A stretch of DNA of 44,650 nucleotides from a virus, in the IMG/VR virus record IMGVR_UViG_3300031578_000101, positions 1 to 44,650 of that record; one strand, given 5' to 3'. Both the position numbers and the translations under genes were made by a program. Below are positions 1 to 44,650 of the stretch, piece after piece. The notes beneath the pieces were generated by a model, which ran no database searches, had not been told where the DNA came from, and saw only the letters and a list, made by a program, of their open reading frames with translations. Within the stretch, counting starts at the first letter, position 1, and the number at the start of each line of letters is the position of its first letter.

Positions 1-191
1 GCAGGCATCCGTTCCCGCCCCGCGAACATTGTTGGTTGATATGAGAATCTTATGCAGTGCCGGTCTGTCGCAAGGTGAACAGATTTGAAAGTTCCAAAAA
101 GCAATTCCATCTCAGTTTCTTTGTCGTCAACAAAGACCTTCCAGCCCCGATACCAATTATCAATGAAACTCAAGTAACCCTCAACCGGTAT
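1..191. repeat. Terminal direct repeat, left copy
   Basis: These bases recur at 44460-44650 with one difference (T at 64, C at 44523). The repeat lies inside one reading frame that stays open across the join, so the two ends are the same locus and the molecule closes to 44,459 bp. This is either assembly overlap of a circular or permuted genome or a true short terminal redundancy; the sequence alone cannot separate them. Confidence 0.95.
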
Positions 192-2072
192 CTGGATTTC
201 CCATAGAAGCTCGTCACCGGTGTAAGACAGCATACGACCCAGACTTCGGTATCGCAGAGCATCGGCCAGGAATGATTCAATCGTAGGATGTTCTATGGAC
301 GCGGAAAAGAAAACCTTTGTCCCGTCCTCGATACCGAGCAACATTCTTCTTGCTTCTAACTGGCCTTCTGTTTCCTTGAGGAATTTGATATATCGGCTGA
401 GATACCAATCATCTATCACGCCGACACTGAAACTCGGGCCCAGTGCAATTGTGTTTTCAAAATCCGTCCGGCGAAAGCTGAATGAAGCCTCGTTTAGCCT
501 TGCTGCATCAAGATGAAAACGCTGATGATTCCTCTTGCCCGGGACCGCCCACTGCTGCGAACCTACAGGCCACATCTCGATAGCTGCTGCAAGCACCACA
601 ACCACAACCATAGCCGGTAAGAATCGGGTATACTTTCGGCCAAAGATTACAAACAGCAAAACAACGACAAATCCTACTGCCCCGAAGTAGATAAATTTTG
701 TGTCCTGAGATAATACGTTCCTGAAGTATGTCGGCCAGTAGGCATCCTGGATTTTGTTGAGATAGAAATAAAGCTGAGTACCGAGAATAGCTGCATAGGT
801 CATTGCGATAATCAAAATTGTTGAGAGCCGTTTCCGTGTCCCTGCGGATTCAAAATGCACCCAGGCCAATGACAACATCCAGGCAAAAATCGGCACAAGA
901 ATGATGTTCAATCTCGGCCAGGTACGAAGAGAGGAAAAACCTGGCATGAATTTCCACAGCAGGATAAATAAATATGAATTGCGACCGTAGCTGATGTAAG
1001 TGATTACGCCGAGCCAGATAACAAAGAAAAGTTTAACCCCCAGTGTTGTTCTGCCGCTTAACATATACAATACAATTATCAAAAGCGCTGTTATGCTGAA
1101 GAAATACCAGCCTTCGGCCTGAGCTGCGGGCGGATATACAAGTGAGCCGATGGTATCTGTAAGAGTGAATAGATGCAAAGTTGAATGAGAAAAATCCCTG
1201 CCGGCCCGATTAGCCGTCTCAGCCATAAGACGACCTATCGCCAGAAAATACGGACCGCATAGCAATAATGCCACCCCCACCGCCACTGTTAGCATTGTGA
1301 ACGCACGTCTCCAATGAATCTGCCTGTTGCCGAAAAATTGCAAACGCAGCTTACGGATGAAAAAGATGAGTATATACGGCCCGAAAAGAAACAGGCCATA
1401 GTAAATGTAATACGGATAACCGCCGGTGAAAAAACACATCATAAAAACGGTCAGGAGTATTCCCCACATTGCAGTATTTTTCAGGGACCGGTTCAGCATT
1501 ATTTTCGTCAGTGTATAAAGAATCCAGGGATACCAGGCAGCGGTGTGAACGGCGTTGGGAAATCTCAGTATTTCTGTCATCTTGAAACTAATTGACATAA
1601 CCAAAACTGCAAAAACAACTGCCCTGATGTTGTTATTAAGTAGCCGCAGCCACATAAAAAGACCAAGTGCAAATATCGAGAGTCCAAGAATCGTAAAGAC
1701 TTGATGGTCCAGAGGACTATAGCTGCCGGAGATTTTGTACCAGACAACCAGCAGCAGATTGAGAGGATAAAATGCTTGGGTAAATGGATTGGCATAAAAG
1801 GGATAACCAGCACCTTCTGACGGCGACCAGAGCGGGAAATTGAAATTGGCAAGATGGGCTAATAAATAAATCTTGTATTTGTAGTACAGTCCAATGAAAT
1901 CGTTACCAATAGTTGTATATTTGCCATTTATGGTAAAAACATGATTAAATAAATATAAAACAGGCCAGCAAAAAACACCTGCTGATAAAAGAAATTTATA
2001 CATCTTGCACGGTAATTTGTGCGGCTCGTGGGTTGTGTGAATAAGATTGTTCTCTTTTGTTTTTTTGCTCAT
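1..2072 (-). CDS. YfhO-like GT-C membrane glycosyltransferase-type protein, N-terminal 690 codons (continues across the circle junction)
   Basis: Translating the minus strand from the ATG at 2072 gives an open frame that runs off position 1 and resumes at 44459, ending with TGA at 44434-44432: 699 residues in total. A short cytosolic N-terminus is followed by about a dozen hydrophobic segments. The first outer loop carries an acidic GND motif and an FPLWSP...GYPFYANPF stretch typical of YfhO/GT-C proteins. The C-terminus is a soluble domain. These proteins are thought to transfer sugars from polyprenyl-phosphate donors to envelope glycans on the outer face. Here it follows a nuclease-like gene and precedes LAB_N and methyltransferase genes, which suggests a surface-modification cassette. 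It is unusual cargo for a phage. Family call is firm; donor and acceptor are unknown. Confidence 0.8.
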   Translation of the reverse strand, partial: MSKKTKENNLIHTTHEPHKLPCKMYKFLLSAGVFCWPVLYLFNHVFTINGKYTTIGNDFIGLYYKYKIYLLAHLANFNFPLWSPSEGAGYPFYANPFTQAFYPLNLLLVVWYKISGSYSPLDHQVFTILGLSIFALGLFMWLRLLNNNIRAVVFAVLVMSISFKMTEILRFPNAVHTAAWYPWILYTLTKIMLNRSLKNTAMWGILLTVFMMCFFTGGYPYYIYYGLFLFGPYILIFFIRKLRLQFFGNRQIHWRRAFTMLTVAVGVALLLCGPYFLAIGRLMAETANRAGRDFSHSTLHLFTLTDTIGSLVYPPAAQAEGWYFFSITALLIIVLYMLSGRTTLGVKLFFVIWLGVITYISYGRNSYLFILLWKFMPGFSSLRTWPRLNIILVPIFAWMLSLAWVHFESAGTRKRLSTILIIAMTYAAILGTQLYFYLNKIQDAYWPTYFRNVLSQDTKFIYFGAVGFVVVLLFVIFGRKYTRFLPAMVVVVVLAAAIEMWPVGSQQWAVPGKRNHQRFHLDAARLNEASFSFRRTDFENTIALGPSFSVGVIDDWYLSRYIKFLKETEGQLEARRMLLGIEDGTKVFFSASIEHPTIESFLADALRYRSLGRMLSYTGDELLWEIQIPVEGYLSFIDNWYRGWKVFVDDKETEMELLFGTFKSVHLATDRHCIRFSYQPTMFAGRERMP

Positions 2073-2088
2073 TCTGTTTTCCTTTCGT

Positions 2089-2481
2089 CTAAAATTTCGT
2101 ATCTTCTTTTCCAAACATATTTGCCGTTATTGGTTCAATTCTCGGAATCCACAACCGTAATTTTCCGCCTTTGTGTTTAAGCAGTTTCCGCCATGACCAT
2201 ATTTCAATTTTCCCTCCACACTTGAGCCATTCTAAAGCAAATTCATTTTCAAGAATAGCTTTACGGTGCTGAGCGTGTCCACTGGGGCCGGTTGATTGAA
2301 TCGCCACAATACCTTTCTGGGGGTCGAGAATTATAATATCTATAAAACCAAATAAATCTTCCCGCCGGCCGAATGGTCCTGCATAGGCGTTGAATTTTTC
2401 TGCCTTATCGCAAATATACCCACGTGCTCTGCATTCACGTAAAGTCCTTTGTGTATAAGAAAGTTTTTTACTAACTGCCAT
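2089..2481 (-). CDS. PD-(D/E)XK nuclease-like small protein
   Basis: A 130-residue protein with a restriction-endonuclease-like fold signature: Glu28, then Asp42 and Asp48 in a REDLFGFIDI segment, and a beta strand ending in IQST (62-64 QST) where the E-x-K of the classical motif would sit. A C-terminal WSWRK segment resembles the end of VRR-NUC-like phage proteins. The Q-x-T variant of the active site occurs in several phage families of this fold, so catalytic activity is uncertain. It lies 16 bp before the YfhO gene and just after a 57-residue ORF. Possible roles are Holliday-junction or flap processing. No signal peptide or membrane segment is present. Confidence 0.5.
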   Translation of the reverse strand: MAVSKKLSYTQRTLRECRARGYICDKAEKFNAYAGPFGRREDLFGFIDIIILDPQKGIVAIQSTGPSGHAQHRKAILENEFALEWLKCGGKIEIWSWRKLLKHKGGKLRLWIPRIEPITANMFGKEDTKF

Positions 2482-2484
2482 AGC

Positions 2485-2658
2485 TTATCCTTCCTGCTCA
2501 AGTTCTGCTAAAACACTTACCGCTTCCTGCAAATCTGGGCTATACCCACCTTGACTCCCCTCTTCAAGATTGCCCCGGTTTTCATCGTGTCTCCACTTCA
2601 TATCAGCTATCATCCATTCCATAGACTTGATAATTCGCTGTTTCGTCTCTTCATTCAT
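2485..2658 (-). CDS. Small hypothetical protein, 57 aa
   Basis: An ATG at 2658 opens a 57-residue frame ending in TAA at 2487-2485, four bases before the next gene. The product is acidic and helix-forming, with an MEWMIADMKWRHDE stretch and a C-terminal LAELEQEG tail; there are no cysteines or membrane segments. The Shine-Dalgarno is weak (AGCAAGAT). It is supported mainly by the tight packing between the initiator gene and the nuclease-like gene. Function is unknown. Confidence 0.45.
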   Translation of the reverse strand: MNEETKQRIIKSMEWMIADMKWRHDENRGNLEEGSQGGYSPDLQEAVSVLAELEQEG

Positions 2659-2675
2659 ATCTTGCTTTCACTTTT

Positions 2676-3398
2676 TCAGATATTGCATGTGAAATACTTG
2701 TCTATAATTAACTTTCGCCAACCGTTTAATAATTCTGGTTTGATTTCGGCATCATCAAACTTTTTATCTCTCAGCCACCTCCATGCATCCGGCACAGCTT
2801 TACCACTGACCATCGACTTGGTTGCAAGCAAGGCTGAGATTTGCTGTTCTTCGTTTAACTTTTGCCATTGTTCCCAAGCTAAGTATTTACCAACTTTTAC
2901 CCTCCTGTCGGACTCCTGAATCCATCGTGATGGGTATCGTTTCCAGAAATCCAAAAAAATCACGCTATAGTTATCTTTACTTAACTTATCTTTACTTAAC
3001 TTAAGGGGAGTTCGCAGGAGTTCGCAGGAGTTCGCAGGAGTAGGGTCAGGAATCTTTGATTTTGCCTCTCTTTCAGGCTTCAGGGATTGAAAATCCTCAA
3101 ACCTTGTGTATTGCAGGTATTGTTTGCCAGCAACGGTGTATAAAACCACCAGACCTGCCCCGTTAACTTCTTTGCCTCGGACTTTGTGTAGTTCTTCTAA
3201 GCATCTCTGGATTGTGCTTACTGAATAATTAAGCATAGTCGTGTATTGGCCTTTGATTATTTTAGGATTGGCATAGAGTCGTCCCCTGACATCCAGATGC
3301 GGGAGTAGCATAAAATACAAGACTCTTGCTTTGTCTGAGCATAACCCCAGCTTTTCGCTGTTAGCTATGTCCTTTCTGAGCATCCTTCCTTCGGCCAT
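2676..3398 (-). CDS. Putative replication initiator (lambda O / DnaD-like), contains origin-type iterons
   Basis: A 240-residue protein. The first ~115 residues look like a winged-helix DNA-binding domain (SEKLGLCSDKARVLYFMLLPHLD, then a YSVSTIQRCLEEL recognition-helix region). A low-complexity linker (about 120-143) follows, and then a C-terminal domain with FWKRYPSRW and KYLAWEQWQKL stretches as in primosome-loading phage proteins. The linker is encoded by two sets of short tandem repeats (2971-3000 and 3007-3041), the arrangement seen in lambda gene O, where the origin lies inside the initiator gene. With no helicase or primase in the genome, recruitment of host DnaB is a reasonable inference. 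Family call moderate; the role rests on gene architecture. Confidence 0.6.
   Translation of the reverse strand: MAEGRMLRKDIANSEKLGLCSDKARVLYFMLLPHLDVRGRLYANPKIIKGQYTTMLNYSVSTIQRCLEELHKVRGKEVNGAGLVVLYTVAGKQYLQYTRFEDFQSLKPEREAKSKIPDPTPANSCELLRTPLKLSKDKLSKDNYSVIFLDFWKRYPSRWIQESDRRVKVGKYLAWEQWQKLNEEQQISALLATKSMVSGKAVPDAWRWLRDKKFDDAEIKPELLNGWRKLIIDKYFTCNI
2971..3000. repeat. Two perfect 15-bp AT-rich tandem repeats (candidate DNA-unwinding element)
   Basis: The unit TTATCTTTACTTAAC occurs at 2971-2985 and 2986-3000 and continues for three bases. It encodes a repeated KLSKD in the initiator linker. It is AT-rich and directly abuts the GC-richer iterons at 3007, as an unwinding element does in theta origins. 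Confidence 0.7.
3007..3041. repeat. 3.5 copies of a 10-bp iteron
   Basis: The unit GGAGTTCGCA is repeated perfectly at 3007-3016, 3017-3026 and 3027-3036, followed by a half copy. Because 10 bp is not a multiple of three, the repeats encode non-repeating residues, so selection is more likely on DNA than on protein. They lie inside the putative initiator gene next to an AT-rich tandem repeat, so they are a candidate replication origin. Confidence 0.65.
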
Positions 3399-4249
3399 TA
3401 TTGCTTATCCTTCAATGGATACTCCCTTACTCTCAAATCTACCGGCCACTCGGCCATACTGTGACTGACCCTGCCGTTGATATTTAATTGTTTCACAAAA
3501 ACTGCTGCCCCTGCCGCCTGTCCTTGCCTAACCAAATTTCGTACCCATTCCAACTTGCAAGGCCGCCTGTGCGGGCCGGATTCGCAGCCGATGATTACCC
3601 AGTCAATTCCTTCAAGATTCACTTCGCCCATATCAGCCAAAAGAGGTTCAAAGCTGATAAATCTTTTCGCTGCCGGTATCTGTCTCAAAATATCAGCACG
3701 GTTTTTGTAATCGGGATGCTCAACTGTTACGCCGAGCCAGAGATTTGGCAAAGTCATACTGCCTTTACAGCAATCCTGTATGAAATAATATGGACTCCTT
3801 TTTATAATTTGCATCAGCTTGTTAATGTTGTCGCTTCTCGTTCTTTGGTAATCTTTTCCAAAATATCTACACATTATTTCGGGGCGCTTTGTTAATACCT
3901 GAAACGTATGTTGTGGACAAAGCGCTATTATAGATATAACCTTATCTATAAATTCAAACGGAACTTTTGGATGGAACAAATCTGCTTTGCTGACGATAAA
4001 ATAGGTTGTCGGCTTTTTTCGTTTGAGGGGAATTTCGCGGGCATCTTCAAACAGCTTTATTCCGCCCGTCCAGTTAAGGACACCGTTTTTCTTTTCGACA
4101 AGGCCCTTCCATTTATCGCCCAGTCGTGGATTATGAGCCATTCTCCAGACCTCTTTAATCGCCCAGCAGTGCTCGCAACCTACTGAACATTTCGTACAGC
4201 CGCCCGTTACTTCCAAGACTTCATCTGTCCACTCGATTTTTGTCGGCAT
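3398..4249 (-). CDS. DUF5131 (phage Gp37/Gp68 family) cysteine-cluster protein
   Basis: A 283-residue protein that starts with the family signature IEWTD and then a cysteine cluster, Cys18-x2-Cys21-x3-Cys25-x2-Cys28, ending CEHCWA. Downstream are YFIVSKADLFH and TFQVLTKRPE stretches and a C-terminal GCESGPHRRPC segment, all typical of DUF5131. The fold is thought to be radical-SAM/TIM-barrel-like, but the reaction in phages is not established. Its start lies 43 nt inside the end of the preceding ASCH-like gene, implying translational coupling. Its first six codons (MPTKIE) are nearly identical to those of that neighbour. Family call is confident, function is not. Confidence 0.8.
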   Translation of the reverse strand: MPTKIEWTDEVLEVTGGCTKCSVGCEHCWAIKEVWRMAHNPRLGDKWKGLVEKKNGVLNWTGGIKLFEDAREIPLKRKKPTTYFIVSKADLFHPKVPFEFIDKVISIIALCPQHTFQVLTKRPEIMCRYFGKDYQRTRSDNINKLMQIIKRSPYYFIQDCCKGSMTLPNLWLGVTVEHPDYKNRADILRQIPAAKRFISFEPLLADMGEVNLEGIDWVIIGCESGPHRRPCKLEWVRNLVRQGQAAGAAVFVKQLNINGRVSHSMAEWPVDLRVREYPLKDKQ

Positions 4250-4956
4250 AATTTACTCCTTATTTGCTTAAATTCAATTACCCAAACATAAGGATTGGAT
4301 TCCCACGAATAGCCATGCTTGGCGTTAATGGTATCCCAAAATTCCTGAGACATTTCCTTTTGATTTTGCATGCCTATAAAGGTTTGTAATGCCTTGTTTT
4401 GTTGATTTGTATTAGGACAAAAATCAGCTAACCAATCAGAAAAACGCATATTCTGCAATTTTTCTACCCTGATATTGGTTATCTCAAGCCAGATGCGGGC
4501 AGCCCATTTAGGCATAAAGATTGAAGGCCGTTTGTACCATCCCTCTTTGCGATAAATGTTTTTGCGTATCCGCCCTCTTACGCCTTCGTCTATGTATCGT
4601 ATTTTTGTTAGACTACCTTTGAATCTCCATTTTTGTCGTCCTGTTTTCGATATACCATTCTTGACCCATTTACCATATCTATAATGAGTTTCCCGCACCC
4701 ACAGCCTGTCGCCGACTCCACCGTAAGGACATTTTGTCGGCAGCAGAAAAGAGTGCCCACAATTTTTGGCCCACCCTGTATATGTTTCGCCTAAAGTCGA
4801 AGGGTACATTTCGCAATTTTCTAACCATTCATACCCTGTAGCTGTTTGGTCTTTGCAAACTCGTCTGGTTTGTGTTTTGCGGCCTTCAAGGACTGCCCGA
4901 ACCATCTCGCTTGTAAATAAAATCGGACGTTCTTTTGTTTCAATTTTTGTCGGCAT
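4207..4956 (-). CDS. ASCH-domain-like phage protein
   Basis: A 249-residue protein whose N-terminus (RPILFTSEMVRAVLEGRKTQTRRV) matches the phage group with ASCH-like, RNA-binding beta-barrel character. A GVGDRLWVRET segment (about 80-91) and a final ...SNPYVWVIEFKQI strand agree with this. Beyond that strand, some 15 extra residues come from the stretch that overlaps the next gene. ASCH proteins bind or process RNA or modified nucleotides; none of this is demonstrated for the phage versions, which are often annotated only as morphogenetic or hypothetical. It overlaps its upstream neighbour by 17 nt and its downstream neighbour by 43 nt. Confidence 0.65.
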   Translation of the reverse strand: MPTKIETKERPILFTSEMVRAVLEGRKTQTRRVCKDQTATGYEWLENCEMYPSTLGETYTGWAKNCGHSFLLPTKCPYGGVGDRLWVRETHYRYGKWVKNGISKTGRQKWRFKGSLTKIRYIDEGVRGRIRKNIYRKEGWYKRPSIFMPKWAARIWLEITNIRVEKLQNMRFSDWLADFCPNTNQQNKALQTFIGMQNQKEMSQEFWDTINAKHGYSWESNPYVWVIEFKQIRSKLCRQKSSGQMKSWK

Positions 4957-5236
4957 AGGGTTCTCTTTTCAGGGTTTGCTCAATTTGGGTTAATAAGGAA
5001 GATATAGCCGCTTTGGGCATAGGATGCATAGTGTCATAAATGAGCAATAATGCTTTTTTTATAAGAGGTATTGCTTTTTTTTGTCTATTTTTCAACTGCT
5101 CAAGCTCGGCCTGAAGCTGCTTGTTCTCGTTTATAACCAGCTCAATAGCCTGCTCAAACTGCTGCTGTGCTGTCCCAACAATCCTAATACTATTTTCGTC
5201 CGCAACTTCAAATTCTACGGTTAATGTCTTTTTCAT
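4940..5236 (-). CDS. Coiled-coil hypothetical protein, 98 aa
   Basis: The product begins with a short beta-rich segment (KKTLTVEFEVADE) followed by a long Gln/Glu/Leu-rich helix (about 24-60, QQQFEQAIELVINENKQLQAEL) that should form a coiled coil, and a basic C-terminus. The start at 5236 overlaps the stop of the previous 59-aa gene as ATGA and is preceded by the conserved AGGCAGGTGA block five bases away. No known family is recognised. The helix resembles that of the neighbouring 59-aa and 80-aa products (EQLQAELE), hinting at shared ancestry. Confidence 0.65.
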   Translation of the reverse strand: MKKTLTVEFEVADENSIRIVGTAQQQFEQAIELVINENKQLQAELEQLKNRQKKAIPLIKKALLLIYDTMHPMPKAAISSLLTQIEQTLKREPYADKN

Positions 5237-5412
5237 AATTCACCTGCCTTTCGTTGTTTTTTGAGCAGCTTATTCTCAACCCGAAGCTGCTCAATATATT
5301 TCTCAACGCGGCCAAGCTGTGTTGCCATCTCGTAACATTGTTTGCCGCTATATCCTGTGCTGTAAGTTAATTGATGCCGTACATCACTCAGGGCTTTCAT
5401 AGCATCACTCAT
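5233..5412 (-). CDS. Coiled-coil hypothetical protein, 59 aa
   Basis: A 59-residue frame between two ATGA overlaps: its start (5412) overlaps the stop of the nuclease-like gene and its stop overlaps the start of the 98-aa gene. The conserved AGGCAGGTGA ribosome-binding block sits five bases before its ATG. The C-terminal half (RVEKYIEQLRVENKLLKKQ) is a predicted coiled coil. Its last codons, KAGEL, are themselves encoded by the ribosome-binding block of the next gene. Function unknown. Confidence 0.6.
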   Translation of the reverse strand: MSDAMKALSDVRHQLTYSTGYSGKQCYEMATQLGRVEKYIEQLRVENKLLKKQRKAGEL

Positions 5413-5909
5413 CCTTCACCTGCCTTTTCAACAAATACAGCCATTGATATATTGATACGCCTTATCGAGGAGGTCAAATATGCAACCTCAGCCTGCAGGT
5501 TTCTTTCAAAAAATCTTTCGCTGTCATGGGCCATAGTCACGGGCCTGTATTTTCTCGCAACCTCTCCCACCTCAAGGAGTCCCCATCCATCAGGCATTTC
5601 CGATGGTTCGAGCAAGCCAATCGGAGCCATAAAATAACGCTCGTATCCCATGCCGTCCTGCGGACGTTTTCTAAACAGCTTTTCTTTATCTAATAAAAAA
5701 TCCGCTCTTGAAGCTTTGCACTCAATCAAACAGCTAAAGCCTCTCTTGAAACCAATAGCATCTGGATTTTCAGATGTTGAATCGACCCGTTCCCTGAAAA
5801 CTACTGTGTAACTCAACCTCAAATAATGAAATGCCTTATCAACCAGCTCTTTGTGGCTTATCTCTGGTATTTCCCCTGCGTATTTGCCTCTTCGTCCAAT
5901 CACCGCCAT
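5409..5909 (-). CDS. PD-(D/E)XK nuclease-like protein (MmcB-like)
   Basis: The second of two adjacent ATGs (5909) is chosen because it stands five bases from the AGGCAGGTGA block, the same spacing as its neighbours. The 166-residue product has a complete PD-(D/E)XK core: Asp50 in NPDAIGF, then Glu63 and Lys65 in LIECKASRADFL. A conserved GWGLLEV strand follows. Such proteins are common in phages and relate to MmcB-like nucleases and repair proteins, so DNA end processing or restriction evasion are plausible. It ends with KAGEG over the start of the next gene. Confidence 0.65.
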   Translation of the reverse strand: MAVIGRRGKYAGEIPEISHKELVDKAFHYLRLSYTVVFRERVDSTSENPDAIGFKRGFSCLIECKASRADFLLDKEKLFRKRPQDGMGYERYFMAPIGLLEPSEMPDGWGLLEVGEVARKYRPVTMAHDSERFFERNLQAEVAYLTSSIRRINISMAVFVEKAGEG

Positions 5910-5912
5910 CAT

Positions 5913-6155
5913 TCACCTGCCTTTCAGGGCTTGAACTATAAGTTTCCCGCCACAATAAGCACAAAAGTTCATCTCATTGTCTGCTGGAGTTCCTTCATCA
6001 ACAAAAAAAGATTTGCCACATTCTGTTTCCCAATAGTATTCTCCATCATATGATTCGACGGGTGTCCACTTACAAGTTTTCTCAAGCTCGGCCTGAAGCT
6101 GCTCTAATTTTTCACAAGTGCCACTAAGACAAAAGTCTTTTATTTCCTTACTCAT
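5913..6155 (-). CDS. Zinc-ribbon-like small protein, 80 aa
   Basis: The frame is open further upstream, but the ATG at 6155 is chosen because the AGGCAGGTGA block lies seven bases before it. The 80-residue product has an N-terminal coiled-coil-like segment (CEKLEQLQAELEKTC) and a C-terminal metal-binding pattern, ETECGKSF then NFCAYCGGKL, typical of small phage zinc-ribbon proteins. A role in DNA metabolism or in restriction alleviation (Lar-like) is possible but not shown. Confidence 0.6.
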   Translation of the reverse strand: MSKEIKDFCLSGTCEKLEQLQAELEKTCKWTPVESYDGEYYWETECGKSFFVDEGTPADNEMNFCAYCGGKLIVQALKGR

Positions 6156-6236
6156 ATCATTCACCTGCCTTTCTTGCTGTATCGGTGATAATAAGTCTTG
6201 CCGTTCGTATACGTAATTTCGCAATCCTGATTCTTG

Positions 6237-6515
6237 TCACTCAGGGCTCCAAATATCAATCGCCCATTTTTTCGCTATTCTAATCCACCCTCTTTTTGTC
6301 AGATTGTTGTCACGAAGAAGAGTATGGAGTTTATTTTTGTGGATTATCTGAGCCTCGCCGCCTTCATAAATCTCTCCGCCTGTATCCGAATATAAACCCA
6401 AATAAATTATGCCGAACTGACAAAACAAAATGCCAATGTGGTCTCCGATTTCATTTTTGAACCATCGACAATGAGTAATAATTTTTTCGTTTCTTTCTTC
6501 TTCTTCAATAATCAT
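6237..6515 (-). CDS. Hypothetical protein, 92 aa
   Basis: Starts at ATG 6515, five bases from the conserved AGGCAGGTGA block and overlapping the previous stop. The N-terminus is very acidic (MIIEEEERNEK). The middle is hydrophobic and beta-like (IGILFCQFGIIYLGLY), and the C-terminus contains LLRDNNLTKRGWIRIAKKW. No known family recognised. Between its stop and the next gene, a 20-30 codon frame (about 6157-6240, ending in YYHRYSKKGR) could encode a mini-peptide from a non-ATG start; I do not list it as a gene. Confidence 0.55.
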   Translation of the reverse strand: MIIEEEERNEKIITHCRWFKNEIGDHIGILFCQFGIIYLGLYSDTGGEIYEGGEAQIIHKNKLHTLLRDNNLTKRGWIRIAKKWAIDIWSPE

Positions 6516-6748
6516 AATTCACCTGCCTTTTGTATTCCAAACAGACCTTTCTGGATAGCACATTTGCCACAATTATCACACCATTTATGTGCCCTAACTT
6601 CTTCTACTGTCATACGGCTAATTTCGTAACCAGCACGCAAACAAGAGGCAACTTCTTTTGCTGTATCGTTTTTACGTTCGGGTAAATCCACACAAGCCAT
6701 TATAAGACCACCGCAAACACATTTAGCTACATAAGCCATTTCATTCAT
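6512..6748 (-). CDS. Cysteine-rich small protein, 78 aa
   Basis: Two cysteine clusters, KCVCGG near the N-terminus and WCDNCGKC (about 56-63) later, suggest a small zinc-binding fold. The start at 6748 (a second candidate ATG lies three codons in) is preceded by AAAGGCAGAAT, a variant of the block used by its neighbours. It overlaps both adjacent genes by four bases. Its last residues, QKAGEL, are encoded by the next gene's ribosome-binding block. Function unknown. Confidence 0.6.
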   Translation of the reverse strand: MNEMAYVAKCVCGGLIMACVDLPERKNDTAKEVASCLRAGYEISRMTVEEVRAHKWCDNCGKCAIQKGLFGIQKAGEL

Positions 6749-7005
6749 ATTCTGCCTTTCTCAAACAGTCCCTTCTGGCCGGAAAGTTGCGGAGTCTCAA
6801 TAAATTTTAAGGCTTTAGGATGTGTTGAAGCAGCTGTATAGTTTTGATAATCATCCCAATTATTGCTACATCTATACACGACAAAAATGAAGTGCTTATT
6901 CCAGGATTTTATGCGACCTTTTTCTCCGGTTGGCCAGTATTCTACCCAACGGCCTATATCAGCCTCGGTTAGTTCCGTGTTCTCAATTTTGTTTACCGGC
7001 ATCAT
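6745..7005 (-). CDS. Hypothetical protein, 86 aa
   Basis: The ATGATG at 7005 is chosen as start: it overlaps the previous stop (TGA within ATGATG), and the stretch before it, GAGGCCAACAGATGATGCC, nearly repeats the start region of the upstream gene at 7484. The product begins MMPVNK and has an SH3-like beta pattern (DIGRWVEYWP, GRIKSWNKHFIFVVYRC), so it may be a small barrel. No family is recognised. Confidence 0.55.
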   Translation of the reverse strand: MMPVNKIENTELTEADIGRWVEYWPTGEKGRIKSWNKHFIFVVYRCSNNWDDYQNYTAASTHPKALKFIETPQLSGQKGLFEKGRI

Positions 7006-7484
7006 CTGTTGGCCTCGTTTGGAAATAACGATAGCTGATTTGATTTTTTTGGCCACTTGCTTCTATTGTTTTTATTTATCTCTTTCTTAAATATTCGCAT
7101 CATATTGAGAAGAGGATGTTGAATTTCGCCGCCTCGCTTGTCGTAAATCATAGTTCGTAATTTTTCCAACTGGCGTTGTTCGTATTCGGAAATTTCCTCA
7201 ACACAAATCTCAATAGGCACCGCTCGTTTTCTTTTCCGTAAGATTTTCGTTGTCAAATAAAAATAAATTTTTGCTTCAGTGCTGGGCAATGGGGCAACTA
7301 AGCAGGATGTCATAAGATAAGCAATAATCTCTGCATCACCTACTTTGGGGACATCGGAGGTTACTACACTAATCAATCCCAATATTAACCTCTCATTTTT
7401 TATCTCATCCAAAAGCCATTCGGGTAAAGATTCTGCCCAAGGTGAACTCCCCACAACCAATTTATTTTCTTTTACTGGCATCAT
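7002..7484 (-). CDS. Hypothetical protein, 160 aa
   Basis: Starts MMPVKE at an ATGATG like that of the following gene. The sequence is mainly helical, with a hydrophobic AEIIAYLMTSCLVAPLP segment, a KIYFYLTTKILRKRKR stretch, a charged helix EEISEYEQRQLEKLRT and a basic C-terminus. There is no signal peptide and no recognised motif. It lies ten bases after the conserved 154-aa phage gene in the early operon. Confidence 0.55.
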   Translation of the reverse strand: MMPVKENKLVVGSSPWAESLPEWLLDEIKNERLILGLISVVTSDVPKVGDAEIIAYLMTSCLVAPLPSTEAKIYFYLTTKILRKRKRAVPIEICVEEISEYEQRQLEKLRTMIYDKRGGEIQHPLLNMMRIFKKEINKNNRSKWPKKSNQLSLFPNEANR

Positions 7485-7493
7485 CTGTCGACC

Positions 7494-7958
7494 TCATTCT
7501 TTTTCTATTGTGCCAGGTAATTGCAAAGTCAGTTTTTTGTTTTCGATTAACTCGTCCAACTGCGGCGTGACATAATCAGCCACATTCTGTCCGTTTGGCA
7601 ACATTGCCCAGGGTAAAAATTCCTTTTCAAAGCTGACCAGCTTCTCATCAATGCCGACCAACTTTGCTTTAATCAAAAGAAACAATGCTCTCCATTTTTG
7701 TCGGCAGGCTTGGTCGTAGATACGTTGTGTTTCGCTTTGGCTTCTTTCTCGGCCTGTGGGTGTTGTCTCATAATCTCGTTTACCAGGCATCTCTAAGCCT
7801 AAACGATAAGGTCGTCTGCCCAATTCAAACACGACAACTGCTCTTTGTGCCGAATCCGACATATACCCATATTTAGTCGCCCCGTATTTTCTTAATAAGT
7901 GCTCAATTTCAGATTTTGACCTGTCAATGTTTACGTTTGTTTGTGAGGCATAAGCCAT
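7494..7958 (-). CDS. Conserved phage hypothetical protein, 154 aa
   Basis: The N-terminal pattern, a short leader then VNIDRSKSEIEHLLRKYGATKYGYM and a VVVFELGRRPYRLGL strand pair, is a widespread phage early protein architecture that I recognise but cannot attach a function to. The middle has a long helix with IYDQACRQKWRALFLLIKAKL, and the end has FEKEFLPWAMLPNGQNVADYV. It overlaps the end of the upstream 94-aa gene by 28 nt. A role near DNA recombination or repair is suggested only by neighbourhood. Confidence 0.65.
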   Translation of the reverse strand: MAYASQTNVNIDRSKSEIEHLLRKYGATKYGYMSDSAQRAVVVFELGRRPYRLGLEMPGKRDYETTPTGRERSQSETQRIYDQACRQKWRALFLLIKAKLVGIDEKLVSFEKEFLPWAMLPNGQNVADYVTPQLDELIENKKLTLQLPGTIEKE

Positions 7959-8215
7959 ATTTCAGCCTCCCTGCCTGCGGGGCAGTTTGTTTCAGTTTTC
8001 TCAAAATCTATTCCTGTACAGTCAGGATGATTTTCGATGAATTTTTTAATTCGTTGAGAGACTTGTTTCGGATTATTCGCTACAAAGGCAAGCCTATCAT
8101 AGTGCTGGTTGATTAACTTGCCTTTGTCGGTTCTTAGAACGTTATACCGCCAGAACACCTTAAAGAACGTGCCTGTCTGGTTTGGTATAACTTGAAGATA
8201 ATTATATTTTTTCAT
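7931..8215 (-). CDS. Hypothetical protein, 94 aa
   Basis: The ATG at 8215 (MKKYNYLQ) is preferred to an upstream TTG because GGAAGACAAA stands just before it. The product has beta-strand character, with a conserved-looking QVSQRIKKFIENHPDCTGIDF segment and two cysteines near the C-terminus. A terminator-like hairpin lies directly upstream, so its expression may be modulated by readthrough. No family recognised. Confidence 0.55.
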   Translation of the reverse strand: MKKYNYLQVIPNQTGTFFKVFWRYNVLRTDKGKLINQHYDRLAFVANNPKQVSQRIKKFIENHPDCTGIDFEKTETNCPAGREAEIWLMPHKQT

Positions 8216-8223
8216 TTTGTCTT

Positions 8224-8260
8224 CCAAAAAAACGAGCAGGTAGCAAACTATGAGCCTGCT
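8224..8260 (-). terminator. Candidate intrinsic terminator or attenuator
   Basis: On the minus strand AGCAGG (8260-8255) pairs with CCTGCT (8240-8235) around a 14-nt loop, followed by CG and seven Ts. It lies just after the stop at 8261 and a few bases before the next gene's ribosome-binding site, so partial termination within the early operon is likely. Confidence 0.5.
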
Positions 8261-8716
8261 TTAACCTGCCCGTCCACGAGAAAGGAACCTTCCTTGTTTC
8301 CTCTTAGTTCCGGTTAAAGTTTCATCCGGCGGCGTTACCGGCCAATCCATTTCGATTGATTTGCTTAGGATGTTTTTGATATAGGCGGTCATATTCTTTT
8401 TGCCAACGCCTACGATTGTTAATCGTGTGCAGGTCTGGCCGAAGCCGAGATAGATGATTTCCTTCTTGAGTAGTTCAGTGCCGTTGCAGAAAGCCTTCAG
8501 TTTCAAATCCCATTCGTCTTGGGTATCGCCTGACCAGTCGGACAGACCTTTCAGACAGATACCTTTGTACCATCGCCTCTGCCTGTCTGTGTGGTATTCG
8601 AGGGCTGATAGAGTTTGCAAGGCTCCGCCGGCCTGCAATTCTGCAAGTATCTCGGTTAGCGGCTGCTTGAAAGTCAACTGGCCGTCAATTATTTGCTGGA
8701 CTTGATGCGTTGACAT
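8261..8716 (-). CDS. Conserved phage protein, possibly NinB-like
   Basis: The ATG at 8716 is preferred over an upstream TTG. The 151-residue product has the layout of phage proteins in which a TDRQRRWYKGICL helix is followed by GDTQDEWDLKLKAFCNG and a C-terminal helix KNILSKSIEMDWPVTPPD. This resembles NinB-type recombination-associated proteins, which bind single-stranded DNA, but the match is only by overall pattern. It sits beside the exonuclease and annealing-protein genes, consistent with such a role. Confidence 0.5.
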   Translation of the reverse strand: MSTHQVQQIIDGQLTFKQPLTEILAELQAGGALQTLSALEYHTDRQRRWYKGICLKGLSDWSGDTQDEWDLKLKAFCNGTELLKKEIIYLGFGQTCTRLTIVGVGKKNMTAYIKNILSKSIEMDWPVTPPDETLTGTKRKQGRFLSRGRAG

Positions 8717-8843
8717 CCGTGTCTTTATCTCCGTCAATCCTTTTTCTCATGTGCCCACATTGCCAACAGTAATCGTACTGCTCATCGAAATATCGGGTCT
8801 TGTGTCCCGATACAAAGCAGCGTATTTTTCCGATAATTCTCAT
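8685..8843 (-). CDS. Small Cys-rich DUF1660-like protein, 52 aa
   Basis: The frame extends upstream, but the ATG at 8843 gives the typical start MRIIGKIRCFVSGHK with a CWQCG pair further on. This is the pattern of short phage DUF1660-type proteins with one zinc site. It overlaps the next gene's start by 32 nt. Function unknown. Confidence 0.5.
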   Translation of the reverse strand: MRIIGKIRCFVSGHKTRYFDEQYDYCWQCGHMRKRIDGDKDTDVNASSPANN

Positions 8844-8847
8844 TTGG

Positions 8848-9852
8848 CTATGTCCTTGTAATTGATTTACGCCATTCCTCTCTTGTGAAAGCCTCTTTTG
8901 CTGGTGATGCCCCAAAGTTCTTTATGATTTTTTTCCAGATAACAAGCCAATTACCACAGGCAACGTCCTGACCTTTAATTAGTAAGGCATCCCGTTGTTT
9001 TTCAAGTTCACAATATTCCTTTTCAACAGGTTCAAGTTCAGCCATTCGGTCGAGAACAGCCGCCAATTCATCATTATCGATAACCTGCAAATCTTTACCG
9101 GTAACAATGTCCGGACAGCAGAACGAAAAGAATTTGCATTTGGGGCAGGTATCAGGATCGCTTATGCCTACGGGCGGGGTTTCTGTCTCAATCGCCTCAT
9201 TGACAATCTTTGCTTTTTCCAGTAGGTTATCGCAATATGCCATATCAACGGGAAAGCTGATCAATTTCATCTCGAAAAGATTTTGCTTGTTGTCTAAAAG
9301 CAGATAGCACATTTCGAGATTATGGGCCAGTGCATAGAGCATCAACTGACCTCTATACCTGCGTGTCCAGGGGAAACGGCCCAGAGATTCAAAGTCGTTA
9401 ATGCGAGGATAAATGTTTGGTGACATTGTTTTTATGTCAACAACGCCTAAAGTTACCCAACCACTGTTATTATCTTTTATTCTTTCAGGGTCTTTGATTT
9501 GCAAAAACCCGTCAATCGTTCCGCTTATCTGGTACTCTTTCAGAAGATTATCGTTTGTGCTTGTCTGTGTTCCGACAATCCGCCATTGCGGAGTAGATTC
9601 CAAACCCACTTCCGAAACGATTCGCTCGATAACTGGCTCTAAGACATTACCTGTCTCGAATATGCCCTGCAAACCATCATCAATCGCAGATGCCTTGTCC
9701 CAGTCGTGCCGAGCATAATACAGACTTCGCAAGCACGGGTCGTCCATCCCACTGATGCGATTGACGTGCTGTTGAAAAACTTTTTTCTTGCGGTGTAAAA
9801 CTGCCCTGATTCCGCTTTGTATATCTATTGTCATATTACTGATTGTTTCCAT
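8848..9852 (-). CDS. RecB/Cas4-like PD-(D/E)XK exonuclease with Fe-S-type cysteines
   Basis: Start 9852 is chosen because AAGGGGGATAAA precedes this ATG. In the 334-residue product the nuclease core is visible: Asp114 in GTIDGF, Asp139 and Lys141 in VVDIKT, then the QxxxY motif (Gln169, Tyr173). Cys40 (DDPCLRSLYY) and a C-terminal cluster Cys236, Cys239, Cys245/246 (CPKCKFFSFCC) match the iron-sulfur staple of Cas4/AddB-like nucleases. With the adjacent annealing-protein candidate it forms a Red-like pair: the exonuclease resects ends and the partner anneals. No CRISPR array or Cas1 is present, so a Cas4 role in adaptation is unlikely. Confidence 0.75.
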   Translation of the reverse strand: METISNMTIDIQSGIRAVLHRKKKVFQQHVNRISGMDDPCLRSLYYARHDWDKASAIDDGLQGIFETGNVLEPVIERIVSEVGLESTPQWRIVGTQTSTNDNLLKEYQISGTIDGFLQIKDPERIKDNNSGWVTLGVVDIKTMSPNIYPRINDFESLGRFPWTRRYRGQLMLYALAHNLEMCYLLLDNKQNLFEMKLISFPVDMAYCDNLLEKAKIVNEAIETETPPVGISDPDTCPKCKFFSFCCPDIVTGKDLQVIDNDELAAVLDRMAELEPVEKEYCELEKQRDALLIKGQDVACGNWLVIWKKIIKNFGASPAKEAFTREEWRKSITRT

Positions 9853-9853
9853 T

Positions 9854-10777
9854 TTATCCCCCTTGCTGCAAGTTCTTTGCATTTTCCAGGGCTATCGAAA
9901 GCCTTTTTCCTTTTAACGCCTTGATGCTTTCGATACCGGAAACCATCTTACTGTCTTTTTTGCTGTAGAACGAAGTAAGGGCTTTGCAGGATGCTTTTGC
10001 AACCTCTATTGAATCGGCAATTTCGGATGTTCCCTCGGTACTGTATTTGCCTATGTCATCGACAACAATCATCTGGCTGGCATTTGCCATATCAATCAGG
10101 ATTTTTGATAACTCCTGCTGATTTTTTGTGTCATCGGCAGATGTTCCGCCCTGCGTACCTGCACCGTGCGAAACCTTTGTCGATTTGTCTGCGTTTTCAC
10201 CGGCTCTGCCCATAATCTCCGCAAATCGTGCAGCCGGTATTCCACGCAGGCCGAGCAAGCCTTTTATGGCATTGCCTGTAAAAATGTGGTAGGCAGCGTC
10301 CCTGATATCGTTTTCGTTGATGTCCTCGACAGCCCTGTAACTATTGCCTTTGTAGCCGAGGAATTTGTCACGGGTGCTGTATGTTCCCTGTGCATAGGTG
10401 AGTCTGTCCCCCATAGCAGCCTTACCCTCAAAGATATAGCGATAGCCTTTACCAAGAGTATCCGTGAACTCCTCTTTGCGATTCGTCACCTCGAATATCT
10501 TGATACCGAAATGTCGGGCCACTCTTTCAGCACCAGCAGACGACAGGCAGACTGTTGCCTTATCGCCTTCCCCGAATTGTTTCCAATCTTCAGGATAGGT
10601 CTGCGTTATCAGGATTGTGTTTATAGCCTGTGAAAATCGAATGGCTAATGTCGCCTTCTTTTCAAGAATCGCAAGTTGCATATCCGGGTCGCCTTCGTTT
10701 AGTACCCTTGCGATTTCAGTTGATGGGCCTTCTACTGGTGTTGCTTCTACTTGTTCAGGTTGTGTTTTTGTTTCCAT
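9854..10777 (-). CDS. Putative single-strand annealing (recombinase) protein
   Basis: A 307-residue soluble protein one base before the exonuclease gene. The central block (GAERVARHFGIKIFEV, RYIFEGKAAMGDRLTYAQGTYSTRDKFLG, NDIRDAAYHIFTGNAIKGLLGLRGIP) is a conserved phage early family that commonly sits beside RecB-like nucleases. This context makes it a candidate annealing protein functionally like RecT or Erf. The C-terminal part is Gly/Ser-rich, then helical. I do not see a diagnostic RecT, Erf or Sak motif, so the function is inferred from synteny. Confidence 0.45.
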   Translation of the reverse strand: METKTQPEQVEATPVEGPSTEIARVLNEGDPDMQLAILEKKATLAIRFSQAINTILITQTYPEDWKQFGEGDKATVCLSSAGAERVARHFGIKIFEVTNRKEEFTDTLGKGYRYIFEGKAAMGDRLTYAQGTYSTRDKFLGYKGNSYRAVEDINENDIRDAAYHIFTGNAIKGLLGLRGIPAARFAEIMGRAGENADKSTKVSHGAGTQGGTSADDTKNQQELSKILIDMANASQMIVVDDIGKYSTEGTSEIADSIEVAKASCKALTSFYSKKDSKMVSGIESIKALKGKRLSIALENAKNLQQGG

Positions 10778-10799
10778 TTTCCTTTCCTTTCTATGTTTT

Positions 10800-11033
10800 T
10801 CAGCAGTAATATGGCGAGCATGTATTACTTGAGTTGCAGTCGATACAATTTACATGGTTTATCGCTGTCGGCATCACAGCACCGCAATCACGACATTGAG
10901 TTTCAAGATTGAATCTATGTAAAGTTTTCGCCAATAGCTTTTTGTGGTCCCTCAGTCGCCGATACCGAGGCCACTTGTTTATCTGGAACATCACAGCTTC
11001 AGCAGTTTCCACTCTTTCTAAAAGCCCGTTCAT
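10800..11033 (-). CDS. Zinc-ribbon small protein, 77 aa
   Basis: The ATG at 11033 follows AGAGAAAGGAAAACC, a good ribosome-binding site, so the longer frame upstream is rejected. The product is helical at first (NGLLERVETAEAVMFQINKW) and ends in two knuckles, CRDCGAVMP and CIDCNSSNTC, which should bind zinc. It overlaps the 142-aa gene by 35 nt. Nucleic-acid binding is plausible; no family assigned. Confidence 0.55.
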   Translation of the reverse strand: MNGLLERVETAEAVMFQINKWPRYRRLRDHKKLLAKTLHRFNLETQCRDCGAVMPTAINHVNCIDCNSSNTCSPYYC

Positions 11034-11427
11034 GGTTTTCCTTTCTCTCTGCTTCGGCGATGGCGGGTTCAAATTTTGTTTCTGCTGCCGCCAATTGTGT
11101 CGCTAACTTTGCTATTGGTGCAATTCGATATGTTGACCAGCCTTCTTTGGATTGAAACTCAGCCGCCCATCTCAATAATTGCAAACAAACTTGGTGGATA
11201 ATGTTGTTCTGTTCTTTGCACGCTGCCAGCAAAGCATCGTGATTATTCCAGCATTGGCAAATTCGGCGGGCATTTGCAATTTGTAATTTGTGCATGAACA
11301 ACTCTTCGGTTTTGGTTTTGTAATTGCAAGAGGCAAGCTGTGCAATATGTACTTCGCCTACTTTGATACAAGTGATTGTGCCAATACCACTATCTACAAG
11401 TTCCATTTTTCCGTCTGTATGTTCCAT
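10999..11427 (-). CDS. Hypothetical phage protein with CWNNHDALLAAC motif, 142 aa
   Basis: The segment NARRICQCWNNHDALLAACKEQNNIIHQ is typical of a common family of short phage early proteins (a helical motif ending HDALLxAC). The N-terminal part has beta strands (GIGTITCIKVGEVHIAQL), and the C-terminus is an Ala/Glu-rich helix. Start at 11427, preceded by GAAAGGAATGGCAAC. Function unknown. A 100-bp gap upstream holds only a 17-codon frame (MKVLFKLS...), too short to call. Confidence 0.55.
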   Translation of the reverse strand: MEHTDGKMELVDSGIGTITCIKVGEVHIAQLASCNYKTKTEELFMHKLQIANARRICQCWNNHDALLAACKEQNNIIHQVCLQLLRWAAEFQSKEGWSTYRIAPIAKLATQLAAAETKFEPAIAEAERKENHERAFRKSGNC

Positions 11428-11526
11428 GTTGCCATTCCTTTCTCGTTAAAATAGATACTTTATTGTCTTGCCGACTGACCACAGTTAGGCATAGACAGTT
11501 TAAATAAAACTTTCATAGTTCATCCC

Positions 11527-11844
11527 TTACCGATTCAGTTTTCTGTGTCCTTCTTCTGTTATGTACAATCTCATCTCGCTACCCGATTTATCGCGATATA
11601 TCAGGCCCATATTCGCAAGCTCCGGCGCTCTGCGGTGTGCCTTGCCGTTCAATCTGTAGAGGGTATCAAGCAGCTTGGCCGTTCTGCCAGGATGCCAATA
11701 CACAGCCTTTAAAACATCCAGCCGGTCAGCCGATAAGGTATCGCTTTTATTCTTCTTATCAGCCGCCATAAAAGATTGGATGGGATGTTCCCTTCGGGCC
11801 GTTGCCATAAAGTCGATAACAAGCTGTCCTGTTCTATCAGGCAT
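11527..11844 (-). CDS. Winged-helix (MarR/PadR-like) small DNA-binding protein
   Basis: A 105-residue protein whose second half reads as a winged helix: DVLKAVYWHPGRTAKLLDTLYRLNGKAHRRAPELANMGLIYRDKSGSEMRLYITEEGHRKLNR, i.e. recognition helix, then a beta wing ending LYITEEGHR. The N-terminal 30 residues are unlike known domains. It could regulate the early operon or be a replication accessory. It overlaps the end of the endolysin gene by eight bases. Confidence 0.6.
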   Translation of the reverse strand: MPDRTGQLVIDFMATARREHPIQSFMAADKKNKSDTLSADRLDVLKAVYWHPGRTAKLLDTLYRLNGKAHRRAPELANMGLIYRDKSGSEMRLYITEEGHRKLNR

Positions 11845-12352
11845 TGATTACTTTTTTTGTTCCAGCAATTCGGGGTTCTCGGTGATGTTGCAGACTAAAT
11901 TTCTTAAACCAGAATTTTACATTCCTTTTCCAATTCAAATTGCCGACAGTATCGCACTCCTTTGGGCAATATTTATCGGCCAGAAATTCGATGAACGTAC
12001 CCGGCATCCCTGCCTCGGCCCACCGCTTTCTATTTTTCATAATCGTTGCCGCAGCCCTGCCTGCCTGTATATCAATCGTTCGGTTCGGTTCAGCTTCCAT
12101 CGCCGCTTCGCAGGCCGGGTGGATAATCCCGAATTCACGGAACTTGTCGCCGTTCTCAGCTTTTCTGATTGCACAGAGCAGCAGAAAATCAACGCCTTTG
12201 CAACCGTTACGCATCGCTGCCGAATAGATAGTCGAGATTTCCTTGTCCAAACCGAACCAACAATCATGTTCAGTTTGCACTGCACCGCCGCAGTCCGGCA
12301 CAAATCCGAATAATACGCCAATACAACTAATTATTGTTTTTATGATTCGCAT
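11837..12352 (-). CDS. Secreted lysozyme-like endolysin
   Basis: The 171-residue protein (ATG at 12352) begins with a Sec-type signal, MRIIKTIISCIGVLFGFV, with possible cleavage near residues 20-24. The mature part has a lysozyme/transglycosylase-like core with a likely catalytic Glu66 in AIRKAENG. RAAATIMKNRKRW, the FIEFLADKYCP segment and a final W-x-NV-x-FW pattern are seen in small phage muramidase-type enzymes. A signal peptide means it may be exported by the host Sec system rather than released by a canonical holin. Its place in the early cluster, far from the holin candidate at 14.4-14.7 kb, is odd. Confidence 0.7.
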   Translation of the reverse strand: MRIIKTIISCIGVLFGFVPDCGGAVQTEHDCWFGLDKEISTIYSAAMRNGCKGVDFLLLCAIRKAENGDKFREFGIIHPACEAAMEAEPNRTIDIQAGRAAATIMKNRKRWAEAGMPGTFIEFLADKYCPKECDTVGNLNWKRNVKFWFKKFSLQHHREPRIAGTKKVINA

Positions 12353-12499
12353 TTTTAATCCTGACCACAATGTTATTGAGATTTTAGCCTTCTCTTAAAA
12401 AATACTCTTTTACGCATCTAAAAATCGGCGGCAGTTATAGGCTACAAGCCTTGTTCAGCAGCGCTATTCCAACCCTTTTTCGTTTTTTCATTTTTGCAA

Positions 12500-12526
12500 G
12501 CCGCCGCCGGTCTTAACTTTTCAAAA
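12500..12526. repeat. Intergenic 27-bp repeat, copy 1
   Basis: GCCGCCGCCGGT followed by TTAACTTTTCAAAA-type sequence; the same 27 bp recur at 13165-13191 with two mismatches. Its last part overlaps the stop of the 68-aa gene. Confidence 0.6.
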
Positions 12527-12727
12527 ACCATAACTTTCAAGGTTTTTTACTGCTCGTAACATAGCAACCACATCACCACCAACCTGTGCTTTTTCGGCCT
12601 CAAGAATATAAAGTTTCATCATAGCCAAGCCAGCATTTGGTCGAGAATCCATTTCAAGACTAATGCGTAAAGCATCTTTGGCTTCATTTATTACCTCTTG
12701 TAATCGTTCAACCAAATTCTGACTCAT
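12521..12727 (-). CDS. Helical hypothetical protein, 68 aa
   Basis: A strong ribosome-binding site (AAAGGAGATTGAA) precedes the ATG at 12727. The product is entirely helical and acidic (VERLQEVINEAKDALRISLEMD ... MKLYILEAEKAQVGGDVVAMLRAVKNLESYGF), like a small helical bundle. No motif recognised. The strong translation start near the early hub suggests an early, abundant product such as a host-takeover peptide, which is inference only. Confidence 0.6.
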   Translation of the reverse strand: MSQNLVERLQEVINEAKDALRISLEMDSRPNAGLAMMKLYILEAEKAQVGGDVVAMLRAVKNLESYGF

Positions 12728-12764
12728 TTCAATCTCCTTTTCAAAGTCCTTGCCGCCAAGCCGT

Positions 12765-12944
12765 TTACCTTATCTTTTTGTATTCCATCAACAGTCTAAC
12801 CGCCATTTCTATCGCGCCTTCGCCAGCGGCTTTCTCGCTTCCGCCCATGTCGTCCTCGAAATTTTCAATAAGAAATTGACCTAAATCGCCCACCTGATTT
12901 TCTACTGGTCTGTTGCTTGGTAAAAAATCCTTTAATGTAATCAT
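12765..12944 (-). CDS. Small hypothetical protein, 59 aa
   Basis: ATG at 12944 follows AAGGAAAGGATTGAGTA. The 59-residue product (MITLKDFLPSNRPVENQVGDLGQF...) has an acidic middle (ENFEDDMGGSEKAAGEGA) and a C-terminal helix (IEMAVRLLMEYKKIR). No family recognised; the good start signal and intact frame support it. Confidence 0.55.
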   Translation of the reverse strand: MITLKDFLPSNRPVENQVGDLGQFLIENFEDDMGGSEKAAGEGAIEMAVRLLMEYKKIR

Positions 12945-12978
12945 TACTCAATCCTTTCCTTAAAAAGTTATTATTGCT

Positions 12979-12994
12979 GGGCGGTTTAACCTAT
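12979..12994. repeat. 16-bp repeat GGGCGGTTTAACCTAT, copy 1
   Basis: Perfectly repeated at 13149-13164. The two copies flank the 44-aa gene, and the second copy is directly joined to the 27-bp repeat ending at 13191. The core GGTTTAACC is nearly palindromic, so protein binding is possible. Confidence 0.6.
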
Positions 12995-12995
12995 A

Positions 12996-13130
12996 TCATC
13001 GCCGCCGCTTTAAATCTTCTTCAAGTTCTTCCAAAATGTCCTCTTCACTACCTCTATGGCCGCTATCAATTACTTCTTGTAGAAGATGCACCGCTTGCCA
13101 GTATATTTCACTCGCTTTATCTTCATCCAT
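12996..13130 (-). CDS. Small acidic hypothetical protein, 44 aa
   Basis: ATG at 13130 follows GAAAGGATTGAAAA. The 44-residue product is one acidic amphipathic helix (MDEDKASEIYWQAVHLLQEVID...EEDILEELEEDLKRRR). It is the first minus-strand gene after the hub region and so the first candidate early product. Function unknown. Confidence 0.5.
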   Translation of the reverse strand: MDEDKASEIYWQAVHLLQEVIDSGHRGSEEDILEELEEDLKRRR

Positions 13131-13148
13131 TTTTCAATCCTTTCAAAA

Positions 13149-13191
13149 GGGCGGTTTAACCTATGCCGCCGCCGGTTTTAACTTGTCAAAA
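13149..13191. repeat. Composite repeat: 16-bp unit plus 27-bp unit, copy 2
   Basis: Bases 13149-13164 repeat 12979-12994 exactly; 13165-13191 repeat 12500-12526 with two mismatches. The last 14 bases, TTAACTTGTCAAAA, occur again at 13674-13687. On the minus strand this 14-mer contains TTGACA, a -35-like element, but I see no well-spaced -10 box. Confidence 0.6.
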
Positions 13192-13289
13192 GGAGCTGGA
13201 GAGATTCGAACTCCCGACCGACCAGTTTAATTTAGTTTTTCCAGACCATATTTCACTGGTTGCACAAACCTGACCTGTGCTTCAGCTCC
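13192..13289 (-). tRNA. tRNA-like element with expanded anticodon loop (isotype not assignable)
   Basis: On the minus strand the 98-nt element has a perfect 7-bp acceptor stem (GGAGCTG with CAGCTCC), a D-type stem GCAC/GTGC and a 5-bp ACCAG/CTGGT stem in the anticodon position. A 5-nt variable region (CGGTC) and a T arm GGGAG-TTCGAAT-CTCTC complete it. The anticodon loop is about 30 nt instead of 7, so some 23 nt are inserted. Position 8 is A rather than U and no U33 can be placed. No CCA is encoded. It may be a degenerate tRNA, an intron-bearing tRNA or a tRNA mimic. It sits at the upstream edge of the early operon. Confidence 0.55.
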
Positions 13290-13453
13290 ACACTCGTACT
13301 GTACCCTGCGATATTTCAAAGTGGCCGAGGAAACAATCCCTTGAGGAAAATTTCCCCGGCCCGGAGGGGAGAAAATTGCTAAAAGCCGGAGGCCAAGGCC
13401 ATCCCTGGCCTCGCAGCTTCGGAGGAGGGTGATGAAAAGCTCTGATTATTGCA

Positions 13454-13476
13454 GCTGACCGCCACGAGCGGTCAGC
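13454..13476. other. Perfect 9-bp hairpin with 5-nt loop
   Basis: GCTGACCGC, loop CACGA, GCGGTCAGC. It has no T-run on either side. On the plus strand it directly follows an 8-codon frame (ATG at 13432) that has the strong Shine-Dalgarno GGAGGAGGGTG, and it precedes the plus-strand ORF at 13488. Confidence 0.6.
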
Positions 13477-13487
13477 CAGGGAAAAAA

Positions 13488-13655
13488 ATGTGTAAAAGTT
13501 CTAAAGCAGTTCGGCGGGCAGGATTTGCTGGTCGCTCTCCAACACTTGGCATATCGGCCTCACTTTTGTCTGCATTTTATAGGCAAAACTTCTCCTGCCC
13601 AACCTGCACCAACAGGCACGTTTTGTCGGCTGTACAATCGCCGCCGAACCACTAA
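13488..13655 (+). CDS. Possible plus-strand small protein, 55 aa
   Basis: An ATG at 13488 after AGCCAGGGAAAAAA opens a 55-codon frame on the strand opposite to nearly all other genes. The product is basic and contains one CPTCTNRH knuckle. The tidy ribosome-binding site and hairpin-rich leader support it; the lack of any family, the short length and the serine-rich bias argue against it. It could equally be non-coding sequence. Confidence 0.25.
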   Translation: MCKSSKAVRRAGFAGRSPTLGISASLLSAFYRQNFSCPTCTNRHVLSAVQSPPNH

Positions 13656-13867
13656 AAAGCCTTCATCCTCATATTAACTTGTCAAAATGAATCAACAGTT
13701 ATGTAAAAATCAGTAGTAAAGTCCCTTTTTAGTATTAGATGTTCTTATAATTTTGGATTGTTTAAGTTCGGTATGATATGTTATGTTTCTCTCGACCGTC
13801 ATTTTTATACCCGCAAACAACGTTTAATTTTATCGGTCTTTTGCATTGAGTTATAAGGAAAACTAAT

Positions 13868-13937
13868 AAAAAAGACCCAACAGGTTGCTTAGCACGGCTA
13901 CGCCGAAGCGCAGGAATGCCCTGTCAGGTCTTTTTAT
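13868..13937 (-). terminator. Late-operon terminator (possibly bidirectional)
   Basis: Reading minus, AAAAAGACC pairs with GGTCTTTTT, and inside that CAGG-type arms pair, with a nested CGGC-tac-GCCG hairpin. U-tracts flank both sides, so it could end transcription in both directions. It lies about 250 bp past the last late gene (57-aa coiled-coil), where a late terminator is expected. Confidence 0.7.
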
Positions 13938-14191
13938 TTGATTATTTACCGTGCTAAGCATATTTGTATCCTTTCAATTTATCATCCTATCGTCCAAACT
14001 ACCACCTCGACTTTAGCAGTTCAATATAAATATCGAAAAAGGACACGTGGTTTATAGGAATTTTAAGCCAAAAGTCAAGTATGGTCTAAAACGCACCAGA
14101 ATCGATTCTAAAGCCCGAAGTCCTGAGAAGGTGTATCGGGGGGGATTATGCTACATCGGCCAAATCTGTGCCACAGAGTTATCCTGACGGC

Positions 14192-14365
14192 CTATGTGTC
14201 GGTTGGTTTAGACATAAGTTCGCGGATAGTCTCTTTTAGGTTCAGGATATCGCTGTTTCGGGCTGTAAGCTGGGATTCTAAATTGCTTATTTGCAGCTCC
14301 AACCGGACCTGCTTTTCATAAGCAACCTGTAATTCAGCTTCAAGTTGGCTGATTTTATCTGCCAT
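14192..14365 (-). CDS. Coiled-coil protein, 57 aa, last late gene
   Basis: ATG at 14365, two bases after the holin-candidate stop. The 57-residue product is one long heptad-patterned helix (ISQLEAELQVAYEKQVRLELQISNLESQL...LKETIRELM). It has no membrane segment. Position suggests a lysis accessory or structural role; no family recognised. Confidence 0.55.
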   Translation of the reverse strand: MADKISQLEAELQVAYEKQVRLELQISNLESQLTARNSDILNLKETIRELMSKPTDT

Positions 14366-14367
14366 TA

Positions 14368-14673
14368 TTATTCTGCTTTCGCATCTATCCTGCTATCTCC
14401 CTGCAAACAAGGTCGCTGTTCCAACGCCTCAGCAAGTCTTATTCGTGAATTTATATCTTCTCTAATTATGTTCTTCATTGAATTAACAAGTTCGGTACGT
14501 TCTTCTCTATGCTGTTTTGTGATGGCGGACAAATATCGGCATAGAAAAAAGACAACCGCTCCGGCAAGGCCGAGTCCCCCGTAATCCAGTAAAGGTGAAT
14601 TTCCATTAGCTACTACTGCCGTTGCGATAATTATCGGTGTTATACTCAAACTAAAAATTGTCCAGCTCATCAT
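14368..14673 (-). CDS. Holin-like membrane protein, 101 aa
   Basis: Two hydrophobic segments (about residues 3-22 and 31-49) separated by a short GNSPLLDYGG turn are followed by a charged cytosolic tail (KQHREERTELVNSMKNII...). This topology and size fit class II holins and holin-like phage proteins. It is next to last in the late operon, the usual place for a lysis gene. The endolysin is elsewhere (11837-12352) and is itself signal-peptide bearing. It could instead be a membrane-anchored virion or exclusion protein. Confidence 0.5.
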   Translation of the reverse strand: MMSWTIFSLSITPIIIATAVVANGNSPLLDYGGLGLAGAVVFFLCRYLSAITKQHREERTELVNSMKNIIREDINSRIRLAEALEQRPCLQGDSRIDAKAE

Positions 14674-14718
14674 ATTTTCCTTGACAAAACTCTGTTAAGT
14701 TAAGTAAACTCGTATTTT

Positions 14719-14964
14719 ATGAAAGTTGGCATCAAAGAGGCCATATTAGCAATCATATTCTTTTTTGTTGTTCCTTTCATAGTCTATGGGATAGTCAGAA
14801 CAATAAAATACAGTTCTCCGCCAAGCACCACACTTCGTTTTGAAAACTTAAAAGACCCAGAGGTTTTCCAGAAAACATTTTTCCCCGGCTGCCCTGAATG
14901 TAACGACATAACCGAGTATTTTGATTGGCGAGATAAACATCCGAATTATAAGTCTGCCGAATAA
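14719..14964 (+). CDS. Possible plus-strand membrane protein, 81 aa
   Basis: An 81-codon plus-strand frame fills the 297-bp gap between two minus genes, converging with the polyvalent-protein gene. The product has one strong N-terminal membrane anchor (ILAIIFFFVVPFIVYGIV) and a soluble tail with a CPEC pair and DWRDKHPNYK. No clear Shine-Dalgarno precedes the ATG. A 14-mer shared with the origin repeats (TTAAGTTAAGTAAA, 14695-14708) lies 10 bases upstream of the ATG. An anchored, infection-state protein such as an exclusion factor is one possibility. Confidence 0.4.
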   Translation: MKVGIKEAILAIIFFFVVPFIVYGIVRTIKYSSPPSTTLRFENLKDPEVFQKTFFPGCPECNDITEYFDWRDKHPNYKSAE

Positions 14965-14970
14965 ACATAG

Positions 14971-17900
14971 TTAATCCTGCCCCACCCTCTCAAGCACTGA
15001 CTGTATTCTGTTAAAGTATCGCTCTCGTTTTTCTTCATCATCTGTTTTATAGATTCGCTGTGCTATCTCTGAGATATTACCACTAATGACATCGTATTTT
15101 CTCAGCAAACGCCGGTTTCTATCAATGTCCACACCGGATTGCATTTTGCGACTTACAATGGTTTTTTCTGCGTAGAAGTTTGCTATCGCATCCCTGAGCG
15201 GATTGCCCGGGTCAAGTTCCTTAATAATCTTGCGATGATAGAGTTCATAGACGACAAGATGTTTTTTGTACTGTGATTCGTCTATTTCAAAGTTCTTCAG
15301 CCACCTTCCTGATTTCTGCACGTTTTCGCGTAACTCTTTTAACTCCTTTTCGTACTTTTTGGGGTCATTGCTATACTCCGCCAACCTTGCCATGTCACCA
15401 AGATAATTGAACACCTTATTTGCCATTAGCCTATCAACATCAATTATCAATTTCGGTTCATATTCATCTTTGACTTCTAACGGAGTTATGGGGTTATCGA
15501 GAATCCGCATTACGGTCTGATTGTGTTTTTTTATCTGGTCTCTTGGATTTTTGATTGTACCGAGATACCAGTAGAGGGCTTCCTGCTGGTCCCGCAAAGA
15601 CCATATCTGGCTGAGTATTTCGATTTCTCTTTTGTCCTGTTCGCTTTTGGCAAGTCTGACACCAGCTAACGTCATGGTTGCAGCCAACGCAGTTCCTACG
15701 CCTTTGTCTCTCGCTTGCTGGAAAACATTGGAGGCTATCGGTTCGGCTTTTTTGAGTTCATGGATACTGAGTTTGAGAATCTTTTCGATAAAGGGGTCGG
15801 TTACTTCTACAACTCTATCGCCTTTCCAGTCGTAAATTGCCCTGCCCATCGACATCTGGTTTAGGTCGGAAATTACATCCCATGTTGTAGCCGTCATGCC
15901 GCCGAGCCTTTTGAATGTTTCCTCCACAGCTTTCCCCGGTTGTAAGGTTGCGAGATTACCAAAGACGCTCCAATAATCCTTGTCGTAAGTCAGCAGGTCT
16001 ATCATTATTGCCCTGTCATTTTTATCCTTAGAGCCCGTGTCTACCTTGAACAAGTCCCGTATATCTGCCAATGTTTCTGGTTTTTTGGGGGGTTTGCCGG
16101 TCAGGATGATAGTTCCTACCGTTGCCAAACACGCAGTAATGATAAACGAATTTATGATATTGGACCTTGAGCGATGAGCCTTAAAGCCATCCTCGCCGCC
16201 CCATTGTAAAATAGCTTTCAAGATAGAACGGAAGTTGCCTTCAGCAAAACCGGGGGCCATGAATTTGAATCGGAGCAGCGTAGTTACCGTTCCCGACCTG
16301 CCGAACAGTCTCTCGTTCATCATTCCATACAAATTCTGCTGTTCTTTGATAATGTCTATCTTCTCGGCAGAGGTTAAAGAACGGCCAAGTTTCACTTCCT
16401 GCTTGCGGACGGTATCGAGATATTTACCGTATTTCACTTTCGGGATATAACTTTCAAACATCCAACGAACGAATTTTTCTGGTATTTGGAAAGGCAAGGC
16501 AACACCTTTAGCGACCAATCCTGCTTTGCCCATCTTCTCCATTGACTGAGAAAATGCCCTTTGTGCCTCTGAGTCTATGCTGTATCGATGGCCTCCGCCG
16601 TGAGCAATATAATCCTTATACTCCGGTGTTTTGAATATCGGGTCGCTTTTCTTGAATCCGGTTGTAAGTCCTGTTAGGGCGGTCTTTTTGTGCAGGAACC
16701 CGAGATAACCGCTATCGGCAAGAGATTGTTTGGCTTCAACGCCCAAATGGAAGGCACTGCCAATAAACTTTACAGTTCGCAGGAAATTATTTATCTGCCT
16801 GAAGGTGTTTAATACAGGCTGTCTTGTAATCTTGTTAGTAGCTATGAGATTATTTATCATCCTGGCAAGTTCAGGAGCTACCCGGACATCGGCAAATACG
16901 GGGTCTTGTACCTTGTTCCACTCGATAGGGGCAAGTTCGGTCTTGTCGATATATTTACCTTCGCCGGATTTCATCAGGGATTCTTTCAGGTCAATCATCC
17001 CCTCTAATCTGGCAATGGCGAGATATTCGCTTCGCAGGTTGTTTACAGGGTTCGGGTCCCGCAGGTCAAGGCCAAAAGCCTTAGCGTCTGCAACAGTTGG
17101 CAGCTTCTTTTCCTTCGTGTATCGCTTTGTGGTTTTCCAGTGGTTGAGGAATTTTTCTACTCTGCGGGGGTCTTTGTATATGCCGTAGAAGTAATCCTCA
17201 ATATATCCAATTTCATCGCCGACAACTTTAGCGAGGTAATCGTAATTGAAATTGCCTACCCTGCTAATCATTTTTCGAGTTCCGACAAGTTCCGGGGCTT
17301 CTTTCATTAGCTGCTGCAGGGCATCATCCCGAATTGCGATGGCTTCGGCTGACTCCGGCTTACCTCTTGACAGCATCAATAATTCAAGTGTTTTGTTCGA
17401 GTATTTCGAGAGAGCCTTACCCCATTCGCCGAGAGTTCTGTCCATGTGCTCAAGCTGGTTCTCGTTAAACTCTATCATAGCGACATCGGCCTTGTGCATT
17501 GCTTTTATGACCTCGGCGTAAACGTCCTTGCCCTGTGCTATCTCAACAGCCTTTGACGGCTCGATAATTGACATGAATGTTTCGTGTACTTTGGCAAGGG
17601 GGGTTACATCGACAAAACCGCCTTCTTTGGGTTTGAATAAATCCGGTGGTTTCTCTACTGCCTTTTGTCCAGCCCGCTCAAGAGGAAGCTGTTGAACTCC
17701 TGCACTGTCTGGAATCCTGAGCCTGGCGGGGCCTTCTGTCCACTGTTCGAGAAGGCGGCTTGTGACTTTCGAGAGGTTGTCTTTTGTTGGGTTTTTTGCG
17801 TATTCTTTTGTGGCATCATTTAACGCCTCCGCTGTCGGGCCTTTGGCGTTTGCTAACTTTTCCAGCATGAACAGGACTTCTTCGGCCTGTTCTTTGGCGG

Positions 17901-20061
17901 CAAGGTTCTCTACCTTAGCCAAGACATTGCCCTTAGCCTCTATTATACCGGTTTGTGTTGCAAGTACACCAAAAACCTTTTTATTTGTTTTCAGTTTTTG
18001 TTCTACATTCGCCAATATCTTCGCTCTTTCGGCGTAAAGGCTCTTTTCCGTAGTCTCAACGCCGAATAAAGTTTGCTCGGATTTTGTCAAAACAGGGGCT
18101 GTATCGATAGTCGCTGCCAGTAATTCTGCCTGACGGACGGTATCTATTTCGCCTTCAAGGATTAAATCGGCAACCTGCTTTTGCTGAGCGTCACCTTTGA
18201 CCAACCTGCCGATAGGTGCTGCATAACTGGCCGGTAGCTTCTCATCGACAACAAGCCGGAACACATAATCAGACAGGTCTTTCATGTCCATGCCCTGTTT
18301 GACTATGGCATTATTGGTCGGAACGCCCTGTTTGCGTAGTTTTTCAAGTGTTATATCTGAATCCCTGAAAAGTTTAGCTGCGTCAACTGCCGTGCCTTTG
18401 CCATCGGCAAGATTTCTCAAAGCACCTTCAGCCCTTGCGTCCGCATCCGTCCAGCCGTCAGCCTCACGGATTACCCACGTCTCAAGATTTTCCGCTCCCG
18501 TCTTTTTGGCCAACGCTACTCTATGATGGCCGTCAACTACCCAGTATTTGCCAGCCTTGTCCTGCCATACAAGGATTTGACCGCCCTTAATGGGGTCGAA
18601 TTTCTCAACGTCTTTTAACGCCTCGGTAACACCGCCGGCCAATTTTGCTCCGAGCTTGAACTGAAACTTCTTTGGGTCAACACTGATTTTCTCGGTCGGC
18701 AAGGATACCGGATAGTAAGTCTTTCCTTCCACCGTTACTGGTTTTCGGGATATTTCGGCGGTTGGTAATTTCTCTTGGACTTCAGATACTTGCTTTGCAG
18801 GTGCTTCCACCTTCCCCTCAGCGACCGGCGGGGCAGGCTTAATGGATACTTTTGCAGGTGCGACTTTGGTTATCTCCGTTGGTTTGATAGTAGGTGTTAT
18901 TTTTGCTTCGATTGGTTTAGATGGCTTTACTATTTCACCTTCGATTGCTTTGGGTTTTTCTACACCAACAGCCCAATATCTTTTGGCGGCAGCGTCCTGT
19001 TCCGCTGCTTTAATCCAAGCACTCTTGTACTGTCTTGCCAATCCCTTAATTATATTTTGGGCTTGAGGATGTAGTTCTGAAAACACAATTTCACTTGGAA
19101 CATCTACACCAGCAACGGTAGCCTCCTCTCGCAAAGATTCTATAGTTGCGTCAATAAATTCCTGTTCAGGTTTACCCGCAAGATAGTCTGCCAGCTTGGG
19201 AAATTTAGCCTGTAATTTTAACGCTGCCTTCTCAAACGTAGCCGTATTCATACCGACTTTGGCTGCTTCAGTAACTAAAGGAACAGCAGCAGAAAAGCCG
19301 AGTCCCCATAAAGCACCTTTCACAGCAGCAGGGCCTATTGGCTCACCACGTCTTGCGGCTTCGGTTGTTCTCCAAGTAGCGATAAATGCCATATTCTCAG
19401 GAGCAGTTTTTGCGATAGAGGATAAAACCTTTATTCTAAATGTATTCCATCCACCATATTTCAAAAGAGCTTGCTTGCCCCCAATTTTAGCTATTTGACT
19501 TCCTGCTATTCTCGAAGCCAGCTTGGAACCCAATGTATTAAAAAGGCTTGATAATCCTATCGCCTTAAAAAGAAATCCAAGTGTTTTGAACTCCATTGCC
19601 TTTTCTGCTGTCCACCCACCAGCTTCGGGCAATTTTTTATACCAGGGTGCCCGTTCGATTTGGTCAGCCAAACCACCCGGAGCAGTAAATTCTGGTTTTG
19701 GCAGTTGAGCGTCTACCAAAGACAAGAGTCCCCGTCTTGCACCCGGGATTAACGCTTCTGCTGCCGCAAGATATGGTCTTGCAAAAAACGTTTCAGCTAA
19801 CGGATAAGGTCTGCCGTCTCCGGTTCCCATACCACTTGTGGCAGGGTCAACTGTCTCAGGTTTATTGATTATATCCCAATTGTCCTGAATGTCGGTTAGC
19901 GGCATTTCCAATTCAACCGCCTTGTCCTGAATTTCAACGCCCTGTTTGTATGCTTCGTCCGGGGCCTGTACCTTAGTTGGCCGCTCCTCTAAGGCTACGG
20001 CTGCATCCCAAACAGAGCCTTCGGCGGATTCGAGTTTTTGTGCTTCGTCCCATACGCTCAT
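14971..20061 (-). CDS. Giant internal virion / polyvalent protein with ParB-like domain, 1696 aa
   Basis: By position (last of the internal virion genes) and size this corresponds to the large ejected protein of podoviruses. The N-terminus carries a tandem motif, SVWDEAQKLE then SVWDAAVALEE. Hydrophobic helices at about 150-190 and 230-290 could insert into membrane. A Pro/Lys linker (about 370-445) leads to a ParB/sulfiredoxin-like domain (about 455-525, VDGHHRVALAKKTGAE). The rest is mostly helical, as in tape or ejection proteins. ParB-like modules in such polyvalent proteins may act on incoming DNA or as nucleotidases or nucleases. No lytic transglycosylase motif was seen. The start overlaps the previous stop as ATGA. 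Confidence 0.7.
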   Translation of the reverse strand: MSVWDEAQKLESAEGSVWDAAVALEERPTKVQAPDEAYKQGVEIQDKAVELEMPLTDIQDNWDIINKPETVDPATSGMGTGDGRPYPLAETFFARPYLAAAEALIPGARRGLLSLVDAQLPKPEFTAPGGLADQIERAPWYKKLPEAGGWTAEKAMEFKTLGFLFKAIGLSSLFNTLGSKLASRIAGSQIAKIGGKQALLKYGGWNTFRIKVLSSIAKTAPENMAFIATWRTTEAARRGEPIGPAAVKGALWGLGFSAAVPLVTEAAKVGMNTATFEKAALKLQAKFPKLADYLAGKPEQEFIDATIESLREEATVAGVDVPSEIVFSELHPQAQNIIKGLARQYKSAWIKAAEQDAAAKRYWAVGVEKPKAIEGEIVKPSKPIEAKITPTIKPTEITKVAPAKVSIKPAPPVAEGKVEAPAKQVSEVQEKLPTAEISRKPVTVEGKTYYPVSLPTEKISVDPKKFQFKLGAKLAGGVTEALKDVEKFDPIKGGQILVWQDKAGKYWVVDGHHRVALAKKTGAENLETWVIREADGWTDADARAEGALRNLADGKGTAVDAAKLFRDSDITLEKLRKQGVPTNNAIVKQGMDMKDLSDYVFRLVVDEKLPASYAAPIGRLVKGDAQQKQVADLILEGEIDTVRQAELLAATIDTAPVLTKSEQTLFGVETTEKSLYAERAKILANVEQKLKTNKKVFGVLATQTGIIEAKGNVLAKVENLAAKEQAEEVLFMLEKLANAKGPTAEALNDATKEYAKNPTKDNLSKVTSRLLEQWTEGPARLRIPDSAGVQQLPLERAGQKAVEKPPDLFKPKEGGFVDVTPLAKVHETFMSIIEPSKAVEIAQGKDVYAEVIKAMHKADVAMIEFNENQLEHMDRTLGEWGKALSKYSNKTLELLMLSRGKPESAEAIAIRDDALQQLMKEAPELVGTRKMISRVGNFNYDYLAKVVGDEIGYIEDYFYGIYKDPRRVEKFLNHWKTTKRYTKEKKLPTVADAKAFGLDLRDPNPVNNLRSEYLAIARLEGMIDLKESLMKSGEGKYIDKTELAPIEWNKVQDPVFADVRVAPELARMINNLIATNKITRQPVLNTFRQINNFLRTVKFIGSAFHLGVEAKQSLADSGYLGFLHKKTALTGLTTGFKKSDPIFKTPEYKDYIAHGGGHRYSIDSEAQRAFSQSMEKMGKAGLVAKGVALPFQIPEKFVRWMFESYIPKVKYGKYLDTVRKQEVKLGRSLTSAEKIDIIKEQQNLYGMMNERLFGRSGTVTTLLRFKFMAPGFAEGNFRSILKAILQWGGEDGFKAHRSRSNIINSFIITACLATVGTIILTGKPPKKPETLADIRDLFKVDTGSKDKNDRAIMIDLLTYDKDYWSVFGNLATLQPGKAVEETFKRLGGMTATTWDVISDLNQMSMGRAIYDWKGDRVVEVTDPFIEKILKLSIHELKKAEPIASNVFQQARDKGVGTALAATMTLAGVRLAKSEQDKREIEILSQIWSLRDQQEALYWYLGTIKNPRDQIKKHNQTVMRILDNPITPLEVKDEYEPKLIIDVDRLMANKVFNYLGDMARLAEYSNDPKKYEKELKELRENVQKSGRWLKNFEIDESQYKKHLVVYELYHRKIIKELDPGNPLRDAIANFYAEKTIVSRKMQSGVDIDRNRRLLRKYDVISGNISEIAQRIYKTDDEEKRERYFNRIQSVLERVGQD

Positions 20062-21731
20062 TCGTAATACCCATCATCGGCAGCTAATCGTTTCGCTTCT
20101 TCAAGGTCATCACCGGTCATGTCCAAATAACGCCTTGCTATCTGCGGTGTAAGTTTCTTGCGTTTTCCTTTTTTGGTTTTTGGTTCTTCCATTTCAGCAG
20201 CCGCAGCTCTGTAGGCTTCCCACTGTTTTTTTCTATCCTCAACTGAGGCATTAAAATCTGGCGGAGGCACTTTCAAAAGTTTGGCGTTTCTAATATCAAC
20301 AGGTGTGGGTTCCCGGCCTAAAATTTCTTTCATCTTTGTTTTTGCTTCTCGCTGCCTTAACATTTCGTTCATTTCTTCTTCTTGTCGCTCAGCTTCTTCG
20401 TCAGATATTTGGTGCAGAGCAGCAAGACGCATACCTTCAGGGTATATCTCCGATATTTTCAGCTTGTCGCCTTTGCCGGCTATCCATTTATGCCATGCCT
20501 GATTGAAATCTCCCATTATTTTATAGCGAATAGGTGCATTTTTGATATAGCCCAAAGAATCAGGATTGAGTAGTAAGCCTTTTGCATGTTGGCCTACCTG
20601 AGACATGGCACTTGAATACGACTGTTGATATTCGGCATGTATGGAACTTTGAATTTTCTCGTAATCATCCTGGCTTATTGTGGGTTCTATCGGATTATTG
20701 GGGTCGCTGTAATCGCCAAACCTTGCTACCTCAAGGTCAGCCAATACCGCATCTTTTGATTTTGCACCTGTCATTATACTGTCTACATCTTCGAGAAATC
20801 CTGACCGAACCTTTTGGTCGGTTACTGCATTGTCCCTCTTTTTCTGGACATTTACCTGACTCATTACATCTTCAAGTATCGAATCAGCATCTTTCAGACT
20901 AATTCCGAATTGCTTCAAAACCGAAGGGTCGTTGACTAAATCTTTCGCCCTGTTCCAGTCGTATCTTGGCCTGCCTTTTTCATCAACAATCGGATTGCCT
21001 GAAGCATCTCTAATAATAACTGCATCAAGAAGATTGTTACTAAACTGCTCATTCGCAACATCCTGCCGCTCGGCATCCATATCAGCCAGAGCAAACTGAT
21101 AACCTTTTGTCCTGACCTCATCGCTATCGAGTGTTGGGTTTGACCAGCCCTCTATCAGTTCGGGTTTGCCGGTCTTTTCGTTCGGTCTCAGGCCGTACAG
21201 TTCCATCAGCTCTATTTTGGCACGTTCATACGATTGCGGGTCTATAGCCTGTGCCCCGATGTCTTTTATAGTCTTCAAACTCAAACTGAAATTCTTAATG
21301 TAGTTCCGGGAATCGACACTGAATTTATGGCCCTGGACATCACTTTCCTGGCCAAGTATTTCATTGTTAAGCCACAGACCGAATTTATTCTCGGCCCGCT
21401 TATTCGTGAATTTCCGGCCCGCTTTTATTCTTTCTATTACCGCTTTGAGGCCGGGTTCGTACGATTCGGTATCGGCGTTAGTCAGAAGGCTCTGCTTGTA
21501 TTCGTGAAAGTCTCGAAGTGCCGCCGTCTTGGCGGTATTGTACTGGTCGTGGAATTTCGCCTCTTCGTCAACTTTGAGCCAATTCATTCCAAATTCTGTC
21601 AGTGCCCTGCCGGCCCGAGCGACTTCCCGGTAACCCTGCGTCATCTGTTGAATGTCCTGCCCGCTAAGAGGGACATTGCCCGCTGTCGCCGCTAATCTCT
21701 GCTGTTTATAGTATTGTGTTATCTCAGGCAT
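20058..21731 (-). CDS. Internal virion protein, 557 aa
   Basis: A long, mostly helical protein: ITQYYKQQRLAATAGNVPLSGQDIQQMTQGYREVARAGRALTEFG at the N-terminus, then repeated charged helices with DVQGHKFSVDSRNYIKNFS, and a basic C-terminus (KKGKRKKLTPQIARRYLDMTGDDLEEAKRLA). Order and character match the second internal virion protein of T7-like and BPP-1-like podoviruses, which is packed in the head and ejected into the envelope. No catalytic motif seen. ATGA overlap with the giant protein suggests coordinated stoichiometry. Confidence 0.6.
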   Translation of the reverse strand: MPEITQYYKQQRLAATAGNVPLSGQDIQQMTQGYREVARAGRALTEFGMNWLKVDEEAKFHDQYNTAKTAALRDFHEYKQSLLTNADTESYEPGLKAVIERIKAGRKFTNKRAENKFGLWLNNEILGQESDVQGHKFSVDSRNYIKNFSLSLKTIKDIGAQAIDPQSYERAKIELMELYGLRPNEKTGKPELIEGWSNPTLDSDEVRTKGYQFALADMDAERQDVANEQFSNNLLDAVIIRDASGNPIVDEKGRPRYDWNRAKDLVNDPSVLKQFGISLKDADSILEDVMSQVNVQKKRDNAVTDQKVRSGFLEDVDSIMTGAKSKDAVLADLEVARFGDYSDPNNPIEPTISQDDYEKIQSSIHAEYQQSYSSAMSQVGQHAKGLLLNPDSLGYIKNAPIRYKIMGDFNQAWHKWIAGKGDKLKISEIYPEGMRLAALHQISDEEAERQEEEMNEMLRQREAKTKMKEILGREPTPVDIRNAKLLKVPPPDFNASVEDRKKQWEAYRAAAAEMEEPKTKKGKRKKLTPQIARRYLDMTGDDLEEAKRLAADDGYYE

Positions 21732-21732
21732 A

Positions 21733-22212
21733 TTAAGTCCCCGCCGATGGTGTCTTTGACTTACTTAATAAATACATCGTTCCGATACCTGTTGCAGTAT
21801 CTGCAAAAGCCCTTATTCTTGAACTTCTGCGGGCAAGTCTGCCCTGATAGGCCGCCAACATACCCTGATTTCGCAATTGGGTAGCACTAAGCTGGTAGTT
21901 CCGCATAATAACTCGGGCATCGGCCTCGTAATTTTTGGCAGTATCGGCCAGAATAGTAATATTGCCGCCGGTAATCTCGCCGCCCTGTGCCGCCATCTGT
22001 GCGATTTGAGATGCCTTTGCCCTTGCCGCTTCTTTGCGTTTCTCGCGGGATTCGTACTGGCCGGCCTGCTCGGTCGCTTTAGCCTCGGCAATATACTGCC
22101 GCTGAGCTATCTTGCCGAGTTCGGCCTGTTCCTTACCTTCCTCTAAAGTAGAATAAGCAGATAAGCCTATTCCTGCACCAGCCGCAGCGATTGCCAAAAA
22201 TCCCAAACTCAT
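21733..22212 (-). CDS. T7 gp14-like internal virion protein, 159 aa
   Basis: Begins with a Gly/Ala-rich hydrophobic segment (MSLGFLAIAAAGAGIGLSAYST) followed by long Ala/Glu/Gln helices (AELGKIAQRQYIAEAKATEQ...REKRKEAARAKA) and a second GTMYLLSK hydrophobic stretch near the end. This is typical of the small ejected protein that forms an outer-membrane channel in T7-like phages (gp14 type). The hydrophobic start is a membrane insertion segment rather than a cleavable signal, since no cleavage motif follows. It overlaps its upstream neighbour by four bases. Confidence 0.65.
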   Translation of the reverse strand: MSLGFLAIAAAGAGIGLSAYSTLEEGKEQAELGKIAQRQYIAEAKATEQAGQYESREKRKEAARAKASQIAQMAAQGGEITGGNITILADTAKNYEADARVIMRNYQLSATQLRNQGMLAAYQGRLARRSSRIRAFADTATGIGTMYLLSKSKTPSAGT

Positions 22213-22634
22213 TCAATTATCCTCGAATACAAATATGCCGTCGAGCCGTCAGGGTTATAATTTTTCATCCCGTTGGGTGTTTCACACTTGAAACCTAAAG
22301 CCTCAACGAATCTACTGCTGATTTTAGAGTCGCATTTGATAGTCGCATGGAATCTGCGAACTTTGTACTTTTTGCCCTGTTCGAGCAGGTATCTTTTTGC
22401 CGCCCGTATCTGGCCTATAGTATTTGTCTTTTCAATCAGGTTAAACCAGACCTCGCACACACCATCCCACAGGAAAGCCGCTCCGAACGCACAAAGCGGC
22501 CTGCCGTTATCCTCCATAATCCAGGCCGGCCCCGTTCCGGCATCGAGATACATCTCGTATCTATCCCGCATCCACTGTTCTGGAAGTTTAAGGACCGCTA
22601 TATCGGCTATAGTCATTTTCCGAACACTCATCAT
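22209..22634 (-). CDS. GNAT-like virion protein (T7 gp13 / DUF2833 type), 141 aa
   Basis: The pattern ADIAVLKLPEQWMRDRYEMYLDAGTGPAWIMEDNGRPLCAFGAAF followed by a VWFNLIEKTN strand and FVEALGFKCETPNGMKNY is the acetyltransferase-like fold seen in the gp13 family of T7-like and other podoviruses. In T7 the protein is needed for virion assembly, and acetyltransferase activity is not established. It sits between nozzle and gp14-type genes, the conserved order. No signal peptide, in contrast to the nozzle genes before it. Confidence 0.7.
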   Translation of the reverse strand: MMSVRKMTIADIAVLKLPEQWMRDRYEMYLDAGTGPAWIMEDNGRPLCAFGAAFLWDGVCEVWFNLIEKTNTIGQIRAAKRYLLEQGKKYKVRRFHATIKCDSKISSRFVEALGFKCETPNGMKNYNPDGSTAYLYSRIIE

Positions 22635-24722
22635 TTAATTCTCACTAACCTCAATTTTTATTGATAACGCCGTCAGATTGAGCGGGTAGGGTTCGTTCTG
22701 GTCGAATTTCAGGCGGAGTTCATCGTCCCATCCGCCGTCTATTTCCAACCTGATTTCCCCGGTGAACGGGGCATCCGAACCCAAAGTGGTATCCGGCCAC
22801 GCCCTGAACGGAATATCGTACATTGTCGGGTCCGTAAACTGCCCGACAAGGCCGTACCGCCCGTACATCGTCTTATAGAAACAGCCGACAACCTCGTATA
22901 TTTTCTTTTTATAGCCAACCGTATATCCGGTCTGCATAGGCAGCTCAATCGGGAAAGTTATCAATGTCGATGTAAACGGCAGTCCCACAGTCGCATAAGC
23001 TACATTCGGGTCGAGTGCAATATTACCATCGCTTACAGTCGCGGTCTGGACCGAGTTACCGCCGTAAAAGACCTGTACTAACTTACCTTCCAAGTGGCTG
23101 AGTCCGGTTATAATAGCCGTTTCGTTAGAGTCATAATCCAATCCTGAATCAACGTACCAGCAGTCGTTGGCATCTGTACCCCAGTCCTGCTCTTTGAGTT
23201 TTTCGATATACCTAAGATTAACACTGTTAATCTCTCTTTGCACAACGAACCAGACATCATCTTCGGTCAGGCCGGGAATCACGGTAACGGACTCGAAGTT
23301 TCCGTCCGTTACATGCTCCGTCCAGGCTACAACGGCCTGGTCCCTGTTATACGTCAGTGATACGGCGTTGCCATCGCCTTTGATATACCACAATATCGGG
23401 TCAGGTCTGTGTTGCACGGCCACTTCCACAAGGCAGGGGTCGGTTATGTGTTCGGCGAATATCGTCAGTTCCGGCGATACGAAACTATCACTTTGCAGGT
23501 CGTAGAGTATATCCTTGACCTTGCGGCGGTTCCTATCGACAAAGACGATTGAGTCGCCTATGAGCTGGGCCTGCATACTACAGCTTCCCGATTGCGATTG
23601 ACGTTCCGAACCGATAGAAGCCGGTGTAAGTGTGGAGTTCGACGATTGACTGAAAATCCGGATCGCCGAGCCTGAAGTACCGGCTATAACCCCGCTTTTA
23701 TCCTGTAGCCAGAGTATAGGGTTTTGTTTCGCTGAGCTTGCCTCATAGACGATAGCCCCATCGTCCAGCGATGAATTTCGCATATTATCGTAATCGCCGC
23801 CGGAAACCGATGTCCAGAACCCGTTCGGTATGTATGACGTCCCTGCAAGGCATAGCCGGTTCTGGTACACACATATCGCCCTCGGATAACCCCTGTAGGC
23901 ACTCCAGGCACCCTCGGCCCATTTTGTAGTAGCTGCTATGCCGGCCAGTTCGCTATAGACAGTGGCATTAACCTCATTTGCATCGATAAAGGCCGTTATC
24001 TCAACGTATCCGGCCACATCGGTATTATAGGCCACAATGGTATATTTACAGCTTCCACTACTATAGGCACTCATAGTCAGGCGATAAGAGTAGCCGGGCG
24101 AACCTTCGTTAAAGCTATATTGGATATTGGCTGCATCGCCGTTGAGTTTCGGGTACACAGGGTCCCAGCTCGTACCGCCGTTATCGCTTTTTTCAAGTGT
24201 TACCAGACCTATCCACGTTTCTTCGAGCGTCAATAAAGCATCGCCCTCGATTGCTACCTCACTACTGGATTCGTTGGCGTCAAGTGTCCCGCTTGTGGTC
24301 GTATTGTCCGCTTTTTCGGTGATTTTCCACAGTGCCCCGACATGGTTACCGTCAAAGATATTCGCATCTGCAATCAGAGTAATTGCACCGTTGGTATCTG
24401 ACGGTGTTATTGTTGTTGTCGTGATATTATCAGTGAGGAATGGCCCCCACTGCCAGTTGACATCGGCGATTGTCCAGTCGGCGTGATTGTAACGGCATAA
24501 TTTCTGGACCGGATAGTCCGGGTGGACAAGATACATCACATCGTGGATTTGGACGTATTGTATCCCTCTCAGGTCGTTACCGTCATAAGGACTGGTTATA
24601 TAATAGGCGTAGTTCGGGTCGTTTGCATCGAGTATTTGACCGCTTGCAGCCCAGCCGGTTCTGCATAAAAAACAACAAGCAAACAGTACCATAATTTTTA
24701 ACATTTTAAGTCGTTTATTCAT
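22635..24722 (-). CDS. Tail nozzle/stabilisation protein, C-terminal half, with signal peptide
   Basis: The ATG at 24722 gives 695 residues beginning with a Sec-type signal (KRLKMLKIMVLFACCFLCRTGWAA). The rest aligns by eye with the C-terminal part of podoviral nozzle proteins: SPYDGNDLRGIQYVQIHDVMYLVHPDYP, YPRAICVYQNRLCLAGTS, a GDYDNM segment, ILWLQDKSGVIAGTSGSAIRI, a HITDP...VQHRPDPILWYI region and VRYIEKL-like NLRYIEKL. In relatives these follow an N-terminal FNAGELSP module in one chain; here that module is in separate upstream genes. A cleavable-looking signal at the exact break is striking. Confidence 0.75.
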   Translation of the reverse strand: MNKRLKMLKIMVLFACCFLCRTGWAASGQILDANDPNYAYYITSPYDGNDLRGIQYVQIHDVMYLVHPDYPVQKLCRYNHADWTIADVNWQWGPFLTDNITTTTITPSDTNGAITLIADANIFDGNHVGALWKITEKADNTTTSGTLDANESSSEVAIEGDALLTLEETWIGLVTLEKSDNGGTSWDPVYPKLNGDAANIQYSFNEGSPGYSYRLTMSAYSSGSCKYTIVAYNTDVAGYVEITAFIDANEVNATVYSELAGIAATTKWAEGAWSAYRGYPRAICVYQNRLCLAGTSYIPNGFWTSVSGGDYDNMRNSSLDDGAIVYEASSAKQNPILWLQDKSGVIAGTSGSAIRIFSQSSNSTLTPASIGSERQSQSGSCSMQAQLIGDSIVFVDRNRRKVKDILYDLQSDSFVSPELTIFAEHITDPCLVEVAVQHRPDPILWYIKGDGNAVSLTYNRDQAVVAWTEHVTDGNFESVTVIPGLTEDDVWFVVQREINSVNLRYIEKLKEQDWGTDANDCWYVDSGLDYDSNETAIITGLSHLEGKLVQVFYGGNSVQTATVSDGNIALDPNVAYATVGLPFTSTLITFPIELPMQTGYTVGYKKKIYEVVGCFYKTMYGRYGLVGQFTDPTMYDIPFRAWPDTTLGSDAPFTGEIRLEIDGGWDDELRLKFDQNEPYPLNLTALSIKIEVSEN

Positions 24723-24754
24723 TTTTCTACTCACTATTCACTAACGACTATTCA

Positions 24755-26452
24755 CTAATCTGTTGTCCTGTAAAAACCTATGTATTGATGGCCAAAAGCT
24801 AAAACGTAAGAATCGTCTGTCGAGTACTCGAAGGGGATAAGACGAATCGGGTCGTTGGGTTCTACGGTTACGGCAGCCGCTTCATCAGAAGCTAATTGGC
24901 TCCAGTAGGTATCCATCGAAGGGCTGAGAACGAAGCCGTCAGGATTGAGAATATAATTACTATTGGATTGAACCTGATTAGTTTTTACAATTTTTATCTC
25001 GCTCAAATTGTCAATATCAAGGACAACAACATGCTCGTCACCATCATAATAATAATCATCTCTTGCGAACCACATATTACCATCAGTACCCCGCCACATT
25101 GTTGCACCATATTGTATATAGCTACTGGCAAGGACATTCAGGTCTGAGTCGAATTTGAAGATATTTACAGTGTCGCCGTCATAAGTTACTTCTCCCATTA
25201 GGGCATATAAATAATTGCCTACCCATTGTAACTGAATACAACCTTTGCCGTTTTCCTGTGTTCCGAATTGAGATTGCCAAGTTCCAGATAAATCGAATAT
25301 GTTAATTAAATGCGTGTCCATTCCCCCGCCGTAGTATTGCCCGCATCCAAAAGCTACCAGACCTAATTTTTCGTGTATTGCAACATCTGCATTCATTACC
25401 TCGTTGTTTCCACTGGCATCTTCTTTTATGAAATGCAGAAGCAAATTACCATCCTCGTCAAATTTTGCCGGCCAATATCCAACAGTCGGCGTTGCTTTTA
25501 GAACATACCCACCGTAAACATTGTCATCACTATCAACACCTAATCTGCCGTATGTTCGGCTGCCGTGAGAATCGGCGGATTTCCAGACACATGAACCATC
25601 CGAAACCTGGTATTTGTAAATATCCGAAGCCAGACTCGGATTGTCGATTGTAAGCAGATAAATATATGCACCGTCACTGGTCGGGTTTGCACTCCGGCCA
25701 TATTCTGCCGCACCCCATCCGGCAGGTGGTGCATCCGCCCAAGTACCGTCAAGACTAAAATCCGTACCGTCCATTCGGAAAAGGCAAGTCTGCGAACCAC
25801 CCGCTACATAAACAGTCGGAAAGTAGATATTATAATCATCAATCACACATGGATAACCGGCACTGGTATCAATCACATTTAATAAAATTCGGATGACTGA
25901 TTCATCACCGTCAAAAGTTTCGGCGGCAAAAGGAAAACCTCTGTCTATAACAATCTCATTTATTGTATTTCCAGCTTGGACAACAAAACCAGTGGTACCG
26001 CTATAACTCGTTGTGCCGCCGAACTGGACTCTTTGACCTGCCACGAATGGATTACCTACGCACGGCAAGCCTACAATACTGCCACCAAGACTACGGGCAA
26101 CTCCGCCGGCAGTTAATTTAATATCACCATCACTCAACAATAAGCGAATGTTATTGGTCTCTTTCATAATACAGGTTACATTTTCCGGCACAGTCGGATT
26201 GTATGGGGTGTAACTCGGATAGATTATTCCTGATATTTGTCCGATGTACTCCGTCCCCGGCCTTCTTGCCGCCGCACCCTGCGGTTTGACCAGCATGTTC
26301 TCCATCTCCTCAACGCCGCTATTGCGTTTTTCAATATCTACCCGATATTTCACAAGCGGACTCAGCTCACCGGCGTTAAAAGAGCTTTCCAGCTCACCTG
26401 AAAAGGCGGTTGAGGCCATCAGCAGCAGCAATAAAATTGTTCTCAACTTCAT
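24755..26452 (-). CDS. Tail nozzle protein, N-terminal half with ~430-aa insertion, with signal peptide
   Basis: Start 26452 is chosen because GGAGATTAGA precedes it. The 565-residue product starts with a signal peptide (MKLRTILLLLLMASTAFS). The canonical nozzle N-terminus follows (25-70: FNAGELSPL, YRVDIEKRNSG, ENMLVKPQGA, RRPGTEYIG). Next comes a long insertion rich in Trp, Tyr, Gly and Asp with WD/propeller-like repeats (GTWADAPPAGWG, YGRLGVDSDDNVYGG, GTDGNMWFARDD). The final RLIPFEYSTDDSYVLAFGHQYIGFYR resumes the nozzle sequence. The flanks match the small paralogue upstream. Probably a receptor-facing or envelope-facing domain added to the nozzle; the fold is inferred. Confidence 0.75.
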   Translation of the reverse strand: MKLRTILLLLLMASTAFSGELESSFNAGELSPLVKYRVDIEKRNSGVEEMENMLVKPQGAAARRPGTEYIGQISGIIYPSYTPYNPTVPENVTCIMKETNNIRLLLSDGDIKLTAGGVARSLGGSIVGLPCVGNPFVAGQRVQFGGTTSYSGTTGFVVQAGNTINEIVIDRGFPFAAETFDGDESVIRILLNVIDTSAGYPCVIDDYNIYFPTVYVAGGSQTCLFRMDGTDFSLDGTWADAPPAGWGAAEYGRSANPTSDGAYIYLLTIDNPSLASDIYKYQVSDGSCVWKSADSHGSRTYGRLGVDSDDNVYGGYVLKATPTVGYWPAKFDEDGNLLLHFIKEDASGNNEVMNADVAIHEKLGLVAFGCGQYYGGGMDTHLINIFDLSGTWQSQFGTQENGKGCIQLQWVGNYLYALMGEVTYDGDTVNIFKFDSDLNVLASSYIQYGATMWRGTDGNMWFARDDYYYDGDEHVVVLDIDNLSEIKIVKTNQVQSNSNYILNPDGFVLSPSMDTYWSQLASDEAAAVTVEPNDPIRLIPFEYSTDDSYVLAFGHQYIGFYRTTD

Positions 26453-26453
26453 T

Positions 26454-26786
26454 CTAATCTCCAACGGTTCGATAAAATCCTATACTATTATGACTAAAAT
26501 CAAGGACGTATGCGTCCGTATCCGAATACTCGAACGGCAGCAGTCTCGATGGCGTATTGGAATCGTTGACATCGCCGATATACTCGGTCCCGGGCCTGCG
26601 GAAAACAGCCCCTTGTACCTTTACCAGCATATTCTCCATAGTCTCAGAACCCATCTGCCTCTTTTGCAAATCGACACGGTACTTCAGTAGCGGGGTCAAA
26701 GCGCCGGAATTGAACGAATTAAATAGCGGAGCCGCCACAACCATTGAGCAAAATATAATAATCGAAAAAAATACCGCCTTTTTCAT
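26454..26786 (-). CDS. Tail nozzle N-terminal half paralogue, 110 aa, with signal peptide
   Basis: Signal peptide (MKKAVFFSIIIFCSMVVA, cleavage before AP) and then the nozzle N-terminal module alone: FNSGALTPLLKYRVDLQKR, ENMLVKVQGAVFRRPGTEYIGD, then RLLPFEYSDTDAYVLDFSHNSIGFYR. It matches about 35 of 50 residues with positions 21-70 of the 565-aa neighbour but lacks the ~430-residue insertion. This is the uninserted form, and thus a tandem duplicate. It ends just before the start of its paralogue. Possible roles are a minor nozzle subunit or a mixed ring with the larger version. Confidence 0.75.
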   Translation of the reverse strand: MKKAVFFSIIIFCSMVVAAPLFNSFNSGALTPLLKYRVDLQKRQMGSETMENMLVKVQGAVFRRPGTEYIGDVNDSNTPSRLLPFEYSDTDAYVLDFSHNSIGFYRTVGD

Positions 26787-26795
26787 AGTTTAAAC

Positions 26796-28514
26796 TCAAG
26801 GCAAAGCAACTAAAACTCTCCATGCCCCGTTAGCGTACATATACACAGTGCCATTCGCACCGGCATCGGTATCAAGGTACAACGAACCCACGTTTGCCGT
26901 TCCTGGCAAAGTCGTACTGCTTGGTATAATAAGTTCGGCAGCCCCGACAAAAGAAGTCGTGCCATTAAGAGCTATATTCGTATAATCTGTCGTTCCGCCG
27001 TCGCCTATCTTGACCGAGCCGTCCGTGCCGCCTGCTGCGACTGTGGGGGTTAGAGTGATACTGCCGCCGTCTTGTCCGGGGCCAGCGGTCACAGCAGGGC
27101 CTGCTGTGATATGGACATCAGCACCTTTTTGTGGGCCACCGACAAGACCACCGCCTTGTAAATTAAGGTCGCCTGCTGGCTCAACAGTGATAACCCCGCT
27201 ATACATCACGAGGTCGCCGTCGCCGTACATAAGCAGGTCGCCACTGTTATTGAAATAGGCCTTTGTAGATGGCGCTCCAGCTTCGGTATCGGTTGAAAAA
27301 CCAAAATTACCAGAATCATCTGTACTTATCGACCAACCTGTACCAGAATCCGTGTCTAACAGGGAAATTCTTGGACTTGCAGAACGGGCGTAAAAGGCGG
27401 CATCCGCCAGACCTGAAGTATAACTGTGGGTGCTCTTGATGATACCCGTAGCTGTAGCGTGGCCTGCAAGCCGAATCCCCACATCGGCGGCCAAATCCAA
27501 ATACCCATCTGCACCAGACCAAATCTTTATCGTGCCGTCCGTCTGGCCTAAATACAGATTGCCTGATAGATAGTTGTTGGCACTTAGGCCATAAAAGCCC
27601 CAGTTGGTAACGCCTGCGGTTTGTCCTGCATCATAATAACCACAGAGCGTTGTTATATAGGCCGGGGCGGTTACTGTTACCGCACCTGTCGAAAAATGAT
27701 TAGCTTGGGTAATATACGGTGCACCTGTGGCAGTAGCACCTGGTGCTACTGCAAAACCGGAATACATACAAGATGCGGTGGTTGCGTAGGGATTGTCGGC
27801 AGAGGCGTCTACAGATTTTACTATTATCAACCCCCTGTTGCCGAACATGTTGGTAATTCTATACGAACCTGAAGGTTTCCAAGTATGACTGAAATTCAGA
27901 CCGCCAGAAATTGTCCTATTTGCCGAAGGATTGTGTATTATGGCTAGGTCTTGCCCGAAATAAATAGTTGTCGTGCCGGTATAGGTATCCATTATTCTGA
28001 ACGGCCAGTGTTCGTGAATTGTGGCATCAGAACCAAAGGCTGCGTGGCCGCCGACCAGAAGGTCGTTGGTAACATTCATATCATCAGTCGAAGTTATCTG
28101 CTCAGCGGTCAAAGTGCCTGCGGTCAGGGTGATACTATTGGCTGAAATAACCCAGTCGTTAATCAAATCCCTTGTCGCATCGATTAAAAGCGCCCATGTA
28201 TGGTCGTTTGCATCATCAAGGCCGGTAAGACCGCCGTGGTCCACCCCCACGAGAACGCTGTTAACATCATCCCAGTATAAATTCGCATCTGAAATGATAT
28301 CTCCAACAGAATTAGCGAACAGCACCTCTCCCTTACCGTGTCCGGTATTCAAAAAGAAATGGCCGCCGAGATTGGCATCGCCGGTAAACGGCCTCGAGCC
28401 TGTTACCGTAATTTCTCTTTTTGTGTCGCTTACCAGCGTATAATTTTCGCCGGAGGTATCCGCAAACAGAGAACCTGTCAGGACAATCAGTAGTAATAAA
28501 ACTGTTTTTTTCAT
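26796..28514 (-). CDS. Tail fibre/adhesin-like protein with signal peptide, 572 aa
   Basis: MKKTVLLLLIVLTGSLFA is a clear Sec signal with an A-x-A-like end before DTSGEN. The mature chain is Gly/Thr/Asp-rich with beta-repeat character, including GGHFFLNTGHGKGEVLFANS, phage-fibre-like DLLMYGDGDLVMYSG repeats, and a GGSITLTPTVAAGGTDGSVKIGDGG stretch. The C-terminus (SLYLDTDAGANGTVYMYANGAW) is typical of fibre tips. Adsorption is the likely role. It starts four codons' width from the 198-aa gene's end. No chaperone or endosialidase motif was seen. Confidence 0.6.
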   Translation of the reverse strand: MKKTVLLLLIVLTGSLFADTSGENYTLVSDTKREITVTGSRPFTGDANLGGHFFLNTGHGKGEVLFANSVGDIISDANLYWDDVNSVLVGVDHGGLTGLDDANDHTWALLIDATRDLINDWVISANSITLTAGTLTAEQITSTDDMNVTNDLLVGGHAAFGSDATIHEHWPFRIMDTYTGTTTIYFGQDLAIIHNPSANRTISGGLNFSHTWKPSGSYRITNMFGNRGLIIVKSVDASADNPYATTASCMYSGFAVAPGATATGAPYITQANHFSTGAVTVTAPAYITTLCGYYDAGQTAGVTNWGFYGLSANNYLSGNLYLGQTDGTIKIWSGADGYLDLAADVGIRLAGHATATGIIKSTHSYTSGLADAAFYARSASPRISLLDTDSGTGWSISTDDSGNFGFSTDTEAGAPSTKAYFNNSGDLLMYGDGDLVMYSGVITVEPAGDLNLQGGGLVGGPQKGADVHITAGPAVTAGPGQDGGSITLTPTVAAGGTDGSVKIGDGGTTDYTNIALNGTTSFVGAAELIIPSSTTLPGTANVGSLYLDTDAGANGTVYMYANGAWRVLVALP

Positions 28515-29111
28515 TTAGTACCCGTAAGCGATACAATTAACGTGCAGATAGCCCGATGACCTGTTGGTTATTATACATTTTGCCGTTTTCCCACTCTCTC
28601 GGCCAATTACAAGAGATGCCGCACCGTCCTCACCTGCGTTATTTTGTGCGGCAACAGTGCCATTCCATGCCTCTACAGGGGTAGAGATAGTATCCACCCA
28701 ATTAGTATTGGGGTCGCCGGAACCACTGGCAAGTTCAGCAAGCGTTATGGGATTGTGAGATAAAAGCATTGCACCTACAGTCGCATTGCAATCAGCAACC
28801 ACCTGACCGTTATTTCCATAATCAGCGATATAAAACTTGAAACTAAACGTCTCGCCATCTGTGGTCAGTGATTCTCCGTTAGGGTCATTCGGCTCGGTAG
28901 CGTAGAACATGACCTTTAACGTGCTCCATGTCGCAGGTATCTGTGTCCAGCTTTTAGCGTAAGCCCAGCTTGCAGTATTAACGTCAAGTGCCGTATCGTT
29001 GGCCTCGACAGCCGATATCAGCACTGCCGTCATCTGTGGCGTATAAATCTCGTCTGCCCGGGCCGAACCGGCCATAATCAAAACAAGTATGAGAAACAGT
29101 ATCTTTTTCAT
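28515..29111 (-). CDS. Secreted tail-region hypothetical protein, 198 aa
   Basis: Signal peptide MKKILFLILVLIMAGSARA with a textbook A-x-A cleavage site before DEIYTP. The mature protein is beta-rich with Asp/Asn/Ala/Thr bias (EANDTALDVNTASWAYAKSWTQIP, FYIADYGNNGQVVADCNATVG) and ends in SSGYLHVNCIAYGY. No domain recognised; it may be a fibre-associated or receptor-binding lobe. Its signal sequence closely resembles that of the beta-helix protein at 30023-31672, suggesting that signal modules have been copied among these genes. Confidence 0.55.
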   Translation of the reverse strand: MKKILFLILVLIMAGSARADEIYTPQMTAVLISAVEANDTALDVNTASWAYAKSWTQIPATWSTLKVMFYATEPNDPNGESLTTDGETFSFKFYIADYGNNGQVVADCNATVGAMLLSHNPITLAELASGSGDPNTNWVDTISTPVEAWNGTVAAQNNAGEDGAASLVIGRESGKTAKCIITNRSSGYLHVNCIAYGY

Positions 29112-29124
29112 TTCAAAAATCTCC

Positions 29125-29976
29125 TTATCCTAATGCTTGAAGTTCGTTATTGGCACCATCCCGCCAATCGGTATTTCCCTGTTCATTTTCGTTGAAAGTT
29201 TCGTCCCCGTTGGCCTCTCTTGCGAAAAGCCACGCTGCCTCTAATTCATAAGACACCTTTGAGCGCACTCTCTGATTCTCTGTGATATTAGGGGACAGGA
29301 TATCGGCCAGTCTTGCCGAAATTAACCTGTGGAACCAGTTCGGCATTATAGTTACATCGCTTACAGTCGTGCTCTCAGCCTCACCCATCCATCTGTTATA
29401 GTGCCAGTAGCAGTCATAGTAATTTGTAAAGATGATTTTGCCTTCCCTGTGATACCGATATTTGACATCATCATAATTCGCTGCCCCAAGACCTCTTATA
29501 AAGAGCTGGTCGGTCGGCATTAAGTATCCGTAATCGTTCCCGCCAATATCAAGGGCCTCATCGACAACAGGATAACCAGTAGCGCAGTCCACACTATTGA
29601 CGCCATCGCTGATAATCTCGCCATCGGTAAAGTCTCCGCTCGGCTCGGTCACAAGGTAAGTAGTGTCGTTTAACCTGGCGACTACTACGCAGGTTTTCAG
29701 ACTCGTTGCCCCTGTTAAGGTTGCCCCAACCGCCCACACTGCCACCGTAGGTGCCGTATCGACCGTCAGCTTGTTAATGGCCGTCATATCGTCCGTGTGG
29801 ATCCTTCTGCGACTGAAGATCCAGTCTTTAGACAGCAATTCCTTGACGATATCCTCGAAGATGGCAGCGATTTTATTGACATGAGGTGTACCGTCAGTCA
29901 GCAAAGTAATCAGTTTTTGGCCCACAGCCAGTAAAGCTATATTGGTAATCGCCGCCTTTTCATCTGCATTTGCCAT
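29125..29976 (-). CDS. Tail adaptor (gp11 / tail tubular protein A type), 283 aa
   Basis: The N-terminus (ADEKAAITNIALLAVGQKLITLL...AAIFEDIVKELLSKDWIFSRRR) has the adaptor pattern of podoviral connector rings: an I-x-N-x-AL helix, then a helix ending at K-x-W-x-F. A beta insertion at about 75-150 is larger than usual. The C-terminal half (MPNWFHRLISARLADILSPNIT ... SYELEAAWLFAREANGDETF) is typical of this family. Unlike its neighbours it has no signal peptide, as expected for a protein assembled on the portal in the cytoplasm. Confidence 0.65.
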   Translation of the reverse strand: MANADEKAAITNIALLAVGQKLITLLTDGTPHVNKIAAIFEDIVKELLSKDWIFSRRRIHTDDMTAINKLTVDTAPTVAVWAVGATLTGATSLKTCVVVARLNDTTYLVTEPSGDFTDGEIISDGVNSVDCATGYPVVDEALDIGGNDYGYLMPTDQLFIRGLGAANYDDVKYRYHREGKIIFTNYYDCYWHYNRWMGEAESTTVSDVTIMPNWFHRLISARLADILSPNITENQRVRSKVSYELEAAWLFAREANGDETFNENEQGNTDWRDGANNELQALG

Positions 29977-29984
29977 ACATCACC

Positions 29985-30015
29985 ATGAAAATACAGGGGG
30001 CAGTTTCCTGCCCCC
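29985..30015 (-). terminator. Intrinsic terminator between beta-helix gene and tail adaptor gene
   Basis: On the minus strand GGGGGCAG pairs perfectly with CTGCCCCC around a GAAA tetraloop (30015-29996), followed by TGTATTTTC. It lies 8 bp after the stop at 30023, so it should reduce transcription from the head/spike genes into the tail genes. Confidence 0.7.
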
Positions 30016-30022
30016 GTTAAAA

Positions 30023-31672
30023 TTAGAATCCGCCGCCTGCTCCGGCAGTTACAGCACCCGTTGAATCCAAAGGGGTCCACCAGACATGCCATTTAATTGT
30101 GCCCAATGTTCCGGCACTTGTTCCAATGGTATACCCGACATCAAGACCTCCAACAATCACAACGTCCGTCAATACATGCGTAAGAGAGGAATGGGCCTCG
30201 CCTACACCAAGAGGGTATGTCGGAGCACCGGCATAAACCGCCGAAGCAACCTCACCTAAATCCCAGTCATCTACGTTTGCCGAAGCCCAGATAGCAGACG
30301 TATTACCAGCAACTCCCAACACAATAGTCGCATTGGTTCCCGCTGACACGAGGTTCTCGTGGGTACACTCCGCCATTATCGTCATCCTGACATTACCCGT
30401 TACATCAGCTATCTCGTGAGCAGCTACTGAGTTCCACGTTACACTCGTCATATTGGCGTCAATCGTGAAGTAGTTCGGATGACTATAAGAAGGCAGGGCC
30501 GCAGCTTCCAACTGTCCGATGTTAGCATCCTGCAAACCTCGCCAGGTTGTTATGAGCGTAAAGTTTGCATCGTGCAATCCGGCAGCCGTTACCAGTGTTT
30601 TGGAGTTAGCGTCATTCAGAGCCAGAAAATCTTCTATCTGTTGGATGTTGGCATCCTGAGCACCAATAGAGTCTATTAAACCACCTTCGATAACCCAGTT
30701 AGGCAGACCATCTGTATCGGCAGTCGTAGACAGGGTGTTTCGTGACTCAAACATAGAGCCTGCATCGAGGATTTTGAGCACTGTATCGGCAATCAGAACA
30801 TTATCCTCAACCAGACCCGTTGTAGCCGCTGTAAACTCGACTGCAAACTCGCCCGAGGTAAGGTTTTGGATAGTGTTTCCTTTGATTAAGGCACCCAGAC
30901 TGACATTGTCGCTCCATACAGGGGCCGAGGAATACTCACCGACAATCGTACAGCCGTAAACAACAGGTCTGTTGACATCTGCAAAGTCGATTGCCGAGGT
31001 AGCTCCTGTTGCAAGCCTGCTGTAAATTGTGCAGCCTTTTATTGCAGGGTCATCAGCACCGGCTGACGTAACGATGAACTTGTCAAATTCATAAGTTGAG
31101 GTATTCGGCTCAGGTGCAACGCAGTCAATCATTGTAAAGTTATTGCCCGTGACATATATACCTGTCGTCACCTCCGTTACGCCTGCCAGTAATCTAAGGT
31201 TGGATATCGTTACATTGTCAGCACTTGCAATTACATTTGCATCGGCGATACCGTATGTAAATGTCGGAGCAAGTGTGCCTTCGCCACAACCCCAAATCAC
31301 AATCCCGTTACAATCAGCATTCCACATAGCAGCACCACCAGTGTAGTCGGATTCGGCGTGTCCCTGAGCGACAAGAATCACATCGCCGTTATCGGCAGTA
31401 CAGAGGTCAATGGCCGCCTGGAGAGTGATTTTAGCCTTGTCCCAGCTCGTACCATCGCCTTGAGTCGCACTACTATCGACATAGTAGATATTACCCGTGC
31501 CAATCTGACCGCCTAACCTGCCTTCCATACCTTCAAGGCACTTTCGGAGCGTGTTACTCGGAAAATCGGAATAAGTATCCGTCTCCCCCCATCTAATATC
31601 AAATGCCGAGGTGTAGCCGAAAGCCGAAGTAGCCATAATCAGCATTATCAAGAGAAAAATTAACTTTTTCAT
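30023..31672 (-). CDS. Secreted right-handed beta-helix protein (spike-like), 549 aa
   Basis: Signal peptide MKKLIFLLIMLIMATSAFG then a beta-helix: repeated turns such as VTISNLRLLAGVTEVTTGIYVTGNNFTMIDC, AIKGCTIYSRLATG, PVVYGCTIVGEYS and LIKGNTIQNLTSGEF (about 140-300). A segment with recurring DAN triplets (about 325-400, EDFLALNDANSK, GLHDANF, GLQDANIGQ) follows, then a beta-rich C-terminus ending GAGGGF. Such folds make tailspikes that bind or cut polysaccharide; no catalytic residues are evident. It is framed by hairpins at both ends, placing it in its own expression unit between cement and adaptor genes. Confidence 0.6.
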   Translation of the reverse strand: MKKLIFLLIMLIMATSAFGYTSAFDIRWGETDTYSDFPSNTLRKCLEGMEGRLGGQIGTGNIYYVDSSATQGDGTSWDKAKITLQAAIDLCTADNGDVILVAQGHAESDYTGGAAMWNADCNGIVIWGCGEGTLAPTFTYGIADANVIASADNVTISNLRLLAGVTEVTTGIYVTGNNFTMIDCVAPEPNTSTYEFDKFIVTSAGADDPAIKGCTIYSRLATGATSAIDFADVNRPVVYGCTIVGEYSSAPVWSDNVSLGALIKGNTIQNLTSGEFAVEFTAATTGLVEDNVLIADTVLKILDAGSMFESRNTLSTTADTDGLPNWVIEGGLIDSIGAQDANIQQIEDFLALNDANSKTLVTAAGLHDANFTLITTWRGLQDANIGQLEAAALPSYSHPNYFTIDANMTSVTWNSVAAHEIADVTGNVRMTIMAECTHENLVSAGTNATIVLGVAGNTSAIWASANVDDWDLGEVASAVYAGAPTYPLGVGEAHSSLTHVLTDVVIVGGLDVGYTIGTSAGTLGTIKWHVWWTPLDSTGAVTAGAGGGF

Positions 31673-31708
31673 TTCTTTATACCTTTCAAATCAATTGTTT
31701 CTAATAGT

Positions 31709-31746
31709 GGGGCAGCCGGAGAGGACAAAATGCCTCCGGCCACCCC
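31709..31746 (-). terminator. GC-rich hairpin after the cement-protein gene
   Basis: On the minus strand GGGG and GCCGGAG pair with CTCCGGC and CCCC, separated by a small internal loop. No U-tract follows, so it may be a processing or stability element rather than a true terminator. Confidence 0.4.
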
Positions 31747-31755
31747 GTAACTGCA

Positions 31756-32211
31756 TTAACTCGGTACTTTCTGAATCGCATCGTTTAGCGTTATTGGTGC
31801 AATGTGGAAATAGGCATCGACAGTGCTTCCAGTTGTCAATGTATCACTGACTGGGTCATAGAACAGACCCACGAAACATTGTGTCAGCGGGACACAAACT
31901 TGGATGTTCTTCACGCATCCAGATACCAGTTCAGCCATTGAAACAAAGCAACTTCCGAGGTCGATACAGGAACTCGTCATATTGGCATTGTCGCAGGACC
32001 GCAGATAAATGTTCATACCTGCCGCACCACCACTACCGGCATCGGCATTTGCGGGAATGATTATATTCACTACCCCGACAAGCTGGTCGTTGGTGAGTAT
32101 GGTTGAACCGCCAGAAGCAGTAAGTTCCATATCGAAAACATGCGTGCTGACGACTCCGGTATTGGTAAGAGCACCTAACGGCTGAGCATCACTAAAACTA
32201 TAATCTCTCAT
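31756..32211 (-). CDS. Capsid cement/stabilising protein (BPP-1 Bbp16-like), 151 aa
   Basis: The N-terminus MRDYSFSDAQPLGALTNTGVVSTHVFDMEL is characteristic of the Bbp16-type capsid cement family. A DQLVGVVNIIIPAN strand, an IYLRSC strand and a jelly-roll-like ending (TVDAYFHIAPITL) follow. It is encoded directly downstream of the major coat gene, as in BPP-1, where cement trimers sit at coat interfaces. Six cysteines (for example SCDNANMTSSCIDLGSC) are more than expected and could form disulfides. No signal peptide. Confidence 0.7.
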   Translation of the reverse strand: MRDYSFSDAQPLGALTNTGVVSTHVFDMELTASGGSTILTNDQLVGVVNIIIPANADAGSGGAAGMNIYLRSCDNANMTSSCIDLGSCFVSMAELVSGCVKNIQVCVPLTQCFVGLFYDPVSDTLTTGSTVDAYFHIAPITLNDAIQKVPS

Positions 32212-32247
32212 TACTATTACTCCCTAAAAAGAGTTTGTTTTTACTTG

Positions 32248-33279
32248 TTAAGCTACAACGGCTTGGGTATTTGTGAGAACGGTCGTATCAATTACGCGGA
32301 CAGGAATGTCCTGGAAAACCTTTACCCGTCTGCCGAAAATTTCCGTTGTCGGCCACAGGATATTGTTTTTCTTCAGGGCGTAGACGTCCATCTGGGAAGC
32401 GATAGACCTGTTGACATACATTCTCGTTCGGGACACATCAAAGGAGCCGTCGTTGATAAGCTGGATTATGTTTTCAACAGCGCCATCACTGAAGGAATTT
32501 GTCCCGTTCATAGTAGGGTTGATATTGGCAAGACGGCCAATCTTCCTGTTATTGCCGACAGCAAGGCCCAGCCACGCCTTGAACTGAGCGACATAGGCGT
32601 AATACTTGGCGTTCACATCTGTTTCAACTTCAAGACAAGGCTCTTTGCCCTTGTCGTGTATCGCGACACCCAGTGCGGTATTCTTCATCCAGCCGGGCGG
32701 ATAGATGCCGTAGGCTCCGCCTGTTTCGTCCGTGTTCCATTCGACAAGAAGTATTGACGTAGTCACAGAGCCAGCACCGGTATACCCGTTTGACCGAACA
32801 TTGTTTAATCCGGTGGGATTCAGGGCATCCAATCTTTGGAGTAAACCGTTAATGTGCTCGCCGCCGTCAGCTTGTGTACCATTGATAAAGGAACTGACTA
32901 CATCTTCGCCGAGTTTGCGGGCATGTGCTTCGTCTTCCTGGCGTAACTTTACGCCCGGGTTGGCGAGGGTATCGATTTCATCTTCGTCAATTTCACGTCT
33001 CCGCTCTTTGAGCATGACATCTTCATAAATGACCTGCTTATTGAGCTTCGAGGAAACTACGCCCTTGTAGAATGTACGGTTTGTGCTTGCTACCATTCCC
33101 GTATCACGGACAAGCCTGTGTTTCAGGCCCATGTTTGCTTCAACGAATGGTATATCGTTGAAGAAATCGTCCACAAGCTGATTCATCACCTTGATTAGGG
33201 GCAGGACGGTTTTACCGTCAGAGGTCTCTTTCGCCCTGTCCAGCAAGGTATACTTGGTGTTGATATATTGTGTACCCAT
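32248..33279 (-). CDS. Major capsid protein (BPP-1-like), 343 aa
   Basis: HK97-fold coat candidate by size, position after the scaffold gene and sequence layout. The N-terminal arm (LDRAKETSDGKTVLPLIKVMNQLVDDFFNDIPFVEAN) and central E-loop-like FYKGVVSSKLNKQVIYEDVMLKERR resemble BPP-1-type coats, as do a FINGTQADGGEHINGLLQRLDAL helix region and a C-terminal AWLGLAVGNNRKIGRLANI and PVRVIDT strand. A structured leader RNA precedes it, and a strong TTAAGGAGTTATTCGA ribosome-binding site supports abundant synthesis. Confidence 0.8.
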   Translation of the reverse strand: MGTQYINTKYTLLDRAKETSDGKTVLPLIKVMNQLVDDFFNDIPFVEANMGLKHRLVRDTGMVASTNRTFYKGVVSSKLNKQVIYEDVMLKERRREIDEDEIDTLANPGVKLRQEDEAHARKLGEDVVSSFINGTQADGGEHINGLLQRLDALNPTGLNNVRSNGYTGAGSVTTSILLVEWNTDETGGAYGIYPPGWMKNTALGVAIHDKGKEPCLEVETDVNAKYYAYVAQFKAWLGLAVGNNRKIGRLANINPTMNGTNSFSDGAVENIIQLINDGSFDVSRTRMYVNRSIASQMDVYALKKNNILWPTTEIFGRRVKVFQDIPVRVIDTTVLTNTQAVVA

Positions 33280-33289
33280 TCGAATAACT

Positions 33290-33470
33290 CCTTAAATAAA
33301 AATGTTAAACTCAATTTTTACTTTCGGGAGTTATCCGCACTTTGCGGCTTCCCTGACACTCAACGGCTGTTTAGACCGGCCTGCACTTTACAGGCTGAGC
33401 ATCAGTTCCCTTGCGGGGTTAGCTGATATCATAAGCCGGATCGTCCCTTGCGGGCTCCGGTGTTATTTTC
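33290..33470 (-). ncRNA. Structured 5' leader RNA of the coat gene
   Basis: The 190-bp gap before the coat gene folds on the minus strand into a run of helices. Two similar hairpins with C-loop GCAA-G type tips come first: CCGGA...CCC-GCAA-GGG...TCCGG (33461-33436 region), then ATCAG...CCC(C)GCAAGGG...CTGAT. GCCTG/CAGGC, a CGG/CCG helix and CCGC/GCGG nested in GGGA/TCCC follow, ending about 60 nt before the coat start. No ORF explains it. It may time or boost coat synthesis, be cleaved, or act in packaging. The helices are read directly from sequence; tertiary contacts and function are inference. Confidence 0.6.
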
Positions 33471-34243
33471 TACTCGATTGGCTTTCCTGTGTTTGGGTCA
33501 TACTTATACGTCATAGGCCAGCCCTCGCCAGTTTGTCCGCCGGCGGGTGCATCGCCGCCGAAGGTCTTACCTGCCAGAATCAAAGGTGAAATCTCGTGCA
33601 GTATATTTCTTATGGCAGGATGATTTTTGATACCGAATGTTTCGAGAATCTTTGTAAGCTCTGGTCCGGCTTTCAATTTGGCCAAGGTATCATCACCGGC
33701 CTTAACGAAGGCCGGATAGTTTTCCTTGTGTATTGCTTTTTGGGCCTCTTCATCGGTCTTCATCATTTCCAGACCTTTAGCCTCAAGGTCTTTAGCCTGT
33801 TTGTCTAAAGCCGTTATGACAGTATCCCAGACAGTTGAAAGAGCGTTTTTCGGGACTCCGGCCTGAAGTGCCGCCGTCCTGACCACATCAGCTACAGCCT
33901 TATACCCTGCGGCATCATCGCCGTCAGGTACAGACAGCTCGTAGCCATCCACCGTTTCCGGCACGTTCATAGCCTTGCGATAGGTGGCGATTTCTTCTGG
34001 TGTCGCCTTTTCGCTGGGTATCTTGACCATGCCTTTGGTCTTTTCAGCGAAAGCGGCTTCGCCCTTACTGATGGTACGCTGGCCGTTTGCAACGGCGTTT
34101 ACCAGCGTTTTCATGTCCTTGATATTATCGAACATCTTCGTTGGCTGCTGTTTTGTGTCGGGGTCGTTGTAGAAGTTATCCCCTAACATCTCCGGCAGTT
34201 TTGTCGTAAACTTTTCTGTAAAAGCTCCATTTTCGTCAATCAT
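33470..34243 (-). CDS. Scaffolding protein, 257 aa
   Basis: Acidic, helical and Lys/Ala/Glu-rich, with coiled-coil segments (TALDKQAKDLEAKGLEMMKTDEEAQKAIHKENYPAFVKAG), a MFDNIKDMKTLVNAVANGQRTI helix near the start and a Pro/Gly-rich C-terminal tail. This is the usual makeup of podoviral scaffolds, immediately upstream of the coat gene. The end GWPMTYKYDPNTGKPIE may be the coat-binding tail. Start at 34243 overlaps the previous stop as ATGA. Confidence 0.7.
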   Translation of the reverse strand: MIDENGAFTEKFTTKLPEMLGDNFYNDPDTKQQPTKMFDNIKDMKTLVNAVANGQRTISKGEAAFAEKTKGMVKIPSEKATPEEIATYRKAMNVPETVDGYELSVPDGDDAAGYKAVADVVRTAALQAGVPKNALSTVWDTVITALDKQAKDLEAKGLEMMKTDEEAQKAIHKENYPAFVKAGDDTLAKLKAGPELTKILETFGIKNHPAIRNILHEISPLILAGKTFGGDAPAGGQTGEGWPMTYKYDPNTGKPIE

Positions 34244-34530
34244 TTTGTTCTCCTGTATTTCGCTATCATTTTTCTGATAAAGTTAAATAGCCTATTGTTA
34301 TCTACGGTTCCAGTTTCTTCGTTCCAGAAAACAGTCATCACCAGAGTCTTGGCGAAGTTATTCAAGGCCATATCCTGCTCGTTTTTACACTGTTCGAGAA
34401 ACTTTAGCTCGTTGAGCATAATTTGCAGAACGAATTTGCCCTCTTCCGTACTAAAAACAGAGCGAAAAGTGTGGGCCACTCTTTTGCCTTCATCATCTTG
34501 TTTTAACCAGTTGGCGAATATGTCATCCAT
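34240..34530 (-). CDS. Bbp19-like head-region protein, 96 aa
   Basis: The segment AHTFRSVFSTEEGKFVLQIMLNELKFLEQC is the signature of the Bbp19-type phage domain (RxxF-x-vF-x-T-x-x-GK-x-VL). The rest is helical with FWNEETGTVDNNRLFNFIRKMIAKYRR. It sits between portal and scaffold genes as in BPP-1-like phages. Structural or assembly role likely; mechanism unknown. Confidence 0.6.
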   Translation of the reverse strand: MDDIFANWLKQDDEGKRVAHTFRSVFSTEEGKFVLQIMLNELKFLEQCKNEQDMALNNFAKTLVMTVFWNEETGTVDNNRLFNFIRKMIAKYRRTK

Positions 34531-34711
34531 TCTTTTCTATAACCTCAAAGGCACTGCCCTTGTTAGCTACGACTTCGGAGTTACGTACCTCGAAGTTGCC
34601 TTCTTTTGTCATGACCGTAACTATTCCCATACTCACATCGACAACGATACCTTCTCTCTGCCCGCCAGTATCCTGCCGAAATATGATTATATCGCTTTTG
34701 TTAACCTTCAT
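34523..34711 (-). CDS. Small beta-barrel-like protein, 62 aa
   Basis: Start at 34711. Alternating strands (SDIIIFRQDTGGQREGIVVDVSMGIVTVMTKEGNFEVRNSEVV) suggest an SH3/KOW-type fold. It overlaps the next gene by eight bases. No family recognised; it lies in the head-gene block and may be a minor head or connector component. Confidence 0.5.
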   Translation of the reverse strand: MKVNKSDIIIFRQDTGGQREGIVVDVSMGIVTVMTKEGNFEVRNSEVVANKGSAFEVIEKNG

Positions 34712-34732
34712 TGTCTACTCCACTTTTTACAG

Positions 34733-34894
34733 TCATTTTGAACTTGCCCTTTTCCTTGCCGCCTTGCGATGACTCCGGTACATACCGTAACATTGCCCTG
34801 CTGCCTGCTCCTGAGTTTTGCCTTCCTTCATCACTACCGGAATACAACGGGCAACATAATCTTTTTCAGACTCGTTTGGGTTCGGAGTCGGCAT
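34733..34894 (-). CDS. Small conserved phage head protein, 53 aa
   Basis: The 53-residue frame MPTPNPNESEKDYVARCIPVVMKEGKTQEQAAGQCYGMYRSHR matches a common short phage family with a MPTPxPxExxxxFxxRC start and a QAxAxCYxxY ending, often encoded near portal and protease genes. Its ATG overlaps the upstream stop as TAATG. It ends before the 62-aa gene by about 20 bp. Function unknown, though a virion-associated role is likely. Confidence 0.6.
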   Translation of the reverse strand: MPTPNPNESEKDYVARCIPVVMKEGKTQEQAAGQCYGMYRSHRKAARKRASSK

Positions 34895-35073
34895 TATCTC
34901 AATCCCAATTTCTTCTCGATAGCCCAGAGCCTTATTTCATGGTCGTTAATCGCCACGACACCGAGCTTAACATCCGGCGGAGATTCTTCTTTCACTGGTG
35001 CGACTACCGGCGGCTCGATTACGACCGGCTCTTTGACTTCTGCTATTGTTTCAACTGCTTTTTTCTTTGCCAT
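34894..35073 (-). CDS. Small Pro/Val/Glu-rich protein, 59 aa
   Basis: ATG at 35073 (MAKKKAVETIAEV) follows GAGAGGACAAAAG. A basic start leads into an extended KEPVVIEPPVVAPVKEESPP stretch and a helical C-terminus (INDHEIRLWAIEKKLGL). The disordered Pro-rich middle resembles linkers of head accessory proteins. No family recognised. Confidence 0.5.
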   Translation of the reverse strand: MAKKKAVETIAEVKEPVVIEPPVVAPVKEESPPDVKLGVVAINDHEIRLWAIEKKLGLR

Positions 35074-35118
35074 CTTTTGTCCTCTCAAAATTTATGTTCT
35101 GTTTAACGGCTATATTCA

Positions 35119-36816
35119 TTACGCCGCATCCCTCATATTACTCAAAACGCTGTCTGCTTCGATTTTCTTACTCAAATCAGGGACTGCCTTCGCAGCCTGA
35201 GCCATAATAGCCATCTGCCTGTCCTCTGCCTGCTGCTGTGCTGCTATAGCCCTAATCTCCAATACTTCATCTTTCGACAGGATAATATCTTCAGGAGTAT
35301 TGCCTGATTGCAGTATCTTTCGCATCAGTTCATCGCCTTCGATAACGACATTAGAATCAGGTGCCACCGCTAAAGCCTCCCTGATATATGCAATCGTAGT
35401 CAGCAGGTTTCCTGTCTCATAGTATTGCTTCAGCATTTGCGAAAGCGGGCCTATGTACTGGATATCTATTCTGCCGTTCTGGGCCTCCAAAACCTCTTGT
35501 GGCGGTTCCGGTGCCCTGCCAGCATCTAATTCGATTGAGTATATCCTGTCGAACTCAAGGTCTGTCGTAGTGCCTAACGTCCCCAAAAACGGAGCCATCA
35601 AGGTCGCCCTTTCAGCCTGTCTCATACGAGCTTCGCCGAGTGTCTTTGATGTCGAATCGGCATTTAGACCCAAGAATAACGGAACTCCGAACCGCTCCTC
35701 TACCATCGCCTGCCAGCGTTGATGATTATCAATCCCGAACGGATAGCCGCTACTATCTATCAACCGTGCTATCAGGTCGCCCATCTTTACGCCCTGCATC
35801 TCACGAGTACCAACGAAATTAACCGCACCAGCTCCCATATCCAATTTGTGTTTGAGAGCCGATGACATTGCCATTGGCGGTCTTGCCCCTAACTGTGAAG
35901 CCAACAGCATATCTTTTGACATCAAATTGCAGGTCAGTATCTCAATCAGCATCTGGGATACCATACCCCTGCCGTAAGCCTCGTGTGATGGCCGGCCAAG
36001 TGCCCAGGGTATAGGATTCAAGGTCGGTGTCCCCGTCTCCCTCATCATAATGCCGCTGACATTATCACCAGAAGAGGTAACATTGACATAGTAATGCTGC
36101 CAGGGCATGTTCTTTACGCCGATTTTGTCCGGCTCGTAATCCTTGTTCTTGTATATGCCGTGAATTATATCGACTGGGGTATCAGGGCTATTTTCCAAAC
36201 TTTGAATCTGGGTCTGACTCAAAGCCTGTTTACCGAACTCGTCCACAACATCCCTTACTGTTCGGCTACTGAACTTGTGGTGTATACCTACGACACGGCC
36301 CCACCAGTCCCGCCTGACCCAGAACTCCCTCGGATGTGGTGCCATTGTCATTAACTTGCCACTATCCGAATCTTCATCGATGAACAGGTACGCATCGCCC
36401 GGGGCTGCTGCGTCTTTGATAGTTACAAGTTTCTGCTCGTAATAATTGCTTTGATTGAGAACGTATCTGAGGTGTTCGTCCGTCTCCTGCAGCCATCTGC
36501 GGACATTCTTTGAATCTCTTAGTTTTCGTTCTGCCATCTGCAAGGCGAACCAGTTTATCTCTTTCGGCATATAATGGCCGATAAGTCCGTTTGACCATAT
36601 ATCCAGCCCGCGAAAAGCGGTAGCATCGTACACTTTACGGACTTTGGTATTGCTCTTTCCTGCCTGGCTGCCGAGGACGGAATCTCGATAATCCCACTGG
36701 TCAGACCGGCCCGGGTAGCTCAAAGCGGTAGATATTTGCTTCAGGGCTTCATACGGCTTGCGTATCGTTTCGAGCCTGCCCTGTTCATCTATGATGTTTT
36801 TGGGGGTCTTAGTCAT
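35119..36816 (-). CDS. Portal (head-to-tail connecting) protein, 565 aa
   Basis: A podoviral portal of the head-tail connector family: QISTALSYPGRSDQWDYRDSVLGSQ at the start, GLDIWSNGLIGHYMPKEINWFALQM, a FWVRRDWWGRVVGIHHKFS strand region, SRTVRDVVDEF, and the stem/crown part LNPIPWALGRPSHEAYGRGMVSQML ... RMRQAERATLMAPFLG. The C-terminal ~100 residues are a helical barrel-like domain. AAGGAGCGGTTTGG before the ATG is a strong start. The upstream 35-aa ORF overlaps it as ATGA. Confidence 0.8.
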   Translation of the reverse strand: MTKTPKNIIDEQGRLETIRKPYEALKQISTALSYPGRSDQWDYRDSVLGSQAGKSNTKVRKVYDATAFRGLDIWSNGLIGHYMPKEINWFALQMAERKLRDSKNVRRWLQETDEHLRYVLNQSNYYEQKLVTIKDAAAPGDAYLFIDEDSDSGKLMTMAPHPREFWVRRDWWGRVVGIHHKFSSRTVRDVVDEFGKQALSQTQIQSLENSPDTPVDIIHGIYKNKDYEPDKIGVKNMPWQHYYVNVTSSGDNVSGIMMRETGTPTLNPIPWALGRPSHEAYGRGMVSQMLIEILTCNLMSKDMLLASQLGARPPMAMSSALKHKLDMGAGAVNFVGTREMQGVKMGDLIARLIDSSGYPFGIDNHQRWQAMVEERFGVPLFLGLNADSTSKTLGEARMRQAERATLMAPFLGTLGTTTDLEFDRIYSIELDAGRAPEPPQEVLEAQNGRIDIQYIGPLSQMLKQYYETGNLLTTIAYIREALAVAPDSNVVIEGDELMRKILQSGNTPEDIILSKDEVLEIRAIAAQQQAEDRQMAIMAQAAKAVPDLSKKIEADSVLSNMRDAA

Positions 36817-36920
36817 CCAAACCGCTCCTTAACTGTAATTTCCAACCTACTGCCGGTTTTCCTGTTATAGCGGTTTAAGTACCAAAAGATGATTTTTAGC
36901 TTTATAGGTAATTTTTTCAT
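36813..36920 (-). CDS. Possible 35-aa basic peptide coupled to portal gene
   Basis: ATGA overlaps at both ends join this 35-codon frame to the 69-aa gene upstream and the portal gene downstream. The product (KKLPIKLKIIFWYLNRYNR...) is strongly basic and amphipathic. Its 3' end carries the portal ribosome-binding site, so it may serve as a translational coupler as much as a functional peptide. Confidence 0.45.
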   Translation of the reverse strand: MKKLPIKLKIIFWYLNRYNRKTGSRLEITVKERFG

Positions 36921-37126
36921 ATCCCCGCTCCCAGCTTCTGCGTCTTGATAGCAGGTTCGCCAGACACCTGATTGAGCATTGTAGCTTTTCTCCGCTTGGC
37001 AAAGTCTCTTAGTATCTTGTCCTTTTCGACATCGCCCTGCAGGACTTTCTCAATTGGCTGTGTTTGAGTAACCAGTGGTGGCTTTTTGGGCTTGCCTCCG
37101 AATAAGCTGCTTAGGACATCACTCAT
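36917..37126 (-). CDS. Small head-region protein, 69 aa
   Basis: Begins MSDVLSSLFGGKPKKPPL, followed by Gln/Pro-rich sequence and a basic helix (DKILRDFAKRRKATMLNQV), ending KLGAGI. Short Gly/Pro/Lys-rich proteins of this kind commonly lie between large terminase and portal genes in BPP-1-like and P22-like phages. Function is not known; a role in procapsid assembly is inferred from position. Confidence 0.5.
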   Translation of the reverse strand: MSDVLSSLFGGKPKKPPLVTQTQPIEKVLQGDVEKDKILRDFAKRRKATMLNQVSGEPAIKTQKLGAGI

Positions 37127-37127
37127 A

Positions 37128-38708
37128 TCACAATCTCCCTAAACTCATAGGTTCATAGGCTTGCTTGTCATATCTATCGTAAGGATTGTTATCTTCAGGC
37201 TCAGTGAAGCCGATGTACTTGCCGCCAATCTTCATAAACCTACAAGCCAAAGCCATAGTCTGAAACGCATCTGCCCCATCACTTGACCAATCATGGACAG
37301 GCTTATCGCTATACCTTGTAGTATGTTCATCCCATTCATAACGATAATAACTCAGGCAATCTATGAGTCTCTTGGTCTTTTTGGCATCGAAGAAACAGGA
37401 TTTGAAAATTTCTCTAACCGCTTCGAGGCCATCAACTTTCTGGTCCGGTCGGGGTACTTTTTTAACTTTGTGCAGTCCCAGCAATGACTCAATTTTATCT
37501 AAAAGCACTATGCCATCGCTTTTTTCACGTTGCTGGACATCGTGAGGTAAATAGTGTGTCTCGTAAATATACTCCTTCTCTGACAGAATTTTAGCATAGT
37601 AAGTAACCCCTCGGCCTGAATCTTCAAGATAGTCAATTACATTTTTCTTGTTGTCGGTGAATTGTGCAAAAACAATAGCAGTATGATTACCGATACCAAT
37701 ATCCCAAAAAGTGTAAACGGGTGCACCTTCAATATGTGGCACAAACCGAATCCTGCCCTCGTTTCGTACCTTCTCCATCTCGTCAGCATAAACCGCACCT
37801 TCAACAGATTGCTCGAAAGCCTCTGCCGAAAAGCTCGGATGTTCCCGCTTCATCTTGGAACCTAAACCCATAGGGCCGTATTTTTTCAGAGCGTACCAGG
37901 CTTTTTGCCGTTCATTAAGTGTTATGTCGTGCTTTTCCCTTAGTTCTTCGAAATAGCGGTTAAGTTCATCTGATGTCTCGACTCCTGTTGGGTTTGTCTG
38001 ATTTTTGTCATCCTCGAACCAGGGGAAAAAGTGGAAACGAGCTTGCATTTTGCTTAGTTTTTTGCCCTGTTTTTCTCTGGCCGTGTCCGATTGTGAGTGC
38101 GTACATAACTCATAGAAATCACCAGCTCCACCTTCGGCAGTGCTTTCAACAAATAAGTAGCTGCCTTCATGCAAAGCTGGCATCGTGCCTGTTTTAAGTT
38201 CTTCTGCTTTAAGGGGGTATTTAGCACATAACTTTCCGTGTTCTGATACATGCAGGAAATTAAGCGTACTTGACCGCAAAGACAGTGCTACTCTAATCCA
38301 GCTATTGTTTGCAAGATGTAGAACATTACCATCACTTTTAAGGGCAGGGCAGCGTTCCTTGATGGCTTGCGGTAGATTATCGTATGGATATTTGATTTTC
38401 GTTGCGAATATGTGCTGAACGTCTTTGAGGGTATGTGCTATGATTGCAGCTTCGATATTGTCATTCCATAAGGCTAAATCCAAGCCTATCAAGTCAATTT
38501 CTGTAGTAAAACCATGCTGTCGGCTTTTCAGGATAACATTCCAAAACCACATATCATCCCACAGCTCACGCTGTACAGGACGCATCTTGAACTTAACCCG
38601 ATTGCTATGCTCATCAATAATCCAATACAGGTTATTGAGCCGCCACAAGGGGTCTTTGAGCTTAGGCTCTAACTCACTCTTTAATTGGCAATCCTTTATT
38701 GCTACCAC
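37128..38708 (-). CDS. terL: Terminase large subunit, 526 aa
   Basis: The ATPase part has a Walker-A-type loop at 61-70 (KSRQHGFTTE), a Walker-B-type strand LNFLHVSEHGKL with its catalytic acid, and a FVESTAEG coupling motif. The nuclease part shows the first acid in FWDIGIGNHTAIVF and later acids in the final HDWSSDGADAFQT. Start is the GTG at 38708, overlapping the small subunit by 35 nt. Length is typical. Headful packaging is likely if the genome is permuted; cohesive ends cannot be excluded. Confidence 0.85.
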   Translation of the reverse strand: MVAIKDCQLKSELEPKLKDPLWRLNNLYWIIDEHSNRVKFKMRPVQRELWDDMWFWNVILKSRQHGFTTEIDLIGLDLALWNDNIEAAIIAHTLKDVQHIFATKIKYPYDNLPQAIKERCPALKSDGNVLHLANNSWIRVALSLRSSTLNFLHVSEHGKLCAKYPLKAEELKTGTMPALHEGSYLFVESTAEGGAGDFYELCTHSQSDTAREKQGKKLSKMQARFHFFPWFEDDKNQTNPTGVETSDELNRYFEELREKHDITLNERQKAWYALKKYGPMGLGSKMKREHPSFSAEAFEQSVEGAVYADEMEKVRNEGRIRFVPHIEGAPVYTFWDIGIGNHTAIVFAQFTDNKKNVIDYLEDSGRGVTYYAKILSEKEYIYETHYLPHDVQQREKSDGIVLLDKIESLLGLHKVKKVPRPDQKVDGLEAVREIFKSCFFDAKKTKRLIDCLSYYRYEWDEHTTRYSDKPVHDWSSDGADAFQTMALACRFMKIGGKYIGFTEPEDNNPYDRYDKQAYEPMSLGRL

Positions 38709-39102
38709 TTATTTCTCTCATCAATCCAGCCAAAGCATCGGTTACATCATGCTGGACATCTGTTTTATCTGTCCAACCAAACCGATTTTTCATATTCATA
38801 GTCCATAAGCCGGTCTGGAAAACTTTCGACCTTATTCCTTTTCTGCCTTGTGACTCCCACCAGCACTGGCAAAGCAAATGAGCCTTTTTTATGGTTAGGG
38901 AAAATTCTTCCTCTTCAGCAATAAATCTTTCCCATAAGTCCTGTGATATACAGCCTAAAGCAACTCTTATCTCGACATCGCTACCCCCGTTTTTGGCGAG
39001 TTTTAATACTTCTTCTTTCCAGTTCTTAGGTAAACCGTCCAGTGTTTTTTTTGGTCTGCCAACGCCCCTGGCCTTCTTTTTCGCTTTAGCTTTCTTAGCC
39101 AT
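38674..39102 (-). CDS. terS: Terminase small subunit, 142 aa
   Basis: ATG at 39102 follows ATATAAAGGTA and gives a Lys-rich start (MAKKAKAKKKARGVGRPKKT). An HTH-like KNGGSDVEIRVALGCISQDLWERFIAEEEEFSLTIKKA region and then WWESQGRKGIRSK...FQTGLWTMNMKNRFGWTDK follow, the pattern of terminase small subunits that recognise the pac or cos site. It lies just before the large subunit. An inverted repeat and palindrome upstream (39140-39357) are candidate recognition or control sites. Confidence 0.75.
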   Translation of the reverse strand: MAKKAKAKKKARGVGRPKKTLDGLPKNWKEEVLKLAKNGGSDVEIRVALGCISQDLWERFIAEEEEFSLTIKKAHLLCQCWWESQGRKGIRSKVFQTGLWTMNMKNRFGWTDKTDVQHDVTDALAGLMREISGSNKGLPIKE

Positions 39103-39139
39103 TACCTTTATATTACGGCAATAGCTCAAGAAATGTCTA

Positions 39140-39155
39140 ACAAGTGATTACTTGT
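39140..39155. promoter_or_regulatory. Candidate operator: ACAAGT-GATT-ACTTGT
   Basis: Perfect 6-bp arms around a 4-bp centre, about 38 bp upstream of the terminase start. The HTH protein at 39875-40132 is a possible ligand; this is inference from proximity. Confidence 0.4.
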
Positions 39156-39245
39156 AAAATTTATTCTCCCCTAATCTCTTGCAAATACAGCACTTATGCC
39201 GCTTGACTTTGTCCCAATAACTTAATGTCCTTTTTTGGTTTTTAT

Positions 39246-39274
39246 TTGACTTTTGAAAAGCAATAGCCGATAAT
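39246..39274 (+). promoter_or_regulatory. Sigma70-type promoter on the plus strand
   Basis: TTGACT at 39246-39251, a 17-bp spacer, and GATAAT at 39269-39274, five of six matches to consensus in each box. It points into the small plus-strand ORF pair starting at 39284, about 10 bp downstream, so that transcript would be nearly leaderless. Confidence 0.6.
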
Positions 39275-39283
39275 TATAACAGT

Positions 39284-39400
39284 ATGAAAATGCTTGCCAG
39301 CACAATCCGAAACATAATCACTCAGCCGGTTAGGGTCTGCGTATCACGCTGGCAAGCGTTGCAGGTCTTGGCCGGCTTTTTCACTGGAAGGGTAAAATGA
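39284..39400 (+). CDS. Possible plus-strand peptide, 38 aa
   Basis: ATG at 39284 follows a good promoter and opens a 38-codon frame (MKMLASTIRNIITQPVRVCVSRWQ...FFTGRVK), basic and amphipathic. Its stop overlaps the next ATG as ATGA. The leader is too short for a normal Shine-Dalgarno. The arms of a 10-bp inverted repeat lie within it. A small antisense or regulatory RNA instead of a protein is possible. Confidence 0.35.
   Translation: MKMLASTIRNIITQPVRVCVSRWQALQVLAGFFTGRVK
39292..39357. repeat. 10-bp perfect inverted repeat with 46-bp spacing
   Basis: GCTTGCCAGC at 39292-39301 and GCTGGCAAGC at 39348-39357. It lies upstream of the terminase genes in an otherwise gene-poor stretch. It may be a packaging or recombination site, or form a large stem in RNA. 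Confidence 0.55.
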
Positions 39401-39603
39401 TGGAAACTGCAAGCCGAAATTTGCCAATCCTTGAACGTTGCACCCAAGCAAAAAAAACGAGGTGCGGCTTTTATGACGAGTCTTCTTGTCAACCAATTAA
39501 AAGATGTGATGGTTTTTTGGACAGAGCCGACAAATGGAGACCCGAAATTGATGAAGGGCAAGGGCTGGGCGGCGACGCCCGGGCAGAAAGCGGCCCAGAT
39601 TAA
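39397..39603 (+). CDS. Possible plus-strand Cys-containing protein, 68 aa
   Basis: Coupled by ATGA to the 38-aa frame. The product has four cysteines (RCTQAKKTRCGFYDESSCQPIKRC), which could bind metal, and an acidic Gly-rich tail. An alternative frame from 39470 (MTSLLVNQLKDVMVFW...) is also open for about 45 codons, so the true reading frame is not settled. Together with the promoter, this suggests a short counter-transcribed unit in the late region, perhaps regulatory. Confidence 0.35.
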   Translation: MMETASRNLPILERCTQAKKTRCGFYDESSCQPIKRCDGFLDRADKWRPEIDEGQGLGGDARAESGPD

Positions 39604-39612
39604 GCCCTGACC

Positions 39613-39903
39613 TTAGTGTTCTTCGTCCGTCCAATTGCGGCTGGCCTCCTTGTGGGCTGGCCGCCGGAGCATAAGTTTATCGAATTTCTCTGCCGAACCT
39701 GCCATCCAGGGTTTTATGCCACGAGCTTCCATAAATCTTTCTTCGGCCTTTATCCGTTTTATATGGGCCTTTATCCGCTGTTCATGTTCATTTGCAAGTC
39801 GGCCAAAAAGTTTTCCTCTTTCAAAATTCTTTCGTGATTCGAACTGTCTGCTTATTTCATCGGCTTCTGTATATTTATCCCGTAATTTTATTGTTGAGTC
39901 CAT
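39613..39903 (-). CDS. Hypothetical helical protein, 96 aa
   Basis: The frame extends upstream to 40035, but the ATG at 39903 (MDSTIKLRDKYTEADEISRQFESRK) is the more likely start, since the upstream part reads as an antisense-type composition over the next gene. The product is a long charged helix (ANEHEQRIKAHIKRIKAEERFMEARG) with a Trp-containing end. It may be a small nucleic-acid-binding or assembly protein. No family recognised. Confidence 0.45.
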   Translation of the reverse strand: MDSTIKLRDKYTEADEISRQFESRKNFERGKLFGRLANEHEQRIKAHIKRIKAEERFMEARGIKPWMAGSAEKFDKLMLRRPAHKEASRNWTDEEH

Positions 39904-40132
39904 ATAGCACTTCACAGATTTTTTCGGCAATCGTAATGCGTATTTTATGTTCCCCTGGATGTTCGATTGGTTTGCTAATGTCCTCGATTTGACTTTGAAA
40001 CTGCTGAGACCAGCCACAGGCGGTAGCAAAAGCATCTTGTGACAAAAATCCTGCTTTTTCCCGTTCGACGATAAGGACGGCAGATATAACTATCCAGTGG
40101 TCTTTACTTGGTTTTATCAACTCTTCTGGCAT
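39875..40132 (-). CDS. Short HTH (Cro/Xre-like) regulator, 85 aa
   Basis: AAAGGAGTAGGCAGGG precedes the ATG at 40132. After a short start (PEELIKPSKDHWIVISAVLIVEREKAGFLS) comes QDAFATACGWSQQFQSQIEDISK...HKIRITIAEKICEVLYGL, which has the helix-turn-helix order of Xre-like repressors, though longer between helices. No peptidase or dimerisation domain. It may control the late or plus-strand unit; nearby ACAAGTGATTACTTGT is a candidate site. It overlaps its downstream neighbour. Confidence 0.5.
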   Translation of the reverse strand: MPEELIKPSKDHWIVISAVLIVEREKAGFLSQDAFATACGWSQQFQSQIEDISKPIEHPGEHKIRITIAEKICEVLYGLNNKITG

Positions 40133-40169
40133 CCCTGCCTACTCCTTTTGGCTTCAAAGGGCTATTCGG

Positions 40170-40412
40170 TCAGTCATCTTGCAATTTCTTTCCCTTAATG
40201 AGTTTCGTTACTACCCAAGCTATACAACATAAGTACACAATTACAGCGATTGGACCAGTAACCCAGAAAAAGAGGCAATAAAAATAAACAATATCCCCAC
40301 CCCCGGCTACTACACCACGCCTCTGAGCAATTTCATCCAAAATTCCCAGAAATATTGGTAAAATCATTGCACTTATTACACTTATTACATAGATTGCTTC
40401 AAAAATTTCCAT
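40170..40412 (-). CDS. Two-TM small membrane protein, 80 aa
   Basis: Two hydrophobic segments (about 6-25 and 43-68) flank EIAQRRGVVAGGGD, and a short Lys-rich tail ends the protein. AAAAGGAGTTAGGTACT before the ATG at 40412 is a strong start. It belongs to a run of envelope-associated genes between the methyltransferase and the late genes. Roles in exclusion or lysis are possible; no family recognised. Confidence 0.55.
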   Translation of the reverse strand: MEIFEAIYVISVISAMILPIFLGILDEIAQRRGVVAGGGDIVYFYCLFFWVTGPIAVIVYLCCIAWVVTKLIKGKKLQDD

Positions 40413-40430
40413 AGTACCTAACTCCTTTTG

Positions 40431-40550
40431 TTAAAAACCAGTATTCAAAAGATAATCGTCCAGAACGACAATCGCAATTCCCATCGCTATAAGAACCAGC
40501 CACATAGCAACTATCCCAAAAGCGATAATCAGGGCCATGCGGTTAGTCAT
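40431..40550 (-). CDS. Single-TM mini-protein, 39 aa
   Basis: ATG at 40550 with TTTTGGAGAAGGA before it; overlaps the methyltransferase stop as ATGA. The 39-residue product is mostly one membrane helix (MALIIAFGIVAMWLVLIAMGIAIVVL) with a short acidic end. Such phage mini-proteins often act on membrane partners (holin regulators or exclusion peptides). Confidence 0.55.
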   Translation of the reverse strand: MTNRMALIIAFGIVAMWLVLIAMGIAIVVLDDYLLNTGF

Positions 40551-41224
40551 TCCTTCTCCAAAACTATCGTATAGAACATTCCGCCTAACGGCAAGATTTT
40601 TTCAAGCCACTTTATGACAGGATACAGGAAAGTTGGCACAAGTTGAGGATAGCTATGCCCGCCTGCCAGCAGATATGCCAGCGATGTATGAGTTTTAATG
40701 TTGATTATTTCAAGCTGCGGGTATAGTTTTTTGAAATACTTAACATCCCGGAAAAAGAGTATCCAGGCCATCGCATTATTGACCGGCTCCCAGTACAAAT
40801 CCGGCCTGAAGGATTCGAAGTGGAATCTATAAATCAATCTTGACCATCGTGTATTGGCCGGTTCTATTATCAGGATTTTGCCGCCCGGCTTCAGGCAGCG
40901 TAGAGCCTCGTTAAAAAATGTTTCCGGTCTTAAATGATGCAGGACATTTATCAGAAGGAACGCATCTATCGTCTCTGCCCCGAATATCATATCCATCGCT
41001 GAAAAGCACATATCCGTCCCGACTTCCTGAACGTCTGAGGTAAAAACAAGGGGCATAATCTCTTTGACCCAGCCGTTACCGCCTTCGCCCAGCTCGACTA
41101 TGACTTCATCACGGTGTTTCCGTAATCGAGAAAGAGGACTGCTATAATTATCACTTGCATAGAGACAATCCCGCATCTGCCGATACCAACCAAGATACAC
41201 TTTTTTGAGTAATCCGTTTCTCAT
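40547..41224 (-). CDS. Class I SAM-dependent methyltransferase, 225 aa (first of two)
   Basis: Motif I is VIVELGEGG (41-49), atypical but Gly-rich. Motif II/III is AFLLINVLHHLRP and post-motif LKPGGKILIIEP, a classical Methyltransf_11 layout. The C-terminal half (FHFESFRPDLYWEPVNNAMAWILFFRD) has aromatic and membrane-proximal character like lipid- or glycan-modifying methyltransferases. It is probably a small-molecule or glycan enzyme rather than a DNA methylase, since no target-recognition domain or catalytic DPPY/PCQ motif is present. Confidence 0.7.
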   Translation of the reverse strand: MRNGLLKKVYLGWYRQMRDCLYASDNYSSPLSRLRKHRDEVIVELGEGGNGWVKEIMPLVFTSDVQEVGTDMCFSAMDMIFGAETIDAFLLINVLHHLRPETFFNEALRCLKPGGKILIIEPANTRWSRLIYRFHFESFRPDLYWEPVNNAMAWILFFRDVKYFKKLYPQLEIINIKTHTSLAYLLAGGHSYPQLVPTFLYPVIKWLEKILPLGGMFYTIVLEKE

Positions 41225-41941
41225 TTAATCACCCTGCCCATTCTTAAATAGTTTTGGTGAAACTAAGGTCAATACGGCCTTGTAATACTCATCACACATC
41301 CCACCATAACTCACTGCCGATACGAATAAAGCAAAGTCCCGCATCTCGTCCTTTGTCAATAACAACATCTTCGTCAGGTCAAGTATCACGCTAAAATCAC
41401 TTACCCAAACAGTCATTTCACAGCTTACGGCCTCTGTGGAGAATGCTATCTTGTGACTATCGTCAATTGTAATTGCTATGTCCGCCAAGTCGTCCTCCAA
41501 ATCGTAAGATACTTCATAGAAATTGGGGTCATAAAGTAAATTTAGACTTCTAACGAGTTCAGAATTTGGGTCTATGATAATCTCGGTTCTGCATATCATA
41601 TTGCAATCCACCTCTTCGAATCCCAACTTCTGTTTGAAATCGTCAAGGGTGAAATCTCTTGTTACGCCGTCAAGTATGATTCTAATATCAGTGTAATAAT
41701 CACAATTACTCTGACATCCATTACGAAAGTCACTAACTTGATTAGAATCAATCGAAATACTGTATGCTACGCAGAGCGGAACAGTAAAATCTATGGGTTC
41801 TTCTATCGTACCAATAGCCTCAACATTAGTAAGAGTGCCTATGCTCCGTGTCTGTTTGGCTTTACCTAAAAAGGCAGCTATATACAGACCGCCCAAAACA
41901 ATGATTATCCACAACAAAACACAATAAGATTTCCATTTCAT
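41225..41941 (-). CDS. Membrane-anchored exported protein, 238 aa
   Basis: An N-terminal hydrophobic anchor (KSYCVLLWIIIVLGGLYIAAFLG) is followed by a beta-rich, Asp/Asn-rich exported domain with paired cysteines (NGCQSNCDYY, CNMIC). No cleavage motif is clear, so a single-span anchor facing the periplasm is likely. It starts three bases before the methyltransferase gene. Superinfection exclusion or envelope modification are possible roles. No family recognised. Confidence 0.5.
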   Translation of the reverse strand: MKWKSYCVLLWIIIVLGGLYIAAFLGKAKQTRSIGTLTNVEAIGTIEEPIDFTVPLCVAYSISIDSNQVSDFRNGCQSNCDYYTDIRIILDGVTRDFTLDDFKQKLGFEEVDCNMICRTEIIIDPNSELVRSLNLLYDPNFYEVSYDLEDDLADIAITIDDSHKIAFSTEAVSCEMTVWVSDFSVILDLTKMLLLTKDEMRDFALFVSAVSYGGMCDEYYKAVLTLVSPKLFKNGQGD

Positions 41942-41944
41942 TTT

Positions 41945-42304
41945 TTACTCTCCTTGCGGCCATAGCAGCCGACCAACGCCTATTCCGATTAACGCCATTA
42001 TCCAGCTCGGTGAACCCGAGCCGGCCACTGACCAGTTACCGATAATCCCGTTGAACAAGTCCCAGCCGAACCAAACGAAAAAGCAGATAAGCAAAATATT
42101 CCTGATACTGCGAAACAACACGACCGGAATCGTGAAGAAAAAGTGGCCGATTAGAATCCCCATAATCATCGGGAAAGTCGAGCATCGCTGGCCGAGATAC
42201 TTCATAGCCTGACTGATAGTGCCATCGCCCGAACAGGCCAGGTAAATATCGAAGCCGATCCAGGCCACTGCCGTTATCGCCAAAATAATAAGTGCTTTTT
42301 TCAT
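41945..42304 (-). CDS. Multi-span membrane protein, 119 aa
   Basis: Three to four hydrophobic helices (ALIILAITAVAWIGFDIYLAC, FPMIMGILIGHFFFTIPVVLF, NILLICFFVWFGWDLF, SWIMALIGIGVGRLLW) fill this protein. It overlaps the lipoprotein gene by four bases (ATGA), so the two are coupled. Small size and multiple spans would also fit a holin. Function unknown. Confidence 0.55.
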   Translation of the reverse strand: MKKALIILAITAVAWIGFDIYLACSGDGTISQAMKYLGQRCSTFPMIMGILIGHFFFTIPVVLFRSIRNILLICFFVWFGWDLFNGIIGNWSVAGSGSPSWIMALIGIGVGRLLWPQGE

Positions 42305-42654
42305 AGTCCTACCTTCTTAAATATCTTTTCTGTTAATGTTAATGTCAGATTTTCCTCTGTTACTTTGGTATTAATAATATCCATCAATTCATCACATATA
42401 AAGGGACCTCGATATTGCAAAATCCTTGTCTTTGTTTCGAGTTCAGCTGCATTCGGGTCAACATCGAGGATTCGTTTGGCATATTGTTTCAGGTCATTTG
42501 GCAAGTCTTTATCCGGCACATTACGCCAGTCAATCAAAGTTCCGGCAGGTAGATAAAAGAGCCTGTCAGGATTGAGATTGTATAATTTTACTGTCGGCCT
42601 GCCGCAGCCAGCACAAAAAAGCAGCAGAATTGATATTATGATATGTTTCCGCAT
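42301..42654 (-). CDS. Lipoprotein-type exported protein, 117 aa
   Basis: MRKHIIISILLLFCAGC is a signal peptidase II-type leader; the lipobox reads CAGC (Cys17 would be lipidated), with Cys instead of Leu at -3, slightly atypical. The mature part is helical and acidic, with VPDKDLPNDLKQYAKRILDVD. A lipoprotein next to a small membrane protein and a coiled-coil protein resembles spanin pairs, but the mature domain is not Pro-rich like known o-spanins. Confidence 0.6.
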   Translation of the reverse strand: MRKHIIISILLLFCAGCGRPTVKLYNLNPDRLFYLPAGTLIDWRNVPDKDLPNDLKQYAKRILDVDPNAAELETKTRILQYRGPFICDELMDIINTKVTEENLTLTLTEKIFKKVGL

Positions 42655-42658
42655 TTTC

Positions 42659-42865
42659 TTACTCCCTATTATCTTTGCCTTTTTCGAAGCTATTCAGCAA
42701 ATCAGAGGCATCGCCCTTTTTCTTGGCTTCTTCGTACTCTGTTTTTGCTTCCTGTTCTTTTTCTTTTCGCAAAGCCTGTCTGCGTCTGTAGTCCAGCCAA
42801 CTTTCCCACACACCCTTGAAAAAGTTTTTGAAAACTTCCCACCACGCTAATCCACCAATGGCCAT
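42659..42865 (-). CDS. Small amphipathic coiled-coil protein, 68 aa
   Basis: A short hydrophobic/aromatic start (IGGLAWWEVFKNFFKGVWESWLDYRRR) is followed by a highly charged helix (QALRKEKEQEAKTEYEEAKKKG) and a DASDLLNSF tail seen in short phage membrane-associated proteins. It may be an inner-membrane partner (i-spanin-like) to the lipoprotein that follows. The hydrophobic part is short for a full span, so this is tentative. Confidence 0.45.
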   Translation of the reverse strand: MAIGGLAWWEVFKNFFKGVWESWLDYRRRQALRKEKEQEAKTEYEEAKKKGDASDLLNSFEKGKDNRE

Positions 42866-42873
42866 AACTCACC

Positions 42874-43116
42874 TCAATCTTCGAGCATATTATCTGTTAA
42901 ATAATATGGAAATCCTGTTTTTTCCGACCTGCACAATCTCAAATGCCAGGGTAAACGGACAAAGTAATAATCTGGCCCGACAACCTTTATCTTGACTTTA
43001 CGTTCGCTTAGGACCGATGCCATTTCCAGACAGCAGGTATAATGTTCTGGTTTTTTGATAGATAATAATCGAGCGAATGACTGAACAATAACCCAATCAC
43101 CTTTTTTATGTTTCAT
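42874..43116 (-). CDS. Hypothetical protein, 80 aa
   Basis: Basic start (MKHKKGDWVIVQSFARLL) and strand-rich middle (RKVKIKVVGPDYYFVRLPWHLRLC) suggest a small SH3-like barrel. Three cysteines. It lies between the second methyltransferase and the membrane-protein run. No family recognised. Confidence 0.5.
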   Translation of the reverse strand: MKHKKGDWVIVQSFARLLSIKKPEHYTCCLEMASVLSERKVKIKVVGPDYYFVRLPWHLRLCRSEKTGFPYYLTDNMLED

Positions 43117-43134
43117 AATTTCACCTCAAATCTA

Positions 43135-43803
43135 TTATGAGATATTCTTTCGGGCTATTACATAGGCACCTGGCAGCAGACTGGTCTTAATCTTTGAACT
43201 AAAAGGCAGAAAACTCAGCCAGTAACATATCCTGTCGAACGGATTATTGATAAACTGTGACCGCATACCACACTGTAATATCTCAAGGTCGTACTCCTGC
43301 ATCAATTGTTTCATCCGCTCCAGACTGCATACGTAGTTGTGGCCATAGTCCGAACCCCAGTACAACCACTTCCAGAAACGAATGTCCGGGGCCTCGATGA
43401 ACATGACTCCGCCGGGTCTCAAACATCGTTTGGCAGTTTCGATAAAGTCGTTTGCATGGACCGTATCTCTTACGTGCTCCAAAACAGACCGGGCCATAAA
43501 TACATCAAACCCTCTTAGAAGTCGGAGCCTTTCCCAATCGGGAAATACTGCCTTGTATACATTAAGACCGAGTTTTCTGGCACATTCTATACCTATGCTG
43601 CTGGCCTCTATTGCAGTGTAAGCGATGCTTTTATCTTTGCACAACAGACCGTAAGTACATCTGCCCGGTCCAATCTCAAGGACTGACTTGCAGACGATGA
43701 ATTTGGCTATCATATTGAACGTGGCTCGGTCTCTCCGCTTCAGGATAAATCGGTCAAGTCTGCCTATGCTTTTGTGCTGATGGTATTGTTTATATTCCCA
43801 CAT
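43135..43803 (-). CDS. Class I SAM-dependent methyltransferase, 222 aa (second of two)
   Basis: Motif I is a clean VLEIGPGRCTYG (41-52), then FDVFMARSVLEHVRD and RPGGVMFIEAPD (motifs II-IV). This is the Methyltransf_23 or glycan-cluster methyltransferase type. It lacks DNA-methylase motifs. The C-terminus (LSFLPFSSKIKTSLLPGAYVIARK) is hydrophobic. Overlap with LAB_N (14 nt) ties it to the envelope module. Likely substrates are sugars or lipids of surface glycans; not demonstrated. Confidence 0.7.
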   Translation of the reverse strand: MWEYKQYHQHKSIGRLDRFILKRRDRATFNMIAKFIVCKSVLEIGPGRCTYGLLCKDKSIAYTAIEASSIGIECARKLGLNVYKAVFPDWERLRLLRGFDVFMARSVLEHVRDTVHANDFIETAKRCLRPGGVMFIEAPDIRFWKWLYWGSDYGHNYVCSLERMKQLMQEYDLEILQCGMRSQFINNPFDRICYWLSFLPFSSKIKTSLLPGAYVIARKNIS

Positions 43804-44098
43804 TATTTTTTTCTCTCATTAAAAATAAGTTTCTCGCATAAATCGGTACTGCCAGTAAGATGGCAAAAAGTATCATAAAGTTGCGAATATGGATTGCGTA
43901 AGCGATTATGAAAGAGCTGCCGATTAGCGACAGAATCCAGAAGGCTCCGGGAACACAGGATTTGCCTTTTCGCTCACTGTAGAGCCATTGTACAAAGAAC
44001 CTCAGAAAAAAGAATACGTTGCCGGTCAGGGCAACTAAGGCCCATCGCCAGTCATCAACAACGCTGTCTTTGAAAATATCAATTAAGAAGTCAATCAT
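43790..44098 (-). CDS. LAB_N (lipid-A-biosynthesis N-terminal) domain membrane protein, ~102 aa
   Basis: The pattern WRWALVALTGNVFFFLRFFVQWLYSERKG...VPGAFWILSLIGSSFIIAYAIHIRNFMILFAILLAVPIYARNL is the LAB_N domain: four membrane helices with QW-x-SER and FW-x-SL signatures. Stand-alone LAB_N proteins sit with polyprenyl-sugar glycosyltransferases and may flip lipid-linked sugars, like GtrA-type proteins. Its gene overlaps the methyltransferase start. The frame begins at a GTG at 44110; the ATG at 44098 is preferred. The neighbouring terminator suggests separate regulation. Confidence 0.75.
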   Translation of the reverse strand: MIDFLIDIFKDSVVDDWRWALVALTGNVFFFLRFFVQWLYSERKGKSCVPGAFWILSLIGSSFIIAYAIHIRNFMILFAILLAVPIYARNLFLMREKNNVGI

Positions 44099-44111
44099 TT
44101 TTGCTTTCACA

Positions 44112-44149
44112 AAAACAGGCCCCGCCCAGCTTCCGTACCAGACGGGGCC
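44112..44149 (-). terminator. Intrinsic terminator upstream of LAB_N
   Basis: GGCCCCG (44149-44143) pairs with CGGGGCC (44124-44118) on the minus strand, followed by TGTTTTTG. It separates the 71-aa gene from the LAB_N gene. Whatever transcript reaches here from YfhO should be reduced before the LAB_N/methyltransferase genes, or those genes have their own promoter. Confidence 0.65.
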
Positions 44150-44193
44150 GAACCGCGTTAATCTGGCGAGCCTTCTGTTGTAGCTCCAACTCC

Positions 44194-44409
44194 TTAAGTA
44201 ACATCATTATCCGGCACACCCAGCGCTTTCCGCAAAGCAGCGAGCACCGGCAGGAGGATGTCTTCGTCCCAAGTTGGGTCGCTGGCAAGAACTTTTTTCT
44301 CTACATAATCGAAAGCCTTGTCGATAACATTCCTGACGTTTTCGGGCGATAGCAAAGCCGACATAGCCACTATTAACCCTTTCAGTACTTCCAGTAATAA
44401 TTTACTCAT
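44194..44409 (-). CDS. Small phage protein, 71 aa
   Basis: AAAGGAGTAAAAAAGT before the ATG at 44409 is a strong start. The product begins with a hydrophobic amphipathic helix (LLLEVLKGLIVAMSALLSPENV) and ends DILLPVLAALRKALGVPDND, a C-terminal pattern I associate with short phage proteins near membrane or lysis genes. It follows the YfhO gene by 22 bp. Function unknown. Confidence 0.5.
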   Translation of the reverse strand: MSKLLLEVLKGLIVAMSALLSPENVRNVIDKAFDYVEKKVLASDPTWDEDILLPVLAALRKALGVPDNDVT

Positions 44410-44431
44410 ACTTTTTTACTCCTTTCTGTTC

Positions 44432-44650
44432 TCAAAAATTACGTTTATATTTAAGCAGGGCAGGCATCCGTTCCCGCCCCGCGAACATTGTTGGTTGATA
44501 TGAGAATCTTATGCAGTGCCGGCCTGTCGCAAGGTGAACAGATTTGAAAGTTCCAAAAAGCAATTCCATCTCAGTTTCTTTGTCGTCAACAAAGACCTTC
44601 CAGCCCCGATACCAATTATCAATGAAACTCAAGTAACCCTCAACCGGTAT
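44432..44650 (-). CDS. YfhO-like protein, C-terminal 72 residues (continuation of 1-2072)
   Basis: In the same frame as the gene at 1-2072. The C-terminal signature is the YfhO/GT-C soluble cap: NWYRGWKVFVDDKE, then FKSVHLATGRHCIRFSYQP. This strongly supports the family call. In this copy position 44523 gives Gly in ATGRH, the family-typical residue; in the other copy it gives Asp. The stop is at 44434-44432. Confidence 0.85.
   Translation of the reverse strand: MPVEGYLSFIDNWYRGWKVFVDDKETEMELLFGTFKSVHLATGRHCIRFSYQPTMFAGRERMPALLKYKRNF
44460..44650. repeat. Terminal direct repeat, right copy
   Basis: Same 191 bp as 1-191 except one base (44523 C versus 64 T). It defines the closure of the genome. 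Confidence 0.95.

Follow-up and report, generated by a model that had tools for sequence, protein, structure and literature searches.

Sec-type signal peptides on outer virion proteins of an epsilon15/HTVC-type podovirus clade suggest virion assembly from components produced in two compartments

The window analysed here is the whole 44,650-base stretch of IMG/VR virus record IMGVR_UViG_3300031578_000101, in which the minus strand encodes nearly all genes. Its structural block runs in the order terminase, portal, scaffold, capsid, cement, spike, adaptor, nozzle, GNAT/gp13-type, gp14-like and large internal proteins, which is how epsilon15, Carin1 and HTVC-type podoviruses arrange these genes, and the phage and its relatives are recognisable podoviruses of the epsilon15/HTVC type. 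Six proteins of the block begin with a predicted Sec signal peptide (SP). Searches of Pfam and NCBIfam assigned these SP proteins to no family, and a first, protein-only scan of viral contigs gave no matches. The features are listed below, each SP being followed by the first residues of the predicted mature protein.

35119..36816, minus strand: portal (head-tail connector), no SP; phrog_332
32248..33279, minus strand: major capsid protein (MCP), no SP; phrog_212
31756..32211, minus strand: protein taken as cement-like from its place in the gene order; no SP by the SP scorer
30023..31672, minus strand: predicted beta-helix spike (structure model); SP in 8/8 clade homologues
~31616-31672, minus strand: SP of 30023, MKKLIFLLIMLIMATSAFG, then YTSA
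29125..29976, minus strand: head-tail adaptor, gp11-like, no SP; phrog_394; SP in 0/9 clade homologues
28515..29111, minus strand: small beta-rich protein of 198 aa (alignment A8, AlphaFold model)
~29055-29111, minus strand: SP of 28515, MKKILFLILVLIMAGSARA, then DEIY
26796..28514, minus strand: fibre/spike-like protein with a conserved mature N-terminus (alignment A5); SP in 4/4 homologues
~28461-28514, minus strand: SP of 26796, MKKTVLLLLIVLTGSLFA, then DTSG
26454..26786, minus strand: N-terminal part of the nozzle; phrog_376 positions 4-92, E 4.9e-25
~26733-26786, minus strand: SP of 26454, MKKAVFFSIIIFCSMVVA, then APLF
24755..26452, minus strand: duplicate of the nozzle N part with a large insertion of ~450 aa; phrog_376; 56% identity with 26454 in the part they share
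~26399-26452, minus strand: SP of 24755, MKLRTILLLLLMASTAFS, then GELE
22635..24734, minus strand: C-terminal part of the nozzle; phrog_376 positions 101-711, E 1.2e-150; SP score 6.64
~24642-24722, minus strand: SP of 22635, MNKRLKMLKIMVLFACCFLCRTGWAAS, then GQIL
22209-22634, minus strand: GNAT/gp13-type protein, no SP (SP scorer, clade comparison)
21733-22212, minus strand: gp14-like internal virion protein, no SP (SP scorer, clade comparison)
20058-21731, minus strand: large virion-region protein, no SP (SP scorer, clade comparison)

The initial annotation of this DNA had proposed that 22635, 24755, 26454, 26796, 28515 and 30023 begin with Sec signals, and all six N-termini are indeed as it described and score as Sec/SPI with a home-made, rule-based scorer that passes 10/10 known E. 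coli SPs. They are the only structural-block genes picked by this scorer, which found no SP on the portal, scaffold, MCP, cement, gp14-like and large internal proteins, on the gp13/GNAT-type protein or on the adaptor; the specificity claimed earlier from the adaptor, gp13-type and cement proteins thus holds. The adaptor gene lies among the SP genes and serves as an internal control. Scorer and Shine-Dalgarno (SD) sites place the Sec/SPI features at the true N-terminus (a basic n-region, a hydrophobic core of 8-12 residues and small residues at -3/-1), and most of the six combine small residues at -1/-3 with the short h-regions typical of cleaved SPs. Read directly, the six N-termini contain neither an RR motif with a long weak core, as for Tat, nor a lipobox of the form [LVI][ASTVI][GAS]C, and their SP sequences are too different from one another for a copied DNA cassette, a reading that was therefore rejected. 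Beyond the tail region, 41225, 41945 and 42301 also score, with hydrophobic N-termini of the kind that membrane or lipoprotein genes would have, and 42301 (FCAGC), which is outside the six, resembles a lipoprotein. Since only 18/996 ORFs score as SP in related phage loci without the trait, the chance of six SPs among ~14 structural genes is P ~9e-8. Shuffled N-termini pass the scorer in 0.1-1.6% of trials, and none of the 124 internal Met positions of ten non-SP structural proteins scores as SP. Chance hydrophobicity was rejected on the background rate and the shuffled N-termini.

Start sites were examined for the possibility, raised in the initial annotation, that translation begins downstream of the hydrophobic segments. 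An SD precedes the SP start of 28515 (TAAGGAG), 24755 (GGAG) and 30023 (AAGG); that of 26454, 26796 and 22635 is weak or absent, but these genes stand in tightly packed runs. For 24755 the ATG at 26452, with GGAG 6 nt upstream, is a likelier start than the TTG at 26464, and for 22635 each of three candidate starts yields an SP. In the window, none of the start codons that follow an h-region is preceded by an SD, and across the clade an SD is found at the SP start in 33/46 SP genes, compared with 62/94 other genes. A start-codon artefact was rejected, as SDs are present at SP starts and absent from internal ones. A related reading supposes dual products, in which an SP form is exported for superinfection block, surface adhesion or decoy while an internal start supplies an SP-less virion form. 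It draws on the in-frame ATG found inside or just after the SP in 23/46 clade SP genes; however, an internal ATG carries an SD in just one of those 23 genes, where it is the gene's true SP start, the nozzles of L007, L008, L124, L126 and L127 lack such an ATG and Met is a common h-region residue, which makes dual products improbable.

The pattern was followed through a clade of ~8 further IMG/VR genomes obtained from scans with nozzle and adaptor alignments, L131 and L135 being counted once because they share one sequence. By the rule-based scorer, the homologues in these related genomes carry an SP on the nozzle in 8/8 cases, the spike in 8/8, the 28515-type protein in 5/5 and the fibre in 4/4; one of the five 28515-type SPs (L123/L006), whose ORF was called too long, was assigned by visual inspection of alignment A8. 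Homologues of the portal, scaffold, capsid, cement, adaptor, GNAT, gp14-like and 20058-type proteins have none in the clade, so that the split is strict: outer virion parts bear an SP, head and inner parts do not. The SPs diverge far more than the mature residues that adjoin them, with identities of 6/19 vs 53/60 for the L071/L089 nozzle, 6/18 vs 48/59 for the N part of the nozzle in the window and L006, and 5/17 vs 41/57 for its C part. Such drift beside conserved mature residues is typical of working SPs and marks a signal retained for its physical features. Moreover, SP-less homologues of nozzle, cement and spike begin at the same mature residue. That the N-termini are not functional signals at all, owing to a chance hydrophobic extension, a wrong start codon or an assembly artefact, could be argued from the rule-based nature of the scorer and from the three of six window genes without a clear SD, but in view of the clade-wide pattern, the way the SPs diverge, the SDs and the low background this reading is already nearly refuted.

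Beyond what had been annotated, three of the six genes (26454, 24755 and 22635) prove to be fragments of one split and duplicated nozzle gene, each with its own SP, and the trait has a clade-wide pattern and a repeated origin. All three belong to phrog_376, the epsilon15/HTVC-type tail nozzle through which the DNA is delivered, and the clade nozzle profile matches PDB 8ck1_A 'Tail Nozzle' (E 2e-98) and 9efk_M. Homology to the nozzle or 'tail tubular B' of epsilon15, HTVC010P/HTVC203P and Cobetia phage Carin1 (phrog_376; PDB 8ck1, 9efk) extends over the whole protein, and the neighbourhood of MCP, cement, adaptor, nozzle, GNAT, gp14-like and large internal proteins is shared, with the nozzle conserved in position between the adaptor and the GNAT/gp14-like genes. 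In Carin1, epsilon15, BcepC6B and HTVC203P, however, the nozzle is one protein without an SP, its start lying a few residues ahead of the conserved F.AGE.SP motif, whereas in the window, L006 and L129 it is split or duplicated with an SP per piece: L006 has the same split as the window with an SP on every piece, and in L129 the N part is again separate. The nozzle is a single protein of 807-810 aa with one SP in L008 and L009, and one of ~1,250 aa in L007, L124 and L126, with Laminin_G_3 domains in L007.

Extracellular-type insertions such as Laminin_G_3 in clade nozzles are what one might expect if the SP proteins were secreted decoys or adhesins only and no longer virion parts, as the initial annotation had considered. 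For the nozzle this is disfavoured because the only nozzle gene in each fuller genome carries the SP: the 44-46 kb records G000, G001, G002 and G007, which are possibly incomplete, have one nozzle locus each and no second, SP-less nozzle. With full-length homology to structural nozzles and a gene order shared with cultured phages whose nozzle is structural, a purely secreted role is very improbable. Nozzle cysteines are not conserved as pairs in group 1 and are nearly absent in group 2, and disulphides were rejected on this ground as a reason for nozzle export. SP nozzles contain fewer K+R and more D and N, a shift that was given no weight because it is confounded by kinship.

Among the other SP proteins, the 28515 family has two cysteines that are invariant in six homologues (alignment A8). 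AlphaFold models of 28515 and 30023 are of low to moderate confidence: that of 28515 shows an SP helix at residues 2-16 followed by beta strands (mean pLDDT 64), and that of 30023 resembles phage tailspikes, with low model confidence outside the helix. The only homologue of 30023 in a GenBank phage lies directly after the MCP gene in MW202647 and has no SP. Since the nozzle cysteines are not conserved, a disulphide argument rests on the 28515-type protein and on a small soil-phage protein described below; the invariant pair of the former and the four conserved cysteines of the latter would fit an oxidising compartment.

Most other nozzle homologues lack an SP, including every cultured phage examined. 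The cultured relatives examined have no SP anywhere in the tail block, in agreement with the earlier remark that such signals are unexpected on tailed-phage structural proteins, and 0/24 Verrucomicrobiota prophage nozzles carry one. A general trait of the nozzle family or of PVC prophages was rejected accordingly. The relatives recovered by a genome scan for the host by prophage all lacked an SP and came from Verrucomicrobiota and one Bacteroidota genome; a dockerin-like gene in L009 leads us to guess at a planctomycete host. Nested among marine HTVC-like phages, group 2 (L071-L074, L089) has SPs on nozzle and cement, and its cement aligns from the first mature residue with the SP-less cements of L014, L019 and L065. 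A tree of 70 nozzles, built by a quick method with some long branches and with the trait's own residues trimmed before alignment, requires at least two changes of the SP trait. This points to at least two separate origins on nozzles, the SPs on nozzle and cement having been gained independently in this second marine lineage. In soil phages the trait takes another form: L216 has an SP on a tail-spike-like gene, and L207, L210 and L216 have one on a small protein beside the capsid gene, the protein with four conserved cysteines, while their nozzle has none. In group 3 (L111, L114, L117, L118) the scaffold and capsid proteins have hydrophobic N-termini with SDs present; export of scaffold or capsid is implausible, and these N-termini may serve membrane tethering there.

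Sec/SPI signals lead to export by Sec and to cleavage. From the SPs, the outer/inner split, the SP on each nozzle fragment and the repeated gain, all read from sequence, we infer export, cleavage and late joining of the outer parts. The nozzle, spikes, fibres and the 28515 protein would be made as Sec preproteins and brought to the inner membrane by their very hydrophobic SPs, probably during translation. Window h-regions have a hydropathy of 2.6-4.0 vs 2.0-3.1 in ten E. coli SPs, which fits co-translational targeting, as inferred from established knowledge; targeting at that stage would prevent trimers that fold fast from doing so while still in the cytoplasm. The preproteins would then be exported and their signal cleaved, and the mature outer parts would fold and oligomerise outside the cytoplasm. 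Meanwhile, DNA-filled heads would form in the cytoplasm, closed by the portal and the SP-less adaptor, to be joined by nozzle and spikes once the inner membrane is breached at lysis. The strongest clue to the compartment is the split nozzle, since an SP on every piece, as in the window and L006, is what one would predict for pieces that have to come together in a single compartment; pieces that presumably fold together have each kept or gained an SP. As the terminase, portal, capsid and adaptor have no SP and packaging is cytoplasmic, the two sets could meet only through incomplete export, that is tethering, or through an opened inner membrane. It counts against late joining that the head would have to retain its DNA until the nozzle arrives.

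Under tethering, the proteins would reach the inner membrane without being fully exported and remain on its cytoplasmic side or signal-anchored, and virions would be completed at the membrane, with later cleavage optional. The high SP hydrophobicity is compatible with this, and the hydrophobic, SD-preceded N-termini of the group 3 scaffold and MCP suit tethering better than export. Against it stand the cleavable appearance of most of the six signals at -1/-3 and in h-region length, the conserved cysteine pairs in two families and the fact that the domain behind a Sec signal is normally translocated. Tethering is thus rather unlikely, and export of the outer parts through Sec, followed by joining to cytoplasmic DNA-filled heads around lysis, is favoured over it, at a probability that we place evenly between true and false, mainly because of the group 3 N-termini. 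The fuller proposal, that Sec-exported nozzle, spikes and fibres mature outside and dock at lysis on DNA-filled, adaptor-closed heads, and that this evolved more than once in epsilon15/HTVC-type podoviruses, falls somewhat short of even. Of the readings offered by the initial annotation, a tail built partly across the envelope would fit best, and a new role in virion maturation, here as an uncleaved membrane tether, keeps some probability.

In the textbook view, tailed-phage assembly is entirely cytoplasmic, and we know of no tailed phage that exports its nozzle. Filamentous phages use bacterial SPs and the inner membrane for their coat and membrane-associated virion proteins; they differ in being extruded without a pre-filled head, and they include no nozzle-bearing tailed dsDNA phage. 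Superinfection-exclusion proteins are phage proteins with an SP that act in the envelope, as does Lom (PMC12309495), but these are accessory, whereas the SP nozzle is an essential tail part encoded in a single copy. Tailed phages also export proteins by Sec before lysis in the form of SP-endolysins and SAR endolysins (for example PMC8951688), which unlike the SP nozzles are lysis enzymes and not virion structure. Searches of the open-access literature turned up no paper describing SPs on the nozzles or spikes of tailed phages.

Taken together, the signals suggest that virions of this clade combine components produced in two compartments, and they predict N-termini that can be tested in virions. 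If this is true, a tailed virion can be assembled from two compartments, and export-coupled assembly, once demonstrated, would be a new assembly route. The search for tail proteins and their annotation would change, since phage genes with an SP are often read as accessory or as belonging to the host, and parts of the virion would be open to disulphide bonds and other modification on the envelope side.

Large insertions occur in nozzle genes of the window and of its IMG/VR relatives L006 and L007:

Window 24755-26464, nozzle gene with large insertion
L006:10324-13641, nozzle gene with large insertion
L007:9953-13714, nozzle gene with large insertion

The insertion point is shared or nearly so among the clade nozzles, lying directly after an RRPGT motif or an FYR..GQI stretch, and the inserted material is Laminin_G_3 in L007 and beta-rich domains in the others. 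The window adaptor carries an additional domain of about 80 aa compared with phrog_394:

Window 29125-29976, residues about 70-138, adaptor extra domain

Pieces of this domain match the phage loci L136, L142 and L146, the L136 match lying within a nozzle, and since it is all that these loci have in common with the adaptor, the domain looks mobile. The signal-bearing clade proteins, encoded at 22635-31672 in the window and in its relatives, contain the tripeptide DAN about 12 times as often as other clade proteins do (32 observed versus 9 expected by composition), mainly in the window and L006.

Elsewhere in the window lie the following genes:

41225-42654, a run of three genes whose N-termini are hydrophobic
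3398-4249, 40547-41224, 43135-43803, DUF5131 protein and two methyltransferases

The three adjacent genes, which had no family matches and one of which encodes a lipobox-like FCAGC, are perhaps lysis or envelope genes.

Hydrophobic N-termini were also found on consecutive head genes of four further phage loci:

L111:5822-8516, scaffold, capsid and cement
L114:5862-8604, the same
L117:5854-8548, the same
L118:5952-8631, the same

Most of these genes have Shine-Dalgarno sites, and the hydrophobic stretch (in one capsid MKIMFIGNPVLALLSWLLAPAVRFA, ahead of SQDTHMFEQF) is variable while the remainder of each protein is conserved; head assembly in these phages is possibly membrane-bound. Soil phages have signal-bearing genes of their own:

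L207:1951-2376
L210:1562-1996
L216:168-6337

Here a small four-cysteine protein adjoining the capsid gene and a tail-spike-like gene have the signal, and the nozzle has none.

Finally, small proteins of the relative L009 and of L141 share a dockerin-like motif, DYNKDGIVNLKDF:

L009:8000-8212, small protein, signal-bearing
L141:232-813, small protein

Dockerin-like motifs are common in Planctomycetota, and the motif is a possible hint at a host from this phylum.

Follow-up and report, generated by a model that had tools for sequence, protein, structure and literature searches.

Three nozzle genes on the minus strand of the window

The window, i.e. the whole 44,650-nucleotide stretch of IMG/VR record IMGVR_UViG_3300031578_000101, carries three minus-strand open reading frames in which a preliminary description saw a tail nozzle protein divided into separate genes. 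All three lie where they had been placed, and an identical three-gene order is found in L008 (IMGVR_UViG_3300033145_001150), a contig from another metagenome. We refer to them as ORF110, ORF565 and ORF695. Depending on the start codon, ORF565 has 565 aa (ATG) or 569 aa (upstream TTG), and ORF695 has 695 aa (ATG) or 699 aa (GTG). Signal peptides were called by rule, not by SignalP, here and throughout.

26454..26786, minus strand: ORF110, short N-module nozzle chain with signal peptide, 110 aa, matched by profile and by 8ck1
26730..26786, minus strand: predicted signal peptide of ORF110, about 19 aa, rule-based call
24755..26452, minus strand: ORF565, second N-module chain with signal peptide and a large insert within, matched by phrog_376
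26396..26452, minus strand: predicted signal peptide of ORF565, about 19 aa, rule-based call
24857..26236, minus strand: insert of ORF565, about 460 aa, flanked by RRPGTEYIG and RLIPFEYS; it can be aligned with the corresponding insert in the L008 homologue
22635..24722, minus strand: ORF695, nozzle remainder comprising the tip domain and the bulk of propeller and platform, carrying a separate signal peptide
24645..24722, minus strand: predicted signal peptide of ORF695, about 26 aa, at the site of the mid-chain linker of single-chain relatives

ORF110 reads MKKAVFFSIIIFCSMVVAA up to the predicted cleavage site and continues as PLFNSFNSG...RRPGT...IGFYRTVGD. Its N-module is 70% identical to that of ORF565 over 71 aligned residues, in agreement with the duplication of the N-terminal part noted earlier (35 of 50 residues). 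In ORF565, the platform-strand motif is retained, and so is the hairpin of the propeller, RLIPFEYS...IGFYR; over the whole pair, ORF565 is 34% identical to its L008 homologue. The spacer between ORF565 and ORF695 (24723-24757) consists of a degenerate GTGAATAGT-type repeat that is not common to L008.

Homology, fold and point of division

ORF110 matches positions 4-92 and ORF695 positions 101-711 of phrog_376 (tail protein, 712 positions). Against the solved structure of the Carin1 tail nozzle (8ck1), ORF110 aligns with residues 15-98 and ORF695 with residues 103-820 (E 2.7e-64). Since both profile and structure are tiled almost without gaps, the two proteins together account for one whole nozzle with nothing lost. 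In this alignment the cut is located between residues 98 and 103 of 8ck1 numbering. ORF565 matches phrog_376 at positions 9-60 and in a second stretch of the N-terminal part. As the preliminary description held, ORF695 alone is incomplete as a nozzle, its match covering residues 103-820 of 8ck1.

The AF2 model of ORF695 (pLDDT 80.6) corroborates the nozzle identity proposed before. Foldseek matched it to 8ck1 with E 1.1e-41 and TMq 0.76, and structure comparison gave Z 30.5 and rmsd 3.3 for 585 aligned residues. The model resembles the nozzles of Carin1, LME-1, T7 and P22 (9efk was also among the structures compared) and displays the platform, propeller and tip of the nozzle fold, the N-module part of which is assigned by sequence. 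The structure prediction of every product advocated earlier thus succeeded for ORF695; the ORF565 model, built from a two-row alignment, reached pLDDT 29.5 and was not used for the fold. Strands modelled at residues 7-22 of ORF695 lie inside its signal peptide. They arose because the alignment put the signal peptide onto the missing N-module hairpin, and we discarded them as an artefact.

The gene order in the window is that of terminase, portal, scaffold, capsid, adaptor, nozzle and ejection proteins. ORF110 and ORF695 together cover the whole-length profile of a phrog_376 / Carin1-T7-type nozzle. Since profile, fold and gene order all agree with this family and only the single polypeptide, present in most other relatives, is replaced by three genes, we regard the nozzle as a variant of a known family.

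In single-chain relatives, a linker connects the N- and C-terminal parts; its length is 16-21, about 90 or about 490 aa, and in L002 and L003 it contains Laminin_G_3 domains. The nozzle of the window is cut within this linker. GGQI of single chains has been retained in the form SGQI, directly after the signal peptide of ORF695. The statement that the split runs exactly between modules therefore holds for the position of the cut, but not for the independence of the N-module. In T7 gp12 the 45-residue N-terminus provides three strands of the platform barrel, and blade 1 is closed by the first propeller strand in velcro fashion (PMC6702177); velcro closure was likewise described for SU10 (PMC9509320). 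Since the T7 gp12 N-terminus takes part in both platform and blade 1, the N-module should interlock with ORF695 in two domains. We infer that it is no independent domain and that the pieces must bind in trans.

Recurrence, age and constraint of the divided genes

L008 encodes a 108-aa N-module protein, a 1104-aa second N-module protein that has a large insert and, after the module, another ~450 aa, and a C-chain that starts with a signal peptide too. In L179 (IMGVR_UViG_3300009149_001249), both N-module genes are present before the contig end. Only the window holds the whole of the split-off C-chain, since L008 breaks off within it and L179 ahead of it. A first scan for relatives with ORF695 as sole query gave no match.

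A tree of the N-modules places ORF110 together with the 108-aa protein of L008 (support 97/96); hence the duplication predates the divergence of the window and L008. Between these two, protein identity is 65% for ORF110 and 75% for ORF695, whereas fourfold-degenerate sites are 42% identical in both genes, which indicates purifying selection on the pieces; the ORF565 module is likewise conserved. That the reading frames might be a single-chain nozzle broken by assembly or sequencing error, or its decaying pseudogenes, is suggested by the fact that the arrangement is known from metagenomic contigs only, with no isolate. Equal layout in contigs from other metagenomes, an old duplication, purifying selection and pieces with starts and signals of their own make this very improbable. 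Because the N-module is duplicated, new N-termini have appeared and the order is repeated in L008, the genes do not represent one ORF broken by a frameshift, and the earlier statements that the nozzle is divided into separate genes and that no frameshift can rejoin them are sustained. Frameshift, assembly error and pseudogenes were accordingly rejected on the evidence of L008, L179 and sequence constraint.

Signal peptides follow gene family

At the N-terminus of all three nozzle ORFs, a basic n-region is followed by a hydrophobic core and a small-x-small, cleavage-like site, features of the signal peptidase I type recovered by rule-based scan and motif test. This agrees with the earlier observation of a separate start and signal peptide for every piece. 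The predicted mature N-termini adjoin conserved family residues. Neighbouring genes of the window fall into those with and those without a predicted signal peptide:

26796..28514, minus strand: fibre-like tail protein of 572 aa, signal peptide present
28515..29111, minus strand: 198-aa protein of the tail region, signal peptide present (8 family members, all with signal)
29125..29976, minus strand: tail adaptor-like protein without signal peptide, phrog_394 (tail protein; family of 12, none with signal)
30023..31672, minus strand: beta-helix-like repeat protein, 549 aa, with signal peptide (fold from sequence only; family of 11, all with signal)
32248..33279, minus strand: major capsid protein without signal peptide, phrog_212 (family of 13, none with signal)
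35119..36816, minus strand: portal without signal peptide, PF12236 Head-tail_con (family of 11, none with signal)

Across 14 contigs, signal peptides follow gene family with near-perfect separation, a clade-wide pattern that the preliminary description did not mention. They are present in 15/16 nozzle pieces of the cluster (the sixteenth, in L181, has one slightly further in), in the beta-helix-like protein (11/11), in the 198-aa protein (8/8) and also in fibres. In the same contigs, no signal peptide was detected in capsid (0/13), adaptor (0/12), portal (0/11), scaffold (0/11), TerL (0/9), the 150-aa protein (0/8) or the two ejection proteins (0/7 and 0/7). Among structural-region genes, 22/73 carry a signal in this clade versus 8/541 in distant nozzle loci (Fisher p near 1e-16, in which independence is overstated by the relatedness of the sequences). 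A small-x-Ala site follows the hydrophobic core in 41/59 proteins, against 18.9 expected and a maximum of 29 in 500 draws.

Cysteine content of signal-bearing proteins is modestly raised (1.34% versus 0.74%), which is in keeping with export. Since cysteine counts are often odd and parity is mixed, support for disulfides is weak, and we set these aside. In the 198-aa family, a cysteine pair (YGC...CG) occurs in L002, L003 and L008, and both positions are lost in the window protein (28515-29111); this joint loss is suggestive of a disulfide. Fibre signals also occur outside the clade, as L047 encodes a fibre-like protein with signal peptide (5940-7382) along with a nozzle that has none. Signals on exchangeable fibre domains could derive from host genes, which would leave those on nozzles unexplained.

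Closest to ORF695 are the nozzles of L002 and L003 (60 and 55% identical), single chains of about 1250 aa with an N-terminal signal peptide. Single-chain nozzles with a signal peptide were also detected in L149, L152, L153, L181, L183, L189 and L192. In a survey of about 125 loci, nozzle signal peptides were confined to this clade. Searches with the adaptor, the 198-aa protein and the N-module retrieved L149, L152, L153, L155/L159, L179, L181, L183, L189 and L192, in all of which the nozzles carry a signal. The last search comprised 74 single-chain loci, two of them with signal; the remaining ones had no nozzle signal peptide. Altogether, the nozzles of some 200 loci other than those of this clade carry none. 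On the nozzle tree, the signal-peptide trait requires 2 changes, a number as low as this being reached in 0/500 shuffles. Since the split is nested within the signal-bearing clade, the signal most likely came first. Searches of the open-access literature turned up no account of signal peptides on the nozzles of tailed phages.

Genome context and host

Window ends 1-200 and 44450-44650 encode an equal YfhO-like C-terminus with one residue differing and overlap by about 190 bases, which makes a complete, circularly permuted genome probable. As cargo, regions 40547-44650 and 1-2072 encode SAM methyltransferases, a YfhO-like membrane protein and a protein with the LAB_N lipid A biosynthesis domain, which may serve to modify surface glycans or lipids. 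When genome contigs were scanned with nozzle and portal in search of a host, no relative was found. In L143 (2761-3306), a signal-bearing 181-aa protein has a stretch resembling Dockerin_1 (E 0.0023), which stays below cut-off and hints only weakly at a Planctomycetota host. A link to chronic release was considered, since phage zth2-2 (Lentisphaerae host) has a relative of the nozzle; this relative has no signal peptide and the link was dropped.

Proposed assembly of a divided and probably exported nozzle

Assembly of tailed phages is understood as an ordered cytoplasmic pathway. The reading we favour, with a probability of roughly 0.6, is that a T7/Carin1-type nozzle is here made of separate chains binding in trans, that export evolved first and the split later, and that tail parts are periplasmic and joined late by heads. 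It builds on the observed homology, split point, conservation, age of the duplication and distribution of signals, from which we infer Sec-type export of the outer virion proteins in this clade, binding in trans and late joining.

ORF695 would supply the tip and the greater part of both propeller and platform. The missing platform strands and those closing propeller blade 1 would be added in trans by ORF110 or its paralogue ORF565, ORF110 and ORF695 corresponding to one complete ancestral chain. ORF565 would bring a large extra domain to the platform-propeller junction and, by competing for the site of ORF110, might display it on the nozzle. The heteromeric assembly anticipated by the preliminary description is borne out at least in a weak form, inasmuch as ORF695 depends on an N-module chain; a mixed ring holding both N-module chains is plausible.

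Export of outer virion proteins would have evolved in a single-chain ancestor, after which the nozzle gene was presumably cut at the linker and the N-module duplicated. All parts would have to reach one compartment, as assembly with the rest would be impossible for any fragment remaining in the cytoplasm; this would explain why every fragment has a signal of its own. Tail parts would fold in the periplasm, whereas heads with portal, adaptor and ejection proteins would form in the cytoplasm and join the exported parts late, around lysis. A DNA-filled head lacking its nozzle would need to be closed by portal and adaptor until then. In the full scheme, the periplasm would be where the clade produces its nozzle, fibres and further outer proteins; virions would be finished either there or when the cell lyses, and split interlocking chains with a second, domain-bearing N-module would form a mixed ring. 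To this we give slightly less than even odds.

The ring might also be unmixed, with ORF110 and ORF695 forming the whole nozzle and the ORF565 N-module serving only to attach an adhesin, or a domain for receptor binding, to the adaptor or the nozzle edge. The ~460 extra aa of ORF565, the other ~450 aa behind the module in its L008 homologue and the lectin-like Laminin_G_3 domains at the equal junction of single-chain relatives all speak for such a role; on the other hand, the platform-strand motif and propeller hairpin kept by ORF565 would be needless for a mere anchor, and we hold this for a tentative possibility. Export itself may be questioned, too. As a rule, tail nozzles are cytoplasmic, and they have to attach to the portal vertex; adaptor and portal are without signal here, so that the hydrophobic N-termini might be membrane anchors or tolerated leaders of a nozzle assembled in the cytoplasm. 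However, cleavage-like motifs are enriched, the split-off C-chain has gained a new signal while both N-modules have kept theirs, the predicted mature N-termini adjoin conserved family residues, and signals track gene family in the 14 contigs. We consider leaders without working export unlikely.

If the favoured reading of trans-binding, exported chains is true, signals on parts beyond the adaptor and none before it would amount to a spatial division of labour in virion assembly, and lectin-type domains would have access to an oxidising compartment. The division of the nozzle serves as a natural experiment in this respect: where every fragment keeps a signal of its own, export is likely to be functional. 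The window also indicates where a nozzle can be cut and yet be kept by selection.

Comparison with known nozzles

Split nozzles are not unique to the window. They also occur in L156, L158, L160, L161, L164, L168 and L169, where the cut is mainly at C-module position 254/258, i.e. in another linker, and the second gene often has an extra N-terminal domain. In L163 and L167 the nozzle is in three pieces, with one cut at the position of the ORF565 insert. No signal peptide and no duplicated N-module were seen in the split nozzles of this L156-L169 set. Among named phages, sequence relatives are the tail tubular proteins B of Pelagibacter HTVC010P-type phages, which are single chains; IMG/VR nozzles related to them start directly with MARVHPFQTNFTAGELSP, without signal peptide. 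As the predicted signals suggest, the tail parts of this group of uncultured short-tailed phages would be made outside the cytoplasm, for which our searches gave no parallel among tailed phages.

Similarity to T7 gp12 is at the level of fold only (Z about 20 against the ORF695 model, 10-11% identity), and gp12 is a single chain, whereas the window nozzle consists of separate chains. The nozzle of Cobetia phage Carin1 (PDB 8ck1 chain A) is a full-length homologue of ORF110 (residues 15-98) plus ORF695 (103-820). It is a single chain with one N-module, which in the window is both split off and duplicated.
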